64,000 nt of DNA from Hydrogenothermaceae bacterium (GTDB taxonomy: Bacteria > Aquificota > Aquificia > Aquificales > Hydrogenothermaceae). The notes under the pieces are model-generated. The model did not search any database and was not told where the DNA came from. It saw nothing but the letters and a program-made list of their open reading frames with translations. The position numbers were made by a program, and so were the translations under genes. Positions 1 through 64,000 of the stretch are shown in pieces. Each line of letters starts with the position of its first letter. Position 1 is the first letter of the stretch. The stretch is from the NCBI GenBank assembly GCA_026418535.1, contig JAOABC010000002.1:1-64000 (forward strand), written 5' to 3'.

Positions 1-103
1 TCCCTGAAGGGTCGTGGGAGACTACCACGTTGATAGGCCACAGGTGAAAGCTCAGTGATGGGTGAAGCTAAGTGGTACTAATAGCCCGTTTGGCTTGGCC
101 TTT
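1..103 (+). rRNA. rrl: 23S ribosomal RNA, 3' end (partial)
   Basis: The first ~100 bases match the conserved 3' end of bacterial 23S rRNA: the CGTTGATAGGCC segment at 28-39, the GTGATGGGTGAAGCTAA region and the GGTACTAATAGCC block near 73-85. The gene begins before the window. The 3' boundary is estimated by analogy with E. coli 23S, which ends shortly after the GGCTTRRCC box. It is followed 40 bases later by 5S rRNA, as in a standard rRNA operon. Confidence 0.93.
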
Positions 104-144
104 ATTCTACCTATGGATTCTCTCTTATTCAAGTGTCAGGATAG

Positions 145-262
145 TCCTGGTGTCAATAGCGGTGGGGAAACACCCGGTCCCATTCCGAACCCGGCAGTTA
201 AGCCCACCAGCGCCCATGATACTGATCGGGAGACCGATCGGGAAAGTAGGTCGATGCCAGGA
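145..262 (+). rRNA. rrf: 5S ribosomal RNA
   Basis: A 118-base segment opens with TCCTGGTGTC and closes with GATGCCAGGA, which pair as helix I. The internal block ACACCCGGTCCCATTCCGAA at 170-189 is the hallmark 5S sequence, followed by CCCGGCAGTTAAGCCC. It lies ~40 bases after the 23S end and belongs to the same operon. Ends were set from the closing helix and may be off by a few bases. A T-rich run (263-276) follows, but no clear terminator hairpin beyond the 5S terminal helix is seen. Confidence 0.95.
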
Positions 263-290
263 CTTTTCTTGTTTTTAAATTTCAGAAATG

Positions 291-1544
291 TTAAATTTTA
301 CTCCAAAGAGTAACTCTATCTATTCTCAACACTTTGCAGCTAAACTTTTGTTACCATTTGTCTTTTGTAAGGTCTCTGTAACTATCTCTCTTTCAGTAAC
401 AAAATTTTTCTTATTAATCTTTTTGGTTTTTTTCCTTCTCAACACGTCTTCTGGTAAATCTTCTTTTTTTATTATTCCATTTTCTGAGAGGATAACTGCT
501 CTTTCTATTATATTTTCTCTATTATATTTTCTAGTTCTCTAATATTCCCCGGATAGTCGCATTCTAGAAGAATTTTTATAGCTTCTTGCGAAATATTTTT
601 AATCTTCTTTTTATATTTGTCCTTAACAGCTCCAGTAAAAGCTCCTTTTACATAGCCAAAAAGTTCAGACTCTAATAAATTTTCCGGAAGGCAGCACAGT
701 TTATCTTCACAAAAGGAATATTTCTTCTAGAAGATATATTATGTATATATCTAGCAAGGATATTTTTGCCAGTTCCAGACTCTACCTCCAAGAGAACGTT
801 TGCCGGTGTATCTACTATAGTTTTTGCAATTTCTAAAATATAACTCATAATGGGGCTTTTTGAAATGAGTCTAGATGTTCTTTTGTCTTCTGAAGTCAGC
901 ATACATTCCAGGACAACATAAAATAACACTATCTTTCCTTTTCCTGTTTTAAGTTTGGTTGAAACTATGGAGGCCTTTGCTTTTCCCAAGGCAGGGGGTC
1001 ATATCATCACGGTTTACTGGTAATTCTGATAGTTTTTTATTCAGCAAAATTTGAATATCCATACTTTTAAATCATTTATCTCTCTACAGATAAAGTCTTT
1101 CGCTATTTGATTGTATTGGATTATAGTTCCATCTTTATCAACTACTAAATGGCATCTATTACTGATTCTAAAATAATTTTATTAAATTTTTTCTCAGACT
1201 CTATCTTTTTTATATATTCTTTTTTATATATTCAGATATTTTAGAAGAGTTTTTTATCTCTTCTATGAAGCCTACTAGTTTATCCTTTTCAAAAACAGGC
1301 TTTATAAAAAAGCATACTGTTTTTTCACAACATGATAATTTTGTATCGAAAGTTTCTACAAAGTTTAATGATTTATCTGCAGGGCAAAATTTACATATAT
1401 CAAAACATCCTTTGCAACTATCTCCTTCTTGTTTTTTTAATAGTTTTTTGCTGAGGAGTTTATAAATTTTATAGTTTTATTAGTATCTATAAATACTATA
1501 CCACTAGAAATATGTTCTAATATTTGAAAGTTCAATATTACCAC
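291..1544 (-). pseudogene. Decayed sigma-54-dependent transcriptional activator (PAS + AAA+ + Fis-type HTH)
   Basis: Reading the minus strand and allowing frame changes recovers a whole activator. A PAS-like start around 1544-1450 (GIVFIDTNKTIKFIN) is followed by a cysteine-rich stretch near 1420-1340 (CKGCFDICKFC, then CC). The AAA+ domain has a Walker A (ESGTGK, ~770) and, in another frame, the sigma-54 contact loop GAFTGA at 628-645. The text then jumps in frame from GAVKDK to a segment ending DYPGNIREL. About 85-90 residues are therefore missing, including Walker B, sensor I and the arginine fingers. The C terminus (~291-400) is a Fis-type HTH (TNGNKSLAAK, then RIDRVTLWSKI) split by a frameshift. 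At least four frame changes or stops are present, so it cannot make a working activator. The GTG start at 1544 overlaps the stop of the upstream remnant, so they once formed an operon. Domain identities are secure; the lost target is unknown. Confidence 0.82.
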
Positions 1545-1916
1545 TCCGTTGGAACTTTTCCCATCATTCTTAAACTTTCCTCAAAGGTCCCATATACTTC
1601 ATTGCTGTAATCATGGAGGCCTTAAATTTTAATTTTTTTGTTAGCATTGCAGCTTTTGGACCCATCTCTCCTTTAGCTAGAGTTTTCCAATCTTGGTGTG
1701 TAGCCTACATTTCAAAGTCATATTTTCTATTATCTGCTTTTTCTGATTCTTTTGCAACACTATTTTCTACTATAAGGTGACTGCCTCTGACTCATTTCCA
1801 TCAATATAGTATTTGATGTTTGCTGTAAAATTTTTCAAATTTTCTATCAATTTATTGTTTTTGCTCCATTCATCTTGATATGCCTTTATCCAATCTAAAG
1901 ATAAAAATTTATACAT
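1538..1916 (-). pseudogene. Decayed SCP2-like (sterol-carrier-fold) protein
   Basis: An AGGAGG ribosome site (1921-1926 on the minus strand) precedes an ATG at 1916 that opens MYKFLSLDWIKAYQDEW. The frame is then broken at least twice. Joined across frames, the remainder contains THQDWKTLAKGEMGP and LKFKASMITAM and ends VPTEW. This layout (FLS-W start, W-x2-L-x-G-x2-P, K-hydrophobic-K-x-S/N-M, PTEW end) is typical of small SCP2-type lipid-binding proteins. In-frame stops lie near 1780 and 1710. The stop overlaps the start of the activator remnant, so both decayed together. The family call is by pattern recognition and moderately sure; the pseudogene status is clear. Confidence 0.6.
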
Positions 1917-1976
1917 ATTTCCTCCTTAAATATTTAGTTATACTCAAAAAAGGAGTACTATATCCCCCTTAGTGGT

Positions 1977-2286
1977 TTATCCTGAAAGTAAAGCCTTGAA
2001 AACTTCATTATAAAGAAACTTCATCATTCTTTACAAAAACACCAACATTACCTGCCACACAAACTGAAAATTTTGGTCCTGTCAATGCCCATCCATAAAG
2101 AGGAGTCCATTCTTTTCCTGAAAAAGCAGTGTATCCATCTGTTTGCATCCTTGACATTGTGTTGTTTGCTGCACACATAGCTGCTGCCGTTGCAGCTTCT
2201 CCTTCTGATATATCACCCTCATAAGCTATCAATCTTCCATCGTTACTAAATTCCCCTGCTGCAAAAACACCTTTAACTGATAAAAG
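1977..2286 (-). pseudogene. Broken second DUF2173-family gene
   Basis: The frame reads VKGVFAAGEFSNDG, then AYEGDI, then GNVGVFVKNDEVS, and aligns over its length with the neighbouring DUF2173 protein. Two defects are visible. First, homology begins upstream of any ATG, GTG or TTG: the frame before the VKG motif runs back inside the 3' end of the upstream gene to a stop without a canonical start. Only an internal TTG at 2232 remains. Second, the frame stops at 2008, whereas a shifted frame continues as YNEVFKALLSG to a stop at 1977, which is the expected C terminus. The gene therefore lost its start and suffered a C-terminal frameshift. DUF2173 proteins have a roadblock/LC7-like fold and are common in sulfur-oxidising chemolithotrophs; their role is unknown. 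Confidence 0.7.
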
Positions 2287-2614
2287 CTTTTTTAAAAGCT
2301 GCCATGTTTTTACTTAGAACTTCAAAAATTTTGTCAAAATCTGCCTTATCCAATTCAAAGAAAACTCCTGTATTTCCCATAATACATGCTACATATTTAC
2401 CATCTGCAACAGCAAAACCTAAAACTGGCCAGAATCCTTCCTTGTCAGTATAAGCACTCCATCCTTTTGCCTGCACATTACCTGTTGTCTTGTTGGCAGT
2501 TGCCATCAGTGCTGCAATTTCTGCAGCTTTCTCTGTGATATCTCCATAGTAAGCTAAAAGCTTACCATCATCTGAAAACTCTCCTGCAGCAACTGCTCCT
2601 GGTAACTGCATCAA
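2273..2614 (-). CDS. DUF2173 family protein (roadblock/LC7-like)
   Basis: This 113-residue frame has the family signatures AAGEFSDDGKLLAYYGDI near the N terminus, AKGWSAY in the middle and CIMGNTGVFF towards the end. The reaction or partner is unknown; family members are frequent in sulfur-oxidising autotrophs. The start is odd. ATG 2614 has only a cramped AAAGGAG before it. The family normally has ~9 more residues (here IATVSKLKEL), and a perfect GGAGGT (2649-2654) sits 7 bases before an ATA codon at 2639-2641 in the same frame. The natural start may have mutated from ATG to ATA, or ATA/ATT may be used. The 3' end overlaps the broken paralogue downstream. The body of the gene is intact, but its neighbours are decaying. 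Confidence 0.72.
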   Translation of the reverse strand: MMQLPGAVAAGEFSDDGKLLAYYGDITEKAAEIAALMATANKTTGNVQAKGWSAYTDKEGFWPVLGFAVADGKYVACIMGNTGVFFELDKADFDKIFEVLSKNMAAFKKAFIS

Positions 2615-2750
2615 CTCCTTTAATTTTGAGACTGTTGCTATAATTTTTACCTCCCATATAAAGTTCTAAATTTAGTTTAATCAATGTTTATGCTAAATAG
2701 TTAAGTTATTGTTATATAGTTATTTATTTCTCTATAAATTCTGTTTTTTT

Positions 2751-2779
2751 TGTTGCATATATGTTGCAATGGTGTTGCA
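2751..2779 (+). repeat. Three TGTTGCA heptamers at exact 11-bp spacing
   Basis: TGTTGCA occurs at 2751-2757, 2762-2768 and 2773-2779, each starting 11 bp after the last, one per helical turn and so on one face of the DNA. The first and third are followed by TATA. On the minus strand they read TGCAACA and lie ~100-140 bp upstream of the DUF2173 genes; on the plus strand they are ~70-100 bp upstream of folP. This is the layout of a cooperative regulator site. One inference is the enhancer of the decayed sigma-54 activator, although no GG-N10-GC promoter was found between the repeats and the DUF2173 genes. Confidence 0.6.
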
Positions 2780-2812
2780 TATACTTTTATAAATTGTAGA
2801 TTAATCATCAGA

Positions 2813-2818
2813 TATAAT
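2813..2818 (+). promoter_or_regulatory. Possible -10 element of the folP operon
   Basis: TATAAT lies 32 bases before the TTG start of folP. The only -35-like hexamer nearby, TTGTAG at 2794-2799, is just 13 bp upstream, shorter than the usual 16-18. The core sits within a short dyad, AGATAT-A-ATATCT. Tentative: the long rightward train needs a promoter here, and this is the best -10 match in the 234-base gap. Confidence 0.35.
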
Positions 2819-2849
2819 ATCTACAGTTTATTATCAAGGGGGTATTAGT

Positions 2850-3920
2850 TTGTTGGATTTTCCATTAATCAAAGTACAAAAGGAAGATTATTATACTGTT
2901 TATTTTACTGACCATTTTTCAAAACCTGGAAAAGTGAAGGATGAAGAAGAGTTTAAGGCTGTTATAAATGAACTTGTATTAAAGAGGAGAACAGAAGAAG
3001 CTAAAGAATTAACCCAGCAGTGGATAAACTTAAAAAAGTCTCATTTTAAGATTAACTATAAGGGGAAATTTATCAACCTTGGGACAAAAACAGCCATTAT
3101 GGGAATAGTGAACGTAACTCCAGATTCTTTCTCTAATGGAAATAGTGACTATAAGGATGTAGATAAGATTATAAAGAAAGTTACCTATATGCTTGATAAT
3201 GGAGCGGATATCATAGACATAGGTGGAGAGTCCACAAGACCAGGAGCTGAACCGGTTTCTGTTGAGGAAGAGTTAGATAGAGTTATCCCGGTTATAGAGG
3301 TAGTTAGGAAAGAACTGGGGGATAGATTCTTTATCTCTATAGACACTTATAAGTCTATTGTCGCTGAAGAGGCTCTTAAGGCAGGTGCTGATATGGTTAA
3401 CGATATAAGTGGATTTAGCTTCGATAATAGAATGGCTGATGTAGTTGCAAAGTTTGACTGTCCGGTAGTCGTAAATCATACGAGAGGAAAACCTGCAGAT
3501 ATGCAGAAAGGGGATATATACTATGACGATGTGGTACTAGACATCCTCAAGTTTTTAAAGAAGCAGATAGAGTTTGGTATTTCTAAGGGGATAAGGCCAG
3601 ACAGGTTTATTATAGACCCTGGAATAGGATTCGGAAAACTTCCGGAACATAATGTAGAGATCATAAAGAGGTTAGGCGAATTTAAAGTTTTAGGACTTCC
3701 TATCTTAATAGGAATATCAAGAAAATCTTTTCTGAATATTATTCTAAAGAATCTGTTAGCAAAAGAGGATATACCTCCTAATGAGAGGTTGTTTGCTTCT
3801 CTTGGAGCCATTTCTTATGCTGTTTTAAATGGAGCTCACATCGTTAGAGTTCACGACGTGAAGGAGATTGCCGAATTCTTAACAATACTGGATGTAATAA
3901 GGGGATACAAGATTGTTTGA
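2850..3920 (+). CDS. folP: Dihydropteroate synthase
   Basis: Joins 6-hydroxymethyl-7,8-dihydropterin pyrophosphate and 4-aminobenzoate to form 7,8-dihydropteroate in folate synthesis; cytoplasmic. Hallmarks are NVTPDSFS at residues 88-95, GGESTRPGA at 125-133, the DPGIGFGK loop and the C-terminal RVHD. At 356 residues it is longer than a minimal DHPS (~270), because ~70 N-terminal residues precede the TIM barrel; such extensions occur in Aquificota and related lineages. The start is TTG, seven bases after a GGGGGT purine run. It overlaps cdaA by 8 bases, the first of many overlaps in a long rightward operon. folP next to cdaA is a recurrent arrangement in bacteria. Confidence 0.95.
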   Translation: MLDFPLIKVQKEDYYTVYFTDHFSKPGKVKDEEEFKAVINELVLKRRTEEAKELTQQWINLKKSHFKINYKGKFINLGTKTAIMGIVNVTPDSFSNGNSDYKDVDKIIKKVTYMLDNGADIIDIGGESTRPGAEPVSVEEELDRVIPVIEVVRKELGDRFFISIDTYKSIVAEEALKAGADMVNDISGFSFDNRMADVVAKFDCPVVVNHTRGKPADMQKGDIYYDDVVLDILKFLKKQIEFGISKGIRPDRFIIDPGIGFGKLPEHNVEIIKRLGEFKVLGLPILIGISRKSFLNIILKNLLAKEDIPPNERLFASLGAISYAVLNGAHIVRVHDVKEIAEFLTILDVIRGYKIV

Positions 3921-4746
3921 TGTAAAGGAGCTACCTTATGCTATCAGGAATATTTCTTACACAGATCTGTTAGATATATTTATCGTGTTCTTTATTATTT
4001 ACTATCTCCTTAAATTTTTGGCTGGAACCCGGGGATGGCAGATTCTGATAGGTCTTATCTTCTTATTCTCTTTTTGGATGTTGTCTAAACTGTTAAGGCT
4101 ACAAACTGTAGAGTGGATCTTTGATAATCTCTGGGGTGTTGCGATCTTCATCACCATAGTGATATTTCAGCCGGAACTAAGGAAAGGTCTTGCTAAGCTC
4201 GGGGAGAGAGGACTCTTTAAGTATATAGGTGTGTCTAACAAGAAAGTCGTGGACGATGTTATAAGGGCTTGCCTATTTATGGCTGATAGGAAGATAGGAG
4301 CTCTAATAGTATTTGAGAGGAATGTGGACTTGACAAACTACATAGAAGGGCAGGTATTCATAGATGCAGATCTTTCTGTAGAACTGTTGATATCCATCTT
4401 TACACCTCAAACTCCTTTACACGATGGAGCTGTAGTGATTAGAAACAAGAAGATAGCTTATGCAAGAGCCTTTTTACCACTCACCATATCTACCACTGTT
4501 CCAGAGAGTATGGGGACTAGACATAGGGCTGCTATAGGGATCACTGAGGAGAGTGATGCAGTGGCTGTTGTTGTATCGGAAGAAAGAGGTGAGATATCTA
4601 TCTGTTACGATGGAAATCTACACAGTAACCTAGATGCACTTGTTTTGAAGAAGAAGCTGTACAAACTTCTAGAGATAGAAAAACCTTCAACCTTTGAGAT
4701 ACTAAGAAGAAAGTTAAAAAAAGGAAAAGATGAAGCTAAAGCTTAG
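3913..4746 (+). CDS. cdaA: Diadenylate cyclase, CdaA type
   Basis: Makes cyclic di-AMP from two ATP. Three hydrophobic segments span residues ~18-85, followed by a cytoplasmic DAC domain with the catalytic DGA at 171-173 and the RHR motif at 203-205. Length (277) fits CdaA/YbbP. The TTG start overlaps folP, and the 3' end overlaps cdaR by 17 bases. The cdaA-cdaR pair is the standard membrane cyclase plus its regulator. In Firmicutes it sits with glmM and controls potassium and osmolyte balance. Here it sits at the head of a cell-shape operon, so a link to turgor and wall growth is a reasonable inference. No c-di-AMP phosphodiesterase is in the window. Confidence 0.95.
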   Translation: MFDVKELPYAIRNISYTDLLDIFIVFFIIYYLLKFLAGTRGWQILIGLIFLFSFWMLSKLLRLQTVEWIFDNLWGVAIFITIVIFQPELRKGLAKLGERGLFKYIGVSNKKVVDDVIRACLFMADRKIGALIVFERNVDLTNYIEGQVFIDADLSVELLISIFTPQTPLHDGAVVIRNKKIAYARAFLPLTISTTVPESMGTRHRAAIGITEESDAVAVVVSEERGEISICYDGNLHSNLDALVLKKKLYKLLEIEKPSTFEILRRKLKKGKDEAKA

Positions 4747-5152
4747 AAAGATAAAAAAAGGTCTGTACTCTATATTCTTAGAGAACTTCTTGCTGAAATT
4801 ACTCTCTTTAACTGTTGCGATTCTGATTTGGTTTGGTGTCTCTTCTACTGTAAAGATGAGGTATCAGTTTTATAGTTATGTTGACGTTATAAATATTCCG
4901 AATGACCTAGAGGTAATCAAGATTAAGCCGGAAAAGGTAAAAGTTATAGTTGAAGGTAGAAGGAAGATATTCAATAAACCAATCTTCGATAAGGTGGTTG
5001 TTTATGTAGATGGTAAGAGGTTAAAGGAAGGGAAGAATGAAGTGAAAGTTAACCTGATGTTAGAAGGTTTCGATAAAGATGATGTGATAGTAGTGGAGCC
5101 TGAAAGTGTTATAATATTTACAAGGAAGTCTAAAGAGAAAGAGGTTTATTAA
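4730..5152 (+). CDS. cdaR: CdaR-like protein with one YbbR domain
   Basis: 140 residues: a basic N terminus, one membrane anchor at ~20-40 (LLKLLSLTVAILIWFGVSS), and an outside-facing YbbR-type beta domain with the typical VKVIVEG turn. Classical CdaR carries three or four YbbR repeats; this version has one. Position directly after cdaA, with overlap, makes it the likely partner that anchors or regulates the cyclase. It overlaps thrS by one base (TAATG). Confidence 0.85.
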   Translation: MKLKLRKIKKGLYSIFLENFLLKLLSLTVAILIWFGVSSTVKMRYQFYSYVDVINIPNDLEVIKIKPEKVKVIVEGRRKIFNKPIFDKVVVYVDGKRLKEGKNEVKVNLMLEGFDKDDVIVVEPESVIIFTRKSKEKEVY

Positions 5153-7083
5153 TGATAGATCTACTTTTAGAGAATGAAAACAGATTTATTTCAATACAAG
5201 AAAATCAGACAGTAAGAAATCTGATAAACAACCTAAATGGAAAGTATAGAGATGTTATAGGAGCCGTTGTTGACGGGGAGATAATAGATCTGCACACTCC
5301 TATAGAGGTAGGTTCAAGGATCAAGTTTATAACCAAGAAAGACTCGGAGAGTTTAGAGATTCTAAGACACTCTCTCGCTCATATTATGGCTCAAGCTTTG
5401 AAGGAGATGTACGGAGACAAGAATGTCCATCTGGGTATAGGTCCTACTACAAAGAATGGCTTTTACTATGATGTGGAAGTGGAAGGAGTTAGGATTACAG
5501 AAGAAGACCTACCGAAGATTGAAGAGAAGATGAAGGGCATAATTTCAAGGAGATACCCTATACACAGACAAACTCTAAGTAGGGAAGAGGCTATAAGGTT
5601 CTTTGAGGAAAAAAGAGAGATATACAAGATAGACATAATAAAACACACTATTCCAGAAGGAGAAGAGATATCTGTCTATAGTCAAGGGGACTTTGTGGAC
5701 CTGTGCAGAGGTCCTCATCTACCTTCTACAGACAAAGTTGGTGCCTTTAAGCTTATATCTGTATCGGGAGCGTACTGGAGAGGAAAAGAGACTAACCCAA
5801 TGCTCCAACGGATATACGGAATTGCCTTCTGGGAAGAAAAAGAGCTAAAAAACTATCTAGACATGCTTGAGGAAGCAAAGAAAAGGGACCACAGGAAGAT
5901 TGGTAAAGAGTTAGAGTTGTTTTTGATAGATGAGAATATAGGTGGAGGACTGGCCATCTGGCTTCCAAAGGGGGCTATAGTAAGGAAACTTATAGAGGAC
6001 AACTGGAAAGAAGAGCATATCAAAAGGGGATACTATTTAGTCTACACCCCTCATGTTGGTAAAGAGACTCTCTGGCAGACTAGTGGACATCTTAGTTTCT
6101 ATCAGGAGAATATGTACCCAAGGATGCAGGTAGAAGAGGAAGGGTACTATGTTAAGCCTATGAACTGTCCTTTCCATGTAGAGATATACAGATCAAAACA
6201 GAGAAGCTATAAAGAGCTTCCTATAAGACTTGCAGAACTGGGAACTGTCTATAGGTATGAAAGAAGTGGAACTCTCCACGGGCTTATGAGAGTCAGAGGT
6301 TTTACTCAGGATGATGCCCATATAATCTGTAGAGAGGATCAAGTAGGGGAAGAGATAAAGGATGTTCTATATCTCGCTATCGACACACTGAAGGCTTATG
6401 GGTTCACCGAGTTTGAGGTGTTCTTATCCACAAGACCGGAGAAGTCAGTTGGAGATGATAGAATGTGGGATGTTGCTACAAACTCTCTTAAGAAGGCGAT
6501 AGAGAGTGTAGGACTACCGTATATGGTAGATGAAGGAGGAGGGGCTTTCTACGGTCCGAAGATAGATATAAAGATAAGGGATGCGATAGGTAGATTCTGG
6601 CAGTGCTCTACTATTCAGTTTGATTTTAACCTTCCAGAAAGGTTTGATATGTACTACATCGGGGAAGATAACACAAAGCATAGACCATATATGGTCCACA
6701 GAGCTATCTTTGGTTCCATAGAGAGATTTATAGGGGTTTTAATAGAGCACTATGCAGGCTTCTTGCCTGTTTGGCTCTCTCCAGTCCAAGTGAAGATTAT
6801 ACCTATAGCTGACAAGCACTTAGAGTATGCGAAGAGACTAAAATCAGTTCTTGAAGGCAGCGGTGTAAGGGTAGAGTTGGATGATAGAAACGAGAGGATG
6901 AATAAGAAAATAAGGGATGCGGAGCTTCAAAAAGTCCCTTACATGCTCGTGGTGGGAGATAAAGAGTCAGAGAGTGAGACTGTATCTGTGAGGGAAAAAG
7001 GGAAGCAAGGTTCTTACATCCTAAGATTTTCAGGATTCTTAGAGAAAATCATAGAAGTGATAAAAAGGAAGGAGATGGTTTGA
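5152..7083 (+). CDS. thrS: Threonyl-tRNA synthetase
   Basis: Class II aminoacyl-tRNA synthetase charging tRNA-Thr. Domain order: TGS (residues 1-60), an editing domain with HSLAHIMAQAL near 73-84 and a conserved DLCRGPH, a catalytic core with MNCPFH at 337-342 (its Cys is a zinc ligand) and RYERSG near 368, then a C-terminal anticodon-binding domain. The 643-residue length is usual. It starts on the TAATG overlap with cdaR and shares four bases with mreB, so it is embedded in the wall/shape operon. No T-box-like leader is visible; there is no room for one. Confidence 0.97.
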   Translation: MIDLLLENENRFISIQENQTVRNLINNLNGKYRDVIGAVVDGEIIDLHTPIEVGSRIKFITKKDSESLEILRHSLAHIMAQALKEMYGDKNVHLGIGPTTKNGFYYDVEVEGVRITEEDLPKIEEKMKGIISRRYPIHRQTLSREEAIRFFEEKREIYKIDIIKHTIPEGEEISVYSQGDFVDLCRGPHLPSTDKVGAFKLISVSGAYWRGKETNPMLQRIYGIAFWEEKELKNYLDMLEEAKKRDHRKIGKELELFLIDENIGGGLAIWLPKGAIVRKLIEDNWKEEHIKRGYYLVYTPHVGKETLWQTSGHLSFYQENMYPRMQVEEEGYYVKPMNCPFHVEIYRSKQRSYKELPIRLAELGTVYRYERSGTLHGLMRVRGFTQDDAHIICREDQVGEEIKDVLYLAIDTLKAYGFTEFEVFLSTRPEKSVGDDRMWDVATNSLKKAIESVGLPYMVDEGGGAFYGPKIDIKIRDAIGRFWQCSTIQFDFNLPERFDMYYIGEDNTKHRPYMVHRAIFGSIERFIGVLIEHYAGFLPVWLSPVQVKIIPIADKHLEYAKRLKSVLEGSGVRVELDDRNERMNKKIRDAELQKVPYMLVVGDKESESETVSVREKGKQGSYILRFSGFLEKIIEVIKRKEMV

Positions 7084-8120
7084 TGATAGATAAATTTCTT
7101 GGTATGTTCTCTAACGATATTGGTATAGACCTTGGAACTGCTAACACATTGATATTCGTCCGAGGTAAGGGGATAGTCCTGTCTGAACCATCAATAGTTG
7201 CCATAGATAAGGCTACAAACAAGGTTCTTGCTGTTGGTAAAGAAGCTAAGGAAATGATAGGTAAAACTCCGGAGCATATACAAGTTATAAGACCACTGAA
7301 GGATGGGGTTATAGCAGACTTTGATACCACTCAGTCTATGCTTAAATACTTCATCCAAAAAGTGCATACTAATTTTCCTTTAATCAGTATACTAAATCCA
7401 AGACCAAGGGTAGTTATAGGTGTCCCCTCCGGAATAACGACAGTGGAGAAAAGAGCCGTAATAGATGCTGCAAGACAGGCAGGTGCAAGGGAGGTTTACC
7501 TTATTGCTGAACCCATGGCTGCTGCTATAGGTGCTGGCTTACCAATAGACACACCAGGCGGAAATATGATAGTTGACATAGGTGGTGGGACATCTGAGAT
7601 AGCTGTTATATCTCTATCCGGACTTGTGATATCTAACTCTATAAGGGTTGCTGGCGATGAAATGAATGAAGCTATTATAAACTATTTAAAGAGAAACAAC
7701 CATATCCTTATAGGAGAACAGACTGCAGAGAGTATAAAGGTAAACCTTGGTTCTGCATATTCTACAGACAGGGATAACAAAACTATTGAGATAAGGGGTA
7801 GGGATATGACAGGCATGCCAAGGAGTATTATGATATCCGGAAAAGAGATAAGGGAAGCCTTGGAGGATGTTATCACCCAGATAGTGAACGCTGTAAAGTC
7901 AACTTTAGAGAAGACACCACCAGAGCTTGCAGCGGATATAGTGGAAAGGGGTATAGTTTTAGCAGGAGGAGGCTCTCTGATACACGGATTAGACAAGAGA
8001 CTAAAAGAAGAGACGGACCTACCTGTAGTTTACTGTGAAGATCCTCTAACAGCTGTAGCAAAAGGTATAGGCAAGACTATCCAAAGTATAGAACTTATAA
8101 AGAAAGTCTCTATGAAGTAA
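7080..8120 (+). CDS. mreB: Rod-shape determining actin homologue MreB
   Basis: Bacterial actin that organises lateral wall synthesis at the inner membrane. The sequence has phosphate-1 IGIDLGTANTLIF near residue 15, the EPMAAAIGAGLP segment, phosphate-2 DIGGGTSEIAV and the adenosine motif VLAGGGSLIHGL. The 346-residue length is standard. Start overlaps the thrS stop (ATGGTTTGATG); two adjacent ATG codons give slight start ambiguity. Followed without a gap by mreC and mreD. Confidence 0.97.
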   Translation: MMIDKFLGMFSNDIGIDLGTANTLIFVRGKGIVLSEPSIVAIDKATNKVLAVGKEAKEMIGKTPEHIQVIRPLKDGVIADFDTTQSMLKYFIQKVHTNFPLISILNPRPRVVIGVPSGITTVEKRAVIDAARQAGAREVYLIAEPMAAAIGAGLPIDTPGGNMIVDIGGGTSEIAVISLSGLVISNSIRVAGDEMNEAIINYLKRNNHILIGEQTAESIKVNLGSAYSTDRDNKTIEIRGRDMTGMPRSIMISGKEIREALEDVITQIVNAVKSTLEKTPPELAADIVERGIVLAGGGSLIHGLDKRLKEETDLPVVYCEDPLTAVAKGIGKTIQSIELIKKVSMK

Positions 8121-8908
8121 TGCAGTCTTCTTTTTCAAAAAGATACAAAATATTGATAGTCTTACTCTTAGTGGGTGTTCTGTCTGTGTCGTTTGTAGTT
8201 GTTCTCAAAAGAGTTTTTCCTCCTTTTTTCTCGTATGTAGAGTTTCTTTTGTCTAATTTTAGACAGAATAATGAGAATCTTCTTGTGTACTTCCGTAGTA
8301 AGGAGGAGCTGCATGCAGAGAACAAAGCTCTTAAGATGGAGGTTCAAAAGCTAAAGCTCCAGATAAATGAGCTTGAGTATCTGAGGCTAGAGAACGACGT
8401 TCTCAGGAGATATCTTAGTTTTAAAACGGATTATGGAATAGAAAGGTTTATTGTTGGCAAGGTTATCGGTAGGTCTCCAGATATGTGGGTTAACTCTTTC
8501 CGAATAGACGTGGGCTCTGGAGATGGAGTGAAAAAGGGGGATTTGGTGGTCTTTGACGGATATCTCGTAGGGCTAGTAGAAATGGTATATCAAAACTTTT
8601 CCTCCGTTTTGGCTGTTAGTGATAAAAACTTTAAGATAACTGTGAGGACAAAGAAAACTGGAGAGTCCTGTCTTTACCAAGGATTTGATGAAAAAACTGG
8701 TTATCTAAAGTATGTTAAACCTGAACAGGACGTTAGGATCGGGGATGTTGTAATAACTGATGCAGTGTCTCCGAATGTTCCTGTTGGTATACCTGTAGGG
8801 GTTATTAAGAGTGTGTCTCAGAAAGAGGGAGAGTTTTTCCGGACTATAGAGGTGTCTTTACTCTACAGACAGAATAGTCTGAACTATGTTATGGTCGTAT
8901 CAAGATGA
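8120..8908 (+). CDS. mreC: Rod-shape determining protein MreC
   Basis: Membrane-anchored elongasome scaffold. One N-terminal helix at ~10-30, a coiled coil at ~55-95 rich in Glu, Lys and Leu heptads, then the periplasmic beta-barrel domain with VIGRSPDMW and DVVITDAVSPNVPVGIPVG near the C terminus. 262 residues, normal length. ATG overlaps the mreB stop by one base; the 3' end overlaps mreD by four. Confidence 0.93.
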   Translation: MQSSFSKRYKILIVLLLVGVLSVSFVVVLKRVFPPFFSYVEFLLSNFRQNNENLLVYFRSKEELHAENKALKMEVQKLKLQINELEYLRLENDVLRRYLSFKTDYGIERFIVGKVIGRSPDMWVNSFRIDVGSGDGVKKGDLVVFDGYLVGLVEMVYQNFSSVLAVSDKNFKITVRTKKTGESCLYQGFDEKTGYLKYVKPEQDVRIGDVVITDAVSPNVPVGIPVGVIKSVSQKEGEFFRTIEVSLLYRQNSLNYVMVVSR

Positions 8909-9387
8909 TTGTCTTAAAGTATTTTCTTTTTGGGCTTATTCTTCTTCTACTACAGTCTTCTTCAGTTTGGAGTTCAATCGGAATAGATATAGTCCCAAAC
9001 TTTATTCTGGTATACCTAGTTACTTTTTCCCTTTACTCTGGATATGGACCGGCTCCTCTGATACTTTTTTATGGACTGTTTGGTTCCATCTTAGATAGCC
9101 TCTCATCTGGAGACAGGATAGTGGATGGTATTCTGTTTCCTGTATTGGCTCTTGTCATAGTTCTACTAAAAAGAAAATTTTTGATATCGAATATATTCGT
9201 AAAGACATTGACCTTTCTGATACTAAACGTACTGTATGTGCTCTTAAAAGGGATATTTCTGCACTACTACACTGGTTATGTAGGTATCTTTGGATTTGAA
9301 TTATACTATATGATGCTTAACCTTACAGCCTTTTACATTTTCTTTGGTTTGAGAGAAACACTGTATGGTAAAGATTTGGAAGTTTAA
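8905..9387 (+). CDS. mreD: Rod-shape determining protein MreD
   Basis: A 160-residue, very hydrophobic protein with about five membrane segments. The first pattern, SSIGIDIVPNFILVYLVTFS, matches MreD proteins, and FGSILDSLSSG fits the conserved loop. Identification rests partly on position between mreC and mrdA. Overlaps mrdA by 23 bases. Works with MreB, MreC, RodA and PBP2 in lateral wall growth. Confidence 0.9.
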   Translation: MIVLKYFLFGLILLLLQSSSVWSSIGIDIVPNFILVYLVTFSLYSGYGPAPLILFYGLFGSILDSLSSGDRIVDGILFPVLALVIVLLKRKFLISNIFVKTLTFLILNVLYVLLKGIFLHYYTGYVGIFGFELYYMMLNLTAFYIFFGLRETLYGKDLEV

Positions 9388-11167
9388 CAGGTTTCACATA
9401 GTATCCATCTTATTTATTTTGGTAGCTGTCGTAATAGTTTCAAGACTCTTCTATCTCCAAGTTATAAAAGGTGAGTACTACAGAGAGTTGTCAGATAGAA
9501 ACTATATGAAAGTGTTTATTACAAACCCACCTAGAGGTAGAATTTACGATAGGAACGGTGTGTTACTTGCTTACGATATCCCAACCTTCCAGCTTATCTG
9601 CTTTCCCTATATCCTGAAGAAGAACCATTCAGTAGAGGAGTTCAAACACAACTTAGAGAAATATCTCAACATAACCCTTACCCAAAAACAGGAAGAGATG
9701 ATAAGTAAGAATTTACACCCTACTGTGGTAGTAAAAAAAGAGTTAACTCAAGACCAGGTTTTCAGATTCTGGAACTACAGCTACCTTTTCAATGGTCTGT
9801 ACATAGAGGTAGTCCCAAAGAGAGTTTATACAGAGTATGCTAACTATCTGCCCCACGTTATAGGATACGTTGGATACCCATCAGAAAAGGATCTAAATAA
9901 GAACCCAACCCTGAACATCAATATGTTGATAGGTAAGGCTGGAGTTGAGAAGATATACGACCATATCTTACGAGGTAAACCAGGTGAGAAAACTGTCCTA
10001 GTAGACGCTATGGGTAGACAGAAGAAAATACTGTGGGAGGAGGAGCCTGAAAAGGGTAACGACATCTACCTTACGATAGATATAAGACTCCAGAAGATAG
10101 CTTATGAATCTTTTAAAGAGTCTGGAAAAGAGTCTGGAGCTGTTGTGATAGTGGACCCAAAAACCTATGAGATATTGACTCTCCTCAGCTACCCAACGTA
10201 CGACCTCCAGAAGTTCTACCAGGGGATGACACTAGAAGAGTGGAAACAGCTAACGACTAACAAATATAAGCCCCTTTTAAACAAAGCTTTCAGTGGACTC
10301 TACCCTCCCGGCTCTATCTACAAGCCATTGGTTAGTTTAGTGGCTCTTGAGAATGGAGTGATAACACCTCAGACTAAGATATTAAGCAAAGGTGAGTTCA
10401 GTATAGGAAAATACGTCTACAAGAACTGGGATAAAAGGGGGTGTGGATATATAGATGTGTCCCATGCTCTTGAGATGTCCTGTGATACTTTCTACTACCA
10501 GCTTGGATTGAGGGTTGGTGCAGAGAGTATCAGTAAGTATACCAGACTCTTCGGTGTTGGTGAGAAGTTAAACCCGGACATAGAGACAAAATCTGGAATA
10601 GTTCCGGACAAAACTTGGAAGAAGAAAGTTCTCAAAACATCTTGGTTTCATGGGGATACGGTAAACCTCAGTATAGGGCAAGGATACCTTGTTATAACTC
10701 CTTTTGAAGCTACAAAGATGGTACTTCCTATTATAAACGGTGGATATGTCCTAAAACCAAACATACTAAAGTCGTACTTTGACAATAAAACCCAGAGATT
10801 GGTACATATACAAAAGGAAATTATAAGGAAGATGGAGTTCAAAAGCTACAACGTCGAAGCTGTAAAGTACGGTATGTACAAGGTTGTTTATGGTTACGCG
10901 GGAACAGCTAAAGTTATGGGGACAGTTCCTATAAAGAACGCAGGAAAAACCGGAACAGCTCAGGTGTACACCTATGCTACTAGGCATAAGAAATACCACA
11001 GATGGGATTTGAGGGACCATGCTTGGTTTGTGAGTTTTCTTCCCTATGATGACCCAAAGTATCTTACAGCTGTGTTTGTGGAGCATGGGGAAAGTGGTGG
11101 AAAAGTTGCAGCGCCTATAGCTGCGTCTATACTAAGGAAAGCATACTACCAAAAAGTTATAGATTGA
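9365..11167 (+). CDS. mrdA: Penicillin-binding protein 2, elongation transpeptidase
   Basis: Cross-links peptidoglycan during elongation. One N-terminal anchor at ~10-27, a pedestal domain including PPRGRIYDRNG, then the transpeptidase domain. Active-site motifs: SIYK at 317-320 (nucleophile Ser317), SCD near 378, KTG at 528-530. 600 residues, as expected for class B PBP2. Start at 9365 lies 23 bases inside mreD, and the end overlaps rodA by four bases, so translation is probably coupled. Confidence 0.97.
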   Translation: MVKIWKFNRFHIVSILFILVAVVIVSRLFYLQVIKGEYYRELSDRNYMKVFITNPPRGRIYDRNGVLLAYDIPTFQLICFPYILKKNHSVEEFKHNLEKYLNITLTQKQEEMISKNLHPTVVVKKELTQDQVFRFWNYSYLFNGLYIEVVPKRVYTEYANYLPHVIGYVGYPSEKDLNKNPTLNINMLIGKAGVEKIYDHILRGKPGEKTVLVDAMGRQKKILWEEEPEKGNDIYLTIDIRLQKIAYESFKESGKESGAVVIVDPKTYEILTLLSYPTYDLQKFYQGMTLEEWKQLTTNKYKPLLNKAFSGLYPPGSIYKPLVSLVALENGVITPQTKILSKGEFSIGKYVYKNWDKRGCGYIDVSHALEMSCDTFYYQLGLRVGAESISKYTRLFGVGEKLNPDIETKSGIVPDKTWKKKVLKTSWFHGDTVNLSIGQGYLVITPFEATKMVLPIINGGYVLKPNILKSYFDNKTQRLVHIQKEIIRKMEFKSYNVEAVKYGMYKVVYGYAGTAKVMGTVPIKNAGKTGTAQVYTYATRHKKYHRWDLRDHAWFVSFLPYDDPKYLTAVFVEHGESGGKVAAPIAASILRKAYYQKVID

Positions 11168-12303
11168 AAAGGGATGGGAGTATGGATATAAGATCTATAG
11201 TTAAAGATTATGACCCTTACGTGTTTTTAATCTCCGTGCTGTTGATAATCTGGAGTGTTATAAATATATATAGTGCCTCTTTTCATGAGTTTTCTAACCT
11301 CTATATAAAGCAGATTTTTTTCTCTTTACTTTCGCTACTGATAATTCTCTTTATTCCAAGATTCGTAAATTACAGAAAGTTACTTGAGTTGTCGTTTATT
11401 CTGTACATCCTTGGAGTTTTAATGTTAGTGTTCGTTAAACTGTTTGGAACAACGGTCCTTGGAGCAAAAAGATGGATAAATCTTGGTTTTTTTCAGCTTC
11501 AACCATCAGAGTTGATGAAACTGATAATAATCCTTACAGTAGCTCACTTTTTGTCAAAAATCCAGCTTCCTATCAGCTTTAAAAACTTCTTAAAACTGAT
11601 AGGTCTGATAGCGGTGCCATTTGTTCTTATAAAGATTCAACCGGATTTAGGTAGTGCCTTGTTGGTTCTTCTACCAGTTCTGTTTATGGTGTTTTTTGCA
11701 GGGTTTAAAAGTAGGTATATACTGGTTTTTAACTTAGGTATCCTGCTTCTATCTCCTGTAATATGGAACCATCTACAGGACTACCAAAAAAGCAGGATAA
11801 TAGCTTTTCTGAATCCAGAAGAACACTCAAAGGAGTCCGCATATCAGATAATCCAGGCTGTAATAGCTGTAGGTTCTGGACAGGTAATAGGTAAAGGCTT
11901 TTTGGAGGGTTCACAGTCAAAGTACTACTTCCTCCCAGAACAACACACAGACTTTATATTCGCTACAATAGGAGAGGAGTGGGGCTTTTTAGTTTCCAGT
12001 TTATTAGTGTTGGTATATTTATTTCTGTCTTTGAGGATACTCTACATTGGTTATGGTCTGTCGGACATGGGTGGAAAGTTTATCTGTTATGGAATAGGTA
12101 GTTTGATAGGAGTACAGGCTTTCATAAATATATCCATGAACATAGGTTTACTTCCGGTAGTTGGTGTGCCTTTACCATTTCTAAGTTATGGAGGGACAGC
12201 CCTTATATCTTTTTCTCTCTTAATAGCTATATATCAGAACATATACAGAGTAGATAGGAGTATAAGCTTTAAGTTAGTATCTTCGGAGGTTCAAAAGTAC
12301 TAG
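11164..12303 (+). CDS. rodA: Peptidoglycan glycosyltransferase RodA
   Basis: SEDS-family polymerase that extends glycan strands from lipid II, partner of PBP2. About ten membrane helices; conserved features include QPSELMK, KIQPDLGSALL, QSKYYFLPEQHTDFIFA, GEEWGF and the C-terminal GVPLPFLSYGGT. 379 residues. The TTG start overlaps the mrdA stop; a second candidate is the ATG at 11182, six codons later. Directly followed by nfi. Confidence 0.97.
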   Translation: MKRDGSMDIRSIVKDYDPYVFLISVLLIIWSVINIYSASFHEFSNLYIKQIFFSLLSLLIILFIPRFVNYRKLLELSFILYILGVLMLVFVKLFGTTVLGAKRWINLGFFQLQPSELMKLIIILTVAHFLSKIQLPISFKNFLKLIGLIAVPFVLIKIQPDLGSALLVLLPVLFMVFFAGFKSRYILVFNLGILLLSPVIWNHLQDYQKSRIIAFLNPEEHSKESAYQIIQAVIAVGSGQVIGKGFLEGSQSKYYFLPEQHTDFIFATIGEEWGFLVSSLLVLVYLFLSLRILYIGYGLSDMGGKFICYGIGSLIGVQAFINISMNIGLLPVVGVPLPFLSYGGTALISFSLLIAIYQNIYRVDRSISFKLVSSEVQKY

Positions 12304-12972
12304 ATGGATATTCAACGATTTATAGAGATCCAGTTAGAACTTTCAAAAAAGCTAAACCTGAAGGATAGAAAAGATGTTAAGTTCTTTAAGTTTATGGCTG
12401 GGATAGACTGTACTTTTATGGATGTGGAAGATAAAACCCTAGGGATAAGTTGTATAGTGGTTATGGATAGAGAGTTTAACGTCTTGGAGATAAACTATGG
12501 GGAAGTGTTTGTAGATGTTCCTTATATACCCACATTCTTGGCTTTTAGAGAAATTCCTGTAGTCATGGAAGCTTACCAGAAAATGAGGATCAGCCCAGAT
12601 GTTTTCATATTCGATGGTCAAGGAATACTCCACCCAAGGAAGATGGGTATAGCTTCCCACTTTGGCATTATGACAGACACTGTAACAGTGGGCTGTGGAA
12701 AGTCTTACTTGTATGGAAGGTGCGAAGAACCTTCAAACGTTCCTCTGGCAAAAAGTCCGGTTTTTGTAGATGGAGAGGTAAGAGGATATTCATTGAGGGT
12801 GAAAAAGAGTACAAACCCTATTTTTGTATCACCAGGGAACAATATCTCTCTCGAGAGTAGTCTTTATGTTATAATTAACTCCCTAGGGAGATATAAGCTT
12901 CCAGAGCCTATTAGGCTTGCCCATAATCTGTTAAAGGTTTACAGGAATAAAGTTTTGGAGGAGTTGAGATGA
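12304..12972 (+). CDS. nfi: Endonuclease V (deaminated-base repair)
   Basis: Nicks DNA (or RNA) one base 3' of deoxyinosine. Family residues are present: Asp35 in AGID, the wedge PYIP at 73-76 followed by LAFRE, Asp104 in DGQG, HPR at 110-112, ASHFG and a Lys in GCGKSYLYG. 222 residues, normal length. It begins right after the rodA stop with no gap. Its place inside a wall operon looks incidental. Adenine deamination is faster at high temperature, so the enzyme suits a thermophile. Confidence 0.95.
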   Translation: MDIQRFIEIQLELSKKLNLKDRKDVKFFKFMAGIDCTFMDVEDKTLGISCIVVMDREFNVLEINYGEVFVDVPYIPTFLAFREIPVVMEAYQKMRISPDVFIFDGQGILHPRKMGIASHFGIMTDTVTVGCGKSYLYGRCEEPSNVPLAKSPVFVDGEVRGYSLRVKKSTNPIFVSPGNNISLESSLYVIINSLGRYKLPEPIRLAHNLLKVYRNKVLEELR

Positions 12973-13361
12973 GAGAAAGAAAAGTCAGCTTAGTATCCCT
13001 TAAAGATAAAGGTTTCGTTGGAAAGATGGAAGGTAAAGACTTTGAGCTGAACCTATCAGATACAACCTTTAATGCCACAGATTTGATGCTTATGTCCGTT
13101 GCTTACTGCTTTGGCATCACTGTGGATGCCTACGCTAAACATAAAGGATTGGTAATAAAGAATCTGGAGATAAAAGCTTATGGAGAGAAGCATGAATCAG
13201 AGAACAGATATGAAAACATCACTTTAGAAGTGTCTTTTGAAGGAGATTTGACTCCGGAGCAGATAGAGAGGGTTATAACTGTAGGTAAAAGAGGGTGTAC
13301 AGTTAGTAATACGATGTTAAAGTCTCCAAACTTCGAAGTTGTTTACAAACCTGGAGTTTAA
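12969..13361 (+). CDS. OsmC/Ohr-family protein
   Basis: 130 residues with the OsmC fold signature NATDLMLMSVAYCFGIT near 35-51 and a second cysteine in GKRGCTVSN (Cys110). The two cysteines (47 and 110) are placed like the peroxidatic and resolving cysteines of OsmC/Ohr proteins that reduce organic hydroperoxides. Substrate not assignable; it looks closer to the general OsmC branch than to Ohr. Overlaps nfi by four bases and abuts the next gene. Confidence 0.85.
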   Translation: MRERKVSLVSLKDKGFVGKMEGKDFELNLSDTTFNATDLMLMSVAYCFGITVDAYAKHKGLVIKNLEIKAYGEKHESENRYENITLEVSFEGDLTPEQIERVITVGKRGCTVSNTMLKSPNFEVVYKPGV

Positions 13362-13601
13362 TTGATGGATACATTCTTCCTTGGTGTAATAGCTTTCTCT
13401 ATGATGATCATCGCTATAATGGCGATAATCAGGACAGTAGTATGGATAGTAGTGTTGTTGAGGTTGAAAAAGCTGATCAACACACTATATTTAGACTATA
13501 ACAAAATATACTTCCCAAAGTTATCTGTACTTTTAGATAATGTTAGTTCCATTACTGGAATACTTAAGGTTTTAAAACTCTTTAAGAGAGGTAGAGGTTG
13601 A
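13362..13601 (+). CDS. Small membrane protein, unknown function
   Basis: 79 residues with one long N-terminal hydrophobic stretch (~5-33) and a basic cytoplasmic tail. No recognised family. The first codon is TTG at 13362, directly followed by ATG at 13365, either of which may be used. It follows the OsmC-like gene without a gap and overlaps the next small gene by four bases, which supports real translation. May work with the two YtxH-like proteins that follow. Confidence 0.6.
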   Translation: MMDTFFLGVIAFSMMIIAIMAIIRTVVWIVVLLRLKKLINTLYLDYNKIYFPKLSVLLDNVSSITGILKVLKLFKRGRG

Positions 13602-13888
13602 AAGCCAGGGAGGTTCTTATAGCTCTGATCAGTGTAGTATTTGGTATGTTTTTAGGGTTTGTGGTTTACAAAAAGAGAAAAGAAATACTTAGAAAGTTGG
13701 AGGATTTAACTCTCTCTATCCAAGATAGCTTGCTATACGAGAAAGTAAGAGGACAGGTTATGGATATAAAAGAATCTATTAAAGCTCTCCTGGAGAGTTC
13801 AACTGAACTACCAAGGGAGAAGGAAGATGAGATACTAAACATCGTGGAAGAGAAGATAAGGAAGCTAGAAGAGATTATGAAATCTTAA
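13598..13888 (+). CDS. YtxH-like small membrane protein
   Basis: 96 residues: one N-terminal membrane helix (ALISVVFGMFLGFVVYKK), then a charged, probably coiled-coil tail rich in Glu and Lys. This resembles YtxH/gas-vesicle-type accessory proteins. It shares layout with the next gene (glycine-rich helix, YKKRKEIL versus YKRKDEIL, C-terminal VEEKIRKLEE versus LEEKVKKLEE), so the two are tandem duplicates. TTG start overlapping the previous gene. Function unknown. Confidence 0.65.
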   Translation: MKAREVLIALISVVFGMFLGFVVYKKRKEILRKLEDLTLSIQDSLLYEKVRGQVMDIKESIKALLESSTELPREKEDEILNIVEEKIRKLEEIMKS

Positions 13889-13900
13889 GGAGGATTAGTT

Positions 13901-14194
13901 ATGAGAAAGACAGCCCTTGCTCTGATAGTTGGTTCTATAGCTGCTGCTGTTGGTGGCTACTTCGCTTACAAAAGGAAGGATGAAATACTGGCAAAGCTCT
14001 CTGAAATACAGGGGCAGCTAAGAGAGGCGGAGTTTACTGAAAAGACAAAACATGCTTTAAACGATGTAGTAGAGAAACTCACATCCCTTGTAAAGAGAAG
14101 TGATAATCTAACTGATGAAGAAAAGGCAAAAGAAGTGGCTGAGTTAGAAGAGAAAGTGAAAAAACTGGAGGAAGTCGTAAAATCTGAGGGGTAG
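13901..14194 (+). CDS. YtxH-like small membrane protein, tandem paralogue
   Basis: 97 residues: an N-terminal glycine/alanine helix (IVGSIAAAVGGYFAYK) and an amphipathic Glu/Lys tail ending in VAELEEKVKKLEE. It has a strong ribosome site (AAGGAGG, 13888-13894) seven bases before ATG, better than its paralogue, suggesting higher expression. The stop (14192-14194) lies inside the predicted start region of the yihY-like gene. Function unknown. Confidence 0.7.
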   Translation: MRKTALALIVGSIAAAVGGYFAYKRKDEILAKLSEIQGQLREAEFTEKTKHALNDVVEKLTSLVKRSDNLTDEEKAKEVAELEEKVKKLEEVVKSEG

Positions 14195-15053
14195 AACTTT
14201 TCTTAGATCTCTGTTACTATCTCTAAAGGACTATTTTAACCTGAACTTTAGTTACCACTCTGCATCCTTAACGTTTTACTTCATCCTTTCTCTTTTTTTT
14301 ATATTCCTATTTATAACGGTACTGGTCTCTAAGGTTCTGATTTTAAACATAAGAGAAGTTTTCTATATACTCTATCAGCTTTTTCCGGAAGTTACAGAGA
14401 GGTTTGTCCAGGGGATGTTCAACCTTTCTAAACAGCCAAACAGTTTAAATATCATAGCTTTCATACTCTCTATCTACTTCTCGAAAGACTTTTTCCTCTC
14501 GCTAAATAGAGCCTTTTCCTATGTGACAGAAAAACAGAACAGACCGAGGTTTAATCTTTACCTTATGTCTCTTTCTCTACCTTTTTTGTTTACTTTGATA
14601 CTGTTTCTCTATCTTATAAAAGTCCTCATCCAATGGCTCGTAAACTACTTTAGTAGCTTGGTTCTATATCTAAATGTACTCTTTGGAGAGTCTGTAACAA
14701 TTTATCTACATAACTTAGTACTTAAACTGTATAGTCTACTGTTTTTAAACTATATCTTTGAAGTTGTTATACTATCTTCCTTTGTATACTCTGGCTACTT
14801 CTTCCTATTAAGGTTTGAAAAATCTATGGGAAGAGATGTATTTATCGTATCTTTAGTTGTATCTATCTTAATACTGTTATTGAAAAGGATTTTTGAAGCT
14901 GTTACTTCGATTGTTTTCTCAAAGAGTCCTCTTTTTGTTATCATGGGTTCTGTATTTATAGTGATAATGTGGCTCCGGATAATGTTCGACATAATCTTGA
15001 TAGGAGCAAGGCTACTTTTTTACTTAGAAAAAGCCTCCTCTCCGGAGGCTTAA
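14184..15053 (+). CDS. YihY/BrkB-family integral membrane protein
   Basis: About six membrane segments. The N-terminal HSASLTFYFILSLFFIFLF and C-terminal WLRIMFDIILIGARL are typical of the YihY (formerly RNase BN-like) family, of unknown transport or envelope role. The first in-frame ATG is at 14415, which would cut off the first helix and the conserved motif. The open frame extends back to a stop at 14178-14180 but has no ATG, GTG or TTG. CTG at 14184, 12 bases after GGAGG (14167-14171), is the best candidate and gives 289 residues, matching the family. It overlaps the preceding gene by 11 bases. Start uncertain, family fairly sure. Confidence 0.75.
   Translation: MRGRTFLRSLLLSLKDYFNLNFSYHSASLTFYFILSLFFIFLFITVLVSKVLILNIREVFYILYQLFPEVTERFVQGMFNLSKQPNSLNIIAFILSIYFSKDFFLSLNRAFSYVTEKQNRPRFNLYLMSLSLPFLFTLILFLYLIKVLIQWLVNYFSSLVLYLNVLFGESVTIYLHNLVLKLYSLLFLNYIFEVVILSSFVYSGYFFLLRFEKSMGRDVFIVSLVVSILILLLKRIFEAVTSIVFSKSPLFVIMGSVFIVIMWLRIMFDIILIGARLLFYLEKASSPEA
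15031..15051. terminator. Bidirectional hairpin terminator between yihY-like gene and MAT
   Basis: AAGCCTCC (15031-15038) pairs with GGAGGCTT (15044-15051) over a five-base loop. It is preceded by AAAA and followed by AAAATTTT, so it can end transcription from both sides. It overlaps the stop codon of the yihY-like gene and lies just before the end of the convergent MAT gene. Confidence 0.75.
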
Positions 15054-15057
15054 AATT

Positions 15058-16260
15058 TTAGTACAATCTAAAGTGTCTGTTAAGGAATTTCCTCCAAGTT
15101 GATGGAAGCTTTTCGATCTCTTCCTGGGCTATCTTCTCAACCTTATCTCTTATCTTAGAGATATCATACTTTGTCCTTAGTTTTACATCACATACCTGTG
15201 GTTCTGTTATAGGTTTTCCTATCTGGCTGACTAAGTAACAGTATGCCTCCTCCACTTCTTCTATCTCTGCCACGATCCTCTCAGCCATATCCATAGCGGC
15301 AGTGTTATATATCTTGCCTATATGGCTTATGGGGTTTTTACCTGCAGCAGCCTCCAAGCTCATAGGTCTGTACGGTGTTATTAAACCATTGACTCTGTTT
15401 CCTCTACCAACTTGTCCGTCGTCTCCTGCTTCTGCTGATGTTCCTGTAACAGTTATATAAACAGATTGATTCTCTATATCATCTGCTGTGTTTAGGAATA
15501 TGTCTACACGTTTAGTTGTGAGCCTTTGGGCTATGGAGTAGGCATAGTTTGACACTATACCTTTCTTCTCTACATAATCTTTTATATCTTTCACGTATCT
15601 ATCAACAAAAGCCATAGCTATGGTTATACGGATGTTATCCTTGTTCCTCACACCCATTATCTTTATGTCCTCTCCAACGTAAGGGTGTTCTTTTTTGAAT
15701 TCTTTGTTGTTTAACGCTCTTTCCAGTTCATAGACTATAGTCTCTATATCGGAAAAAGGTGCAAATCCAACTCCAAAGGATGTATCGTTTGCTAAAGGCA
15801 CCTCTCCTTTAAACTGAAACCTTTCAAACAGTTCTACAAGGTCCTTACTTCCAGGTTTTAGTTTTGGGTGTATAATTACATGGTTTGAAATGTCTAAGTT
15901 CGGTATGTTCTCCTTTAACCATCTGTGAGCTGTCTCTATGGCTACCTCTTTTACAGGTAGCTTTTTACCACCCTTATCATCTATAGCTCTGCCTGTTAGG
16001 TATATCTCTATAGGCTCTATTATCCTTCCACCTCCAAACTGTGGATCTGCCACCCCACCTATCAGTAGAGCTTTGTCCACGTTGTGGTGCATAATAGCAC
16101 CAAACTCTTCTCTGTATAGGTTAGAGAGAGCTATGGAAAGCTCTTCTGCTAGAGCGTCGCAGATAGTATCCGGATGTCCAGTTCCTTTTCTCTCTACTAT
16201 CTCTACGGGTTGACTATCAACTTTTTCAAAATCTAAAACACCTACTCTGACGTTTGCCAA
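15058..16260 (-). CDS. Methionine adenosyltransferase, archaeal type
   Basis: Makes S-adenosylmethionine from ATP and methionine. This belongs to the archaeal MAT family, not bacterial Met[44 protein letters not shown] and the late glycine-rich [16 protein letters not shown] are diagnostic. The reading frame extends to an ATG at 16323. A GGAGG eight bases before TTG 16260 gives a 400-residue protein starting MANVRVG, the usual family length, so that start is chosen. No bacterial metK is in the window. Archaeal MAT is known sporadically in bacteria, so acquisition by transfer in an ancestor is plausible. Divergent from rpsT. Confidence 0.93.
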
Positions 16261-16317
16261 TTTTTTTGCCTCCTTGAAAAAATTCAAGTGTATTAAACTA
16301 TCACACTTTTTTCTATC

Positions 16318-16346
16318 TTGCAAATTTTTAAATTTAGTTATAAAAT
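16318..16346 (+). promoter_or_regulatory. Sigma-70-type promoter for rpsT
   Basis: TTGCAA (16318-16323), a 17-bp spacer, then TAAAAT (16341-16346); the start site would be near 16353, about 27 bases before the rpsT ATG. TTGCAA is its own complement, so the same hexamer could serve as -35 for the divergent MAT gene, where only a weak TAGTTT lies 17 bp away on the minus strand. Confidence 0.6.
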
Positions 16347-16379
16347 ATTTGGTCTAACTTTAAAAAATCGGAGGAATAA

Positions 16380-16679
16380 ATGGCTAAAAAAACTTTATCA
16401 CTAGAGAAACAGAAGCACAAAAGAAAGGTAGCAAAAAACGTAAGAGTAGCTGAGAGAAGAAGATTGGAGAATAGATACCATGTTTCAAGGATGAAGACAG
16501 CCTTTAAGAGATTCTATGAGACTTTAAAGAAAGAAGGAGCAGAAGTGGCTGTTAAGTTGTTACCTCTATGTCAGAAATTGGCTATGGAGGCTGCTACAAA
16601 GGGAGCAATCCATAAAAATGAAGCCTCAAGAAGGATATCAAGGGCTGCTCAGAGACTAAAGGCTGTTGCACAAGTTTAA
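16380..16679 (+). CDS. rpsT: 30S ribosomal protein S20
   Basis: 99 residues, strongly basic, with NRYHVSRMKTAFKRFYETLK and the C-terminal GAIHKNEASRRISRAAQRL that define S20, a primary binder of 16S rRNA. A strong GGAGG precedes the ATG by six bases. It has its own promoter. The AT-rich gap to the tRNA gene shows no clear terminator, so the tRNA and tilS may be co-transcribed. Confidence 0.97.
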   Translation: MAKKTLSLEKQKHKRKVAKNVRVAERRRLENRYHVSRMKTAFKRFYETLKKEGAEVAVKLLPLCQKLAMEAATKGAIHKNEASRRISRAAQRLKAVAQV

Positions 16680-16732
16680 AAGTTATATATAATAATTATT
16701 TTTAATAATATCATTTTATATTGGTTTATATT

Positions 16733-16806
16733 GGCGGTATAGCTCAGGTGGTTAGAGCACGCGGCTCATATCCGCGGTGTCCGGGGTTCGAATCCCTGTA
16801 CCGCCA
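16733..16806 (+). tRNA. tRNA with CAU anticodon (elongator Met, or Ile2)
   Basis: A full cloverleaf: acceptor GGCGGTA pairs with TACCGCC, D arm GCTC/GAGC, anticodon stem CGCGG/CCGCG around loop CTCATAT with CAT at 16767-16769, and T arm with GGTTCGAATCC. Discriminator A at 16806; CCA is not encoded. The GGCGG acceptor and overall pattern look like elongator tRNA-Met. It is 11 bases before tilS, whose product converts CAU to lysidine-AU in tRNA-Ile2, so Ile2 cannot be excluded from sequence alone. It lacks initiator features such as three G-C pairs at the base of the anticodon stem. Confidence 0.9.
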
Positions 16807-16817
16807 CTTAAATCTGT

Positions 16818-18176
16818 ATGAGCTTAGAAAAAAAAGTCCTAAAAACCGTAAGGTATTATGGTCTTTTATCAGAAAGAGATAGAGTCCTTGTAGCATTTTC
16901 CGGTGGTCCTGATTCTGTAATCCTTGTCCATCTGTTGATAAAATTCAAGGACTATCTAAAAATAGAAGACATAGCCGTAGCCCATCTTAACCATATGCTC
17001 CGGAAAGAGTCTGTTGATGATGAAAAGTTCTGTTTAGAGTTTGCCTCTAGATATAATCTAAGAGCATTCGTAAAGAGGATTGATGTAGCCTCTCTCTCAA
17101 AAAAGACTAAAAAGTCAGTGGAAGAGGTAGGTAGAGAAGAGAGGTACAGACTCCTGAGGGAGATAGCCTCTAAAGAAGGCTATACAAAAATAGCCACTGC
17201 TCATCATCTATCAGATTTGTCTGAAACTATGACCTTATGGTTCATACAGGGTAGTAAGAGGGGTCTAAGAGGTTTCAGACCAAAAAACGATAACATAATC
17301 AGACCTCTTTTCTTGATAAAGAAGGAAGAGATACTGCAATACTGTCAGGAGAGAGGTTTAGACTTCATTATAGACATCTCTAACCTGTCTGAGAAGTATA
17401 TGAGGAATAAGGTAAGACATAGAGTTATACCTGTTTTGAAAGAGATCAATAGGTCTCTTGAGACCTCTCTTGAGAGGATGTCCTATTTTCTAAATTTAGA
17501 TGAAGACTACTTCGAGAGAGAGGTTGAGAAGTTTTTCAGAAGCTTAAATGGGGACTTCATACCTTTTGAAGGTATTCAAGGTCTTGATAAAGCTCTACTC
17601 TACAGGATCTTTCAAAGGTGGATAGAAAGTAGGGGGTTATATATCTCCTATCAGACTTTAAGACAGGTTTTAGATTACATAGAAAATCCTTTTGATAAAA
17701 TGTATATAAAGCTATCCGGAGGTTATAAACTATTTCTTAAGGATAATAATAGGTTTTATATAGCAGAGGATGGCTATCTGGAAAAGGAAGGATTCTCATA
17801 TAAATTAAAAATTGGTCAGAAGATTTTTATGCCTCAAGTAGGTTACTGGATAGAGAGCTTTAGGATGGATAAAGTTGATGTAGAGAGTTTAAAAAAAGAG
17901 AGAGATTTAGTATGTTTTGATCTGGAAGGAAAGGAGTTTACTGTTAGGTCTAGGATGGAGGGAGACAGGTTCACACCCTTTGGTAAAAAATCTGAGAGGA
18001 AGTTGAAAGATATTTTTATAGATATGAAAGTCCCAAAAAACAAGAGGAATAGCATACCACTTCTGGTTTTTGGTGATAAAATATTATGGGTGTGTGGATA
18101 TAGAAGGTCTGCACTCTTCCCACTAAATGAAAACTCAAAAAACGTGGTTTGCTTTAAGTTAATTAAGGAGGTTTAA
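16818..18176 (+). CDS. tilS: tRNA(Ile)-lysidine synthase
   Basis: Attaches lysine to C34 of tRNA-Ile2(CAU) using ATP, switching its decoding from AUG to AUA. PP-loop SGGPDS at 28-33, the HLNHMLR segment and the following ATAHHLSD are family motifs; central and C-terminal tRNA-binding domains follow. 452 residues, full length like E. coli rather than the shorter Aquifex form. AUA is a very common Ile codon in these genes, so the enzyme should be essential. Immediately preceded by a CAU tRNA and followed by ftsH three bases after its stop. Confidence 0.96.
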   Translation: MSLEKKVLKTVRYYGLLSERDRVLVAFSGGPDSVILVHLLIKFKDYLKIEDIAVAHLNHMLRKESVDDEKFCLEFASRYNLRAFVKRIDVASLSKKTKKSVEEVGREERYRLLREIASKEGYTKIATAHHLSDLSETMTLWFIQGSKRGLRGFRPKNDNIIRPLFLIKKEEILQYCQERGLDFIIDISNLSEKYMRNKVRHRVIPVLKEINRSLETSLERMSYFLNLDEDYFEREVEKFFRSLNGDFIPFEGIQGLDKALLYRIFQRWIESRGLYISYQTLRQVLDYIENPFDKMYIKLSGGYKLFLKDNNRFYIAEDGYLEKEGFSYKLKIGQKIFMPQVGYWIESFRMDKVDVESLKKERDLVCFDLEGKEFTVRSRMEGDRFTPFGKKSERKLKDIFIDMKVPKNKRNSIPLLVFGDKILWVCGYRRSALFPLNENSKNVVCFKLIKEV

Positions 18177-18179
18177 GAA

Positions 18180-20081
18180 GTGCAAATCTCAAAGAGTATA
18201 GTTATATGGTTTCTAATAGGGGCAGCTATGATACTTGCCTTCAATATATTTGGTTCCAGACAGATTGTGGACAGTAAGGTTTCTTTCAGTGAGTTCATGA
18301 AGATGGTTAACGAGAATAAGATAGAGCATGTGGTAGTTAAAGGAGAGGAGCTTACTGCTACTACAGAGGACGGTAAAAAGATAGAGACAATTATACCCCA
18401 AGGTTACTCAAAGTTGTATGACATCTTATCTGAGAATGGAGTAAGTGTTAAGGTGGTTTCCTCTGAAAGTGGAAGCTGGTTTATGACCTTTTTGGTTGCA
18501 TGGCTTCCTATTTTGCTATTCATAGGCCTCTGGATCTTCATGATGAGACAGATGTCCGGAGGTGGAGCAAATAGAGCTTTCTCTTTTGCAAAGAGTAAGG
18601 GAAAACTGTACTTAGAGGAAAAACCTAATGTAAGGCTGGATGATGTGGCTGGTATAGATGAGGTGAAGGAAGAGGTTAAAGAGATAATAGAGTACCTTAA
18701 AGACCCTTCCAGGTACCAAAAACTTGGAGGAAGAGCTCCTAAGGGTATACTTTTGTATGGAGATCCGGGAGTAGGAAAGACACTCCTTGCAAAAGCTATA
18801 GCAGGGGAAGCAAGCGTTCCTTTTATATCTATATCTGGTTCAGACTTTGTTGAGATGTTTGTTGGAGTTGGAGCTGCAAGGGTGAGAGACCTGTTTGAAA
18901 CTGCCAAGAAACATGCTCCATGCTTGATATTTATAGACGAGATAGATGCAGTCGGAAGGGCTAGAACAGGTGTTGGGTTCGGTGGTGGTCATGATGAAAG
19001 GGAGCAGACACTTAACCAACTTCTCGTCGAGCTTGATGGTTTTGACTCTAACGAAGGAATCATCGTCATAGCTGCTACGAACAGGCCGGATATACTTGAC
19101 CCTGCTCTACTTAGACCTGGAAGGTTTGATAGACAGATATCTGTTCCAAAACCTGATGTAAAAGGTAGATACGCTATACTACAGATACACGTAAAGAAGA
19201 AAAACATACCATTAGATGAGGATGTGGACTTAGGAACGATAGCTAGAGGAACCCCTGGCTTTTCCGGAGCAGACCTTGCCAACGTAGTTAATGAAGCAGC
19301 CTTGCTTGCAGCAAGAAGGAAGAAGGAAAAAGTAGGGATGAAAGAGTTTGAGGATGCCCTAGATAGAATAATGATGGGTCTTGAGAGAAAGGGTATGGCC
19401 ATAACCTCTAAAGAAAAAGAGAAAATAGCATACCACGAAGTAGGACATGCGATCGTAGGTGTTATGCTTGAAGAGGCTGACCCACTTCATAAAATCTCCA
19501 TAATACCAAGAGGAATGGCTCTAGGAGTTACAGTTAACCTTCCAGAGGAAGATAGACATCTGTACTCTAAGAAGGATCTGATGGCTAGGATGTTACAGCT
19601 CTTTGGTGGAAGAGCTGCTGAAGAGGTGTTCTACGGCAAGGATGGTATAACCACCGGTGCGGAAAATGACCTAATGAGAGCAACAGAACTTGCCTACAGG
19701 ATAGTGGCTTCATGGGGTATGAGTGATAGTATAGGTCCTATACACGTCTCCATGAACAGAAGAGGTGCTGTATTTCTACCTATACAAGGTCCAGAAATAA
19801 GTGAAGAGACTGCTAGGAAGATAGATGAAGAGGTTAACAAGATACTGAGAGAGTCCTACCAGAGAGCAAAGGATATAATCCAAGAGTATAAGGATGCGGT
19901 AGTTGCTGTGGTTAATCTCCTTCTGGATAAGGAGACCATAAGCTGCGAGGAGATGTTTGCTATACTGAAAGAGTACAATGTCCCATTTTTGAACAGGTGT
20001 AGGAAATTTGAGAACCTGAACATAACCACAGACCCCTCGTCTCCGGAAGTTCCACCTGCCCAGCTTCCTCTACCTGCGTAA
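18180..20081 (+). CDS. ftsH: ATP-dependent zinc metalloprotease FtsH
   Basis: Membrane-bound AAA+ protease for quality control. Two membrane helices (~8-25 and ~103-123) flank a periplasmic domain. Walker A GDPGVGKT at 194-201 (most FtsH have GPPGTGKT), Walker [16 protein letters not shown] region RPGRFDRQI, and the zinc site HEVGH at 419-423. 633 residues. GTG start at 18180, nine bases after AAGGAGGT. The tilS-ftsH order is conserved in many bacteria. The C-terminal tail is proline-rich ([14 protein letters not shown]). Confidence 0.97.
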
Positions 20082-20087
20082 AAATTT

Positions 20088-20852
20088 ATGGAAAGATTGA
20101 ACTTAGTAGACACCCACTGTCATCTTGATATGCTTTTGGAAGATGAGATCCAGGAGTCTGTCAGAGAAGTGAGTTTACTCGTTACAGTTGGATGTGATAA
20201 AGAAGAGATAGAAAAGGCGATAGCTCTTGTCAACAGATACGAAAATGTATTTGCATCTGTGGGCTTTCACCCTTATGAGGCAGATTCAGTTACAGAGAGT
20301 GATATAGAAGCCTTATCACCTTTGATAGAAAATAGTAGTAAAGTTATTGCGGTTGGAGAGACCGGTTTAGATTTTTATAGGAACAACGCTTCAAAAAAAA
20401 ATCAGTACAAATGCTTTTTGCTCCAGATAGAACTGTCCAAGAAACACAAACTCCCCATCATAATACACAGCAGGGAAGCAAACAGGGAGACTGGAGAGAT
20501 AATAATAAATGAAGATCTGTCTTACGGAGTTATGCACTGTTTTGGAGGAGATTATCACCTTCTTAAAACCGCTCTGGACAGAGGGTTATACATATCCTTC
20601 GCAGGAAATGTAACCTATCCAAAAGCAGACAACCTGAGAGATATGTTGAAGAAAGTTCCCTTAGATAGGTTACTCTTAGAGACAGACAGCCCATACCTAT
20701 CCCCTCAGAAGGTAAGAGGTCAGAAGAATAAACCTCTCAATGTGAAGTATACATACCAGTTTGTTTCCCAGTATCTAAACTTAGACATAGAGATCTTGGT
20801 GGAAAATGTATATAATAACACCAAAGATCTTTTGCGGAGGTGTAGTGTATGA
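20088..20852 (+). CDS. tatD: TatD-family metal-dependent DNase
   Basis: TIM-barrel hydrolase with two-metal site: DTHCHLDM at the N terminus, GETGLDFY, PIIIHSREA, CFGGDYHL and ETDSPYLSP near the C terminus. 254 residues, as usual. Family members are 3'-5' exonucleases and some are D-aminoacyl-tRNA-related; the exact substrate is not resolved. Starts seven bases after ftsH and overlaps the next gene by four. Confidence 0.93.
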   Translation: MERLNLVDTHCHLDMLLEDEIQESVREVSLLVTVGCDKEEIEKAIALVNRYENVFASVGFHPYEADSVTESDIEALSPLIENSSKVIAVGETGLDFYRNNASKKNQYKCFLLQIELSKKHKLPIIIHSREANRETGEIIINEDLSYGVMHCFGGDYHLLKTALDRGLYISFAGNVTYPKADNLRDMLKKVPLDRLLLETDSPYLSPQKVRGQKNKPLNVKYTYQFVSQYLNLDIEILVENVYNNTKDLLRRCSV

Positions 20853-21484
20853 GGTATGATGTTATCATAGTGGGAGGTGGTGTTGCAGGTCTGTCTTGTG
20901 CTCTAACATTAGGATCAATGAAGGGACACTTTGAATGGGTAGAGAATAAAAAATTTTTGGTGATAGACAATAATTCTTCAGATTTACTGAAGGCTCTCCT
21001 AAACAATGTTCCGGGGATACAGAAAGGTACCCTTGGTAGAGATGCTATAAAGAGTCTTAGGGAACAGGCAAAGAGTTATGGAAACGTAGATATAATATTT
21101 GGAAGAGTCGTAGAAGTGTTCGGAAAGAAGGGTAACTTTACTGTTCATCTGGAAGATGGAAGCAGTTTTCAATCAGATTATGTTGTAATAGCTACAGGAT
21201 TTCATAAGTTTGACATTAAGTGTGATGGTATAGAGGTTGTGGACAACCTAAAGTCCCCAAGACCTGGCAAAGTTCAGGTAATGGTAGACAGTGAAAGTAG
21301 AGCTAAGGATGGTCTGTACGTAGCTGGACTCCTTGCAGGTGTAAGCACTATGTATGCCTGTGCGGCAGGGTCTGGAGTACAGGTGGCCTGTAATATAATG
21401 GCTGAGTATGTAGGTAAAAACGTAGTAGTTCATGATGTTCCGGAGGAGAGACACTCTGAAGAACTAAATAGAGAGGAGGTTTAG
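20849..21484 (+). CDS. Small single-domain FAD-dependent oxidoreductase
   Basis: 211 residues with an N-terminal Rossmann dinucleotide motif GGGVAG at 9-14, the second FAD motif YVVIATGF in the middle and the C-terminal DGLYVAGLLAG typical of thioredoxin-reductase-like flavoproteins. It has no internal NAD(P)-binding insert and no CxxC, so it is not thioredoxin reductase itself. It lies between tatD (overlap four bases) and thiG (gap of three). A role in thiazole formation, analogous to glycine oxidase ThiO, is possible, but the sequence does not look like ThiO. Substrate unknown. Confidence 0.75.
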   Translation: MRYDVIIVGGGVAGLSCALTLGSMKGHFEWVENKKFLVIDNNSSDLLKALLNNVPGIQKGTLGRDAIKSLREQAKSYGNVDIIFGRVVEVFGKKGNFTVHLEDGSSFQSDYVVIATGFHKFDIKCDGIEVVDNLKSPRPGKVQVMVDSESRAKDGLYVAGLLAGVSTMYACAAGSGVQVACNIMAEYVGKNVVVHDVPEERHSEELNREEV

Positions 21485-21487
21485 AAG

Positions 21488-22288
21488 TTGTTTAACCTTG
21501 AGAAGTTTTTAGAAGAGGATAAGCTTGTTATTGGTGGTAAGAAGTTTACGTCAAGACTCATAGTAGGTTCTGGGAAGTACAAAGACTTTCAAGAAACAAA
21601 AGAGGCTACGGAAGCATCTGGAGCTCAGATGATAACTGTCGCAGTCCGGAGGGTAAACATTACAGACCCAACGAAAGATAACTTACTGAACTACATAGAT
21701 AGTTCTAAGATAATGATACTTCCAAACACTGCAGGATGTTATACTACCCAGGAGGCCGTATTGACTGCAAAACTTGCAGCTGAAGCCCTGGGTCATAAGT
21801 TTGTAAAGCTTGAAGTGATAGGAGACCAGAAGACGCTGTACCCGGACATGGTTGAGACCCTCAAAGCTGCAGAGATCTTAGTGAAGGAAGGTTTTACAGT
21901 TTTACCCTACATTACAGATGACCCTATAATGGCAAAGAGGTTTGAGGAGATAGGATGTGCAGCTGTTATGCCATTAGCTGCACCGATAGGCTCAGGGCTT
22001 GGACTTCAAAACCCATACAACATCCTGTTTATAAAAGAAGCTGTAAAGGTACCTGTAATAGTTGATGCAGGGATAGGAACAGCCTCAGATGCATCTATGG
22101 TTATGGAGCTGGGAGTTGACGGTGTCCTGATGAACACGGCTGTAGCCCAGGCTAAAGACCCAGTAAAGATGGCTGTAGCAATGAAACATGCGGTCATAGC
22201 TGGAAGACTAGCATACTTGGCAGGAAGGATACCGAAGAAGATGTATGCGTCAGCTTCATCGCCTCTGGAAGGGATTATCGGAAAATAG
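21488..22288 (+). CDS. thiG: Thiazole synthase
   Basis: Forms the thiamin thiazole phosphate from deoxyxylulose phosphate, dehydroglycine and ThiS thiocarboxylate. Conserved items: [10 protein letters not shown] near 22-31, LPNTAGCYT at 78-86, the Schiff-base Lys107 in [22 protein letters not shown] and [10 protein letters not shown]. 266 residues. TTG start at 21488 after GAGGAGGT. No thiS, thiF or thiH is nearby, so the rest of the pathway lies elsewhere. Confidence 0.96.
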
Positions 22289-22300
22289 TTGAGTTTCAGC

Positions 22301-23032
22301 ATGGGAAAAAGTGCTTTAGTTATACCTGCAAGAAGAGGTTCTACAAGACTTCCGGATAAACTTCTCCTAAATGCAGGGGATAAACCAGTAATAGCCCATA
22401 CAGTTGAGAACTGTCTTAGAGTAAGGAATGTAGACAGGGTTTTGGTAGTCTGTGATGACGAGATATTCCAAAATGTTTTAAAAGACTATCCAGTTGAAGT
22501 TATCCTTACACCTACAGATTTACAGAGTGGAAGTGATAGAGTGGCATATGGAGTTAAAGACCTTGATTTTGAGTTTATCGTCAATGTTCAAGGAGATGAG
22601 CCACTCTTAGACCCTGTAGATATAGAGAGAGTTGTAGAGGAGTTAAACTACTCACAGGTAGTAAGTCTATATTACCCAATAAAAGAAGAAGAAGAATATC
22701 TAAATCCGAATCTGGTAAAAGTTGTGTTGGATAAAGACTCTTACGCTCTGTATTTTTCTCGGAGTCCAGTTCCCTTCTACAGAAAGTTAGAGTTTTCTCG
22801 ATTGAAGGCTTTCGGATATCCCTTGAAGCATATAGGAGTGTATGGTTATAGAAAAGAGATTCTCATGGAGTTTTCCTTCAATATGAGAAAGACAAGTATA
22901 GAAGATATAGAGAAGTTAGAACAGTTAAGACTTCTGTATAACCAATACAAAATAAAGATGTTAAAAGCTTCCAGAGATACTATAGGAATAGATACGAAAG
23001 AAGATTTTGACAAGTTCTGTACCTTACTTTAG
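22301..23032 (+). CDS. kdsB: CMP-KDO synthetase
   Basis: Activates KDO with CTP to CMP-KDO for lipopolysaccharide inner core. N-terminal nucleotide-binding IPARRGSTRLPDKLL, VNVQGDEPLLDP, the YFSRSPVPF motif and HIGVYGYRKEIL are diagnostic. The frame opens at TTG 22289, directly after thiG, but ATG 22301 gives the normal family N terminus (MGKSALVIPAR), so it is preferred; neither has a strong ribosome site. Shows the cell makes LPS. Last gene of this operon. Confidence 0.94.
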   Translation: MGKSALVIPARRGSTRLPDKLLLNAGDKPVIAHTVENCLRVRNVDRVLVVCDDEIFQNVLKDYPVEVILTPTDLQSGSDRVAYGVKDLDFEFIVNVQGDEPLLDPVDIERVVEELNYSQVVSLYYPIKEEEEYLNPNLVKVVLDKDSYALYFSRSPVPFYRKLEFSRLKAFGYPLKHIGVYGYRKEILMEFSFNMRKTSIEDIEKLEQLRLLYNQYKIKMLKASRDTIGIDTKEDFDKFCTLL

Positions 23033-23047
23033 ACTTTACACGATTTT

Positions 23048-23073
23048 TTTACATTAATCCTCTATTATGTAAA
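23048..23073 (+). promoter_or_regulatory. Inverted repeat and possible promoter before the minor pilin cluster
   Basis: TTTACAT (23048-23054) and ATGTAAA (23067-23073) form a perfect inverted repeat with 12 bases between. TTTACA could also serve as -35 with TAAATT, 16 bp on, as -10. The site lies between kdsB and the first pilin gene, so it may be an operator, a promoter or a weak hairpin. Confidence 0.4.
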
Positions 23074-23098
23074 TTATCTCAACAAAAAGGATGTCTTT

Positions 23099-23554
23099 AT
23101 GAAAATTAAGGGTTTTACACTTATAGAAGTTCTAGTAGTAACTGCTATAGTTGCTATCTTGATAAAGATTGCTATTCCTCATATAAGAAGTTACTATCAA
23201 ATGTATAAGTATAACAGTTATGTTGGGCAGGTTGAGTATGTTTTAAAATGGTCAAGATTAGAAGCGATGTCAAGAAGTAAAAATATGGGAATTTGTGTAG
23301 AAAACAACGGAGTATCTGTGTACGATATGGGATATAGCAGAAGTGGTTTCTGTAGTGGGACTTTAGTTAGGAGAGTTGATGTAGATAGTGGTGATAACTT
23401 TGTTCAGATCAGTGGAACATCAGGTATGGGGTTTGATCCAAGAGGTCTTGCAATAATGGGAGGAAATATCCAGATAAGAAACGGTATAAGAAATGAATGC
23501 GTGAGGTTTAATATTCAGACTTTAAGAGGGAGTGTAAGGAGGGAGAATTGTTAG
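23099..23554 (+). CDS. GspH/FimU-type minor pilin
   Basis: 151 residues opening with a short leader and prepilin peptidase site: cleavage after Gly in KIKG/FTLIEVLVV, with Glu+5. Helix residues ~5-30, then a GspH-like head with the typical QVEYVLKWSRLEAMSRSKNM segment. Two cysteines near the C terminus. First of a four-gene minor pilin set (H, V, W, X-like), which primes pilus assembly. Overlaps the next gene by seven bases. Confidence 0.88.
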   Translation: MKIKGFTLIEVLVVTAIVAILIKIAIPHIRSYYQMYKYNSYVGQVEYVLKWSRLEAMSRSKNMGICVENNGVSVYDMGYSRSGFCSGTLVRRVDVDSGDNFVQISGTSGMGFDPRGLAIMGGNIQIRNGIRNECVRFNIQTLRGSVRRENC

Positions 23555-23940
23555 GTAATAAAAATGGTTTCTCTTTAGTGGAGGCTTTGATAGCTATCAG
23601 TATGGCTTTTTTTATTGTAATTGGTATAGCCAAAATGTTAACGGTTTTCGGCATTTATTCTAAGGGGAATGTAGAAATGACCTGTCTTGTGAATGCTGCA
23701 TCCTCAGCGATAGAAGCTTGTAGAGGAGGAACTCCAATAAATAACTACACTTGTAACAATTTGAACATTCAACTATCTATTACCACAGAAAACTGTAATC
23801 CTTCTACTAACCAGTGTAATCAAATTCAAAAAATCTGTGATCCTTCTACTATCCCTACTAATCAGTGTAATAAAATTATAGTTACCGCAACCTATGCCGG
23901 AAAAAGCTTTTCTTTGGAAGACAGAGTATGTAATTTTTAA
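23548..23940 (+). CDS. PilV/GspI-type minor pilin
   Basis: 130 residues with prepilin site NG/FSLVEALIAIS and Glu+5. The head is small and cysteine-rich: nine cysteines, many in N/Q-C-N contexts, pointing to a disulfide-stabilised surface domain. TTG start overlapping the previous gene. Assigned as PilV-like by the EALIAI helix and position second in the H-V-W-X order. Confidence 0.8.
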   Translation: MLGNKNGFSLVEALIAISMAFFIVIGIAKMLTVFGIYSKGNVEMTCLVNAASSAIEACRGGTPINNYTCNNLNIQLSITTENCNPSTNQCNQIQKICDPSTIPTNQCNKIIVTATYAGKSFSLEDRVCNF

Positions 23941-23951
23941 GGAGAGTAGGT

Positions 23952-24782
23952 GTGAGAGAGAATAAGGGTTTTACGTTAACTGAACTTTTAGTTGCGGTGA
24001 TAATTTCAATGATAATTCTATTAGCCTTAACATCTCTGTTTATAGTTGGTAATAAGACTTTCAAATCTAACAAAGAGATCTCTGATATAAACGAGGATGT
24101 GAAGAACGCAATAACCACGTTAGACTTTCTATTTTCCAGGTGGGGTGCAGGAGTTCCTTGTCCAGATGAAGGGTGTAATCTTCAGTCTCCTCCTCCAGAT
24201 TGTTCTTCTTATCCACCAAAAGACCCTATGTGTATAACTATTATTGATAGAAACCAGATCATCTTCTACGGAAACTTGTACGGTTTAGGATTTGTAAAAG
24301 ATGTAAATAACAGCAATGCCGGTATAATTAGCTGTAGACTTAGTTCTAGTGTAGGGCAAAACTGCTACTATGTATGGAATGGTGGAAAGTTGAAGGGAGG
24401 TTACAACGGGGAAACTCCAAGATACTTTTCATTTTCAACTTTCCCCGGAAGTCAAGACTGCATAACGTATAAAGATGTAAATTTGACTGTTTCTAGCTCA
24501 CTGATAGAGCCAGGAAATCAGAATCCTCAAACCATTACTCTCAGTCCAGGTGATTACATAACGAGAGTTCCCCATCAAATCAAGATATACGTGAATAATG
24601 GCAAACTATATATGGATAGAACTGATATGGCATCGGTGTGTAAGGATAATGAAAACTCAGTTATGTTAGGGAATGTTTCCAAGTTTTTAGCTCAAAAGGA
24701 GGGTCGTAGTGTTAGGCTGGATATTACATTCATAGACTCTACCGGAAAGACTTTCAGTATAACCAGATACTACGGGAGGTAA
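23952..24782 (+). CDS. PilW/GspJ-type minor pilin
   Basis: 276 residues with prepilin site KG/FTLTELLVAVIISM and a Glu at +5. A PilW-like helix continues into SLFIVGNKTFKSNKEISDI. The head holds several cysteines and a Pro-rich patch near residues 63-82. GTG start 11 bases after the previous stop, with AAGGAGAG nearby. Third gene of the minor pilin operon. Confidence 0.82.
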   Translation: MRENKGFTLTELLVAVIISMIILLALTSLFIVGNKTFKSNKEISDINEDVKNAITTLDFLFSRWGAGVPCPDEGCNLQSPPPDCSSYPPKDPMCITIIDRNQIIFYGNLYGLGFVKDVNNSNAGIISCRLSSSVGQNCYYVWNGGKLKGGYNGETPRYFSFSTFPGSQDCITYKDVNLTVSSSLIEPGNQNPQTITLSPGDYITRVPHQIKIYVNNGKLYMDRTDMASVCKDNENSVMLGNVSKFLAQKEGRSVRLDITFIDSTGKTFSITRYYGR

Positions 24783-24787
24783 AAGGG

Positions 24788-26293
24788 ATGGTTAAAGAGA
24801 GAGGAATAGCCTTAGTTCCTACCTTAATGGTAAGTTTAGTTACACTTTTGTTTGGCTTTTCAGCAATGTATATATCAGAGATGGCTTATAGGTCTATATC
24901 TGCTGAAGCTAGGTGGCAGATATTAGAAAAGGCAGCCACATCTGAAATAAAGAAGTTTGGGTTGGATCTAGTTACTGGTAAAAAGAGTTGTAGTGATAGC
25001 AATGAATATAAACTAAACTCTGTAAACGTAGAAGTACGTTCTATATCTGCTGGAGGAAGTTGTTTTATTTGGTTGTCAACAACCTTAAGAGATTCAAGGG
25101 TAACAAAGGTAGGATTAATACCATTGACCCAAAGTGTTCCAACTGACTATGGAGCTGCCGTATTCAAGAGTCTAACTAATTTTACATTAGGAGGTTCTGG
25201 AGCTTTTGCCAGTTGTGACTCTAGTTGCTCTGTTCCTTCTATCATAACAGGAAAAGGCCCCCAGAATCCTCCATCAGGAACCCGAGTTACAACCTGTCCT
25301 AATAACCCGAAAGGCATAGTAGCACTTGTAGACCCCCCTTATCAGGTAAACCGCAATTTGTCCGATATGGATTTGACCAGTGTGGTTTTTAAAAATTTAC
25401 AAAATAGAAACGATATGTTAAACACTTTTACCCGTGTTTTCAATGTAAATTTCAGTAATGGAAAACCGGAAGGTGTGAATAATCCAGAGTGTAGACCAGA
25501 CTTTAATATAAACAACTGTATTGCTTCCGGAAGTAGATTAACCTGTGAATGTAGTGGGAGTAGTTGCAGAGTAGACCTAACTTGGAATAGTTCTATTGGA
25601 AAGTATACAGGTAGAATTGGTAGTAGCACCGGTGTTTCCTGTGGCTCTATAGACCTTGGACAGAATTCAACTGTTGCTATCAGTGGATTCACCGGGGGAG
25701 GAATAATAGGAGCAAATCAGATAAATTTCTCCGGAAATATAAACAACACTAGCAATCCTCCAACCTTAACCTTGATTGCCAGAAATCAGATAACAGATGG
25801 ATCAAACAATATAAACATAAAAAATGTTAATATGTTTTCTCAAAACTATACTCTAGATAACAATAACTTGCAGATCGAAGGAGGAGTAATATATAGCGGT
25901 GGTGCTGGAAATGGAAATATCAATATAAATCTTAATTCAAATTCCTCTTTAGGAAGTACTAATAATCCAGTCTTGATAGTGTCTGATAACAATATTAATC
26001 TGGGAAGAAATGGGAATGCTGAGATCAATGGTCTAATTTTTGCTACATCTTCCAATAATAACTTTAATTTAGGAAGTGGGAACGGAAATTTTAGTATAAA
26101 TGGGGCAATTTTCTCTAATTCAACTAATAACAATGTTAACGTTTCTGGAAATTTCAGCGTTAATTTCAGCAAAACAATAATAGAGAATTTAGCTAATAAA
26201 TATCAGGAGTTTATAAATCCACCGAAATGTGGTTCTCAGAATACACAGAGTACAAGTGCAAGCCTTATCCAGACTTTAATTACCGTTTATTGA
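24788..26293 (+). CDS. PilX-like pilus protein with asparagine-rich beta-solenoid tail
   Basis: 501 residues. The N terminus has the PilX-type membrane helix (RGIALVPTLMVSLVTLLFGF) without a classical prepilin F/E site. Residues ~85-240 hold cysteine-containing loops. From ~285 to ~465 the protein consists of irregular Asn/Gly/Ser-rich repeats of the NININLNSN, GNGNFSINGAIFSN kind, the pattern expected of a right-handed beta-helix adhesin. Position after PilW suggests a pilus-tip or PilX/PilY1-like adhesin role. Codon use in the repeat is AAT/AAC-rich, in line with the repeat itself. Function inferred from layout only. Confidence 0.7.
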   Translation: MVKERGIALVPTLMVSLVTLLFGFSAMYISEMAYRSISAEARWQILEKAATSEIKKFGLDLVTGKKSCSDSNEYKLNSVNVEVRSISAGGSCFIWLSTTLRDSRVTKVGLIPLTQSVPTDYGAAVFKSLTNFTLGGSGAFASCDSSCSVPSIITGKGPQNPPSGTRVTTCPNNPKGIVALVDPPYQVNRNLSDMDLTSVVFKNLQNRNDMLNTFTRVFNVNFSNGKPEGVNNPECRPDFNINNCIASGSRLTCECSGSSCRVDLTWNSSIGKYTGRIGSSTGVSCGSIDLGQNSTVAISGFTGGGIIGANQINFSGNINNTSNPPTLTLIARNQITDGSNNINIKNVNMFSQNYTLDNNNLQIEGGVIYSGGAGNGNININLNSNSSLGSTNNPVLIVSDNNINLGRNGNAEINGLIFATSSNNNFNLGSGNGNFSINGAIFSNSTNNNVNVSGNFSVNFSKTIIENLANKYQEFINPPKCGSQNTQSTSASLIQTLITVY

Positions 26294-26344
26294 GTTCTTA
26301 TGATCATTACATACAAGTTATGAGTGAAAAAATTGTGAAAAATT

Positions 26345-26373
26345 TTGACTTTTTTTGTAAAAGAACTTATACT
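26345..26373 (+). promoter_or_regulatory. Strong sigma-70 promoter of the major pilin gene
   Basis: TTGACT (26345-26350), a 17-bp spacer, then TATACT (26368-26373). Start site expected near 26380, giving a leader of ~43 bases. This is one of the best promoter matches in the window. No sigma-54 GG-N10-GC element, the usual pilA promoter in proteobacteria, is seen here. Confidence 0.75.
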
Positions 26374-26381
26374 ATATACTA

Positions 26382-26397
26382 ACACTGGCGCCGGTGT
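26382..26397 (+). promoter_or_regulatory. Leader hairpin upstream of the major pilin
   Basis: ACACTGGCGCCGGTGT is a near-perfect dyad at the predicted 5' end of the pilin transcript. It could form a 5' stem that protects the mRNA, or be an operator just downstream of the start site. It stands out because the surroundings are AT-rich. Confidence 0.45.
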
Positions 26398-26422
26398 AAA
26401 ACTTAATGAGGAGGTTTTTGTT

Positions 26423-26809
26423 ATGGTAGTGAAAAGAGGTGATGCAGGTTTTACTTTAATTGAGTTGCTAGTGGTTGTCGCTATTATAGCAATCTTAGCA
26501 GCTATAGCCATCCCACAGTTTGGGAAGTACAGGAAGTCTTCAGCAGCAGCTGCAGTTCAATCTGATGCAAGAAACTGTGTAACAGATGCTATAGCTGAGA
26601 TAACAAGAGCACAAATGTCAGGAGCATCTACTCCAACTGGTGGTAGTTATTCAAATATTTCTCCAAACACAGCATCTTGTAGTTGGACCTACAATGAAAC
26701 CACAACAGCCACTTCTTGTACATGCAATGGAAAAGGTGCAGCTCAAGGTGTAAGTTGTGATGCACGATCTACTAGCACTGGAACACAAGTAACTTGCACT
26801 GGCATTTAG
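26423..26809 (+). CDS. pilA: Major type IV pilin
   Basis: 128 residues from ATG 26423, which follows GAGGAGG by seven bases; an upstream frame from 26345 is rejected because it overlaps the promoter. Leader MVVKRGDAG, then FTLIELLVVVAIIAILAAIAIPQF, the classic pilin helix with Glu+5. The head is short (~90 residues), rich in Ser and Thr (runs such as NETTTATS and ARSTSTGT) and has five cysteines. The Ser/Thr-rich head would offer many O-glycosylation sites. Own promoter and own terminator, so probably highly expressed. Confidence 0.9.
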   Translation: MVVKRGDAGFTLIELLVVVAIIAILAAIAIPQFGKYRKSSAAAAVQSDARNCVTDAIAEITRAQMSGASTPTGGSYSNISPNTASCSWTYNETTTATSCTCNGKGAAQGVSCDARSTSTGTQVTCTGI

Positions 26810-26831
26810 TTTATAATCTCTTGTACTCTAT

Positions 26832-26855
26832 GCCGGCTTTTATGCCGGCTTTTTT
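26832..26855 (+). terminator. Rho-independent terminator after pilA
   Basis: GCCGGC (26832-26837) and GCCGGC (26844-26849) are self-complementary and form a stem around TTTTAT, followed by TTTTTT (26850-26855). It lies 23 bases after the pilin stop and isolates pilA from the next gene. Confidence 0.85.
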
Positions 26856-26869
26856 GTGGGGTTATTAAA

Positions 26870-27229
26870 ATGAAGGGGAGCGGGGCTTTCTCTCTGGTAG
26901 AGTTTTTAATAGTTATATCAATAATAGCTATAATCATATCTCTATCTATAAATGCGTACTATAAATACCAGATATCAAGTGTTAAATCTGCGGTTATATC
27001 AGATTTACGAAACTGTATAGGTGATATATCTATCCAGAGACAGAAAGGTGATGAACTTCAGCTTGCAGAAATAGTGAACAACTGTCCTAAATCAAAATTT
27101 ACCAAAAATATAGTTTTAGAGAGAGATGACCCTATAGTATTAAAGGCTGAAGTGGACAGTAATTATGGAGTGATAGAGTGTGAGTATAATGAGCAAAATG
27201 GAAGTGTCAAGTGTAGCTCTCCGTTTTAA
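26870..27229 (+). CDS. Pilin-like protein, PilA paralogue
   Basis: 119 residues with prepilin site GA/FSLVEFLIVISIIAI and Glu+5. The head SVKSAVISDLRNCIGDI parallels AAVQSDARNCVTDAI of the major pilin just upstream, so the two are related by duplication. Three cysteines follow the helix. It starts 15 bases after the pilA terminator and overlaps the glycosyltransferase gene by 50 bases. Minor or alternative pilin. Confidence 0.82.
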   Translation: MKGSGAFSLVEFLIVISIIAIIISLSINAYYKYQISSVKSAVISDLRNCIGDISIQRQKGDELQLAEIVNNCPKSKFTKNIVLERDDPIVLKAEVDSNYGVIECEYNEQNGSVKCSSPF

Positions 27230-29159
27230 AAAAGTCAAAAGTGATTTACTTTCTGTATTTGTCTTTCTGTTTTTTTTAGCTTTGTATACATCAACTGTGT
27301 ATCCAGAAGTGGGAGGTCGCATAAACTATGGAGATTCTGCAAAATGGCAGTTCATCTTTTTAACTAACTATACACCTCATCCGACAGGATATCCTATTTA
27401 TGTATGGTTATCAAAAGTGTTTAATACTGTGCTATATTTTATCGACCTAACAGCATACAGGATAACTGCTATATCTGTTTTCTTTGGTGCATTAACAGTT
27501 TCACTGTTCTATAAGTTATCTTATAGAATATCAGGGAGTAATATTTTTAGTATACTGCTGTCTTTTGTGCTTGGAACTTCTATTACATTCTGGACCCAGG
27601 CCACAGAAGCTGAAGTATACACGCTGAACAGTTTCTTTATAATTTCTATAGTATACCTGTGCTACATGTTTTTTACTACAAATAAGACCTTTTATCTATA
27701 TACCTCAATGCTATTTGTGGCTCTTTCTGTAGGAAACCATATGACCTCTGTATTGTTTATACTGTTACCTGTCTTATTGATTTTATATAAAAATCCAAGA
27801 ATCTTCTTAGAAAAGAGACTTTTTCTTGTGTTATTTATATCTGCTTTTATTGTGTTAATAGAGTATCTGTACGTTTATAAAAGATATGTTTACACAATTA
27901 ATAGTTTAAGTATAAATAGTATGTATGATGGTAAAAATGTATCGTCTTTTTATGAATATCTGTCTGGTTCTGAATTTAAAATAAGGATGTGGGATTTAGA
28001 TAAGTTCATCTCAAGTATGTATAACTTTCCGCTTTATACTTTCCCTGAAGAGATATTTGCAAACAACTTCTTAAACATATCTAAAGTAGAGAGTGCTCAT
28101 CTATTGCTATTTATCTTTTTTCTAATAGTTAGTATTATACCTTTTTATGCCTACTATACGAACAAGTCTAATAGACAGTTTATATTTAGTTTGACTTTGC
28201 CATTTTTGTTATACTCTGTTTACTCTTTTTCCTACTTAATAGGAGATTCGGTAGTATACTACATTCCCATCTATATGCTGGTCTTTCTGTTCTTAATACT
28301 GACAAAGAGCAAGAAAATTTATGTTTTACTCATTGTTCCCCTATTTATTATGAGTATATATTCTTTTCATGGAAAGTTTCATTTCTTGTCCGAAACAAAT
28401 AACTATATATTGAAGGACACTTTAAATATAATTAGGGATATAAAAGAGAGCTATATCCTTTCTCCTCTCCATAGTATCAGTAGATATAAATATCATCTAC
28501 AGATGTTAGAATCATATCTTTCATTTACAAAGGAATATGGAAATTATAATTTCTTAATCTTATCAAGTTCAGAACTTGAAAACCATAAAAAGCTGTATCT
28601 ATCCCGAAATTTTATAGAAGAAACAAAAGATGACAATCTATACCGCCTATTGGCGTCTGGTGCCCTGAAAGTACACACTCTGTACACTCCTTTGGACCAG
28701 GTTCAGGACTTGTATAGAGATAATCTGATTTTGGTTTTAGGAGGTGTCAGATCTTATGATGTTTTAAATAACAGTCCAGAGTTTGTAGACTTTATTCGCT
28801 TATCTGGCTCAAAGTACATCGATATACTCTGCTATGGTAATGCCTACGTTGCTGTACTGAAAGGTGGCAAACTGCTATACGAAGAATCAAGTAATACATT
28901 TTTAGACAGAGTTTTAGAGATAGAAGGTAAAATAGTAGAAATCAGAGTTCCAGGAGCTAGTTGTGGAGATCCTAAGACAGGAAAAATTGACTCTTACCCG
29001 CCATTTGTGTCTCTGAGTAGAAATTCAGATTTTCTATTAACATCAGGCTTAAATGTATTTGTTCTAGATGAAGATTTTAAAGTCTTAAAATTCCTTAGGT
29101 TTTCAAAAAGTCCTTATGATGATAGAGAAATATTTTATATAGACAAAAGTTTAAACTAA
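27180..29159 (+). CDS. DUF2723-type multi-spanning glycosyltransferase (GT-C fold)
   Basis: 659 residues with about ten membrane helices in the first ~400 and a soluble C-terminal region. The first loop has INYGDSAKWQF (Asp52) followed by TPHPTGYPIY (67-74), and a later loop has WTQATEAEVYTLN; these are the marks of DUF2723/PMT-like GT-C enzymes that take sugars from polyprenyl-phosphate donors on the outer face of the membrane. GTG start inside the pilin-like gene; ATG 27189 is an alternative. It sits directly after the pilins and converges, with a four-base overlap, on dprE2 of the arabinose-donor operon. A pilin glycosyltransferase using polyprenyl-phospho-arabinose is the favoured inference. 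Confidence 0.78.
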   Translation: MSIMSKMEVSSVALRFKKVKSDLLSVFVFLFFLALYTSTVYPEVGGRINYGDSAKWQFIFLTNYTPHPTGYPIYVWLSKVFNTVLYFIDLTAYRITAISVFFGALTVSLFYKLSYRISGSNIFSILLSFVLGTSITFWTQATEAEVYTLNSFFIISIVYLCYMFFTTNKTFYLYTSMLFVALSVGNHMTSVLFILLPVLLILYKNPRIFLEKRLFLVLFISAFIVLIEYLYVYKRYVYTINSLSINSMYDGKNVSSFYEYLSGSEFKIRMWDLDKFISSMYNFPLYTFPEEIFANNFLNISKVESAHLLLFIFFLIVSIIPFYAYYTNKSNRQFIFSLTLPFLLYSVYSFSYLIGDSVVYYIPIYMLVFLFLILTKSKKIYVLLIVPLFIMSIYSFHGKFHFLSETNNYILKDTLNIIRDIKESYILSPLHSISRYKYHLQMLESYLSFTKEYGNYNFLILSSSELENHKKLYLSRNFIEETKDDNLYRLLASGALKVHTLYTPLDQVQDLYRDNLILVLGGVRSYDVLNNSPEFVDFIRLSGSKYIDILCYGNAYVAVLKGGKLLYEESSNTFLDRVLEIEGKIVEIRVPGASCGDPKTGKIDSYPPFVSLSRNSDFLLTSGLNVFVLDEDFKVLKFLRFSKSPYDDREIFYIDKSLN

Positions 29160-29887
29160 ATACTCAGCTTTTTAAATAACCTTTCAGGAATAAGTTTAAT
29201 TATCATCATTATGAATCTCCAAATGCCTCTAACATATAGAACATCTACTTTTTTCTGTTGAGACCTGTATATAGCTTTGGCTACTTCTTCTGGGTCTGCA
29301 GTTAGCAATGGTGGTAATTTTAAATTTTTTGTCATCTTTGTTCTAACGAAACCAGGTTTTACCGTCATTACATGTACACCTTTCTTATGAAGTCTGGCTC
29401 TTAAGCCAGAAAGATAAGCTGTAAAACCTGCTTTAGAAGAACCATAAATGTAGTTTGACATTCTTCCTCTCTCTCCTGCTACAGAACTAATTCCTATTAT
29501 GAACCCTTTTCCTGTTTTCTCGAGTTCGTTAGCAAATATATTTGTAATACTCACAGCTCCAGTATAATTTGTATTGATGGTTTTTAGAGTCTCTTCCCAA
29601 GACTCTTCACACTTCTTTTGGTCTGTCATATAACCTGCACAGTAAACTAGACCTTCAGGTCTTGGGTTTAAACTGCTAAGTATTCTCTTATGACTATTAA
29701 AATCAGTTACATCTAGCTCTACTAATCTTACATCTACACCGTATCTTATGTTTAAATCTCTCCTGAAGTCTTCTAACTCTGTTATGTTTCTTCCAGCAAG
29801 GTATAGATTGTTATTATTTTTTGCGTAAACTTCTGCTAAAGCCATACATATATCGCTCTTTGCCCCCACAATCAGTATGTATTTCAT
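29156..29887 (-). CDS. dprE2: DprE2-like short-chain dehydrogenase (decaprenylphosphoryl-keto-ribose reductase)
   Basis: 243 residues, Rossmann fold: N-terminal VGAKSDICMALAEVYA (a variant glycine loop as in DprE2), GRN, LDVTDF, VYCAGY, catalytic Ser in ISSVAG and YxxxK in YGSSKAG. The C terminus is hydrophobic (WRFIMMIIKLIP), suggesting membrane contact. In mycobacteria DprE2 reduces the 2-keto intermediate to polyprenylphosphoryl-D-arabinose using NADH. Overlaps dprE1 by four bases and follows ubiA, so the pathway assignment is strong. Confidence 0.85.
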   Translation of the reverse strand: MKYILIVGAKSDICMALAEVYAKNNNNLYLAGRNITELEDFRRDLNIRYGVDVRLVELDVTDFNSHKRILSSLNPRPEGLVYCAGYMTDQKKCEESWEETLKTINTNYTGAVSITNIFANELEKTGKGFIIGISSVAGERGRMSNYIYGSSKAGFTAYLSGLRARLHKKGVHVMTVKPGFVRTKMTKNLKLPPLLTADPEEVAKAIYRSQQKKVDVLYVRGIWRFIMMIIKLIPERLFKKLSI

Positions 29888-31170
29888 AAGCCTAACCTCC
29901 TGCTTTGTATAGATGAGAATTTTTTCATAGCCCCCAACTCTTTTCTCATATTTCTGAACTTGTCTAGATATATGTATCCAGTTTCTAGCATCTCTCTGGA
30001 CATAAGAGTATCTTTAGCTAGGTATATTCTGCCACCATACTTTAAAACAATTTTATCAAGTTTAGACAGTGTATCAAGTAAACCTGTTTGTACCTTAAAA
30101 TCTAAAGCCAAACTGTATCCTTCTAGTGGAAAAGAGAGAAAGTTATTGTTCTCCCTTCCATATAACTTTAGTACAGATAGAAATGGATATACTCTATCTT
30201 TTTTTATAGTTTTTAAAACTTCATCTATAGCATCAAAACTATACTTTTTAGGGACTATAAACTGATACTGTATAAAACCTTTTTTTCCATACAGTCTGTT
30301 CCAACCTTCTATTCTGTCCAATGGATAGAAAAAACTGTCTATATCTACTATCCGATCAGAGTCTTCAGCTTTAAGATAGTATATACTGTTAAATGCTCTC
30401 ATTATAGGATTGTTTAAGATAAAAGAAGGCATATCTATACGTATATTAAATATACTTTTAGTTGGGTAACTAAGGTCTCCATCTTCAGAAAACTCCCCTA
30501 TCATAACTAATCCCCTAACTGATCTACTCTCCAAGTTTAAAGCATCTATCCAAGCTACAGAGTAGGTTATTTTTCTGTTTTTCTCAAAGGCTTGAAAAAT
30601 TTCTTCCAAGGTTTTTGTCCTAATAGTTCGCTGAATAATATTCTTTGATCTTATCTTTTTTAGTCTTATTTTTGCCTGTAGTATGACACCTAACAGTCCC
30701 ATTCCTCCGCAAATTCCTTTGAATAGTTCATCTCCTTTTTTTACTTTCTGTACTGTTCCATCAGGCAACATAATCTCTATCTCTTCAACGAACTCACTAA
30801 TACAACCGTCTATATGATGGTTTTTCCCATGAACATCGCTAGAGATAGCACCTCCTACTGTTATATACTTTGTTCCTGGTGTAACAGGTAAAAACCATCC
30901 CCTTGGAACAAATACTTCTATTATATCTTTGAGTAATACTCCGGATTTACAGGATAGTATTCCTTCTTTTTCATTAAACTCAATAAGGAATCTGTTTTTT
31001 ATACTAGATACAGCAACATCACTTAATACACAGTCACCATAACTCCTCAGATTGCCAATAGGAATTAAATTATCATGTTTTAAAATTATCTCTCTGAGAG
31101 TTTTTTCTGAAGTATAGTAAAGAACATCACTATCTATTTTTTTGTATCTTCCCCATCCAGATATTACCAT
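29884..31170 (-). CDS. dprE1: DprE1-like FAD oxidase (polyprenylphosphoryl-ribose 2'-oxidase)
   Basis: 428 residues. FAD-binding features match DprE1: GNLRSYGD at 39-46, PGTKYITVGGAISSDVHGKN at 98-117 and the C-terminal GGRIYLAKD. The enzyme oxidises polyprenylphosphoryl-ribose to the 2-keto form, the first half of epimerisation to D-arabinose. The stretch aligned with the mycobacterial GWNICVDF reads GYSLALDF, so the cysteine that benzothiazinones attack (Cys387 in M. tuberculosis) is Ala355 here. Stop-to-start spacing with ubiA is zero. Confidence 0.9.
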   Translation of the reverse strand: MVISGWGRYKKIDSDVLYYTSEKTLREIILKHDNLIPIGNLRSYGDCVLSDVAVSSIKNRFLIEFNEKEGILSCKSGVLLKDIIEVFVPRGWFLPVTPGTKYITVGGAISSDVHGKNHHIDGCISEFVEEIEIMLPDGTVQKVKKGDELFKGICGGMGLLGVILQAKIRLKKIRSKNIIQRTIRTKTLEEIFQAFEKNRKITYSVAWIDALNLESRSVRGLVMIGEFSEDGDLSYPTKSIFNIRIDMPSFILNNPIMRAFNSIYYLKAEDSDRIVDIDSFFYPLDRIEGWNRLYGKKGFIQYQFIVPKKYSFDAIDEVLKTIKKDRVYPFLSVLKLYGRENNNFLSFPLEGYSLALDFKVQTGLLDTLSKLDKIVLKYGGRIYLAKDTLMSREMLETGYIYLDKFRNMRKELGAMKKFSSIQSRRLGL

Positions 31171-32055
31171 TCAAAAACCACCTCTAACTATAATGAAAAA
31201 GGATATTAACCATAAGACTATAACTATCTGAAGAAATCTATCGTTTATAACGATCTCTGTAGGATTGCCGCTCTTGTTTTCAACGAAGGTTATCTGCATA
31301 TATCTCAGTATACCTAGTATAACAAATATAGATGTAAGATATAACTTATCTGTGTTATACCTTTTCACAACACTGTCTGAAACTGTATACATTATGTAAG
31401 AAACCACTATAACGGAAGCCATAAATACCATCGTGGCATTTAAAAACTCTAGATTATAACGGTCTATATTTCTTCTGACTTTGTTTGAGTTTAGATACAA
31501 AAGAAAGTCTTCTCTTCTTTTAGATGCTGCTAAAAACACCGCTAATAAAAATGTTATAACTACTATCCAGTTTGACAGTGATATACTAGCAGTTATGCTT
31601 CCTGCTAAAAGCCTCAAATCGAATCCTACAGCTATGACTATTAAGTCTATTATCGATATATGTTTTAACTTTGTAGAGTAAAGTATGTTTATCAACACGT
31701 ATATGGTTAGTACTAGAAAAAGTCTATAGTCGAGTATAAAGGAAGTTATTAGGGATGTGAGTAAAAGGAATACCATCAGAACTACACTATGTTTAACTTT
31801 TATTCTTCCGGAAGCTAATGGCCTATACCTTTTAACTGGATGTTTTCTATCCTCCTCAACATCTTTTATATCGTTGAATATGTATACACTACTTGCTGCT
31901 AAAGAGAATATTAAAAATGCCACTACATTTTTTAAGAATAGTTCAGGATGAAAGTGGAAGGAAAAAAACAGAGGTGTAAATACGAAAAGATTTTTTATCC
32001 ACTGTTTAACTCTTATAAGTTCCAAATAGTCTTTAAAAGTTATACCTTTTAACAA
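31171..32055 (-). CDS. ubiA: UbiA-family polyprenyl-phosphate phosphoribosyltransferase (DPPR synthase-like)
   Basis: Integral membrane prenyltransferase with ~8 helices. RVKQWIKNLFVFTPLFF and the Asp-rich NDIKDVEEDRKHPVKRYRPL are the signature of Rv3806c-type enzymes, which transfer 5-phosphoribose from PRPP to polyprenyl phosphate; the ubiquinone UbiA family differs at KR-x-RP. The open frame extends to 32109 but overlaps the kinase-like gene by 77 bases. TTG 32055, eight bases after GAGAGGT, is the more likely start and leaves a 23-base overlap (294 residues). First step of the arabinose-donor route. The phosphatase that should follow (Rv3807c-like) is not in the window. Confidence 0.88.
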   Translation of the reverse strand: MLKGITFKDYLELIRVKQWIKNLFVFTPLFFSFHFHPELFLKNVVAFLIFSLAASSVYIFNDIKDVEEDRKHPVKRYRPLASGRIKVKHSVVLMVFLLLTSLITSFILDYRLFLVLTIYVLINILYSTKLKHISIIDLIVIAVGFDLRLLAGSITASISLSNWIVVITFLLAVFLAASKRREDFLLYLNSNKVRRNIDRYNLEFLNATMVFMASVIVVSYIMYTVSDSVVKRYNTDKLYLTSIFVILGILRYMQITFVENKSGNPTEIVINDRFLQIVIVLWLISFFIIVRGGF

Positions 32056-32557
32056 ACTGCATGACCTGAGAGAGGTTTTTTGGTCGGAGTGTTGGTTTTG
32101 CTCTTTCAAAATCTATAAGGTGAAGTTTTAATTCTTTATCTACCAATACATTTTTGTATGGTCTATGCATCTCCTCTTTGTTTATCTTTAATCTATCTAG
32201 TATTTTTGCTTGCTGGATAAGCTGTTTTAAAAGGTGTTCTTTGTTTTCATGGTTTAAAATATCTATCAGATGTTTACCATCTATGTATTCATAGGCTATG
32301 AAGTCACCCCCTATCATGTACAGTTTTCCGCCTACACCTTCTCTATTTACTATCTGGAGTATCTTTCCTTCTTTAAGGATAGAATGTCTGTGTATATCTT
32401 TAAGTGGCACTTTGAATGATAAAGTTTTTCCGTCTAGATCACCTCTGTACACCACAGACCTCCATCCACCACCCATCTTTTCTAAGTTTTTGACCTTTTC
32501 TTTTATCTCTACAAACTTCACCATCCGGATTAAGCTTTTCTCCCTATATGGCTCCAA
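32033..32557 (-). CDS. Small protein-kinase-like protein
   Basis: About 174 residues. A compact kinase fold can be read: glycine-containing start (MGGGWRSVVYRG), candidate ATP Lys in LSFKVPL, hinge AYEYIDGKHL, catalytic-loop variant HRPYKNVLVD and a DFE in place of DFG (LHLIDFERAK). This resembles the small archaeal/bacterial predicted Ser/Thr kinases (COG2112-like). The usual HxD catalytic Asp is not obvious. Start uncertain: TTG 32557 overlaps the previous gene by 28 bases; ATG 32524 is an alternative. It sits between a membrane protein and ubiA, so an envelope sugar or lipid kinase is possible. Confidence 0.65.
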   Translation of the reverse strand: MEPYREKSLIRMVKFVEIKEKVKNLEKMGGGWRSVVYRGDLDGKTLSFKVPLKDIHRHSILKEGKILQIVNREGVGGKLYMIGGDFIAYEYIDGKHLIDILNHENKEHLLKQLIQQAKILDRLKINKEEMHRPYKNVLVDKELKLHLIDFERAKPTLRPKNLSQVMQFVKRYNF

Positions 32558-32979
32558 ATCTCTTGGTCTATATTGTGGAGTACATACTCCGGAGCTTCTA
32601 CTCTTACAACATACTTTCCATCTATCTGGAGGATATCCCCCTTCTCGTCTTTTTCAAATTCAACTTTTATAACCTTGTACTTTCCTCTGTAGACTTCAAA
32701 TCCATCCTCTTTCTCAACAACTCTGTCAAACTTTAACATGTTAGCCTGCTTGTAGATTAGGTCTTTTATCATCTCTTTAACAGGGAAGGATATCACTCTC
32801 TGTCCTCTCTCCTCTCTCTGTTGCCTGTCATGAAACCAAAGAAGTACAGAGAAGGTTATTACAGTTATATCTATAAGAAAGAAGGTAAACATCCAGAGTT
32901 TGTAAGAAATGATGTAGAAGTAGATAGACAAAATAGACAGTAGGATTATTATCAGAGATATGGTTACATTTTTTAACAT
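32530..32979 (-). CDS. Membrane protein of unknown function
   Basis: 149 residues. Two membrane segments at ~5-25 and ~29-49, then a charged cytoplasmic domain with VKEMIKDLIYKQANML and a beta-rich end (KYKVIKVEFEKDEKGDIL, KYVVRVEAPEYV). No recognised family. Located between lolA and the kinase-like gene with overlap on one side and an eight-base gap on the other, so part of the same operon. Confidence 0.6.
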   Translation of the reverse strand: MLKNVTISLIIILLSILSIYFYIISYKLWMFTFFLIDITVITFSVLLWFHDRQQREERGQRVISFPVKEMIKDLIYKQANMLKFDRVVEKEDGFEVYRGKYKVIKVEFEKDEKGDILQIDGKYVVRVEAPEYVLHNIDQEIWSHIGRKA

Positions 32980-32987
32980 CCTTACTC

Positions 32988-33584
32988 CTAATAGTTAATG
33001 ATCTTTGTCCCTGTAGGGATCTCGAAATTTATATTCTCCTTTTTTGTTAGGAATCTGAAAGTTTTAAACATGATCTCAACTTTGTTGTTTTCTATATCGA
33101 TCATCGTTATATTCTGGATAGTGTCATTTTTTACGGTTATCTCTATATTTTTCATATCGCTACTACTCTTTGGTTTTAGCATCAATTTACTTCCTTCAAC
33201 CTGTATGTCAAAAACAGCCCTTATTGGTTTTGTGTTCAAGAAGATAGCCATAACATCCTCTATAAAGATTTCTGTATCTCTCTTTGATATTATAGCTTGT
33301 TTCTCTGATGGAGTATATAAGATTACTCTCTCTTTTGTGATATATAGAGTCTGTTCAAATGGTTTAGTATAGTTTATCTTGCTGTTGAAAGGTTTGTATG
33401 CTATGAGGTTTCCGGAGTATACCTCTGGAGTCTTTGAATTTCCTTGGAATGTTTTTTGGGTAAACTCTCCCTCTATCCCGTGAGAGCTAGATATTTTTCC
33501 CTCTAACCACTGAACCAGGTTTTCCTGAGAGTATGAGTATGAGAAAGAAAAGAGTAGTAAGATCGTTATTAAAATAGTCTTCAT
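32988..33584 (-). CDS. lolA: Outer-membrane lipoprotein carrier protein
   Basis: Periplasmic chaperone that ferries lipoproteins from LolCDE to the outer membrane. Signal peptide MKTILITILLLFSFSYSYS (start at ATG 33584, four codons inside the longest frame), then a LolA fold: IEGEFTQKTFQ, VYSGNLIAYKPFNSKINY, LYITKERVILYTPSEKQA. About 198 residues, normal length. Shows an outer membrane with lipoproteins. Just touches the trx-TPR gene (stop TGA at 33584-33586). Confidence 0.9.
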   Translation of the reverse strand: MKTILITILLLFSFSYSYSQENLVQWLEGKISSSHGIEGEFTQKTFQGNSKTPEVYSGNLIAYKPFNSKINYTKPFEQTLYITKERVILYTPSEKQAIISKRDTEIFIEDVMAIFLNTKPIRAVFDIQVEGSKLMLKPKSSSDMKNIEITVKNDTIQNITMIDIENNKVEIMFKTFRFLTKKENINFEIPTGTKIINY

Positions 33585-34393
33585 CAGTATAACCACATAG
33601 CAAGTTTTTTCCTGTAATCCTTTGTTAGAGGATGATCTTCCCCAAGGAGGCTAAATATAGCCACCATAGACTTTCTTGCTCCATCATCTTTGAAGTTTCT
33701 ATCTTTCTTTACTATCTCCAAGAAAAGTTTTAAAGCCTCTTCGTACTTTTCTTCTATAGCATAGCAGGAAGCCTGGGAATACAACATCTCTAAGTCATTT
33801 TGGAAGTTCTCCTTAACACACTCTTTTTTGAACTCTACCATAGCTTTTAAGGCTTGGGCTTTTATGAAATACTCTTTCTCGTACTCTTTTATAGAGTTCA
33901 GCAAGTCTAAAGCTTCATCGATCTTGTTTAGTTTAATCATAACTTTTGATGCTTCTAAGTATAGTTTTTTGTTTTGAGGATACTCTGAAAGAGCTCTCTT
34001 ATAGAGTTCATAGGCAGAGTATAAGTCCCCGGAGTTCAATAAGCTGTTAGCCTGGTATATGTACTCATCCGCTTTTGATCTGATGTATTTACTTATAATC
34101 TGTCTTACTTGACTTTCTGGAAGAGCTCCTACAAACTTGTCTACTACTTTTCCATCTTTTACTATCCTAACATCCGGAATGCCATGAACTTCAAATTCTT
34201 GAGCTATATCTGGGTTTTTATCAGTATTTACCTTCGCTAAGATAAATCCATACTCGTTTGCAAGTTTTTCCAGTATAGGCTTCAAAGCTCTACAAGGACC
34301 ACACCAAGCAGCCCAAAAATCTATAACAACCACATTATCATAAGACTTCTCCATTACTTCCGAGAAATTCTCCGAGTTTACGTCAACTATCAT
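33584..34393 (-). CDS. Thioredoxin-TPR protein, CnoX/YbbN-like
   Basis: 269 residues. Thioredoxin domain at 1-105 with an intact WCGPC active site (Cys31, Cys34), then tetratricopeptide-like helices (YSAYELYKRALSEYPQNKKL and others). E. coli CnoX (YbbN) has the same layout but an SXXC site; here both cysteines are present, so redox activity is expected. Strong GGAGG before ATG and an upstream promoter; first gene of the leftward operon leading to dprE2. Confidence 0.88.
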   Translation of the reverse strand: MIVDVNSENFSEVMEKSYDNVVVIDFWAAWCGPCRALKPILEKLANEYGFILAKVNTDKNPDIAQEFEVHGIPDVRIVKDGKVVDKFVGALPESQVRQIISKYIRSKADEYIYQANSLLNSGDLYSAYELYKRALSEYPQNKKLYLEASKVMIKLNKIDEALDLLNSIKEYEKEYFIKAQALKAMVEFKKECVKENFQNDLEMLYSQASCYAIEEKYEEALKLFLEIVKKDRNFKDDGARKSMVAIFSLLGEDHPLTKDYRKKLAMWLY

Positions 34394-34429
34394 CTGACTA
34401 CCTCCTTATAGTTGTTTTGAGTATTATTT

Positions 34430-34457
34430 ATTATAATCTTTATTAGATTTTTTTCAA
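34430..34457 (-). promoter_or_regulatory. Promoter of the trx-lolA-ubiA-dprE operon
   Basis: On the minus strand TTGAAA (34452-34457), a 16-bp spacer and a perfect TATAAT (34430-34435); start site near 34423, ~30 bases before the thioredoxin-TPR ATG at 34393. It overlaps the last codons of the Nudix gene. Confidence 0.65.
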
Positions 34458-34856
34458 ATAATCCTGTAAGATTTTTCCATGGTCGAAAACTATCCTCTCA
34501 AAGGGAATGTCTTCAAGCTTGTATACTCTTGCTTCTTTCGCGTCATCACCGCCTTTTGGAGACCCTACAGCACTACATACAAACACTATAGATACTGTGT
34601 GAAACCTTGGGTCTCTCTCTGGATCTGAATATACACCGTGTATACTCTCTATCTTCACATTAAGACTCGTCTCTTCCCTCATCTCCCTAACCAAAGCATC
34701 CTCAACTTTCTCCCCGATATCAACGAAACCTCCAGGTAATGCCAGTCCATGAGGGTGATATTTTCTATCTACCAGAACTATACCCTTAAACTTACCATCC
34801 TCTCCAAAAAGCTTTACTATTCCATCTACTGCAACACGAGGTGTTTTTATCTCCAT
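34443..34856 (-). CDS. Nudix hydrolase
   Basis: 137 residues. Nudix box at 43-65 (GFVDIGEKVEDALVREMREE) follows the G-x5-E-x7-RE-U-x-EE pattern; the glycine that normally follows is Ser. N-terminal VAVDGIVKLF and HGLALPGGF resemble ADP-ribose or ADP-sugar pyrophosphatases; substrate not assignable. It ends inside the promoter of the thioredoxin operon and is divergent from the DUF29 gene with a 67-base gap. Confidence 0.9.
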   Translation of the reverse strand: MEIKTPRVAVDGIVKLFGEDGKFKGIVLVDRKYHPHGLALPGGFVDIGEKVEDALVREMREETSLNVKIESIHGVYSDPERDPRFHTVSIVFVCSAVGSPKGGDDAKEARVYKLEDIPFERIVFDHGKILQDYLKKI

Positions 34857-34923
34857 TCAAAACCTCGCAAAACAGGTATTTTGAGTTTATATTATAGATT
34901 AAGAAATTTTCTTCGGAGAAAAA

Positions 34924-35406
34924 ATGAGGACGATAGACAAAGAAGAGTTAAAACAGCTATACGATAGAGACTACCCTCTGTGGGTGGAGAAGAATCTTGA
35001 GCTACTCAAAGAAGGGGCATACAAACTGGTAGATTGGGAGAACCTACTGGAGAAGATAGAGGATATGGGAAGAAGCGATTTAAAGGAATGCATCAGCCAT
35101 CTTGCTGTCATTCTAGAGCATATATACAAATGGGATAACTTCAGGGAATTAGCCGGAGGAGAGACGGCAGGAAAAAGCTGGATGAGGAGTATACGGAATA
35201 GTAGAAGGGAGCTAGAGCTTCTTTTTGATTACTATGCAAGTCTAAAGAGTAAGCTCTCTCTAGAGTTAGACAAAGCATGGAAGATGGCTGTTAAAAATCT
35301 CCAGATATGGTTGGAGGATAATGGATACAACCCGGAGGACTTTAACATCCCCAACTCATTATCTCCATATACTTATCAAGATGCTGTAGGTAGAGATTTA
35401 AGATGA
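34924..35406 (+). CDS. DUF29 family protein
   Basis: 160 residues, almost all helical: LYDRDYPLWVEKNLELLKEG, then the family core WENLLEKIEDMGRSDLKECI and HIYKWDN. DUF29 proteins are common in cyanobacteria and Aquificota and have no known function. ATG at 34924 follows CGGAG by seven bases. Overlaps the NfeD-type gene by four bases. Confidence 0.85.
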   Translation: MRTIDKEELKQLYDRDYPLWVEKNLELLKEGAYKLVDWENLLEKIEDMGRSDLKECISHLAVILEHIYKWDNFRELAGGETAGKSWMRSIRNSRRELELLFDYYASLKSKLSLELDKAWKMAVKNLQIWLEDNGYNPEDFNIPNSLSPYTYQDAVGRDLR

Positions 35407-36671
35407 CCAGATGGATAGTCCTTCTCTCTGTTTTTCTTTTTATTAACCTAAAATCAGAGGCTGAGGTTGTTGTAGTAAGTTGGAACGATGCTATCACTCC
35501 AGTGTGTGGAGACTACATCAAGAGGGCTATAGATACAGCAGAGAGGAGAAACTCTAAAGCCATAGTTCTGGTTTTAGATACTCCCGGAGGGTTAGAGACA
35601 TCTATGAGGGATATTATAAAAGAGATCTCCAACACCCATCTACCCTTTATAGTCTTCGTATATCCGAAGGGTGCAAGGGCTGCATCAGCAGGGGCTATCA
35701 TTACGGTCTCAAGTGATATTGCGGCCATGTCTCCAATGTCTAATATAGGCTCTGCTTCCCCAGTTAGTATGCAAGGAAGAGATATAGATGAGACGATGAG
35801 GAAAAAGGTTGTGAACGATATGGTAGCCTTTGTGAAGAGTATAGCGAAGGAGAAGGGAAGAAACCAAGATATGATAGAGAAGATGGTAACTGAGAGTATG
35901 AACCTTCCTGCTGAGGAAGCGGTAGAGAAAGGAGTTGTAGACCTTATTGCTACAGACATAGACGATCTACTTGCGAAAGTTGATGGGAAAAAGATAAAGA
36001 AATCTGGGAAAGAGATAGAGCTAAGAACAAAAGGAGAAAGTCTATACACTGTAGAGCTGAACTTGAAAGAGAGTATACTGAAGATTCTATCTAACCCTAC
36101 GGTAGCGTATTTCCTCCTTATGATAGGTTTCTATGGAATATTCTTTGAACTTTATAATCCCGGTTCTATTATCCCAGGGACTGCAGGAGCTATCAGCCTT
36201 GCTCTAGCTCTCTACTCCCTAAACATAATATCTGTAAACTGGCTTGGGCTGATTCTTATACTCATTGGAATACTATTCTTTATAATAGAAATTATGACTC
36301 CTACGTTTGGGGGTATAGCTATAGCTGGAGTGATATCTCTACTTATAGGCTCCATAATCCTTGTGTCTCCGGACTCTCCTTATGGAGACATATCTCTGTC
36401 TGTTATAATACCTACAGTTATACTCAGTGCTACATTCTTTGTTGCAGTTGCCTACTTTGGATTGAAAGCACAGAGGGAAAAACCAAAAACAGGTGAGGAA
36501 AGTATGGTCGGAAAAGAAGCGTTAGCCCATACAGAGATAGACGAGAATGGGGGATATGTGATGTTGGATGGAGAGTTGTGGAAAGCTGTATCTGACAGTA
36601 ATATAGATAAGGGAAGTAAGGTTAGGGTTTTGGAGGCTAAAGGGTTAACTTTGAAGGTAGAGAAAGTTTGA
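35403..36671 (+). CDS. NfeD-type membrane-bound ClpP-class serine protease
   Basis: 422 residues. Signal peptide at 1-20, then a ClpP/crotonase-like protease domain with DTPGGL, the serine nucleophile in RAASAGAII and a lysine in the following helix. Four to five membrane helices (~238-350) and a C-terminal OB-fold (GKEALAHTEIDENGGYVMLD) complete the long NfeD form (STOPP family). Such proteases partner with stomatin-like proteins; no stomatin gene is nearby here. Overlaps mutL by four bases. Confidence 0.92.
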   Translation: MTRWIVLLSVFLFINLKSEAEVVVVSWNDAITPVCGDYIKRAIDTAERRNSKAIVLVLDTPGGLETSMRDIIKEISNTHLPFIVFVYPKGARAASAGAIITVSSDIAAMSPMSNIGSASPVSMQGRDIDETMRKKVVNDMVAFVKSIAKEKGRNQDMIEKMVTESMNLPAEEAVEKGVVDLIATDIDDLLAKVDGKKIKKSGKEIELRTKGESLYTVELNLKESILKILSNPTVAYFLLMIGFYGIFFELYNPGSIIPGTAGAISLALALYSLNIISVNWLGLILILIGILFFIIEIMTPTFGGIAIAGVISLLIGSIILVSPDSPYGDISLSVIIPTVILSATFFVAVAYFGLKAQREKPKTGEESMVGKEALAHTEIDENGGYVMLDGELWKAVSDSNIDKGSKVRVLEAKGLTLKVEKV

Positions 36672-38200
36672 AGATAAAACAGCTCCCAGAAGAGGTTATA
36701 AGAAAGATAGCTGCTGGGGAGATAGTAGAGAGACCTGCTAACATAATAAAGGAACTCATAGAGAACTCTATAGACGCAAATTCTACCTGTGTTGAAGTAT
36801 ATGTTCAGAAAGCAGGAAAGAGAGAGATCACAGTAATAGACAATGGAGATGGTATAGAGAGGGAAGACCTGCTAAATGCTGTCAAGAAGCACCACACAAG
36901 CAAGATAAGGTCTATTGAAGATCTGTACAGTATGATGAGCCATGGATTTAGAGGAGAAGCTTTGTACAGTATATCTTCCGCGTCGAAGCTTAGGATAATA
37001 TCTAGGACAAAAGGTAATATAATAGGTAATGAGTTGTATATGGAAGAGGGAAACTTAAAACATCTTAAGGAGGTGGGTAGTCCTGTAGGAACCAAAGTTA
37101 GTGTCTTAGACCTTTTCTACAACCTACCTGCAAGGCGGAAGTTTTTGAAGACGGACAATACAGAGAACTTCCACAACCTCCAAACATTCCTAAGTTATGC
37201 CATCTCAAATTCTACAGTTCACTTCAAATACTCCTCTGATGGTATCACTCTTTACAACCTCTATCCTACAGACTTAAAAGGAAAGATAAAACAGGTTTTT
37301 AACAGAGAGTTTACAGAAATAGACCACGAAAGCATAACTGGAAAGATAAATATGTTCTTTTCTCCCCAAAAACATAGAGTTAACTATATATTTGTAAACA
37401 AAAGGCCTGTTAAAAGTCTTCTGCTGTACAAAGCCTTGAAAGAGTTTTTTGGGGACGGTTTTTATATTCTATTTTTAGAGGTTCCTCCATACACTTACGA
37501 CATAAATATCCATCCTTCAAAACTCCATATCAAGTTCCAGAATGATAGAGCCGTTATAAACCTCATCAAATCAGCTTTGGAAAGATCTCTCTGGAAAATG
37601 TCTACTACCTCCTATATATTGTCTCAACAGAAGTCCGTATACAGCACGTCTAGTAGTTTTGAGATAGTTGGGGTTATAGAGGGAACGTTTATACTGGCTT
37701 ACTGGAATGGAGAGATATACTTTATAGACTTTCATGTTGCTTCTGAGAGGATTATGTACGAGATACTAAAAAGATGTCTGGAAAAAGAAGAAAACCACAT
37801 ATTCCAAAACCTCGTGTCTCCGTTAGAGATAGATCTATCAAAAGATGAGAGAGAAAGACTATTTTCTCTAATCCATTATCTAAACAAGGTAGGCTACAGG
37901 TTTAACGTAGGAGACAGGGTATACATAACAGCAGTTCCATTTAGGATGGAAACTAAAAAGGGAGTTCAAGCCCTCTACGAACTTTTAAATAGTAATTTTG
38001 ATGACCCAATAGAGTCTGTCATTTCTAAAGTGTCTTGTAGAATATCCCCAATGTCTGGAGACAAGATAGAGCTTGAAGAGGCAAAAACACTACTGGAAGA
38101 GTGGATAAAAACTGACAACCCTTATCTATGCCCTCACGGAAGACCGATATACTATAAGATATCGATGGATACAGTCAGACAAGCTATAGATAGAAAGTGA
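36668..38200 (+). CDS. mutL: DNA mismatch repair protein MutL
   Basis: GHKL ATPase plus C-terminal dimer/endonuclease domain. N-terminal motifs: IAAGEIVERPANIIKELIEN, DNGDGI, HTSKI, GFRGEAL. In the C-terminal half the metal-binding DQHAxxE motif of nicking MutL reads DFHVASERIMYE, and CPHGRP is present near the end, so nicking activity is probable in spite of the Q-to-F change. 510 residues, a short linker. TTG start overlapping the previous stop. No mutS in the window. Confidence 0.95.
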   Translation: MKIKQLPEEVIRKIAAGEIVERPANIIKELIENSIDANSTCVEVYVQKAGKREITVIDNGDGIEREDLLNAVKKHHTSKIRSIEDLYSMMSHGFRGEALYSISSASKLRIISRTKGNIIGNELYMEEGNLKHLKEVGSPVGTKVSVLDLFYNLPARRKFLKTDNTENFHNLQTFLSYAISNSTVHFKYSSDGITLYNLYPTDLKGKIKQVFNREFTEIDHESITGKINMFFSPQKHRVNYIFVNKRPVKSLLLYKALKEFFGDGFYILFLEVPPYTYDINIHPSKLHIKFQNDRAVINLIKSALERSLWKMSTTSYILSQQKSVYSTSSSFEIVGVIEGTFILAYWNGEIYFIDFHVASERIMYEILKRCLEKEENHIFQNLVSPLEIDLSKDERERLFSLIHYLNKVGYRFNVGDRVYITAVPFRMETKKGVQALYELLNSNFDDPIESVISKVSCRISPMSGDKIELEEAKTLLEEWIKTDNPYLCPHGRPIYYKISMDTVRQAIDRK

Positions 38201-38209
38201 GGAGATTTT

Positions 38210-40801
38210 ATGAAGGTATTGAACATAGACAAGAAAAAAGAGATTTTAGATAACTATTTCACTGAGAAGAAAAAACTCATCCAGGAGCATTACGATGGAA
38301 AAGATGCCCTAAGCATAGTAAAAGATCTATCTGATCTTACAGATAAAACCATAGTAGAGTTTGCTAATCTATCCTTTGATGATCCAGAAAGTATAACCAT
38401 CATAGTTCTTGGGGGCTATGGTAGAAGGGAGCTTTGCTTCCGTTCAGACATAGATATATCTTTAGTATACTCCTCTGACAATATAGAAAGATTAAAGACT
38501 GGTATAGAGACTTTTTACTACCTACTACTGGACTTAAAAGTTGATATAGGCTTTTCTCCAAGGAATATAAAGATGTTCCTGAACTTGTCAAGAGAAGACC
38601 TTACAGTAGCAACAGCACTACTCCAGGGGAGATTCCTGTATGGAAATGAGGATATCTACAATGAGCTGATAGGTAAGTTCAAAAAACTTATTAAAGCAAA
38701 GAGAAAGCAGTACGTAGAAGCAACTCTAAAATCAAGAAAGGTAAGATACCAGAACACCGGAAGTAGTATATACATGATGGAGCCTCACTTGAAAGAAGGA
38801 GAAGGAGGTCTAAGAGATTTTCACGAAGTTTACTGGATTGCTAAAGTTTTAGATGATGTACCAAACTATAGATACTTTGTGTCAAAGAATATAATCCTTG
38901 AAGAAGAGTATATAGAGCTTTTGAATGGTTATAGCTTCCTTTTAAGGATAAGAAATCAGATGCACCTTATATGTAACAAAAAGTGTGATGTTTTAACTTT
39001 TCCGTTGCAGGAGGAAGTTGCAAAAAAACTTGGCTTTGTTAAAGACCCTCAGGATGTTGAAAGTCTGAGGGAAAGTGTAGAGCAGATGATGAAGCAGTAC
39101 TATCAGAGTGCCAAATCTATAAACAACATAACCAAGAGAATACTGAAAAATCTTACTGAAGATTATGGTTATGAGGAGTTTATACCTATAGACGATATTT
39201 TTATAAGAACATCCTCGGAGTTAGATGTTCTGAACTATCAAAAGTTTGAGAGCAATCCAGTCAATATTCTAAAAGCCTTCGTATACTACAAAGACTATGG
39301 ATTGGACTTCTCCTCTAAGCTTGAGTTTCTGCTCCGGAAAAACCAGAGTGTCTTTAAGAGATTAGACTTCTCTCCAGAGATAAAGGCTCTTGTTCGGAGA
39401 ATATTCAGCAGTATAAAGAACCTATCAAAAACTCTAAAGAGAATGCAAGATTTCTACGTCCTTGATGATATCATACCAGAGTTTGGTTTCCAGAGATGCC
39501 ACTTCCAGTACGATCACTACCATAAGTACACCACCGATGCCCACGCAATAAAAGCTATAGAAGAGCTAGAGAAGCTCTACAAACTAGACCACCCTCATAA
39601 AAAGCAGATATACCAGATATACAAAGATATAGAAAGAAAAGACTTACTTATATGGGCTATGTTCCTACACGACATAGGAAAGGGACACAAATCTGACCAT
39701 AGCCTTTTAGGGTCTAAGATGGTATGGGACATAATGCTCCGATTTGACTATCCAAAAGCTGATGTAGAGATAGTAAGCTTTCTTGTAAGACACCACCTAG
39801 CCATGGCTCACATATCCCAAAGAAGAAACCTAAATGACCCTAAAGTTATAGAGGATTTTATCCAGACCATAAAAAACCCCCAACTTCTGAAGATGCTCAC
39901 AGTTTTAACTTGGTGTGATGCTAACGGAGTAGGTCCAAACCTTTGGAACGACTGGAAACAGACCCTACTGTTAGAACTGTACGATAAATCTACAGAAGTA
40001 TTTGAGCAAAACATCAGCCTACAGGAGCTCTTTGAGAAGAAACTGATAGAGAAGAAAGAAAAGCTAATTATATACCTAACTGAACTCTTCGGAGAGGAGA
40101 GAGTAAGCTTCCACATGAAAAGGATATCTGACTACTACATAACCTCAACACCTGTTGAAGATATAATAGAACATCTAAAGCTGGAAGAGGAGTTATTAAA
40201 CAGCAATAAAAAATTTGTATACAAATTTGAAAAGAACGTAGGAGCTGGGTACTCGCACATAGTCCTTGCGGTTAGGTACATAGAAAACCCTCTTCTTGTA
40301 ATTACATGCATCCTCGCTTATCTGAATATAAACATCCTTACAGTTTACAGCTTCAACAGAACTGATGATATAATCTTAATAGACCTACAGGTGTCTACAT
40401 CAGCATTAGAAGCTATAGATGAGTCTAAATTTTACAACTTTGTAGACACTTTGAAAGAGTACCTTCAAGGTAAGGTAGATATAGAAACACTCTCAAAGAA
40501 GAGAGTTAAAGGTTTTAAAAGCTCAACGATCCCTCCCCCTGTTTTCGTTAAGGTGGACAATGAGATGTCCGATAGTTATACAATCTTTGATATATCAGGA
40601 GAAGACAGGGTAGGACTGCTTTTTGATATAGTAAATGCCTTCTCTGAGTTTGATATATACGTCCATATAGCCAAAGTTTCTACCCAAGGAATAAGAGCCA
40701 GAGACGCTTTTTACGTCAGAACAAAGGATAAGAGAAAGATAACAGATATAAACATGTTAGAAAAGGTTAAGGAAAGACTCTTAAGAGTTATAACCTCCTA
40801 A
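38210..40801 (+). CDS. glnD: PII uridylyltransferase / uridylyl-removing enzyme
   Basis: Nitrogen sensor that adds UMP to PII proteins when glutamine is low and removes it when high. Nucleotidyltransferase GGYGRRE at 68-74 with Asp80 and Asp82, a central helical region with MEPHLKEGEGGLRDFHEVYW, HD hydrolase domain HDIGKG beginning at 487, and two C-terminal ACT domains (~700-770 and ~790-860). 863 residues, full length. Nine bases after mutL. Its end is two bases from the convergent prepilin gene, with no visible terminator. Confidence 0.95.
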   Translation: MKVLNIDKKKEILDNYFTEKKKLIQEHYDGKDALSIVKDLSDLTDKTIVEFANLSFDDPESITIIVLGGYGRRELCFRSDIDISLVYSSDNIERLKTGIETFYYLLLDLKVDIGFSPRNIKMFLNLSREDLTVATALLQGRFLYGNEDIYNELIGKFKKLIKAKRKQYVEATLKSRKVRYQNTGSSIYMMEPHLKEGEGGLRDFHEVYWIAKVLDDVPNYRYFVSKNIILEEEYIELLNGYSFLLRIRNQMHLICNKKCDVLTFPLQEEVAKKLGFVKDPQDVESLRESVEQMMKQYYQSAKSINNITKRILKNLTEDYGYEEFIPIDDIFIRTSSELDVLNYQKFESNPVNILKAFVYYKDYGLDFSSKLEFLLRKNQSVFKRLDFSPEIKALVRRIFSSIKNLSKTLKRMQDFYVLDDIIPEFGFQRCHFQYDHYHKYTTDAHAIKAIEELEKLYKLDHPHKKQIYQIYKDIERKDLLIWAMFLHDIGKGHKSDHSLLGSKMVWDIMLRFDYPKADVEIVSFLVRHHLAMAHISQRRNLNDPKVIEDFIQTIKNPQLLKMLTVLTWCDANGVGPNLWNDWKQTLLLELYDKSTEVFEQNISLQELFEKKLIEKKEKLIIYLTELFGEERVSFHMKRISDYYITSTPVEDIIEHLKLEEELLNSNKKFVYKFEKNVGAGYSHIVLAVRYIENPLLVITCILAYLNINILTVYSFNRTDDIILIDLQVSTSALEAIDESKFYNFVDTLKEYLQGKVDIETLSKKRVKGFKSSTIPPPVFVKVDNEMSDSYTIFDISGEDRVGLLFDIVNAFSEFDIYVHIAKVSTQGIRARDAFYVRTKDKRKITDINMLEKVKERLLRVITS

Positions 40802-40802
40802 T

Positions 40803-42941
40803 TCATCTATCTGATGTTGAACCATCAGCATTGAAGTCAATTAGTCCATTTCCATTGTCATCTATACATGATGCCCAGGAGTGATCCACGTAACCCATCT
40901 GCGTTCCACTACACGTACCATTGTTAGACGTGTATCCTCTAATTGTTTGCCCGGCTGCTAATCTATTACCATTTTGAGTTATCTCTGAATTATTGTTAAC
41001 TGTTCTACATGTTCCATTAGGTGTATGGAAATCTCTGGTTTGACCTGTTGTGTTCCAAACTCTGTATTCATTTCGAGCTACACATATTTTTCCTAAAGTG
41101 GTTGGACTACAGCTGTTACTACTACTTAAGTATGCGGTCATATGCAAGTTTTGGTTTAAATAAGCCGTTGTACAGGTTAGAGAGTTTACGTTGTAGAAGG
41201 TTGTACAGGTTCCAGATGTGGGACTGAATGTGACGTTTGCGGGACCTCCAGTTATAGATATAGTTACGCCAGCTTGAGTCCCTGCAGGTGTAGGTATTGG
41301 AGAGTAGTTGAAAGAGCATGTGGCACCAGTACTACCACCTCCACCACCTCCGGAAGATGCTGAAGATATGGCTACAGAGTAAACAGCAGAGACTGTTTGA
41401 GTTCCTCCACTGCAGGAGTCTGTGCAGGAACATGTGAAGTTACAGTTTCCTGCCGCCGTTGGGATCCCGAATATGGTTGCCTTGGTAGAGTTGCAGAAGA
41501 AAGTCAAGCCGTTACAGGTCGTAGCTCCAGAAGGACTGCAACTATAAGGGCTTTTACCTCCAGATATGGTGAGAGGTATGTCAAGATTAAACACACCACC
41601 CATAGCAGCATTCCAGTTACTTCTGTCAGGTAAAACCTTCAGCTGATCACAGGTTATCAAGACTGTAAGCAGCAACTCTACACTCTGTTTTGATGGAATG
41701 GGACAACTGTCATCACAAATTATTCTAAAACTAGTGCTACCAGCGTCTGTTGGAGTTCCGGATATGGTTGCTGTTTTTGTGCTGTCGTTGTAGGAAAGTG
41801 TAAGACCGTTGTAGGAGTTTCCCCCGGAGATATTACAGGTGTATGTAGCTTTGCCACCACTTAGATTTAGGTTTACACTCTGAGAGAAAACTTTACCTAC
41901 TATAGGATTAAAGGTTACCCTATCCGGATTTACTTTAAGCTGTTCTGGTAAAACAGTTAAGGAGAATGTCTTGCTTACCTTGTTTCCATCACTGTCTTCA
42001 GCTGTCACGTTTAATGTATATGTACCAGGGCAGGCCGAAGATGTTGCGCTTTTAGATATAGATAAGCTATCTTCTCTGTTACCGGATGAAGGAGATAATG
42101 TAAACTCTGAAGGCAGTCCGCTTGTGTATGTCCATTTATACTTTCCTCCAGATGCAAAAGGAATACCACCATCAGCGTACACATAGGCCATATACTGCAT
42201 ATTCTGATATACGTTTGGTAAATTGTCTGTGGTAATTCTAAGTTTAGCATTCTCACATTGGAGTTTAGACTGGAGTTGTTGAAGAGTGATGTATTTTACA
42301 ATATCATCAAACTCTTCAGGTCTGTTTGGGTCATAATAAGGAGCTGTTGCATGATTGTAACCATCCTTATTTTTGCTATATGGATAATGTATTCTTATAC
42401 CAGTTTTATTTACAGTTTCTAATATACCATCATTGTTTGTGTCTTCTTGAACCTGGACCTGTATGTTGTTGTCTATCTGAATATTCTTGTTCCACCCACC
42501 ACTTACCAACACAAAAGCAACGTTGTTTATTATATCTTTTTGAGAACAGTTTTCGTCTTTACATATTTCCATAGCAAAGTTAGTTCTTCTCCTGCCACAG
42601 ATGTTGTTTTGGGTGTTGCTTATATTACAGGTTGGAGGAGTAAGCTCCTGAGAGTAGAAAAATCTCACATACTTTAAAAAAGGATCTTGTCTCTGCTGTA
42701 TCTGAGGAGGCAGAATGTTTGCGGACCTTTCATTAGTATCCACAGGCACTTCAAGGCATAGACTTGAGGTGGACAGGCTAATTAAAGATTCATAAACAGA
42801 GTTTATAAGTTCCTCTGCTTGGGATATCTTACTCCTCTTATAGAGTATATTAAAAAGCGTAACTCCTCCACTTAAAATGACACCCATTATAACTAAAACG
42901 AGCGCCATTTCAAGAAGAGAGAAAGCTTTCTTTCTACTCAA
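40803..42941 (-). CDS. Large modular prepilin-like protein with Ig-like repeats
   Basis: 712 residues. N-terminal prepilin site: KA/FSLLEMALVLVIMGVILS with Glu+5, then a ~200-residue pilin-like region. Residues ~245-335 form an Ig-like (cadherin/He_PIG-type) domain (YTLNVTAEDSDGNKVSKTFS). Two related cysteine-bearing domains follow (FNPIVGKVFSQSVNLNLSGG versus WNAAMGGVFNLDIPLTISGG, each with CNGLT/YNGLT). After a GGGGGG hinge comes a Cys/Gly/Asn-rich C-terminal domain. This looks like a pilus-tip adhesin. Follows the smaller pilin gene (gap ~90 bases) and runs against glnD. Confidence 0.78.
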   Translation of the reverse strand: MSRKKAFSLLEMALVLVIMGVILSGGVTLFNILYKRSKISQAEELINSVYESLISLSTSSLCLEVPVDTNERSANILPPQIQQRQDPFLKYVRFFYSQELTPPTCNISNTQNNICGRRRTNFAMEICKDENCSQKDIINNVAFVLVSGGWNKNIQIDNNIQVQVQEDTNNDGILETVNKTGIRIHYPYSKNKDGYNHATAPYYDPNRPEEFDDIVKYITLQQLQSKLQCENAKLRITTDNLPNVYQNMQYMAYVYADGGIPFASGGKYKWTYTSGLPSEFTLSPSSGNREDSLSISKSATSSACPGTYTLNVTAEDSDGNKVSKTFSLTVLPEQLKVNPDRVTFNPIVGKVFSQSVNLNLSGGKATYTCNISGGNSYNGLTLSYNDSTKTATISGTPTDAGSTSFRIICDDSCPIPSKQSVELLLTVLITCDQLKVLPDRSNWNAAMGGVFNLDIPLTISGGKSPYSCSPSGATTCNGLTFFCNSTKATIFGIPTAAGNCNFTCSCTDSCSGGTQTVSAVYSVAISSASSGGGGGGSTGATCSFNYSPIPTPAGTQAGVTISITGGPANVTFSPTSGTCTTFYNVNSLTCTTAYLNQNLHMTAYLSSSNSCSPTTLGKICVARNEYRVWNTTGQTRDFHTPNGTCRTVNNNSEITQNGNRLAAGQTIRGYTSNNGTCSGTQMGYVDHSWASCIDDNGNGLIDFNADGSTSDR

Positions 42942-43032
42942 ATCAACACCTCCCTCCTTCAGGATAAAAAATTACAAATTACACAGAGAAGGGCTTTTAG
43001 ACCACCTCTCTGTGATAGGTTTAGGTTCGGTT

Positions 43033-43698
43033 CTAGTTAGGTCTTCTGTCGAAGAGGTATATTATATCCACCAATGTTTGCTCTGTTGTACAAGCTGTCC
43101 AAGCGTCTGCTCCCACTGTTGTTAACCTGTTCACTGGAGCTATCTCTCTAACACTTCCTGTTCCTGCGTCTAAAGAGCCGTCTATGGCCATATCAACCAC
43201 CTTTGCCGCGAAACAAGGAACTTGCCTTGCTACTATTACGTTATAGTTAACAGCTCCTGCTCCTGCTCCTACTGCAGGACCTGCTGCGTATAATGCTCCG
43301 GAAAAACTATGCTTTGCTACATCCCTTGCATTTGAAAAAGAAACTAACTGAGCTTGTAGTAATTCTTGCCATTGAGGATTGGCTGTTGTGTTTGCAGTTG
43401 GGCTTGCAGGGGTATAGCAAAATGCACCTGACGTTGCAGTAAACGAGCCAGGCACTGCATTTAACGTTATATAGTCAACATCTCCATCACCATCGCAATC
43501 CCCAGGAAATCTTCCGTACCTGTCATAGAATGTGTAGTGGAGAGTAGCTAAGCCCTTAATGTCGTTTAGGAGCCTTTTGGCTTTTGCGTTGTTTATTAGC
43601 TCCTGACCCTTCAAGATAGCACCTAAGATGATACCGATGATAACCAGCACTATGGCTAGTTCCAAAAGTGTGAAACCCCTTTCATGTTGCTTCATCAT
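43033..43698 (-). CDS. Type IV pilin-like protein
   Basis: 221 residues with prepilin site RG/FTLLELAIVLVIIGIILGAI (Glu+5) and a head starting QELINNAKAKRLLNDIKGL, close to the MSHA/PilE-like group that carries YxFYDRYGRFPGD. Contains an Asp-rich DGDGDVDY that could bind calcium. Four cysteines. GGAGG six bases before ATGATG and a strong minus-strand promoter. Divergent from the assembly operon, so probably the pilin for that machine. Confidence 0.87.
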   Translation of the reverse strand: MMKQHERGFTLLELAIVLVIIGIILGAILKGQELINNAKAKRLLNDIKGLATLHYTFYDRYGRFPGDCDGDGDVDYITLNAVPGSFTATSGAFCYTPASPTANTTANPQWQELLQAQLVSFSNARDVAKHSFSGALYAAGPAVGAGAGAVNYNVIVARQVPCFAAKVVDMAIDGSLDAGTGSVREIAPVNRLTTVGADAWTACTTEQTLVDIIYLFDRRPN

Positions 43699-43731
43699 GA
43701 CAAACCTCCTAACGAAGTTATTTTATAGTAA

Positions 43732-43760
43732 AATATAGAGTAAGTTTTTAGAAAAGTCAA
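43732..43760 (-). promoter_or_regulatory. Strong promoter for the leftward pilin gene
   Basis: On the minus strand TTGACT (43755-43760), 17-bp spacer, TATATT (43732-43737); start site near 43725, ~27 bases before the pilin ATG. The -35 box lies only ten bases before the start of the rightward assembly operon, so RNA polymerase bound here could interfere with that operon. No equally good promoter for the rightward genes was found in the 72-base gap. Confidence 0.7.
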
Positions 43761-43770
43761 GAGGGTTTGT

Positions 43771-45090
43771 ATGAAGATATTAAGGTTGAAAGGTAAGGTT
43801 CTGAATGTTTGTATTGAGAGCTCTGGAGGGTTACTATGTTTTTCTTTTAGGAGAGTGAATAGAAGGTTTCAGTTAGCGGATAAATCTGTTCATAATAAAG
43901 GAGAGTTTAACTTATCTAAAGATTTTCTCTTCTCTAAGTTTATGGACACTCTAGAGATAAGAAAGGTAGAGATCCCAAAAGGGTTATCCAAAAAATTCAC
44001 GGAGGGTATAATTTCTCAAGAACTAGGAGAGGATATTTCGAAGAACAGTGTTTTTAAGTATGATACATGCTCCTTGAATGACAAGTCTAAGACTTTAAAT
44101 GTAATTTACTTTCACAAGACAGATTTCTACGACACATTTTCTGGAGATATAGCAGAAAAGGTAAAGTTTTTTACCTACATACCACTATCTCTAACACCTT
44201 TCCTCTCTGAATACATAGATAAGAACGTCTTGTATGTTCATCTTTTTGAGAATTCACTGTTTATAATCTTTTCTGTGAACGGTGTAATAGATTTCTACAG
44301 ATATTCACATGTATACACGAAAGAAGACATTTATGAGAATATAGTCCTAACTTACAGATATGTAAGTAGTTCTATAGGTAAGATAGATTTACTCCTCTTG
44401 AGTTTAAAGAATAGCGTAGAGATGTTGGAATCTTTGAATTTCTATGAGGTTTTTGGTAAAGATGTGGCTATGTTGAATCCTCTCTACTATCTGGATACAG
44501 AAGATGGAGATGTTGAAGGCCTGTATGATTGTATAATTCCTGTTGGAGTTATACTTCTATCAGAAAGTAATAGATACAACTTTCTTCCGGAGGATATCCT
44601 ATATGATAGGAACTTTATATTTTCCGTAAAAGTCTTATTGATTGTATTTTCAATAATTAGTTTAGGATTGCTTTTCAAGATTTTTATAAATGCTGCCGAT
44701 ATATTTGACAAATACTTGTATTTAAAGGATAAAGAGTTGCAGCTTAACAAAGATGTAGCCTACATTAAAGATAGAGTAAAGATCGAGAATATACAAATAC
44801 TGGAGGAGAGAAACAGTATAATAACATCAAGACTTTACCAGTCCAGAGTTTTTAATAGGCTTCTAAAGTATACTGATTTTTTTACCGAAGAAAATCTAAA
44901 GATAAGTATTGATAGAGCCGATAAAGGCTATATAGCAGAGTTGACTTTTAGTAAGAATTTTAACTCAATAAAGGAGGTAGAACGGTTCTATGAGCAAAAT
45001 AAAGACAAAATGTCTTTATCTAAGGATTACAAAAGCATGATGGTGGAGGCTAAGATAATATATGTTGAACCAGAAAAAGGCAAGCCTTAG
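43771..45090 (+). CDS. GspL-like (PilM-PilN fused) pilus assembly protein
   Basis: 439 residues: a cytoplasmic N-terminal domain of ~285 residues with the size and strand pattern of an actin-like PilM/GspL domain but without clear ATP motifs, one membrane helix at ~288-310 (VKVLLIVFSIISLGLLFKIF), a coiled coil (~315-360) and a small periplasmic ferredoxin-like domain. This is the layout of GspL, equal to PilM plus PilN in one chain. Call rests on topology and gene order (followed by PilO-, PilP-, secretin-, ATPase- and GspF-like genes). Confidence 0.65.
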   Translation: MKILRLKGKVLNVCIESSGGLLCFSFRRVNRRFQLADKSVHNKGEFNLSKDFLFSKFMDTLEIRKVEIPKGLSKKFTEGIISQELGEDISKNSVFKYDTCSLNDKSKTLNVIYFHKTDFYDTFSGDIAEKVKFFTYIPLSLTPFLSEYIDKNVLYVHLFENSLFIIFSVNGVIDFYRYSHVYTKEDIYENIVLTYRYVSSSIGKIDLLLLSLKNSVEMLESLNFYEVFGKDVAMLNPLYYLDTEDGDVEGLYDCIIPVGVILLSESNRYNFLPEDILYDRNFIFSVKVLLIVFSIISLGLLFKIFINAADIFDKYLYLKDKELQLNKDVAYIKDRVKIENIQILEERNSIITSRLYQSRVFNRLLKYTDFFTEENLKISIDRADKGYIAELTFSKNFNSIKEVERFYEQNKDKMSLSKDYKSMMVEAKIIYVEPEKGKP

Positions 45091-45553
45091 ATATAAAGTG
45101 TTGTATACATTTATTTCTGTCTTGTTCGGTATACTGATTTTTTTGAATTTTGCATTGGATAAGTTTAACGAAAAGATCTCTCAAGAAATTGTAAATTTAG
45201 AGAACAAACAGAGAGAGGTTTTGGTATTAAAGAAAGTACTCAAGAATACAACCTTGGATTTCTCTCCAAAATCAGCTGAAGATGTAAAGATGGATATGCT
45301 GGATGAGATAGATAAGCTCTCAAAAAGGTTTATGATTAATGTAGTAGAGGATTTTAATTTGGAAAACCAAAAAGTCTTAACTGTAAAACTTAGTTTGAAA
45401 AGTGATAGACTGAAAAAAGAGGATCTTGCGTCCTTTTTAAATTTACTAAATAGAGAGGATATATTCTTTTTAGTGGACAAACTGTCTATAGAGAAGGGTG
45501 GAAATGGTTCAACATTTGACGCACTTATCAAGATTAAAGGTATCGTTAAATAG
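45062..45553 (+). CDS. PilO/GspM-like inner-membrane protein
   Basis: 163 residues: N-terminal helix ~12-32 (VLYTFISVLFGILIFLNFAL), a coiled coil (EKISQEIVNLENKQREVLVL) and a small periplasmic domain ending with a beta strand that aligns with PilO-type cores. Overlaps the upstream gene by 29 bases and the next by 56. Assigned from topology and position. Confidence 0.6.
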   Translation: MLNQKKASLRYKVLYTFISVLFGILIFLNFALDKFNEKISQEIVNLENKQREVLVLKKVLKNTTLDFSPKSAEDVKMDMLDEIDKLSKRFMINVVEDFNLENQKVLTVKLSLKSDRLKKEDLASFLNLLNREDIFFLVDKLSIEKGGNGSTFDALIKIKGIVK

Positions 45554-46064
45554 GTATAGGCTAAGGTTAAAGGACACCCTATTTTTAGCTTTACCTATTT
45601 TGTTTGTTATGGCCTCTATCTTTTTAAGTAATAAAATCTACTCTATCTTAATGGATAGATATCTAAGTAATATAAAGTTAGTAGATACTTCATTTTTGGA
45701 GTCTTTAAGGAATCTCTCTTCCAAACCTCCTTTTGAAAACATACAAACAGAAGCACTTATTTCTTCCCTTAAAATTCGGGAAGTTCCTACTCAGGATTTT
45801 CCTCCTATGCCCCCTTTAAAAGATATGGGCCTTACAAAAATTCCACCTCCTGGAGGTCATGTATCCCAGGGTTTAGAAGCTACAAAGTTGGATTTAAAAC
45901 TTCAGGCAGTTTATATATCTGATAAAAGTAAGTTTGCTATTATAAATGGTAAAATATACAAAGAAAATACCTTTGACGATATTTTGAAGATTCTTAAGAT
46001 AGTGGAAGGTAGAGTTTTCATAGAACTTCATACTAAGGAGAGAAGATGGTTAAATCTAAACTAA
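45498..46064 (+). CDS. PilP/GspC-like pilus assembly protein
   Basis: 188 residues: basic N terminus, membrane helix ~26-48 (DTLFLALPILFVMASIFLS), a Pro-rich linker (PPMPPLKDMGLTKIPPPGG) and a C-terminal domain LKLQAVYISDKSKFAIINGK with VEGRVFIEL, the HR-type beta sandwich of GspC/PilP that contacts the secretin. GTG 45498 or ATG 45504 may be the start; the long overlap with the previous gene suggests the later one or a downstream TTG. Ends inside the secretin gene. Confidence 0.68.
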   Translation: MEMVQHLTHLSRLKVSLNRYRLRLKDTLFLALPILFVMASIFLSNKIYSILMDRYLSNIKLVDTSFLESLRNLSSKPPFENIQTEALISSLKIREVPTQDFPPMPPLKDMGLTKIPPPGGHVSQGLEATKLDLKLQAVYISDKSKFAIINGKIYKENTFDDILKILKIVEGRVFIELHTKERRWLNLN

Positions 46065-47551
46065 AAGGTGTAGTATTTGCTGTTGTTTTATGCATTATAT
46101 GTTTTTCATCAAAATTTGCTTTGGCTGAGGAGAATTTTTTAATTAAAATACACTTTTCAAACCAGCCGGAAGATGCTGTTATGAAAATCAACCCTGTACC
46201 TAATGGAGATGGGATAAATCTTTACGAGTCAGATTTGATACTTAAGAGAATAAAGACTTTTCAAGCCGAAAATGCACCTTTAAAAACCGTTTTATACGGA
46301 ATCCTTTCGGACACAAAGTTAAACGTATTATTTGACCCGGAGGTTAACTCTTCACTTCCTATAACTGTTAAGTTTGATGATGTAGACCTATTATCTGCTT
46401 TGAACTCTATTATGCAGATGTCAAACCTGAAGTTCGTCTTAGAGGGAAATATACTTAAAATAAAGGCTTTCGAGAAAAAGATTTTTAAGATTCCTTATGT
46501 TAAAACCATTTCTAGCTATACTTCTTCCATAGGGGGTAATATAACAGGTGGGGCTGCAGGAGCTGGTGGGGGAACTGCAGGAGGTACAGCAAGTGGAGGT
46601 GGTATATCTGGGAACTTCTCAGTTGAATTTGAAGGAACTAAAGATCAATACGATATATATACACAGATAGAAAACAATCTCAGAAGTATTCTTTCAGAAA
46701 AAGGTAAATACACTTTAAATAGACTAACTGGAGCACTTGTAGTAGAAGATAGGCCTGATAGGGTTAAACTTGTAGAGATTTTTCTGGCAAACCTAAAGAG
46801 AGAGTTAGATAAGCAGGTTTTGATAGAGGCTAGAATACTGGAAGTCTCCCTGAGTGATGGTTATCAGTATGGTATAGATTGGAACGCAGTTGCAAGAAAC
46901 TTCTTAAACAGTGCTGTGACTTTTTCTCAGAATCTATCCCTTGGTTCTTCTGTAGCGAGTCTGTCTGTAGTAAGAACCAACTTTAACGCTCTTATAAACG
47001 CAGTTGGAAACTTTGGAAAGGTAAACACCCTATCAAATCCAAGGATTTTAGTTACTAATAACCAAACGGCTGTTCTGACTAGTGGGAATATATACCCATT
47101 CTGGGATAAGCAAGTTAACATCACAGGTGGGACTGCTACAACTCAGCCATTTACAACAGTAACTTACGCTAGAAGGAATGTCTTAAGTGGAGTTTTATTA
47201 GGAGTTACCCCTAATATAGAAGACAACGGAGAAGTTTTACTAAACATAGTCCCTATCTCGACATCCATACAGGGTATAAGACAGTATAAAGAAGGAAACG
47301 TTGTTGTAGCAGAATCTCCTATACTTAACATAAAAGAGAGTGGAACTGTGGTTAGAGCTAAAGACGGTGATATCATTATAATAGGTGGGTTAATAGATAA
47401 AACAGAAAAAAACGAAGAGACTAAAGCCCCTCTACTAGGTGACATACCTTTGCTAGGTTACCTTTTTAAACAGAAGGCTGTATCTACAGAAAAGAAAGAA
47501 TTGATAATCTTTTTGAAAGTTACAAAGGTCAATTTGGACAAGCCTTATTAG
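46046..47551 (+). CDS. Type II/IV pilus secretin (PilQ/MshL-like)
   Basis: 501 residues. Signal peptide (VVFAVVLCIICFSSKFALA), an N-terminal STN-like domain (PLKTVLYGILSDTKLNVLFD), a Gly/Thr/Ala-rich loop at ~163-190, an N1 domain (LVEIFLANLKRELDKQVLIEA) and the secretin channel with KVNTLSNPRILVTNNQTA and the C-terminal GGLIDKTEKNEETKAPLLGD. Forms the outer-membrane pore for the pilus. Short and AMIN-free, so closer to MshL/GspD than to PilQ. AAGGAGAG seven bases before ATG. Confidence 0.93.
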   Translation: MVKSKLKGVVFAVVLCIICFSSKFALAEENFLIKIHFSNQPEDAVMKINPVPNGDGINLYESDLILKRIKTFQAENAPLKTVLYGILSDTKLNVLFDPEVNSSLPITVKFDDVDLLSALNSIMQMSNLKFVLEGNILKIKAFEKKIFKIPYVKTISSYTSSIGGNITGGAAGAGGGTAGGTASGGGISGNFSVEFEGTKDQYDIYTQIENNLRSILSEKGKYTLNRLTGALVVEDRPDRVKLVEIFLANLKRELDKQVLIEARILEVSLSDGYQYGIDWNAVARNFLNSAVTFSQNLSLGSSVASLSVVRTNFNALINAVGNFGKVNTLSNPRILVTNNQTAVLTSGNIYPFWDKQVNITGGTATTQPFTTVTYARRNVLSGVLLGVTPNIEDNGEVLLNIVPISTSIQGIRQYKEGNVVVAESPILNIKESGTVVRAKDGDIIIIGGLIDKTEKNEETKAPLLGDIPLLGYLFKQKAVSTEKKELIIFLKVTKVNLDKPY

Positions 47552-47560
47552 AGGTGGGGG

Positions 47561-49231
47561 ATGGCTAAGTTACCTATAGGTGAACTCTTAAAGAAGTTTG
47601 GCTATATTAACGAAAAACAGTTAGAATTCACAGCAAAGATAAAGAAGATACATCAAAATAAGTTCTTCGGAGAGATACTGAAGGATCTATACTTTGTATC
47701 CTCTATGGAGATAGCAAAAGCCCTATCTTTACAATCTGGTAAAGAGTATATCGACTTAAATGAAGTTTACCCATCAAAAGAAGCTTTGTATCTTGTTCCA
47801 CAGGATATTGCAACACAGTATAAACTCTTACCTCTTAGTGTTGAAGAGGGTAAAATTACAGTTGCTATCAGTGACCCTTATAACATAATAGCTGTAGATA
47901 TCCTCAAAAAGAGGCTTGGAAAAGAAGTAGAAATATTTGTCGCAGAAGAGGAGAAGATACTTAGATACATACAGATATACTACTTTCTATTAGAAAATCC
48001 TACAGAGAAAAAGTATGAGTCTTTGATAGGAAGGTTAAAAACCGAGGGCGTAAATACTGTCCTTCCGGAGCTGGTTGATTTTACTTTGAGTGAGTCTATT
48101 ATACAAAGAGCTTCAGACATACACATATCACCTCAGTTTTTATCTACAGATGTGTTCGTAAGGGTTGATGGGGTAATGAAACACCTATTCTCTTTTCCCA
48201 AAGAGATTCACCAATCCATAGTATCTCGGATAAAAGTACTTTCTAACCTAAATATAGCGGAACAGAGATTGCCGCAAGATGGTAGTTTTAGCTATACTTT
48301 TATGGGAGGAACGTACGACTTTAGAGTTTCTACTGTTCCATCCAGTTTTGGGGAAAACATTGTTCTTAGGATACTGTCAAAAAATCTCTCTCTGTTTAGT
48401 CTAAATAACTTAGGTTTAAGAGACTTTCAAATAGAAATTATAAATAGCTTAATCAGGAAAACACAAGGTATATTTCTGATAACTGGTCCTACAGGCTCGG
48501 GAAAAACTACTACTCTCTACTCAATACTTAGGAAGATAAATGCTTTAGAGAAAAACATAATCACAGTAGAAGACCCTATAGAGTACAAATTCCCATTTAT
48601 AAAGCAGACTCAGGTTAGTGATAAGATAGGTTTTACTTTCAGTGCTGCTGTTAGAGCGTTTCTAAGGCAAGATCCGGATGTTATACTGATAGGAGAGATA
48701 AGGGATGAAGAGACTGCAGAAATAGCTATTAAATCATCTATAACTGGACACTTAGTACTCTCCACACTCCACACAAACTCCTCCATATCTGCTATACCAA
48801 GACTGTTAGATTTGAAAGTTAAACCTTTTATGATAGCATCTTCCTTGGTGGCCGTCTCTGCTCAAAGACTAGTAAGGAAGCTCTGTCCTTTCTGTAAGGA
48901 GAAAAGAGAGTTTAGTTTTGATGCGTTGGTAAAGATAGGGTTTAAACCTGAAAGTCTAGAAAAAGTTGGAGTGAAGACATCATTAGAGGGTTTTAGTAGT
49001 GGTAAAGGATGTGAGAAGTGTGGGGGAACTGGTTACATCGGCAGGAAGCTTTTAGCTGAGATATTTGAGATAGACGATGAGATAGCTGATATGATAGCGG
49101 ACAACCTGTCGATAACCAAGATTTACCAAAAAGCTATCGAAAAGGGAATGAAAACCATAGAAGATGTTGCTATTCTTGATATTATGGACGGTATAACATC
49201 TCCTCAAGAGGTTATGAGGGTTATAGCTTAA
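47561..49231 (+). CDS. Pilus assembly ATPase, GspE/PilB/MshE type
   Basis: 556 residues. N-terminal MshEN/GspE-N domain with IAKALSLQSGKEYIDLNEVY, then the hexameric ATPase: Walker A GPTGSGKT at 309-316, Asp box PDVILIGEIRDEETAEIA, His box STLHTNSS. Tetracysteine zinc site CPFC at 442-445 and CEKC near 483-486. Powers pilus extension. No second ATPase (PilT) for retraction is in the window. Overlaps the GspF gene by one base (TTAATGG). Confidence 0.94.
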   Translation: MAKLPIGELLKKFGYINEKQLEFTAKIKKIHQNKFFGEILKDLYFVSSMEIAKALSLQSGKEYIDLNEVYPSKEALYLVPQDIATQYKLLPLSVEEGKITVAISDPYNIIAVDILKKRLGKEVEIFVAEEEKILRYIQIYYFLLENPTEKKYESLIGRLKTEGVNTVLPELVDFTLSESIIQRASDIHISPQFLSTDVFVRVDGVMKHLFSFPKEIHQSIVSRIKVLSNLNIAEQRLPQDGSFSYTFMGGTYDFRVSTVPSSFGENIVLRILSKNLSLFSLNNLGLRDFQIEIINSLIRKTQGIFLITGPTGSGKTTTLYSILRKINALEKNIITVEDPIEYKFPFIKQTQVSDKIGFTFSAAVRAFLRQDPDVILIGEIRDEETAEIAIKSSITGHLVLSTLHTNSSISAIPRLLDLKVKPFMIASSLVAVSAQRLVRKLCPFCKEKREFSFDALVKIGFKPESLEKVGVKTSLEGFSSGKGCEKCGGTGYIGRKLLAEIFEIDDEIADMIADNLSITKIYQKAIEKGMKTIEDVAILDIMDGITSPQEVMRVIA

Positions 49232-50460
49232 TGGAAACATTCTTTGTGTATGCGGTAGATACAGAGGGAAAAAGGGTCCGTAGACTTATCTCTTCAAAGG
49301 ACGAAGTTAGTCTCCTTAAAGACTTGAGAATGTATAATCTTTATCCTTTAACTGTTATAAAAGTTCCTGCTATGCTACTTTATATATTTAAATATAGTCC
49401 ATTTAGTCGTAAACAGGTAAAGCTCCCTGAACTATCTGAACTCTTTGACAACCTTCACGTTATACTGAAGTCAGGTATACCTATAATCTCAGGTATTAAT
49501 GATATAATAGAAACAACAGAAAACAAGAGGCTAAAGGTAGTTCTTCAAGATATAAACTCTATCTTGAACACAGGCGGTTCTATTTCTGAAGCCTTCTCAA
49601 AATACTCTGACCTGTTTGGACCAACAGTTATAACCCTCATAAAGGTTGGTGAAGAAACAGGAACTTTAGATAGGATATGTAAGGACGCTTCAACATACTA
49701 CAAGAAAATTTACGATATTAGGTCAAAAACAAAACAGGCTCTTATTTACCCTGCTTTTACACTCTTTGGAATAATGGGTGCTATGCTGTTTTGGATGATA
49801 TATGTCCTACCAAAAATAATAGAAGCCTTTGAGAACTTTGATATAGAGCTGCCTATAATAACCAAGTTTCTCATTGCAAGCTCTGCATTCCTCAAGTCAA
49901 ACATATTATTTATAATAATTTTCATCTTTGGGCTTATAATCCTAATCAGGGTACTTAGAGCGAAGAATTATAGATTTAAGTTTATAACAGATATAGCTCT
50001 TCTAAAGCTACCTGTTATAGGAGTAATTTTAACATACTTTTACTATGCCTTTATCTCAGAGTATATGAGAGTGATGATAAAGTCTGGTGTTAGCATTTCC
50101 AGGTCCTTAGAGATACTAAAACAGTCTGTTCACAATGAACTGTTTAAAACATCCTTGGACAAGAGTTTAGAGATGATAATAAATGGAACAGCTATAGCAG
50201 AGGCTTTCAAAAAACAACAGCTCTACAGTCCTATGATTATCCGGATGATAAGTATAGGTGAAAACACAGGAAGCTTAGAGGAACAGTTTGAGTACATATC
50301 CTCCTATTACTACGGGAAAGTAGACTATATAACCCAGAATATTGCCAAGATGATAGAGCCTATAGTTATGATGTTTGTAGGTGTGTTCATGTTAGTTATT
50401 ATCTTAGGTTTGATGGGACCTATATACAACTTAATCTCCTCTATAGCGAAGACAGGATAA
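49231..50460 (+). CDS. Pilus inner-membrane platform protein, GspF/PilC type
   Basis: 409 residues with two repeated GspF domains. Each starts with a cytoplasmic helical bundle (LFDNLHVILKSGIPII and EYMRVMIKSGVSISRSLEIL) and ends with long membrane helices; IKVGEETGTLDRI and ISIGENTGSLEEQ are the paired family motifs. Works with the ATPase to insert pilins. Last gene of the operon; it ends one base before convergent feoB, with no visible terminator. Confidence 0.94.
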   Translation: METFFVYAVDTEGKRVRRLISSKDEVSLLKDLRMYNLYPLTVIKVPAMLLYIFKYSPFSRKQVKLPELSELFDNLHVILKSGIPIISGINDIIETTENKRLKVVLQDINSILNTGGSISEAFSKYSDLFGPTVITLIKVGEETGTLDRICKDASTYYKKIYDIRSKTKQALIYPAFTLFGIMGAMLFWMIYVLPKIIEAFENFDIELPIITKFLIASSAFLKSNILFIIIFIFGLIILIRVLRAKNYRFKFITDIALLKLPVIGVILTYFYYAFISEYMRVMIKSGVSISRSLEILKQSVHNELFKTSLDKSLEMIINGTAIAEAFKKQQLYSPMIIRMISIGENTGSLEEQFEYISSYYYGKVDYITQNIAKMIEPIVMMFVGVFMLVIILGLMGPIYNLISSIAKTG

Positions 50461-50461
50461 C

Positions 50462-52600
50462 TTAACTGAGTATCCTATAGATTATTAAGCTCGCTATGTA
50501 GGCTGTGATGAAGTTTATGCCGATAGATGCAAGCATCCACTTTATACTTCCAAGTTCCTGTCTTATAGCAAATACGGTAGCAAGGCAGGGGGTATAGAGT
50601 AGTAAGAATACTAGAAATGAGTATGCAGAAGCTGGAGTGAACTCTGACTTTATAACCTCCATCAACCCTGTATCTTGCTCTTGGGGTTTTTTCTCCACGA
50701 ATCCAAACTTCTCTCCTAAACTCTTTGACAAAACTACAAAAGACTCAAAGAAGCCGCTAATCGTATTTCTTATAAACTCTGAAAAGGTTATACTCTCTTC
50801 TTTTTTCTCTACGCTTTCAGAGATGTATACATTTCCCATAGTAGATATAACCACTTCTTTAGCTATAAAACCTGAAAAGAGAGAAGTTGTTGCTTGCCAT
50901 GTACCAAAACCTATCGGCTCAAATATAACAGATACCTCTTTAGATACCTTCCCTAGGATACTCTCCTCCTTTGTTGCTCCAAATGGAACATTGGTCAAAA
51001 ACCAGATAACTACAGATGTGGCAAATATGAGTGTACCAGCCTCTACAAGAAAGAATTTTACCCTTATCCAGCTTATAGAGAGGATATACTTTAGGGTGGG
51101 TATTCTGTAAGGAGGAAGCTCAAGTATGAAGTATGAAGAATGAAGATGAAAGTAAAACCTGTTTAGTATAACCGCTACAACTATTGCTGTTAGTATTCCA
51201 AGTGTGTAAAGAGAAAATATTATCAGGCCTTTATGGGAGCTAAAGAATATAGAAACGAAGAAAGCGAATACAGTCAACCTTGCTCCACAGGACATGAAAG
51301 GAATCAGAAGTACTGTAAGTATCTTCTCCTTGGGACTGTCTATAACTCTACTTGAGTACACAGCAGGAACATTACAACCAAATCCAAGGAGTAAGGGTAT
51401 AAAGGACTTACCACTTAGTCCAAACAAGCTCATAAACCTATCCATCAGGAAAGCTGCTCTGGCTATATAACCACTACCCTCTAAAAAAGCTATAATTATG
51501 TATAGTGCAAACAGCACCGGAATAAACACTAATACAAAACCAACACCCCCAAGGACTCCCTCCACGATGAAGGATTTTAACCACAGGGGAAATTTTGCCT
51601 CTTCAAGGTATACTTTGACTAATAAGGACATATTTCCCAGAGTACTGTCTAACCAGTCAACGAAAGGTGTAGAAAATGTAAAAGTTATCTCAAAGCTAAG
51701 CCAAAGGAGTAAAAAAAATATAGGTATCCCAAAGTATCTGTGAAGGAAAACTTTATCAAGGACCAGAGAAAAGTTTACACTCTCCTCATCAGATGTTTTC
51801 TGGACTACACACTGCTTGAGTAAGTTCAGCACAAGTCCATATCTTTGTTCTATTAACAGAGCTTTCACATCTTTTCCAAACAGTTTCTCAACCATCCTTC
51901 TAAGATCAGAAATACTCTCTTTCAATCCATCCTCCAACTCTTCTTCTATAGAACCTTCAAGTAGGGAGGATAATAGGTATCTTCGTGGATATATATCTAA
52001 AAGAGATGGTTGATACTTCTCTACCAATCTCTGGACTTCTGAGAGGAAATTCTTAACTTCCGGTTCAAAATGCTTACACTGGGAAAGATTTACAGAGAGG
52101 CTCTTCTCATACTGGTTTATTATCTCCTCTAAGAGTTGAGTTATACCAATTTGTTTAATGGCAGATGTGGGCACAGTGGGTAAACAGAGGAGATTGGACA
52201 ATCTCTTATAGTCTATCTCTAAACTTCTATCCTTTATCTCATCCCACATGTTCAGTGATAAGACCATAGGTATATCAAGGTCAAGTAGTTGGACTGTTAG
52301 ATAGAGGTTCCTTTTAATATTTCCACTATCCACCACATTGAGAATGACATCAGGTTTTTCTTTTATTAGGAAATCTATGGATATCTTTCCTTCAGCTGTC
52401 TGGTTTGATAGGCTATATATACCAGGTAAATCTATGAGATTTATAGTATATCCTCTATATTCTACTGTTGCTTCTATTTTCTCTACAGTTACCCCTGTCC
52501 AGTTTCCGACTTTTATGTTTGTTCCAGCTATGGCATTTATAAGGGCACTCTTTCCGACATTTGGATTCCCTACAACCCCGACCCTTATCCTCTTACTCAT
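50462..52600 (-). CDS. feoB: Ferrous iron transporter FeoB
   Basis: 712 residues. Cytoplasmic G domain: G1 GNPNVGKS at 11-18, G3 DLPGIYS, G4 NMWD; a helical GDI-like region, then about eight membrane helices with two Gate motifs (GFGCNVPAVYS and SCGARLTVFAF). Imports Fe2+. Start overlaps the feoA stop by eight bases. Iron supply suits an organism rich in iron-sulfur and heme enzymes. No feoC. Confidence 0.96.
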   Translation of the reverse strand: MSKRIRVGVVGNPNVGKSALINAIAGTNIKVGNWTGVTVEKIEATVEYRGYTINLIDLPGIYSLSNQTAEGKISIDFLIKEKPDVILNVVDSGNIKRNLYLTVQLLDLDIPMVLSLNMWDEIKDRSLEIDYKRLSNLLCLPTVPTSAIKQIGITQLLEEIINQYEKSLSVNLSQCKHFEPEVKNFLSEVQRLVEKYQPSLLDIYPRRYLLSSLLEGSIEEELEDGLKESISDLRRMVEKLFGKDVKALLIEQRYGLVLNLLKQCVVQKTSDEESVNFSLVLDKVFLHRYFGIPIFFLLLWLSFEITFTFSTPFVDWLDSTLGNMSLLVKVYLEEAKFPLWLKSFIVEGVLGGVGFVLVFIPVLFALYIIIAFLEGSGYIARAAFLMDRFMSLFGLSGKSFIPLLLGFGCNVPAVYSSRVIDSPKEKILTVLLIPFMSCGARLTVFAFFVSIFFSSHKGLIIFSLYTLGILTAIVVAVILNRFYFHLHSSYFILELPPYRIPTLKYILSISWIRVKFFLVEAGTLIFATSVVIWFLTNVPFGATKEESILGKVSKEVSVIFEPIGFGTWQATTSLFSGFIAKEVVISTMGNVYISESVEKKEESITFSEFIRNTISGFFESFVVLSKSLGEKFGFVEKKPQEQDTGLMEVIKSEFTPASAYSFLVFLLLYTPCLATVFAIRQELGSIKWMLASIGINFITAYIASLIIYRILS

Positions 52601-52829
52601 TTTCTACCTCAACCACTATCCCTTGAGCTTCTCTTTTCCGGAGAGCTAAGCAGTAATTCCCTACCCTTATCTTCACAGGACCCCCTAAAGGGGCATCTTG
52701 AAGTATCTCTATCTCCTGACCTGGTATCAATCCTAACTCATACAGTTTATCCCGCAACTCCTGAGGTAGTTCTATCCTTTTTATACTGACCCTCAGACCT
52801 TTTTCTATCTCTGTAATACTCTTTTCCAT
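52593..52829 (-). CDS. feoA: Ferrous iron transport accessory protein FeoA
   Basis: 78 residues, SH3-like: LRDKLYELGLIPGQEIEILQ, APLGGPVKIRVGNYCLALRK and ending in a Glu-rich tail. Acts on FeoB. Overlaps feoB by eight bases. A TATAAT (52862-52867, minus strand) lies 33 bases before the ATG, with no good -35; no clear Fur-type box was seen. Confidence 0.93.
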   Translation of the reverse strand: MEKSITEIEKGLRVSIKRIELPQELRDKLYELGLIPGQEIEILQDAPLGGPVKIRVGNYCLALRKREAQGIVVEVENE

Positions 52830-52899
52830 AGTTTTCCTTTGAAATTTAGTCTCAATAAATAATTATATACCATATCTGGAGGTATGTTTATGAGCCAAG

Positions 52900-53574
52900 C
52901 TATAGGAGCAATGTCAGAAAAAAGCTGTATACAGGCATCACTATGAAGCCAATCACACCAGTAAACAAAAGCAAGATAAGTATAAAAAACCCATACTGCT
53001 CGTAAGGAGCTACCTTTTCATAGATGTTTATAGGAAGTAAGGAGAGGAGTATATGACCCCCATCTAAAGGGGGGATAGGAAGCAGGTTAAAGATTGCCAA
53101 CACTAAGTTTATGATAACAGAGTATTTAAAGAAGATAGCTAAGGGCACGATCACAGACTCTATGAACCAAGCTCCTAATGTAGATGCCATAGAGCTGAGG
53201 ATTTCAGGATTAGTAAATATATGGTATAGAGCACTAAACAAAATAGCTAAGGATATATTTGTGATAGGTCCTGCTGAGGATGTGACTGCAGTTCCCGATC
53301 TATAATCAAGTTTTCTGAAGTTGTAAGGGTTTATAGGAACAGGTTTAGCCCATCCAAAGAGAAAAGGAGAACCAATCAGTATGAGCAAAGCAGGAAGTAC
53401 TATGGATCCAAGTGGGTCTATGTGGGGTAGAGGGTTTAAAGTTAGTCTATTCTCTCTTTTAGCAGTATCATCTCCAAGTTTATAGGCTACAAACCCGTGG
53501 GCCACTTCGTGCATGATAACCGCAAACATCAAAGCTGGTATCATGAATATAACATCAATAACTTTTAGTTCCAA
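52900..53574 (-). CDS. Site-2-type intramembrane zinc metalloprotease (M50)
   Basis: 224 residues, about six helices. Zinc site HEVAH at 22-26 in the first helix and the second metal motif NLLPIPPLDGGHIL near 165. Short M50B form without PDZ or CBS, as in the Aquificota/thermophile S2P group (YwhC/SpoIVFB-like). Substrate unknown. Its promoter overlaps that of the divergent ATP synthase operon. Confidence 0.92.
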   Translation of the reverse strand: MELKVIDVIFMIPALMFAVIMHEVAHGFVAYKLGDDTAKRENRLTLNPLPHIDPLGSIVLPALLILIGSPFLFGWAKPVPINPYNFRKLDYRSGTAVTSSAGPITNISLAILFSALYHIFTNPEILSSMASTLGAWFIESVIVPLAIFFKYSVIINLVLAIFNLLPIPPLDGGHILLSLLPINIYEKVAPYEQYGFFILILLLFTGVIGFIVMPVYSFFLTLLL

Positions 53575-53611
53575 CTTTCAACTCCGGAAGTAGGATAAAA
53601 AAGAGGTTTTT

Positions 53612-53640
53612 ATTATATACAAAATTTTTGAAATATGAAA
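53612..53640 (-). promoter_or_regulatory. Possible promoter of the M50 protease gene
   Basis: Minus strand: TTTCAT (53635-53640), 17-bp spacer, perfect TATAAT (53612-53617). The -10 is excellent and the -35 weak. It interleaves with the plus-strand atp promoter (53628-53656), so polymerase could hardly occupy both at once. Confidence 0.5.
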
Positions 53641-53656
53641 AAAATTCTGTTATCAT
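53628..53656 (+). promoter_or_regulatory. Promoter of the ATP synthase operon
   Basis: TTGAAA (53628-53633), 17-bp spacer, TATCAT (53651-53656); start site near 53663, ~23 bases before the GTG start of atpF'. An upstream in-frame ATG at 53635 falls between -35 and -10 and so would not be transcribed. Confidence 0.7.
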
Positions 53657-53685
53657 ATTACCAAAATAAATACGGAGGTACTCTT

Positions 53686-54123
53686 GTGCACGTTGGTATA
53701 GCCTTAGATCAAACTCTAATCTTCCAGTTAATCCTCTTTCTCATATTTATGGCTGTTATGAAAAAGATCTACTTTGACCCCTACCTTCAAGCCTTCTCAG
53801 AAAGGGAAGAGACTATAAGAAAACTCTACGAAGAAGCAAAGGCCAATAACTTAAAGTCTTCGGAGATACTAAAAGAGGTGGAAGAGATCCTCTCAAGAGT
53901 TAGAGAGGAGAGTAAGATAATACTAGACGAGTCAGCGAGGAAAGTAAACGCAGAGGTTGCTGAGATTATAAGGAAAGCCTCAGAAGATGCAGAGATACAG
54001 ATACAGAAGGTAAAAGAAGATATAGACAGGGTTGTGGAGATTGAGATGAAGATAATAGATGAGACAGTAAATAAGATAGCTCAAGAAGTAGTTAAGAAAC
54101 TTACACTACAGGAGGCAGCATGA
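53686..54123 (+). CDS. atpF': ATP synthase subunit b'
   Basis: 145 residues from GTG 53686, which follows GGAGGT by six bases; an in-frame ATG at 53635 lies upstream of the expected transcript start. One N-terminal membrane helix (QTLIFQLILFLIFMAVMKKI) followed by FDPYLQAFSERE and a long coiled coil: the peripheral stalk of F-type ATP synthase. Two different b-type subunits (b' and b) are typical of phototrophs and Aquificota. Overlaps atpF by four bases. Confidence 0.88.
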   Translation: MHVGIALDQTLIFQLILFLIFMAVMKKIYFDPYLQAFSEREETIRKLYEEAKANNLKSSEILKEVEEILSRVREESKIILDESARKVNAEVAEIIRKASEDAEIQIQKVKEDIDRVVEIEMKIIDETVNKIAQEVVKKLTLQEAA

Positions 54124-54653
54124 GAAAGTTAGTATACCTGATTCTATTAGCAATGCCAGCATTAGCTTCCGGAGGAGAGGAAAGTTCCGGAGTTCTTTTG
54201 TGGAAAGCTATTAATACGTTAATCTTGTTAGGTATAATATATCACTTTGGCGGCAAATATATAAAAAGGTTTTTTGAGGGAAGAAGGAAGTCTGTAGCCG
54301 ATATAGTAGAAGAAGCACAGAGAGCTAGAGAAGAGAGTGTAAAAGCTCTTGAGGAAGCTCAGAGGAAGTTGAAAGAAGCTAAATATAAACTCCAAGAGGG
54401 CATAAAGATAGCCCAAGAGACCGCCAAGCTTGAGAGAGAAAATGCGCTAAATCAGGCTAATGAGATAGCTGAGAGGATGAAAAACCAAGCTCAAGAGAAC
54501 ATAAAGGTTGAAATAAGGAAGGCTGAAGCGAGATTGAAGAGATACGCAGCAGAAAGAGCTCTGGAAGTGTCAAAGAGAATGTTATTAGAACAGGTAAACC
54601 AGAACACTACTCAGAAACTAGTTCAGAACTCACTAAAGAAATTGGAGGCGTAA
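54120..54653 (+). CDS. atpF: ATP synthase subunit b, with N-terminal signal-like sequence
   Basis: 177 residues. A short signal-like segment (MRKLVYLILLAMPALASGG) precedes the real membrane helix (GVLLWKAINTLILLGIIYHF at ~24-43). A coiled coil of >100 residues rich in Glu, Ala, Lys and Arg follows. Second peripheral stalk protein. The leader has a plausible signal-peptidase site after ALA. Ends one base before atpH. Confidence 0.9.
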   Translation: MRKLVYLILLAMPALASGGEESSGVLLWKAINTLILLGIIYHFGGKYIKRFFEGRRKSVADIVEEAQRAREESVKALEEAQRKLKEAKYKLQEGIKIAQETAKLERENALNQANEIAERMKNQAQENIKVEIRKAEARLKRYAAERALEVSKRMLLEQVNQNTTQKLVQNSLKKLEA

Positions 54654-54654
54654 G

Positions 54655-55203
54655 GTGAAGGTGGATAAGAAGTTTTTAAAGGAGACTGTAAGGGAGCTAC
54701 TTTCCCAGAGTTCAAAAGAAGAGTCTGCGCTACTGGACACATCAACGAAGTTAGACATACTTTCTAGACTCTACAGAGAAAATAAAACTTTCCGGAATAT
54801 AGTGTTGAACCCAAAGTTGCCTTTTGAAGAGAAAGAAAAAGTCTTGGAAAGAATAAAAGAGATTTTACATTTAAACGACAGTGTATATTCCATTTTAAAA
54901 AAGATTGTAGCTTTAAACAAAGTCAATATCCTAAAAGAGATAGGGACAGAATTTAAATTCGAGGTAGAGAAGTTCTTTGCTACTCTTAAAGGAGAGATCA
55001 TAGCAGCTCATCCAATAGATGATGATCTGCTGTCAAAAATTAGACAGACTGTGGAAGCTAAACTTGGGAAAAAGGTTGAGTTTAACGTCAAAGAAGATCC
55101 TTCCCTTATAGCCGGAGCTGTAATAAGAGCTGGTAGCTATGTAATAGACACATCCGTAAAGAGTTATCTTAAAAAGTTAGAACAACAGCTTTCAAGATTT
55201 TAA
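54655..55203 (+). CDS. atpH: ATP synthase subunit delta
   Basis: 182 residues, OSCP-like: an N-terminal helical bundle and a C-terminal domain with [20 protein letters not shown], ending [15 protein letters not shown], the usual delta hallmark. Links F1 to the b/b' stalk. GTG start at 54655, after GGAGG in the atpF 3' end. Followed by a 22-base gap with a ribosome site for atpA. Confidence 0.93.
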
Positions 55204-55225
55204 AAATATAGGAGGTAAAAGCTTT

Positions 55226-56740
55226 ATGTCTGCGATAAGAGCTGATGAAGTTTTAGGCAAGTTAGAAGACCAACTGAAAGAGTTTGAGGCTGTCGCCAAT
55301 CTTGAAGAGGTGGGAACAGTTATACAGGTTGGTGATGGTGTTGCCCGTATCTATGGACTTGAAAAGGCCATGATGGGAGAGATGTTGGAGTTTGAAAACG
55401 GCATCATAGGTGTTGTGTTTAACCTTGAAGAAGATAACGTGGGTGCTGTTCTCCTTGGCTCTGATATTGGAGTTTCTGAAGGCTCTCAAGTGAAGAGAAC
55501 TGGAAAGATTCTCTCTATCCCTGTTGGAAAGGGTCTGCTTGGAAGAGTGGTTGATGGTTTAGGAAACCCTATAGATGGAAAAGGTCCTCTGACAGACATA
55601 GCCTACTACTCACCTGTTGAGAAGATTGCTCCAGGTGTAGTGAAGAGAAAATCAGTCCATGAACCTCTCCAAACAGGTATAAAGGCTATAGATGCTATGA
55701 TACCTATAGGTAGAGGACAGAGGGAGCTAATAATCGGTGATAGAGCAACGGGTAAGACCACTGTTGCTATAGACACGATCCTTAACCAAAAAGGTCAAGG
55801 AGTTTACTGTATATATGTAGCTATAGGACAGAAGAGAGCAAACGTAGTTCACATAGTTGAGACTCTTCAAAAATATGGAGCAATGGAATACACTACTGTA
55901 ATTGCAGCTACTTCTTCTGACTCTGCAACTATGCAGTATATTGCACCTTTCGTAGGTTGTACTATTGGTGAGTACTTCAGAGATAACGGTATGCATGCTC
56001 TTGTTATCTATGACGACCTAACAAAGCATGCTTACGCATACAGACAGTTATCTCTACTCCTAAGAAGGCCTCCTGGTAGGGAAGCTTATCCAGGTGACGT
56101 CTTCTATCTCCACTCAAGATTACTGGAAAGAGCTGCAAAACTGAACGATGACCTTGGAGCAGGTTCTTTAACAGCTCTACCTATCATTGAGACACAAGCT
56201 GGCGATGTTGCTGCTTATATACCGACCAACGTGATCTCCATAACAGATGGTCAGATATTCCTTGAAGCTGACCTTTTCTATAAAGGTATAAGACCAGCTA
56301 TAAACGTAGGAATATCTGTCTCTAGGGTTGGTGGTGCAGCTCAGATAAAGGCGATGAAACAAGTAGCAGGAACTCTAAGATTGGATCTTGCTCAGTTCAG
56401 AGAGCTTGAAGCTTTCGTTCAGTTTGCTTCAGAGTTAGATAAAGCCACACAGGCTCAGATTGCAAGAGGTCAGAGGATGGTTGAGCTTCTAAAGCAACCT
56501 CCTAACCAACCTGTTCCAGTAGAGAAGCAGGTTGCCATAATCTATGTAGCAGGTCAAGGTTTCCTTGACGATGTGCCGGTCAATGCTATCCAAAAGTTTG
56601 AGAAAGAGTTCTATGCCTTCTTAGACAAAGAGAAGCCGGAGATTCTTGAATCCATAATAAAAGAAAAAGCTATGACAGATGATATAAAGGTAAAACTTGA
56701 AGCCGCAGTCAAAGAGTTTAAACAAAAGGTTGCATTCTAA
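55226..56740 (+). CDS. atpA: ATP synthase subunit alpha
   Basis: 504 residues. Non-catalytic nucleotide-binding subunit of F1: Walker A GDRATGKT at 171-178, the [20 protein letters not shown] segment, and the alpha signature [13 protein letters not shown]. Strong AGGAGG before ATG. Operon order F'-F-H-A-G-D. Confidence 0.98.
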
Positions 56741-56751
56741 GGGGTTAAAAG

Positions 56752-57627
56752 ATGGCTAAGCTCTCACCAAGGGATATTAAGAGAAAGATAAACGGTATAA
56801 AGAACACAAGGAGAATTACTTCTGCTATGAAGATGGTTTCTGCGGCTAAACTAAGAAAAGCCCAGAACCTTCTCTATGCTACAAGACCGTACTCTGAAAA
56901 GCTTTATGACCTGATCTATGACCTATCCATGTACATAGATAGAGAGTCCCACCCCCTCCTTGCTAAAAGGGAGGAGAGTAGGGTTGACTACGTAGTAATT
57001 ACAGCGGATAGAGGTCTAGCAGGAGCATTTAACTCTAACGTTTTAAAGGCTGTTTGGCGAGATTTAAACAGTCTAAAACAGGAGGGTAAGGAAATAAGCC
57101 TAATCCTTATAGGTAGGAAGGCAGTTAACTTCTTCAAAAACAAAGGATTTAATATAGTTGGTGCTTATGAGGATGTCTATAGAACAGAGATGAACCTTTC
57201 CTTTACTGCTAAAGTTGGAGGAATCATCTCCTCCAGATTTATAGAGAGGAAAAGTGATGCGGTTTATCTTGTAAACAACGAATTAATCACAAGCTCTACT
57301 TATGAGACTAAGGTCAGAAGGTTACTACCTCTAGAACCACCGTCTACGATTAGGGTTATGGAATCTACTACTGTATACAACGTAGAACCTTCTAAAGAGG
57401 AGGTTTTAGAGGTACTACTTCAGAGGTATATAAACTTTCAATTATATAGAGCCTTGGTAGAATCCAGTACAGCTGAACACTCTGCAAGGATGATAGCTAT
57501 GGATAATGCTACTAAGAATGCAGGAGAGGCTATAAGGAAGTGGACTATAATATTCAACAAAGCAAGGCAGGAAGCTATTACAACTGAACTTATAGACATT
57601 ATAAATGCTGCAGAAGCTATAAAGTAA
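56752..57627 (+). CDS. atpG: ATP synthase subunit gamma
   Basis: 291 residues. Central rotor shaft: N-terminal DIKRKINGIKNTRRITSAMK and C-terminal NATKNAGEAIRKWTIIFNKA, then RQEAITTELIDIINAAEA, the coiled-coil ends that insert into the F1 hexamer. The middle part is a Rossmann-like domain (ITADRGLAGAFNSNVLKAV). 11 bases after atpA. Confidence 0.97.
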   Translation: MAKLSPRDIKRKINGIKNTRRITSAMKMVSAAKLRKAQNLLYATRPYSEKLYDLIYDLSMYIDRESHPLLAKREESRVDYVVITADRGLAGAFNSNVLKAVWRDLNSLKQEGKEISLILIGRKAVNFFKNKGFNIVGAYEDVYRTEMNLSFTAKVGGIISSRFIERKSDAVYLVNNELITSSTYETKVRRLLPLEPPSTIRVMESTTVYNVEPSKEEVLEVLLQRYINFQLYRALVESSTAEHSARMIAMDNATKNAGEAIRKWTIIFNKARQEAITTELIDIINAAEAIK

Positions 57628-57648
57628 AGATTTAAGGAGGAAATATAG

Positions 57649-59073
<1,425 letters not shown>

Positions 59074-59082
59074 ATCTAGATC

Positions 59083-59109
59083 AAAGGCAAGGGTAAAACC
59101 CTTGCCTTT
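59083..59109 (+). terminator. Hairpin after atpD
   Basis: AAAGGCAAGGGT (59083-59094) pairs perfectly with ACCCTTGCCTTT (59098-59109) over an AAA loop: a 12-bp stem nine bases after the atpD stop. The stem's own A and T ends supply the A and U tracts, so it could act in both directions and end the atp operon. Confidence 0.8.
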
Positions 59110-59124
59110 ATACTATTGGGTGAG

Positions 59125-59208
59125 ATGGAAAATATACTTTCAGTCATTTTTGTATTTTTCTTGGTTGTAATCTTGGCAGGTTTTATTGGTATGAAGATAA
59201 GCAGGTAG
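59125..59208 (+). CDS. Possible 27-residue single-helix membrane microprotein
   Basis: A short frame MENILSVIFVFFLVVILAGF with a basic end (IGMKISR) between the atpD terminator and the 3' end of convergent tsaD, overlapping the latter by 26 bases. Composition (one helix, negative start, positive end) looks like real small membrane subunits such as CydX- or CcoQ-type proteins. A GGGTGAG purine run touches the ATG, which is closer than ideal. No family is recognised; it may be chance. Confidence 0.3.
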   Translation: MENILSVIFVFFLVVILAGFIGMKISR

Positions 59209-60229
59209 AGGTTTTGAATATTTCCTTAAATCTATCTATCCTACATTTTGCAAGAGCTTCAAAGTCGTAACTGACTGTCCTTCCGGTTTTCATATACCGC
59301 AAGTATCCAGTGTAAGCTACCATAGCTGCGTTGTCTGTACATAAGTAGATAGGTGGAATACTTAGATTTATACCTTGTTTTTTACACTCTTTTGTTAATA
59401 CTTCTCTCAGCCTTGAGTTTGCAGACACACCCCCTGCCACTACAAGACTTTTTACGTTGAACTCTTGACAAGCGTCTACACTCTTCTTAACCAAAACTTC
59501 AACTGCTGCATTCTGAAAGGATGCTGCTATATCTTCTTTTAAGTATATGCCTTTTTGTATTTCCCTTATTGTTGCACTTTTTAATCCACTGAAGGAGAAG
59601 TTAAACCTGTTCTCTTCTTTGTCGTGTATGAGCGGTCTAGGGAGTTTTACTGATTCTTTACCTTCCTTTGATAGTCTGTCTATTATTGGTCCACCAGGGA
59701 ATTCTAAACCTAACGCTCTTGCAACCTTATCGTAAACTTCTCCTACTGCATCATCAAGGGTTCCACCAAGGTAGATGTAGTCCTCAAAGTCTCTAACGAG
59801 GACAAGCTCTGTATGGCCTCCTGATACGACTAAAGCTATGAATGGATAGTCTATCTGTTCTTTTCTTATAAAGTTTGCAAAGATGTGAGCCTCTATGTGA
59901 TGGACGGGTATCAGAGGTTTATCTAGTATATAGGCTATAGTTTTTGCTCCGGATACTCCTACTACAAGAGATATTATTAATCCTGGGCAGAATGTGGTAG
60001 CTACGGCATCTATCTCTTTTAGGTCTATGTTAGCATCCTTTAAGGCTCTGTCAACTACGAACAGGAAGTTTCTTGTATGTTCTCTTGCTGCGAGCTCCGG
60101 AAACACACCACCCCACTCTTGATGAACCTTTACTTGAGAGGATACTACGTTTGATAGTATCCCTCTCTGGGAATGGTATACAGCTACTGATGTGTCGTCG
60201 CAGGAGCTCTCTACGGCCAGTATCAACAT
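59183..60229 (-). CDS. tsaD: tRNA threonylcarbamoyladenosine transferase TsaD
   Basis: 348 residues. Kae1/Qri7 family ASKHA protein that transfers threonylcarbamoyl to A37 of ANN-decoding tRNAs. N-terminal LAVESSCDDTSVAVY, metal ligands His111 and His115 in PVHHIEAHIF, VSGGHTELVL and the ATP motif VVAGGVSANSRLRE. Length normal. Overlaps the ctpA stop by one base. The partners TsaB, TsaC and TsaE are not in the window. Confidence 0.96.
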   Translation of the reverse strand: MLILAVESSCDDTSVAVYHSQRGILSNVVSSQVKVHQEWGGVFPELAAREHTRNFLFVVDRALKDANIDLKEIDAVATTFCPGLIISLVVGVSGAKTIAYILDKPLIPVHHIEAHIFANFIRKEQIDYPFIALVVSGGHTELVLVRDFEDYIYLGGTLDDAVGEVYDKVARALGLEFPGGPIIDRLSKEGKESVKLPRPLIHDKEENRFNFSFSGLKSATIREIQKGIYLKEDIAASFQNAAVEVLVKKSVDACQEFNVKSLVVAGGVSANSRLREVLTKECKKQGINLSIPPIYLCTDNAAMVAYTGYLRYMKTGRTVSYDFEALAKCRIDRFKEIFKTSTCLSSYQ

Positions 60230-61455
60230 CAGTTACTTTTTGCAAAGTTTAGTATCTTTATAGCGTTTATTGCTGCATCAAGTTGAGGATCTTTCACTAT
60301 ATCTTCTTTTCCGTTCATCTTCGCTTCTCTTTCAGCTTTTGCTTTCTCAGATTCTTGTTCTTCTGTCATCTTCACGATTATATCTGGGGTGATGCCCTTG
60401 TTCATTATAAGGTTTCCTGCCGGTGTGTAGTAGTGAGCCACAGTAAGTTTAACTCCTGAGCCGTCTGGAAGAGGAATGAGAGTTTGGACAGAGGCTTTCC
60501 CAAAGGTTGTGTCTCCTACTATGATAGCTCTCTTGTTGTCCTTTAGAGCACCTGTTAAGATTTCTGATGCACTAGCAGATCCTTTATTCACAATAACGGC
60601 TATAGGTAACTTGGTAGGTATTACAGGCTCTGACTGGGAGAAGAACTCTTCTTTGTTTTTCTCATCCCTTCCTTGAGTGTAAACTATCATTTTACCTTTC
60701 TGTAGTAGCATATCTGAGATAGAAACTGCAGAGGTCAGTAGCCCACCTGGGTTATTTCTTAAGTCTATAACTATGCCTTCTTTGTCCTTAAACTGCTTTA
60801 GAGCTCTTTGAAACTCTTCAGCTGAGTTCTCTTGAAACTGAGTTAGTCTTATGTATCCGATCTTCCCGTTCTCAAGCTCCTTTGTCTTTACACTTTTTAC
60901 CTTTATTAAGTCTCTTGTTATCTCTACTTTAAACGGCTTTTCAATCCCTTTTCTGAATATGGTAAGTGTAACTTTTGTTCCTGGCTTCCCTCTCATCTTC
61001 TTTACAGCCTGGAAAAGGGTCATCTTGTCTGTTGGCTCTCCATCTATCTCTACTATCCAGTCTCCAGCTTTTATACCTGCTCTGTATGCAGGGGTGTCTT
61101 CTATAGGAGAGACTACCAATAGTTTGTTACTTTCCATACTTATCTCTATTCCAAGTCCTCCGAACTCACCTTGAGTCTCAGAGGTAAACTCTTTAAATTC
61201 TTCCGGTGTGAAGAAGGTTGAGTATGGGTCTAAGGCTGAGAGCATTCCTCTTAAAGAGCCGTAGAGGAGCTGTTTCTTATCCGGAGTGTCTACGTAGTTG
61301 TCCTCAATTAGTTTTAGCACGTCTGTATAAGTTTTTATGATCTTTACTTCTTCAGAGTAGTCCTTCTTATCAGACTTTGAGGAACTAAGCCCAAAGCTCA
61401 TCCCAGCTATGAATATAAGTAGAATGCCTAATGTCATAGAAATCTTACTTTTCAT
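60229..61455 (-). CDS. ctpA: C-terminal processing peptidase (S41, PDZ)
   Basis: 408 residues. Signal anchor at ~5-24, PDZ domain (~98-185: FGGLGIEISMESN, then AGIKAGDWIVEIDGE), peptidase S41 core with the serine motif GSASASE at 292-298 and catalytic Lys320 in TTFGKASVQ. Acts in the periplasm on C-terminal tails, e.g. wall hydrolases or preproteins. Directly followed by tsaD. GGAGGAAG before ATG. Confidence 0.95.
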   Translation of the reverse strand: MKSKISMTLGILLIFIAGMSFGLSSSKSDKKDYSEEVKIIKTYTDVLKLIEDNYVDTPDKKQLLYGSLRGMLSALDPYSTFFTPEEFKEFTSETQGEFGGLGIEISMESNKLLVVSPIEDTPAYRAGIKAGDWIVEIDGEPTDKMTLFQAVKKMRGKPGTKVTLTIFRKGIEKPFKVEITRDLIKVKSVKTKELENGKIGYIRLTQFQENSAEEFQRALKQFKDKEGIVIDLRNNPGGLLTSAVSISDMLLQKGKMIVYTQGRDEKNKEEFFSQSEPVIPTKLPIAVIVNKGSASASEILTGALKDNKRAIIVGDTTFGKASVQTLIPLPDGSGVKLTVAHYYTPAGNLIMNKGITPDIIVKMTEEQESEKAKAEREAKMNGKEDIVKDPQLDAAINAIKILNFAKSN

Positions 61456-61513
61456 CTATCTTCCTCCAAAAGTCCTATTAGATATTAAAACACAAACTTA
61501 AATGTAGAATTTA

Positions 61514-62530
61514 TTACAATTTTATAATGTTTTCAAACTCTTCTTTTAACAGTTTTGGTAGCTTTTCTATCTCTACATTCTCATGGAGATGTTTTAGGTG
61601 ACTGGTTCCTATAAGGGTTGTTCCAACACCTGGAGTAGACCTTACGAACTGTATTGGTAGATGATTATCGTTCTTTACTCTGAACATGGACTTAACCTCT
61701 TCGGGAAATTTTCTCAAAACTCTTCCTTGAAATAGAGGAGCACTTATATAGGTATACAGTCCCAGTATCTCCACAGTTTCTAGGGTGGAGTAGAATCTGT
61801 CTCCTACTTTTTGGTTCTTCAGACTGTAGGCTTCTGTCATAGCTATGTTGTAGGGAAGCTGTATGAACCGGAAATGATGTCCCTCTCCACCTACCTCTTT
61901 AGCTATCTTTACTAGATCCTCAAGATTTATGTGTTGTTTTTCTCCATACTCTACTCTAAGTCCACCCCACGTGGCTATTCCGTAGTATCTAAGCTTTCTC
62001 TCACTAACCTTACCTTCTAACAGTCTAAAGACTGTCCAAACTTTTCTGTAGAACTTCTCTCTGTCGCAGATGGAAAGTTGGTCTTCCGGATTGTGTAGAA
62101 AGAAAACATCCACATAGTCTGTCTTCAAGTTCTCCAAACTCTTCTCAAAGGACCAGTCTATGTATGCAGGGGTGAGTATGTTTCCGTAAAGGGTTATATC
62201 TTCTTTAGAGAAGATATTTCTATCTAGAAAGTTTTCTCTTATGTAGTCTGCCACACTGCTGAATTTTAACCTTACATCCTGAGGGAAGTAACCTCCTTTG
62301 GTAGATAGGACTATCTTTTCTCTACCAATCTCCTGAATTACCTCTCCTACTGCTTTTTCACTCTCCATACCCCGGTAGTTTATAGCTGTATCCACTACGT
62401 TTATACCTAGACAAACAGCCTCCCTTAGAACATCTTTGTATCTGTTTGAGGTATCCTTATCAGGATCCCCTAAGTATGTTCCAATACCTATCTCAGATAG
62501 CTTAAAGTCTAAAAACTCTTTGTAGTTCAT
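61514..62530 (-). CDS. Aldo/keto reductase family protein
   Basis: 338 residues, (alpha/beta)8 barrel: GIGTYLGDPD at the N terminus, DTAINYRGMESEKAVGE with catalytic Asp and Tyr, STKGGYF with the Lys, DVFFLHNPE with the His. NADPH-binding end RSTPGVGTTLIGTS. Resembles the plant/bacterial L-galactose-dehydrogenase-type or uncharacterised AKR group; substrate unknown. Three bases after the glycosyltransferase gene, so co-transcribed. Confidence 0.9.
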   Translation of the reverse strand: MNYKEFLDFKLSEIGIGTYLGDPDKDTSNRYKDVLREAVCLGINVVDTAINYRGMESEKAVGEVIQEIGREKIVLSTKGGYFPQDVRLKFSSVADYIRENFLDRNIFSKEDITLYGNILTPAYIDWSFEKSLENLKTDYVDVFFLHNPEDQLSICDREKFYRKVWTVFRLLEGKVSERKLRYYGIATWGGLRVEYGEKQHINLEDLVKIAKEVGGEGHHFRFIQLPYNIAMTEAYSLKNQKVGDRFYSTLETVEILGLYTYISAPLFQGRVLRKFPEEVKSMFRVKNDNHLPIQFVRSTPGVGTTLIGTSHLKHLHENVEIEKLPKLLKEEFENIIKL

Positions 62531-62533
62531 CTT

Positions 62534-64000
62534 CTACTCCTTGTTTGTTAGTAAAACAGAGATTGGGTTTTCAAACAGGTCTTTTTTCTTCCCTAGAACC
62601 TTTAACTCTAAACCCTCTAGCTCCTGTAAGTACTCTTCTCTGGTGAGTATGTATACATCCTTTCTTTCTATAAATCTCTTCACATCCTCCAGAGAGTTCA
62701 AAGGCTCTATCTTTTTCCTTATGTAGAAAGAAAAAGCTGGGTTGTATCTTTTGTAGTACCCCACTGATCTGGATGAATCCATCTGTTGAAGAAGTGCCCT
62801 CACTGAACTCTCCCTATCTATCATCGGTAGTACAGTAGTGTAGAGAATCACGCTCATCAATATACCAGATAGTCCAAGGCTTATTATGATCTTTAGCATC
62901 TCTTTTTTAAACAGAAAGTAAAGAGAAAATACACCTCCAACTGTCAGAGTAAGGAAGTATAGAGAGAACTCTTTCAACAGGAAAAGGTGTTTATCTTCCC
63001 CCAAAAGGGTATAGAGCGCCCATACTAAAAGGATGGACAGTATCACATAAAATAGAAGGCTATATGCAGCCTTGGATCTTCCTAAGTTTAGTCTGTATAA
63101 GTATGTCCCTATGAGAATAGAGAGAGCTGGATACACAGGGACAGTATAGTTTGGAAGTTTTGTCTTTGAAATGGCAAAGAATGTAGTGTATATCATAACC
63201 ACTAAAGATAAGTAGAGTAGAAGAGGGTCTTTCCTTTCTGTCCATACGAACTTTATAACCTGTAATAAAAAGATGCTAAACGGTAGCATACCAACAAACA
63301 TAAAGAGGTAAGTTAGGATAAAACTACCTCTATGTCCTTCCATCGGGTCTGAGAATCTGTTTATGTTATGCTTAAATATGAACTCCTTTATCCATAGCCA
63401 GTCTGTTTCCAAACCAACAGCGATATACCAAGGTAGAGACACACCTAAAACTATAGGTATTCCTATATGTAGTTTCATATTTCTTAAAAAACCGACGTCT
63501 CTTCTGATGATCAAAAAAGTGATCACAATAAGGGAGGGCAAAACCAGACCTATTAGACCTTTGGTCAAGAATGCAAGGCCCATAGAGAGGAAGAATAGAT
63601 ATAGAAATATTTCCTTCCTATCCTGATAGAAACCGTAGAAACTGTAGAAGGCAGATGTTAGAAAAAATACTAGGTATGGGTCAGGAACAGCCATATGAAA
63701 CTGAAATGTAAAGTGAACAGAGGATAATAGAATGAAGGCAGAAATTAGACCTACCTTTCTGCTTAGGAAATTCTCTCCAAAGAGGAAGGTTATTAAAACC
63801 GTCATAGTACCAAAGAAGGCTGAGAAGAACCTAGCAGAAAACTCACTTACTCCAAAGATCTCATAGGCCAACATCATAAACCAGTAGTGAACTGGAGGCT
63901 TGTCCGTCCTTAGTTCATAGTTAAAGGTAGGGACGACTAAATCTTTTCTTTCTAACATCTCCCTTGCACAGGATGCATTTTTAGCCTCATCAAGACTGAA
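62534..64000 (-). CDS. ArnT/PMT-like glycosyltransferase (5' end beyond the window)
   Basis: The frame is open to the right edge of the window, so the N terminus is missing. Visible: EAKNASCAREMLERKD then TDKPPVHYWFMM, the external loop of GT-C enzymes of the ArnT/GT39/GT83 kind that use polyprenyl-phosphate sugars. ATG 63958 is an internal codon, not the true start. About ten membrane helices and a small soluble tail (~380-474 of the visible part). Moves a sugar to lipid A, protein or another envelope acceptor; which one cannot be said. A second GT-C enzyme in the window beside the DUF2723 type. Confidence 0.85.
   Translation of the reverse strand, partial: FSLDEAKNASCAREMLERKDLVVPTFNYELRTDKPPVHYWFMMLAYEIFGVSEFSARFFSAFFGTMTVLITFLFGENFLSRKVGLISAFILLSSVHFTFQFHMAVPDPYLVFFLTSAFYSFYGFYQDRKEIFLYLFFLSMGLAFLTKGLIGLVLPSLIVITFLIIRRDVGFLRNMKLHIGIPIVLGVSLPWYIAVGLETDWLWIKEFIFKHNINRFSDPMEGHRGSFILTYLFMFVGMLPFSIFLLQVIKFVWTERKDPLLLYLSLVVMIYTTFFAISKTKLPNYTVPVYPALSILIGTYLYRLNLGRSKAAYSLLFYVILSILLVWALYTLLGEDKHLFLLKEFSLYFLTLTVGGVFSLYFLFKKEMLKIIISLGLSGILMSVILYTTVLPMIDRESSVRALLQQMDSSRSVGYYKRYNPAFSFYIRKKIEPLNSLEDVKRFIERKDVYILTREEYLQELEGLELKVLGKKKDLFENPISVLLTNKE

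Follow-up and report, generated by a model that had tools for sequence, protein, structure and literature searches.

The locus described here raises the question of which sugar a bacterium attaches to its pili. In a Hydrogenothermaceae bacterium (Aquificota), a cluster of pilin genes (23099-27229) leads into a gene for a GT-C glycosyltransferase, and an operon of ubiA, dprE1 and dprE2 (32109-29156) converges on that gene. All of these lie within the window, by which we mean the whole 64,000-nucleotide stretch of DNA that was analysed, on contig C22 of a 1.47 Mb genome (G000). The original prediction was that the pilins are decorated with D-arabinofuranose by an independent system using a DUF2723 transferase. 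Our best explanation, to which we assign a probability of roughly 0.6, is a pilin-glycosylation locus whose lipid donor has been switched to polyprenyl-P-D-arabinofuranose (DPA), which would work in the manner of TfpW, using a GT-C of another family.

Table 1. Pilin, transferase and donor genes of the window
Feature	Position	Strand	Evidence
Four minor-pilin-like ORFs (151, 130, 276, 501 aa)	23099..26293	+	ORF calls; homologues in G101 locus L053
Major-pilin candidate, Ser/Thr-rich head	26345..26809	+	N_methyl PF07963, E 1e-9; 65% identity with G101 pilin
Second prepilin	26870..27229	+	N_methyl PF07963
DUF2723/TMEM260-like GT-C, GD[S/T]AK clade; predicted pilin arabinofuranosyltransferase	27180..29159	+	PF11028, E 5e-17, 62.7 bits (gathering cut-off 24.2); match to TMEM260 structure 9rql; clade
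DprE2-like SDR	29156..29887	-	NF053786 198 bits (below cut-off of 250); NF005489 above cut-off
DprE1-like FAD oxidoreductase	29884..31170	-	NF053785 340 bits (below cut-off of 500); 203 bits to mycobacterial DprE1 structures in PDB
UbiA-type (decaprenyl-)polyprenyl-phosphate phosphoribosyltransferase	31171..32109	-	NF008977 249 bits (above curated cut-off of 234); PDB 8j8j E 2e-41

The open reading frames are all intact and lie where the original prediction placed them, and the identities that it gave to the GT-C and to the three converging genes hold, those of DprE1 and DprE2 as probable ones. The major-pilin candidate probably has its true start near 26420, and the 3' end of the second prepilin gene overlaps the start of the GT-C reading frame. 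The head of the major pilin had been called very Ser/Thr-rich; the excess is real and modest, Ser and Thr making up 33% of its residues (30/91) against 13-28% in 20 other pilins of this and related loci. As evidence for the acceptor it is only suggestive, because the 65%-identical pilin of G101, another Aquificota genome, has 26% and yet is accompanied by a GT2-type cassette.

Pfam and NCBIfam scans of the GT-C returned PF11028, the TMEM260-like family formerly called DUF2723, as the sole family. Its best score (106 bits) is to a Tateyamaria protein, the single plasmid match to the GT-C, and in comparison with four Aquificota GT-Cs its score never exceeds 65 bits. PF11028 was found in 5 of 397 Roseobacteraceae genomes, in four of these as the GD[S/T]AK type. 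A tree built from 53 N-terminal regions places the six GD[S/T]AK rows, namely the window GT-C and five Roseobacteraceae proteins, on one side of a branch with support of 98/97, the window protein being a long branch (a point against our reading) at which the program warned of long branches meeting, with all 53 rows kept. Thirteen other Aquificota GT-Cs group separately from these rows in the same tree (100/100), and the sequence relationships indicate that the window enzyme is not an orthologue of them. An AlphaFold2 model of the GT-C from single-sequence input had a pLDDT of 38 and was set aside.

The donor genes encode a complete UbiA-DprE1-DprE2 set. The UbiA protein conserves the motif NDxxDxxxDRxHPxKRxRP and probably has its true start within the reading frame, which overlaps the upstream kinase-like gene. 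Both the DprE1-like protein and the adjoining DprE2-like SDR are full length, although each scores below its dedicated cut-off, which UbiA passes. Alignment of the former shows conservation of the HGKNHH stretch and of the AKD lysine, which we take to correspond to H132 and K418 in Mycobacterium tuberculosis numbering; these conserved residues are usually held to be essential.

The original prediction had named co-occurrence of the DUF2723 GT-C with dpr genes across Aquificota as a check, and here it fared badly. Among 136 Aquificota genomes, a full DUF2723 match (over cut-off) was found in 14, three more having weak matches below cut-off, and a clear DprE1 (>200 bits) in seven, these being G000, five genomes of one genus and G006; G000 is the only one of the 14 with a clear DprE1, and this lack of co-occurrence counts against arabinosylation by that check. 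In G006, UbiA and DprE1 lie by a 558-amino-acid membrane protein without a Pfam match and no DprE2 is adjacent (L067:9318-13023); this locus was rejected as pilus-linked because the genes around it are for type II secretion.

The link between GT-C and pilins, on the other hand, extends to the relatives. A DUF2723 GT-C lies beside pilin genes in all 13 other Aquificota genomes, counting G063, where a contig ends in a pilin-like fragment, and G101, where 464 bases separate the two. When eight proteins from the locus of G078, a genome of the same genus as G000, were used as tblastn queries against these 13 loci and the window, a polyprenyl-P-sugar-synthase-like GT2 was found in 11 of the 13 and homologues of a GT4 and a Polysacc_synt-type flippase in most of them, and none of the eight queries matched in the window. 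A membrane protein of about 200 amino acids with no Pfam match (L054:7922-8518; counterparts in L049-L061) follows the GT-C in 13/13 relatives and has no counterpart in the window.

Comparison with G078 shows that the content of the locus has been exchanged between conserved flanks. The two genomes share thiG (92%) and kdsB (68%) on one side and, on the other, a kinase-like gene (77%), a 149-amino-acid protein (63%), LolA (53%), a Trx-TPR protein (86%) and a Nudix protein (74%). Since G078 lacks a clear DprE1 and nevertheless has the kinase-like, 149-amino-acid, LolA and Trx-TPR genes (window 32033-34393), these belong to the flank and lie outside the arabinose module. Between these flanks G078 carries a different block of pilin genes and a different DUF2723 GT-C, together with a polyprenyl-P-sugar/GT4/flippase cassette, so that its donor cassette and the ubiA-dprE1-dprE2 genes of G000 hold the same chromosomal place. 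That other genera also have the cassette points to arabinose as the more recent state in this genus. In G101 (L053), pilins resembling those in the window (65% and 51%) occur with a GT2-type glycan cassette, from which it follows that pilin and donor modules also recombine.

Outside the Aquificota, the GD[S/T]AK clade again adjoins DPA genes. The Tateyamaria GT-C lies 2.3 kb from UbiA-GtrA-DprE1-DprE2, and tblastn located all four of ubiA, gtrA, dprE1 and dprE2 beside the GD[S/T]AK GT-C in three loci of the clade altogether (L160, L189 and L190); in L187, where the GT-C stands at a contig end, the same search found no DPA genes beside it. DPA genes were found beside none of 48 DUF2723 loci outside the clade (13 from Aquificota, L186 and 34 from Desulfobacterota), several of these stretches ending at contig ends. 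Seven Pseudomonadota matches to the clade profile were rejected as members, as those that could be aligned are other DUF2723 types, and no DPA genes lie near any of them. Conversely, HMM and phmmer searches found no DUF2723 protein within 10 kb of DprE1 at 80 DprE1 loci of other groups, and PF11028 scored above cut-off in none of 397 genomes of Campylobacterota, the group with most of the nearest DprE1 relatives. Fisher's test for the association, on counts entered by hand (5/6 versus 0/46), gives p = 2e-6, a value that treats orthologous loci as separate and thus makes them look more independent than they are; two lineages underlie the association. In the DprE1 tree, the window protein belongs to a 13-row clade (100/99) of mostly Campylobacterota sequences, apart from the Roseobacteraceae rows, and the L190 DprE1 is separate from that of Tateyamaria. 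The GT-C clade has therefore been paired with different DPA lineages.

A donor switch at the locus is thus suggested by the complete donor set, the pilin-linked counterparts, the flanks shared with G078 and the DPA-linked clade. We predict that UbiA would transfer ribose-5-phosphate from PRPP to polyprenyl phosphate, that a phosphatase would take off the 5'-phosphate, and that DprE1 and DprE2 would invert C2' to give DPA, which a flippase would move to the periplasm; there the pilin-adjacent GT-C would transfer D-arabinofuranose to Ser/Thr residues of the pilin head, an acceptor that we infer from gene position. We consider it an even bet that GD[S/T]AK DUF2723 GT-Cs are a distinct arabinofuranosyltransferase family and that Aquificota pilus loci swap pilin and donor genes together as whole blocks, leaving related species with different pilus sugars. 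Several observations count against the donor switch. The GT-C and the trio are convergent and so do not form one operon. No GtrA-type flippase (PF04138) was found in the G000 genome by a search that was positive in seven other genomes, and a single HAD phosphatase query, run without a positive control, had no match there as a 5'-phosphatase.

Other glycosyltransferases in the genome also weigh against the donor switch and give the trio another possible outlet. Its DPA may feed a separate envelope polymer through a PMT_2 GT-C, the pilin GT-C drawing on a lipid made by a GT2 elsewhere. The genome has three PMT_2 GT-Cs, one of them at 62534-63958, and a GT2 adjoins an LPG_synthase_TM protein on contig C11; in other bacteria, moreover, the trio is often accompanied by PMT_2 or unassigned GT-Cs. 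We regard this arrangement as unlikely, given that the trio sits exactly at the site of the G078 donor cassette and that members of the GT-C clade adjoin DPA genes in a second lineage as well. It is improbable that the GT-C uses a polyprenyl-P-pentofuranose to modify a polysaccharide or another surface protein: the Roseobacteraceae loci do look like polysaccharide loci rather than pilus loci (a further point against the donor switch), that of Tateyamaria having genes for glucan biosynthesis, a sulfotransferase and a GT61 and no pilins, but the window GT-C overlaps a pilin gene and its counterpart is pilin-adjacent in 13/13 relatives. That the sugar is ribofuranose or another pentofuranose has very little probability with both DprE1 and DprE2 intact in the window, even though one such GT-C is reported to take both Ribf and Xylf (PMC11127046) and a Roseobacteraceae locus, L188 (G311, 4783-11132), which is perhaps a ribofuranose variant, combines UbiA, GtrA and a GD[S/T]AK GT-C but gave, by tblastn, no match to DprE1 and one to no more than the last 97 residues of DprE2.

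The predicted system has two lines of precedent. TfpW arabinosylates group IV type IV pili of Pseudomonas aeruginosa Pa5196/P. paraeruginosa (Kus 2008 and Harvey 2011, as cited in PMC11841053 and PMC12369383). As those citing papers describe it, the TfpW system is similar in having a pilin-adjacent GT-C, UbiA/DprE-type donor genes and pilin cassettes swapped by horizontal transfer; it probably differs in the family of its GT-C, which is DUF2723/TMEM260-like in the window, and it has its donor genes on a separate island in PA7 rather than at the pilin locus. The three-component pentofuranose systems, whose GT-C belongs to GT136, likewise combine a UbiA-type phosphoribosyltransferase, DprE1/E2 for Araf and a periplasmic GT-C, in the pathway order proposed here (PMC11127046). 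Unlike these, the window has a predicted pilin acceptor and a GT-C that matches PF11028, and the searches for a flippase and a phosphatase found neither. The GT-C resembles TMEM260-like protein O-mannosyltransferases in its N-terminal domain, its GD and HPxGYP motifs and its predicted protein acceptor, but has GDSAK where they have GDSGE and a predicted pentofuranose lipid as donor instead of mannose. The loci of other Aquificota share the DUF2723 GT-C beside pilins and, in the same-genus genome, the chromosomal place, and differ in GT-C clade and in having a GT2 cassette instead of the trio.

The open-access literature searched yielded no account of pilin arabinosylation by a DUF2723 GT-C or of an in-place donor exchange, and no paper there uses the name DUF2723. 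If our reading is correct, the locus would provide a second GT-C family for pilin arabinosylation, a donor switch at one site where genomes of the same genus can be compared, and, for one clade of TMEM260-like enzymes, a donor that can be tested. TfpO and TfpW reportedly protect P. aeruginosa from pilus phages by glycosylating its pilins (PMC11841053), a possible reason for such exchange.

The PMT_2 GT-C within the window lies near an S41 protease and TsaD. In five genomes of genus g14 (L062-L066), a DprE1-like protein on a very long branch has HGKSS in place of HGKNHH and no adjacent UbiA. The window DprE1 has alanine at the position of Cys387, the residue that benzothiazinones bind covalently in M. 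tuberculosis.
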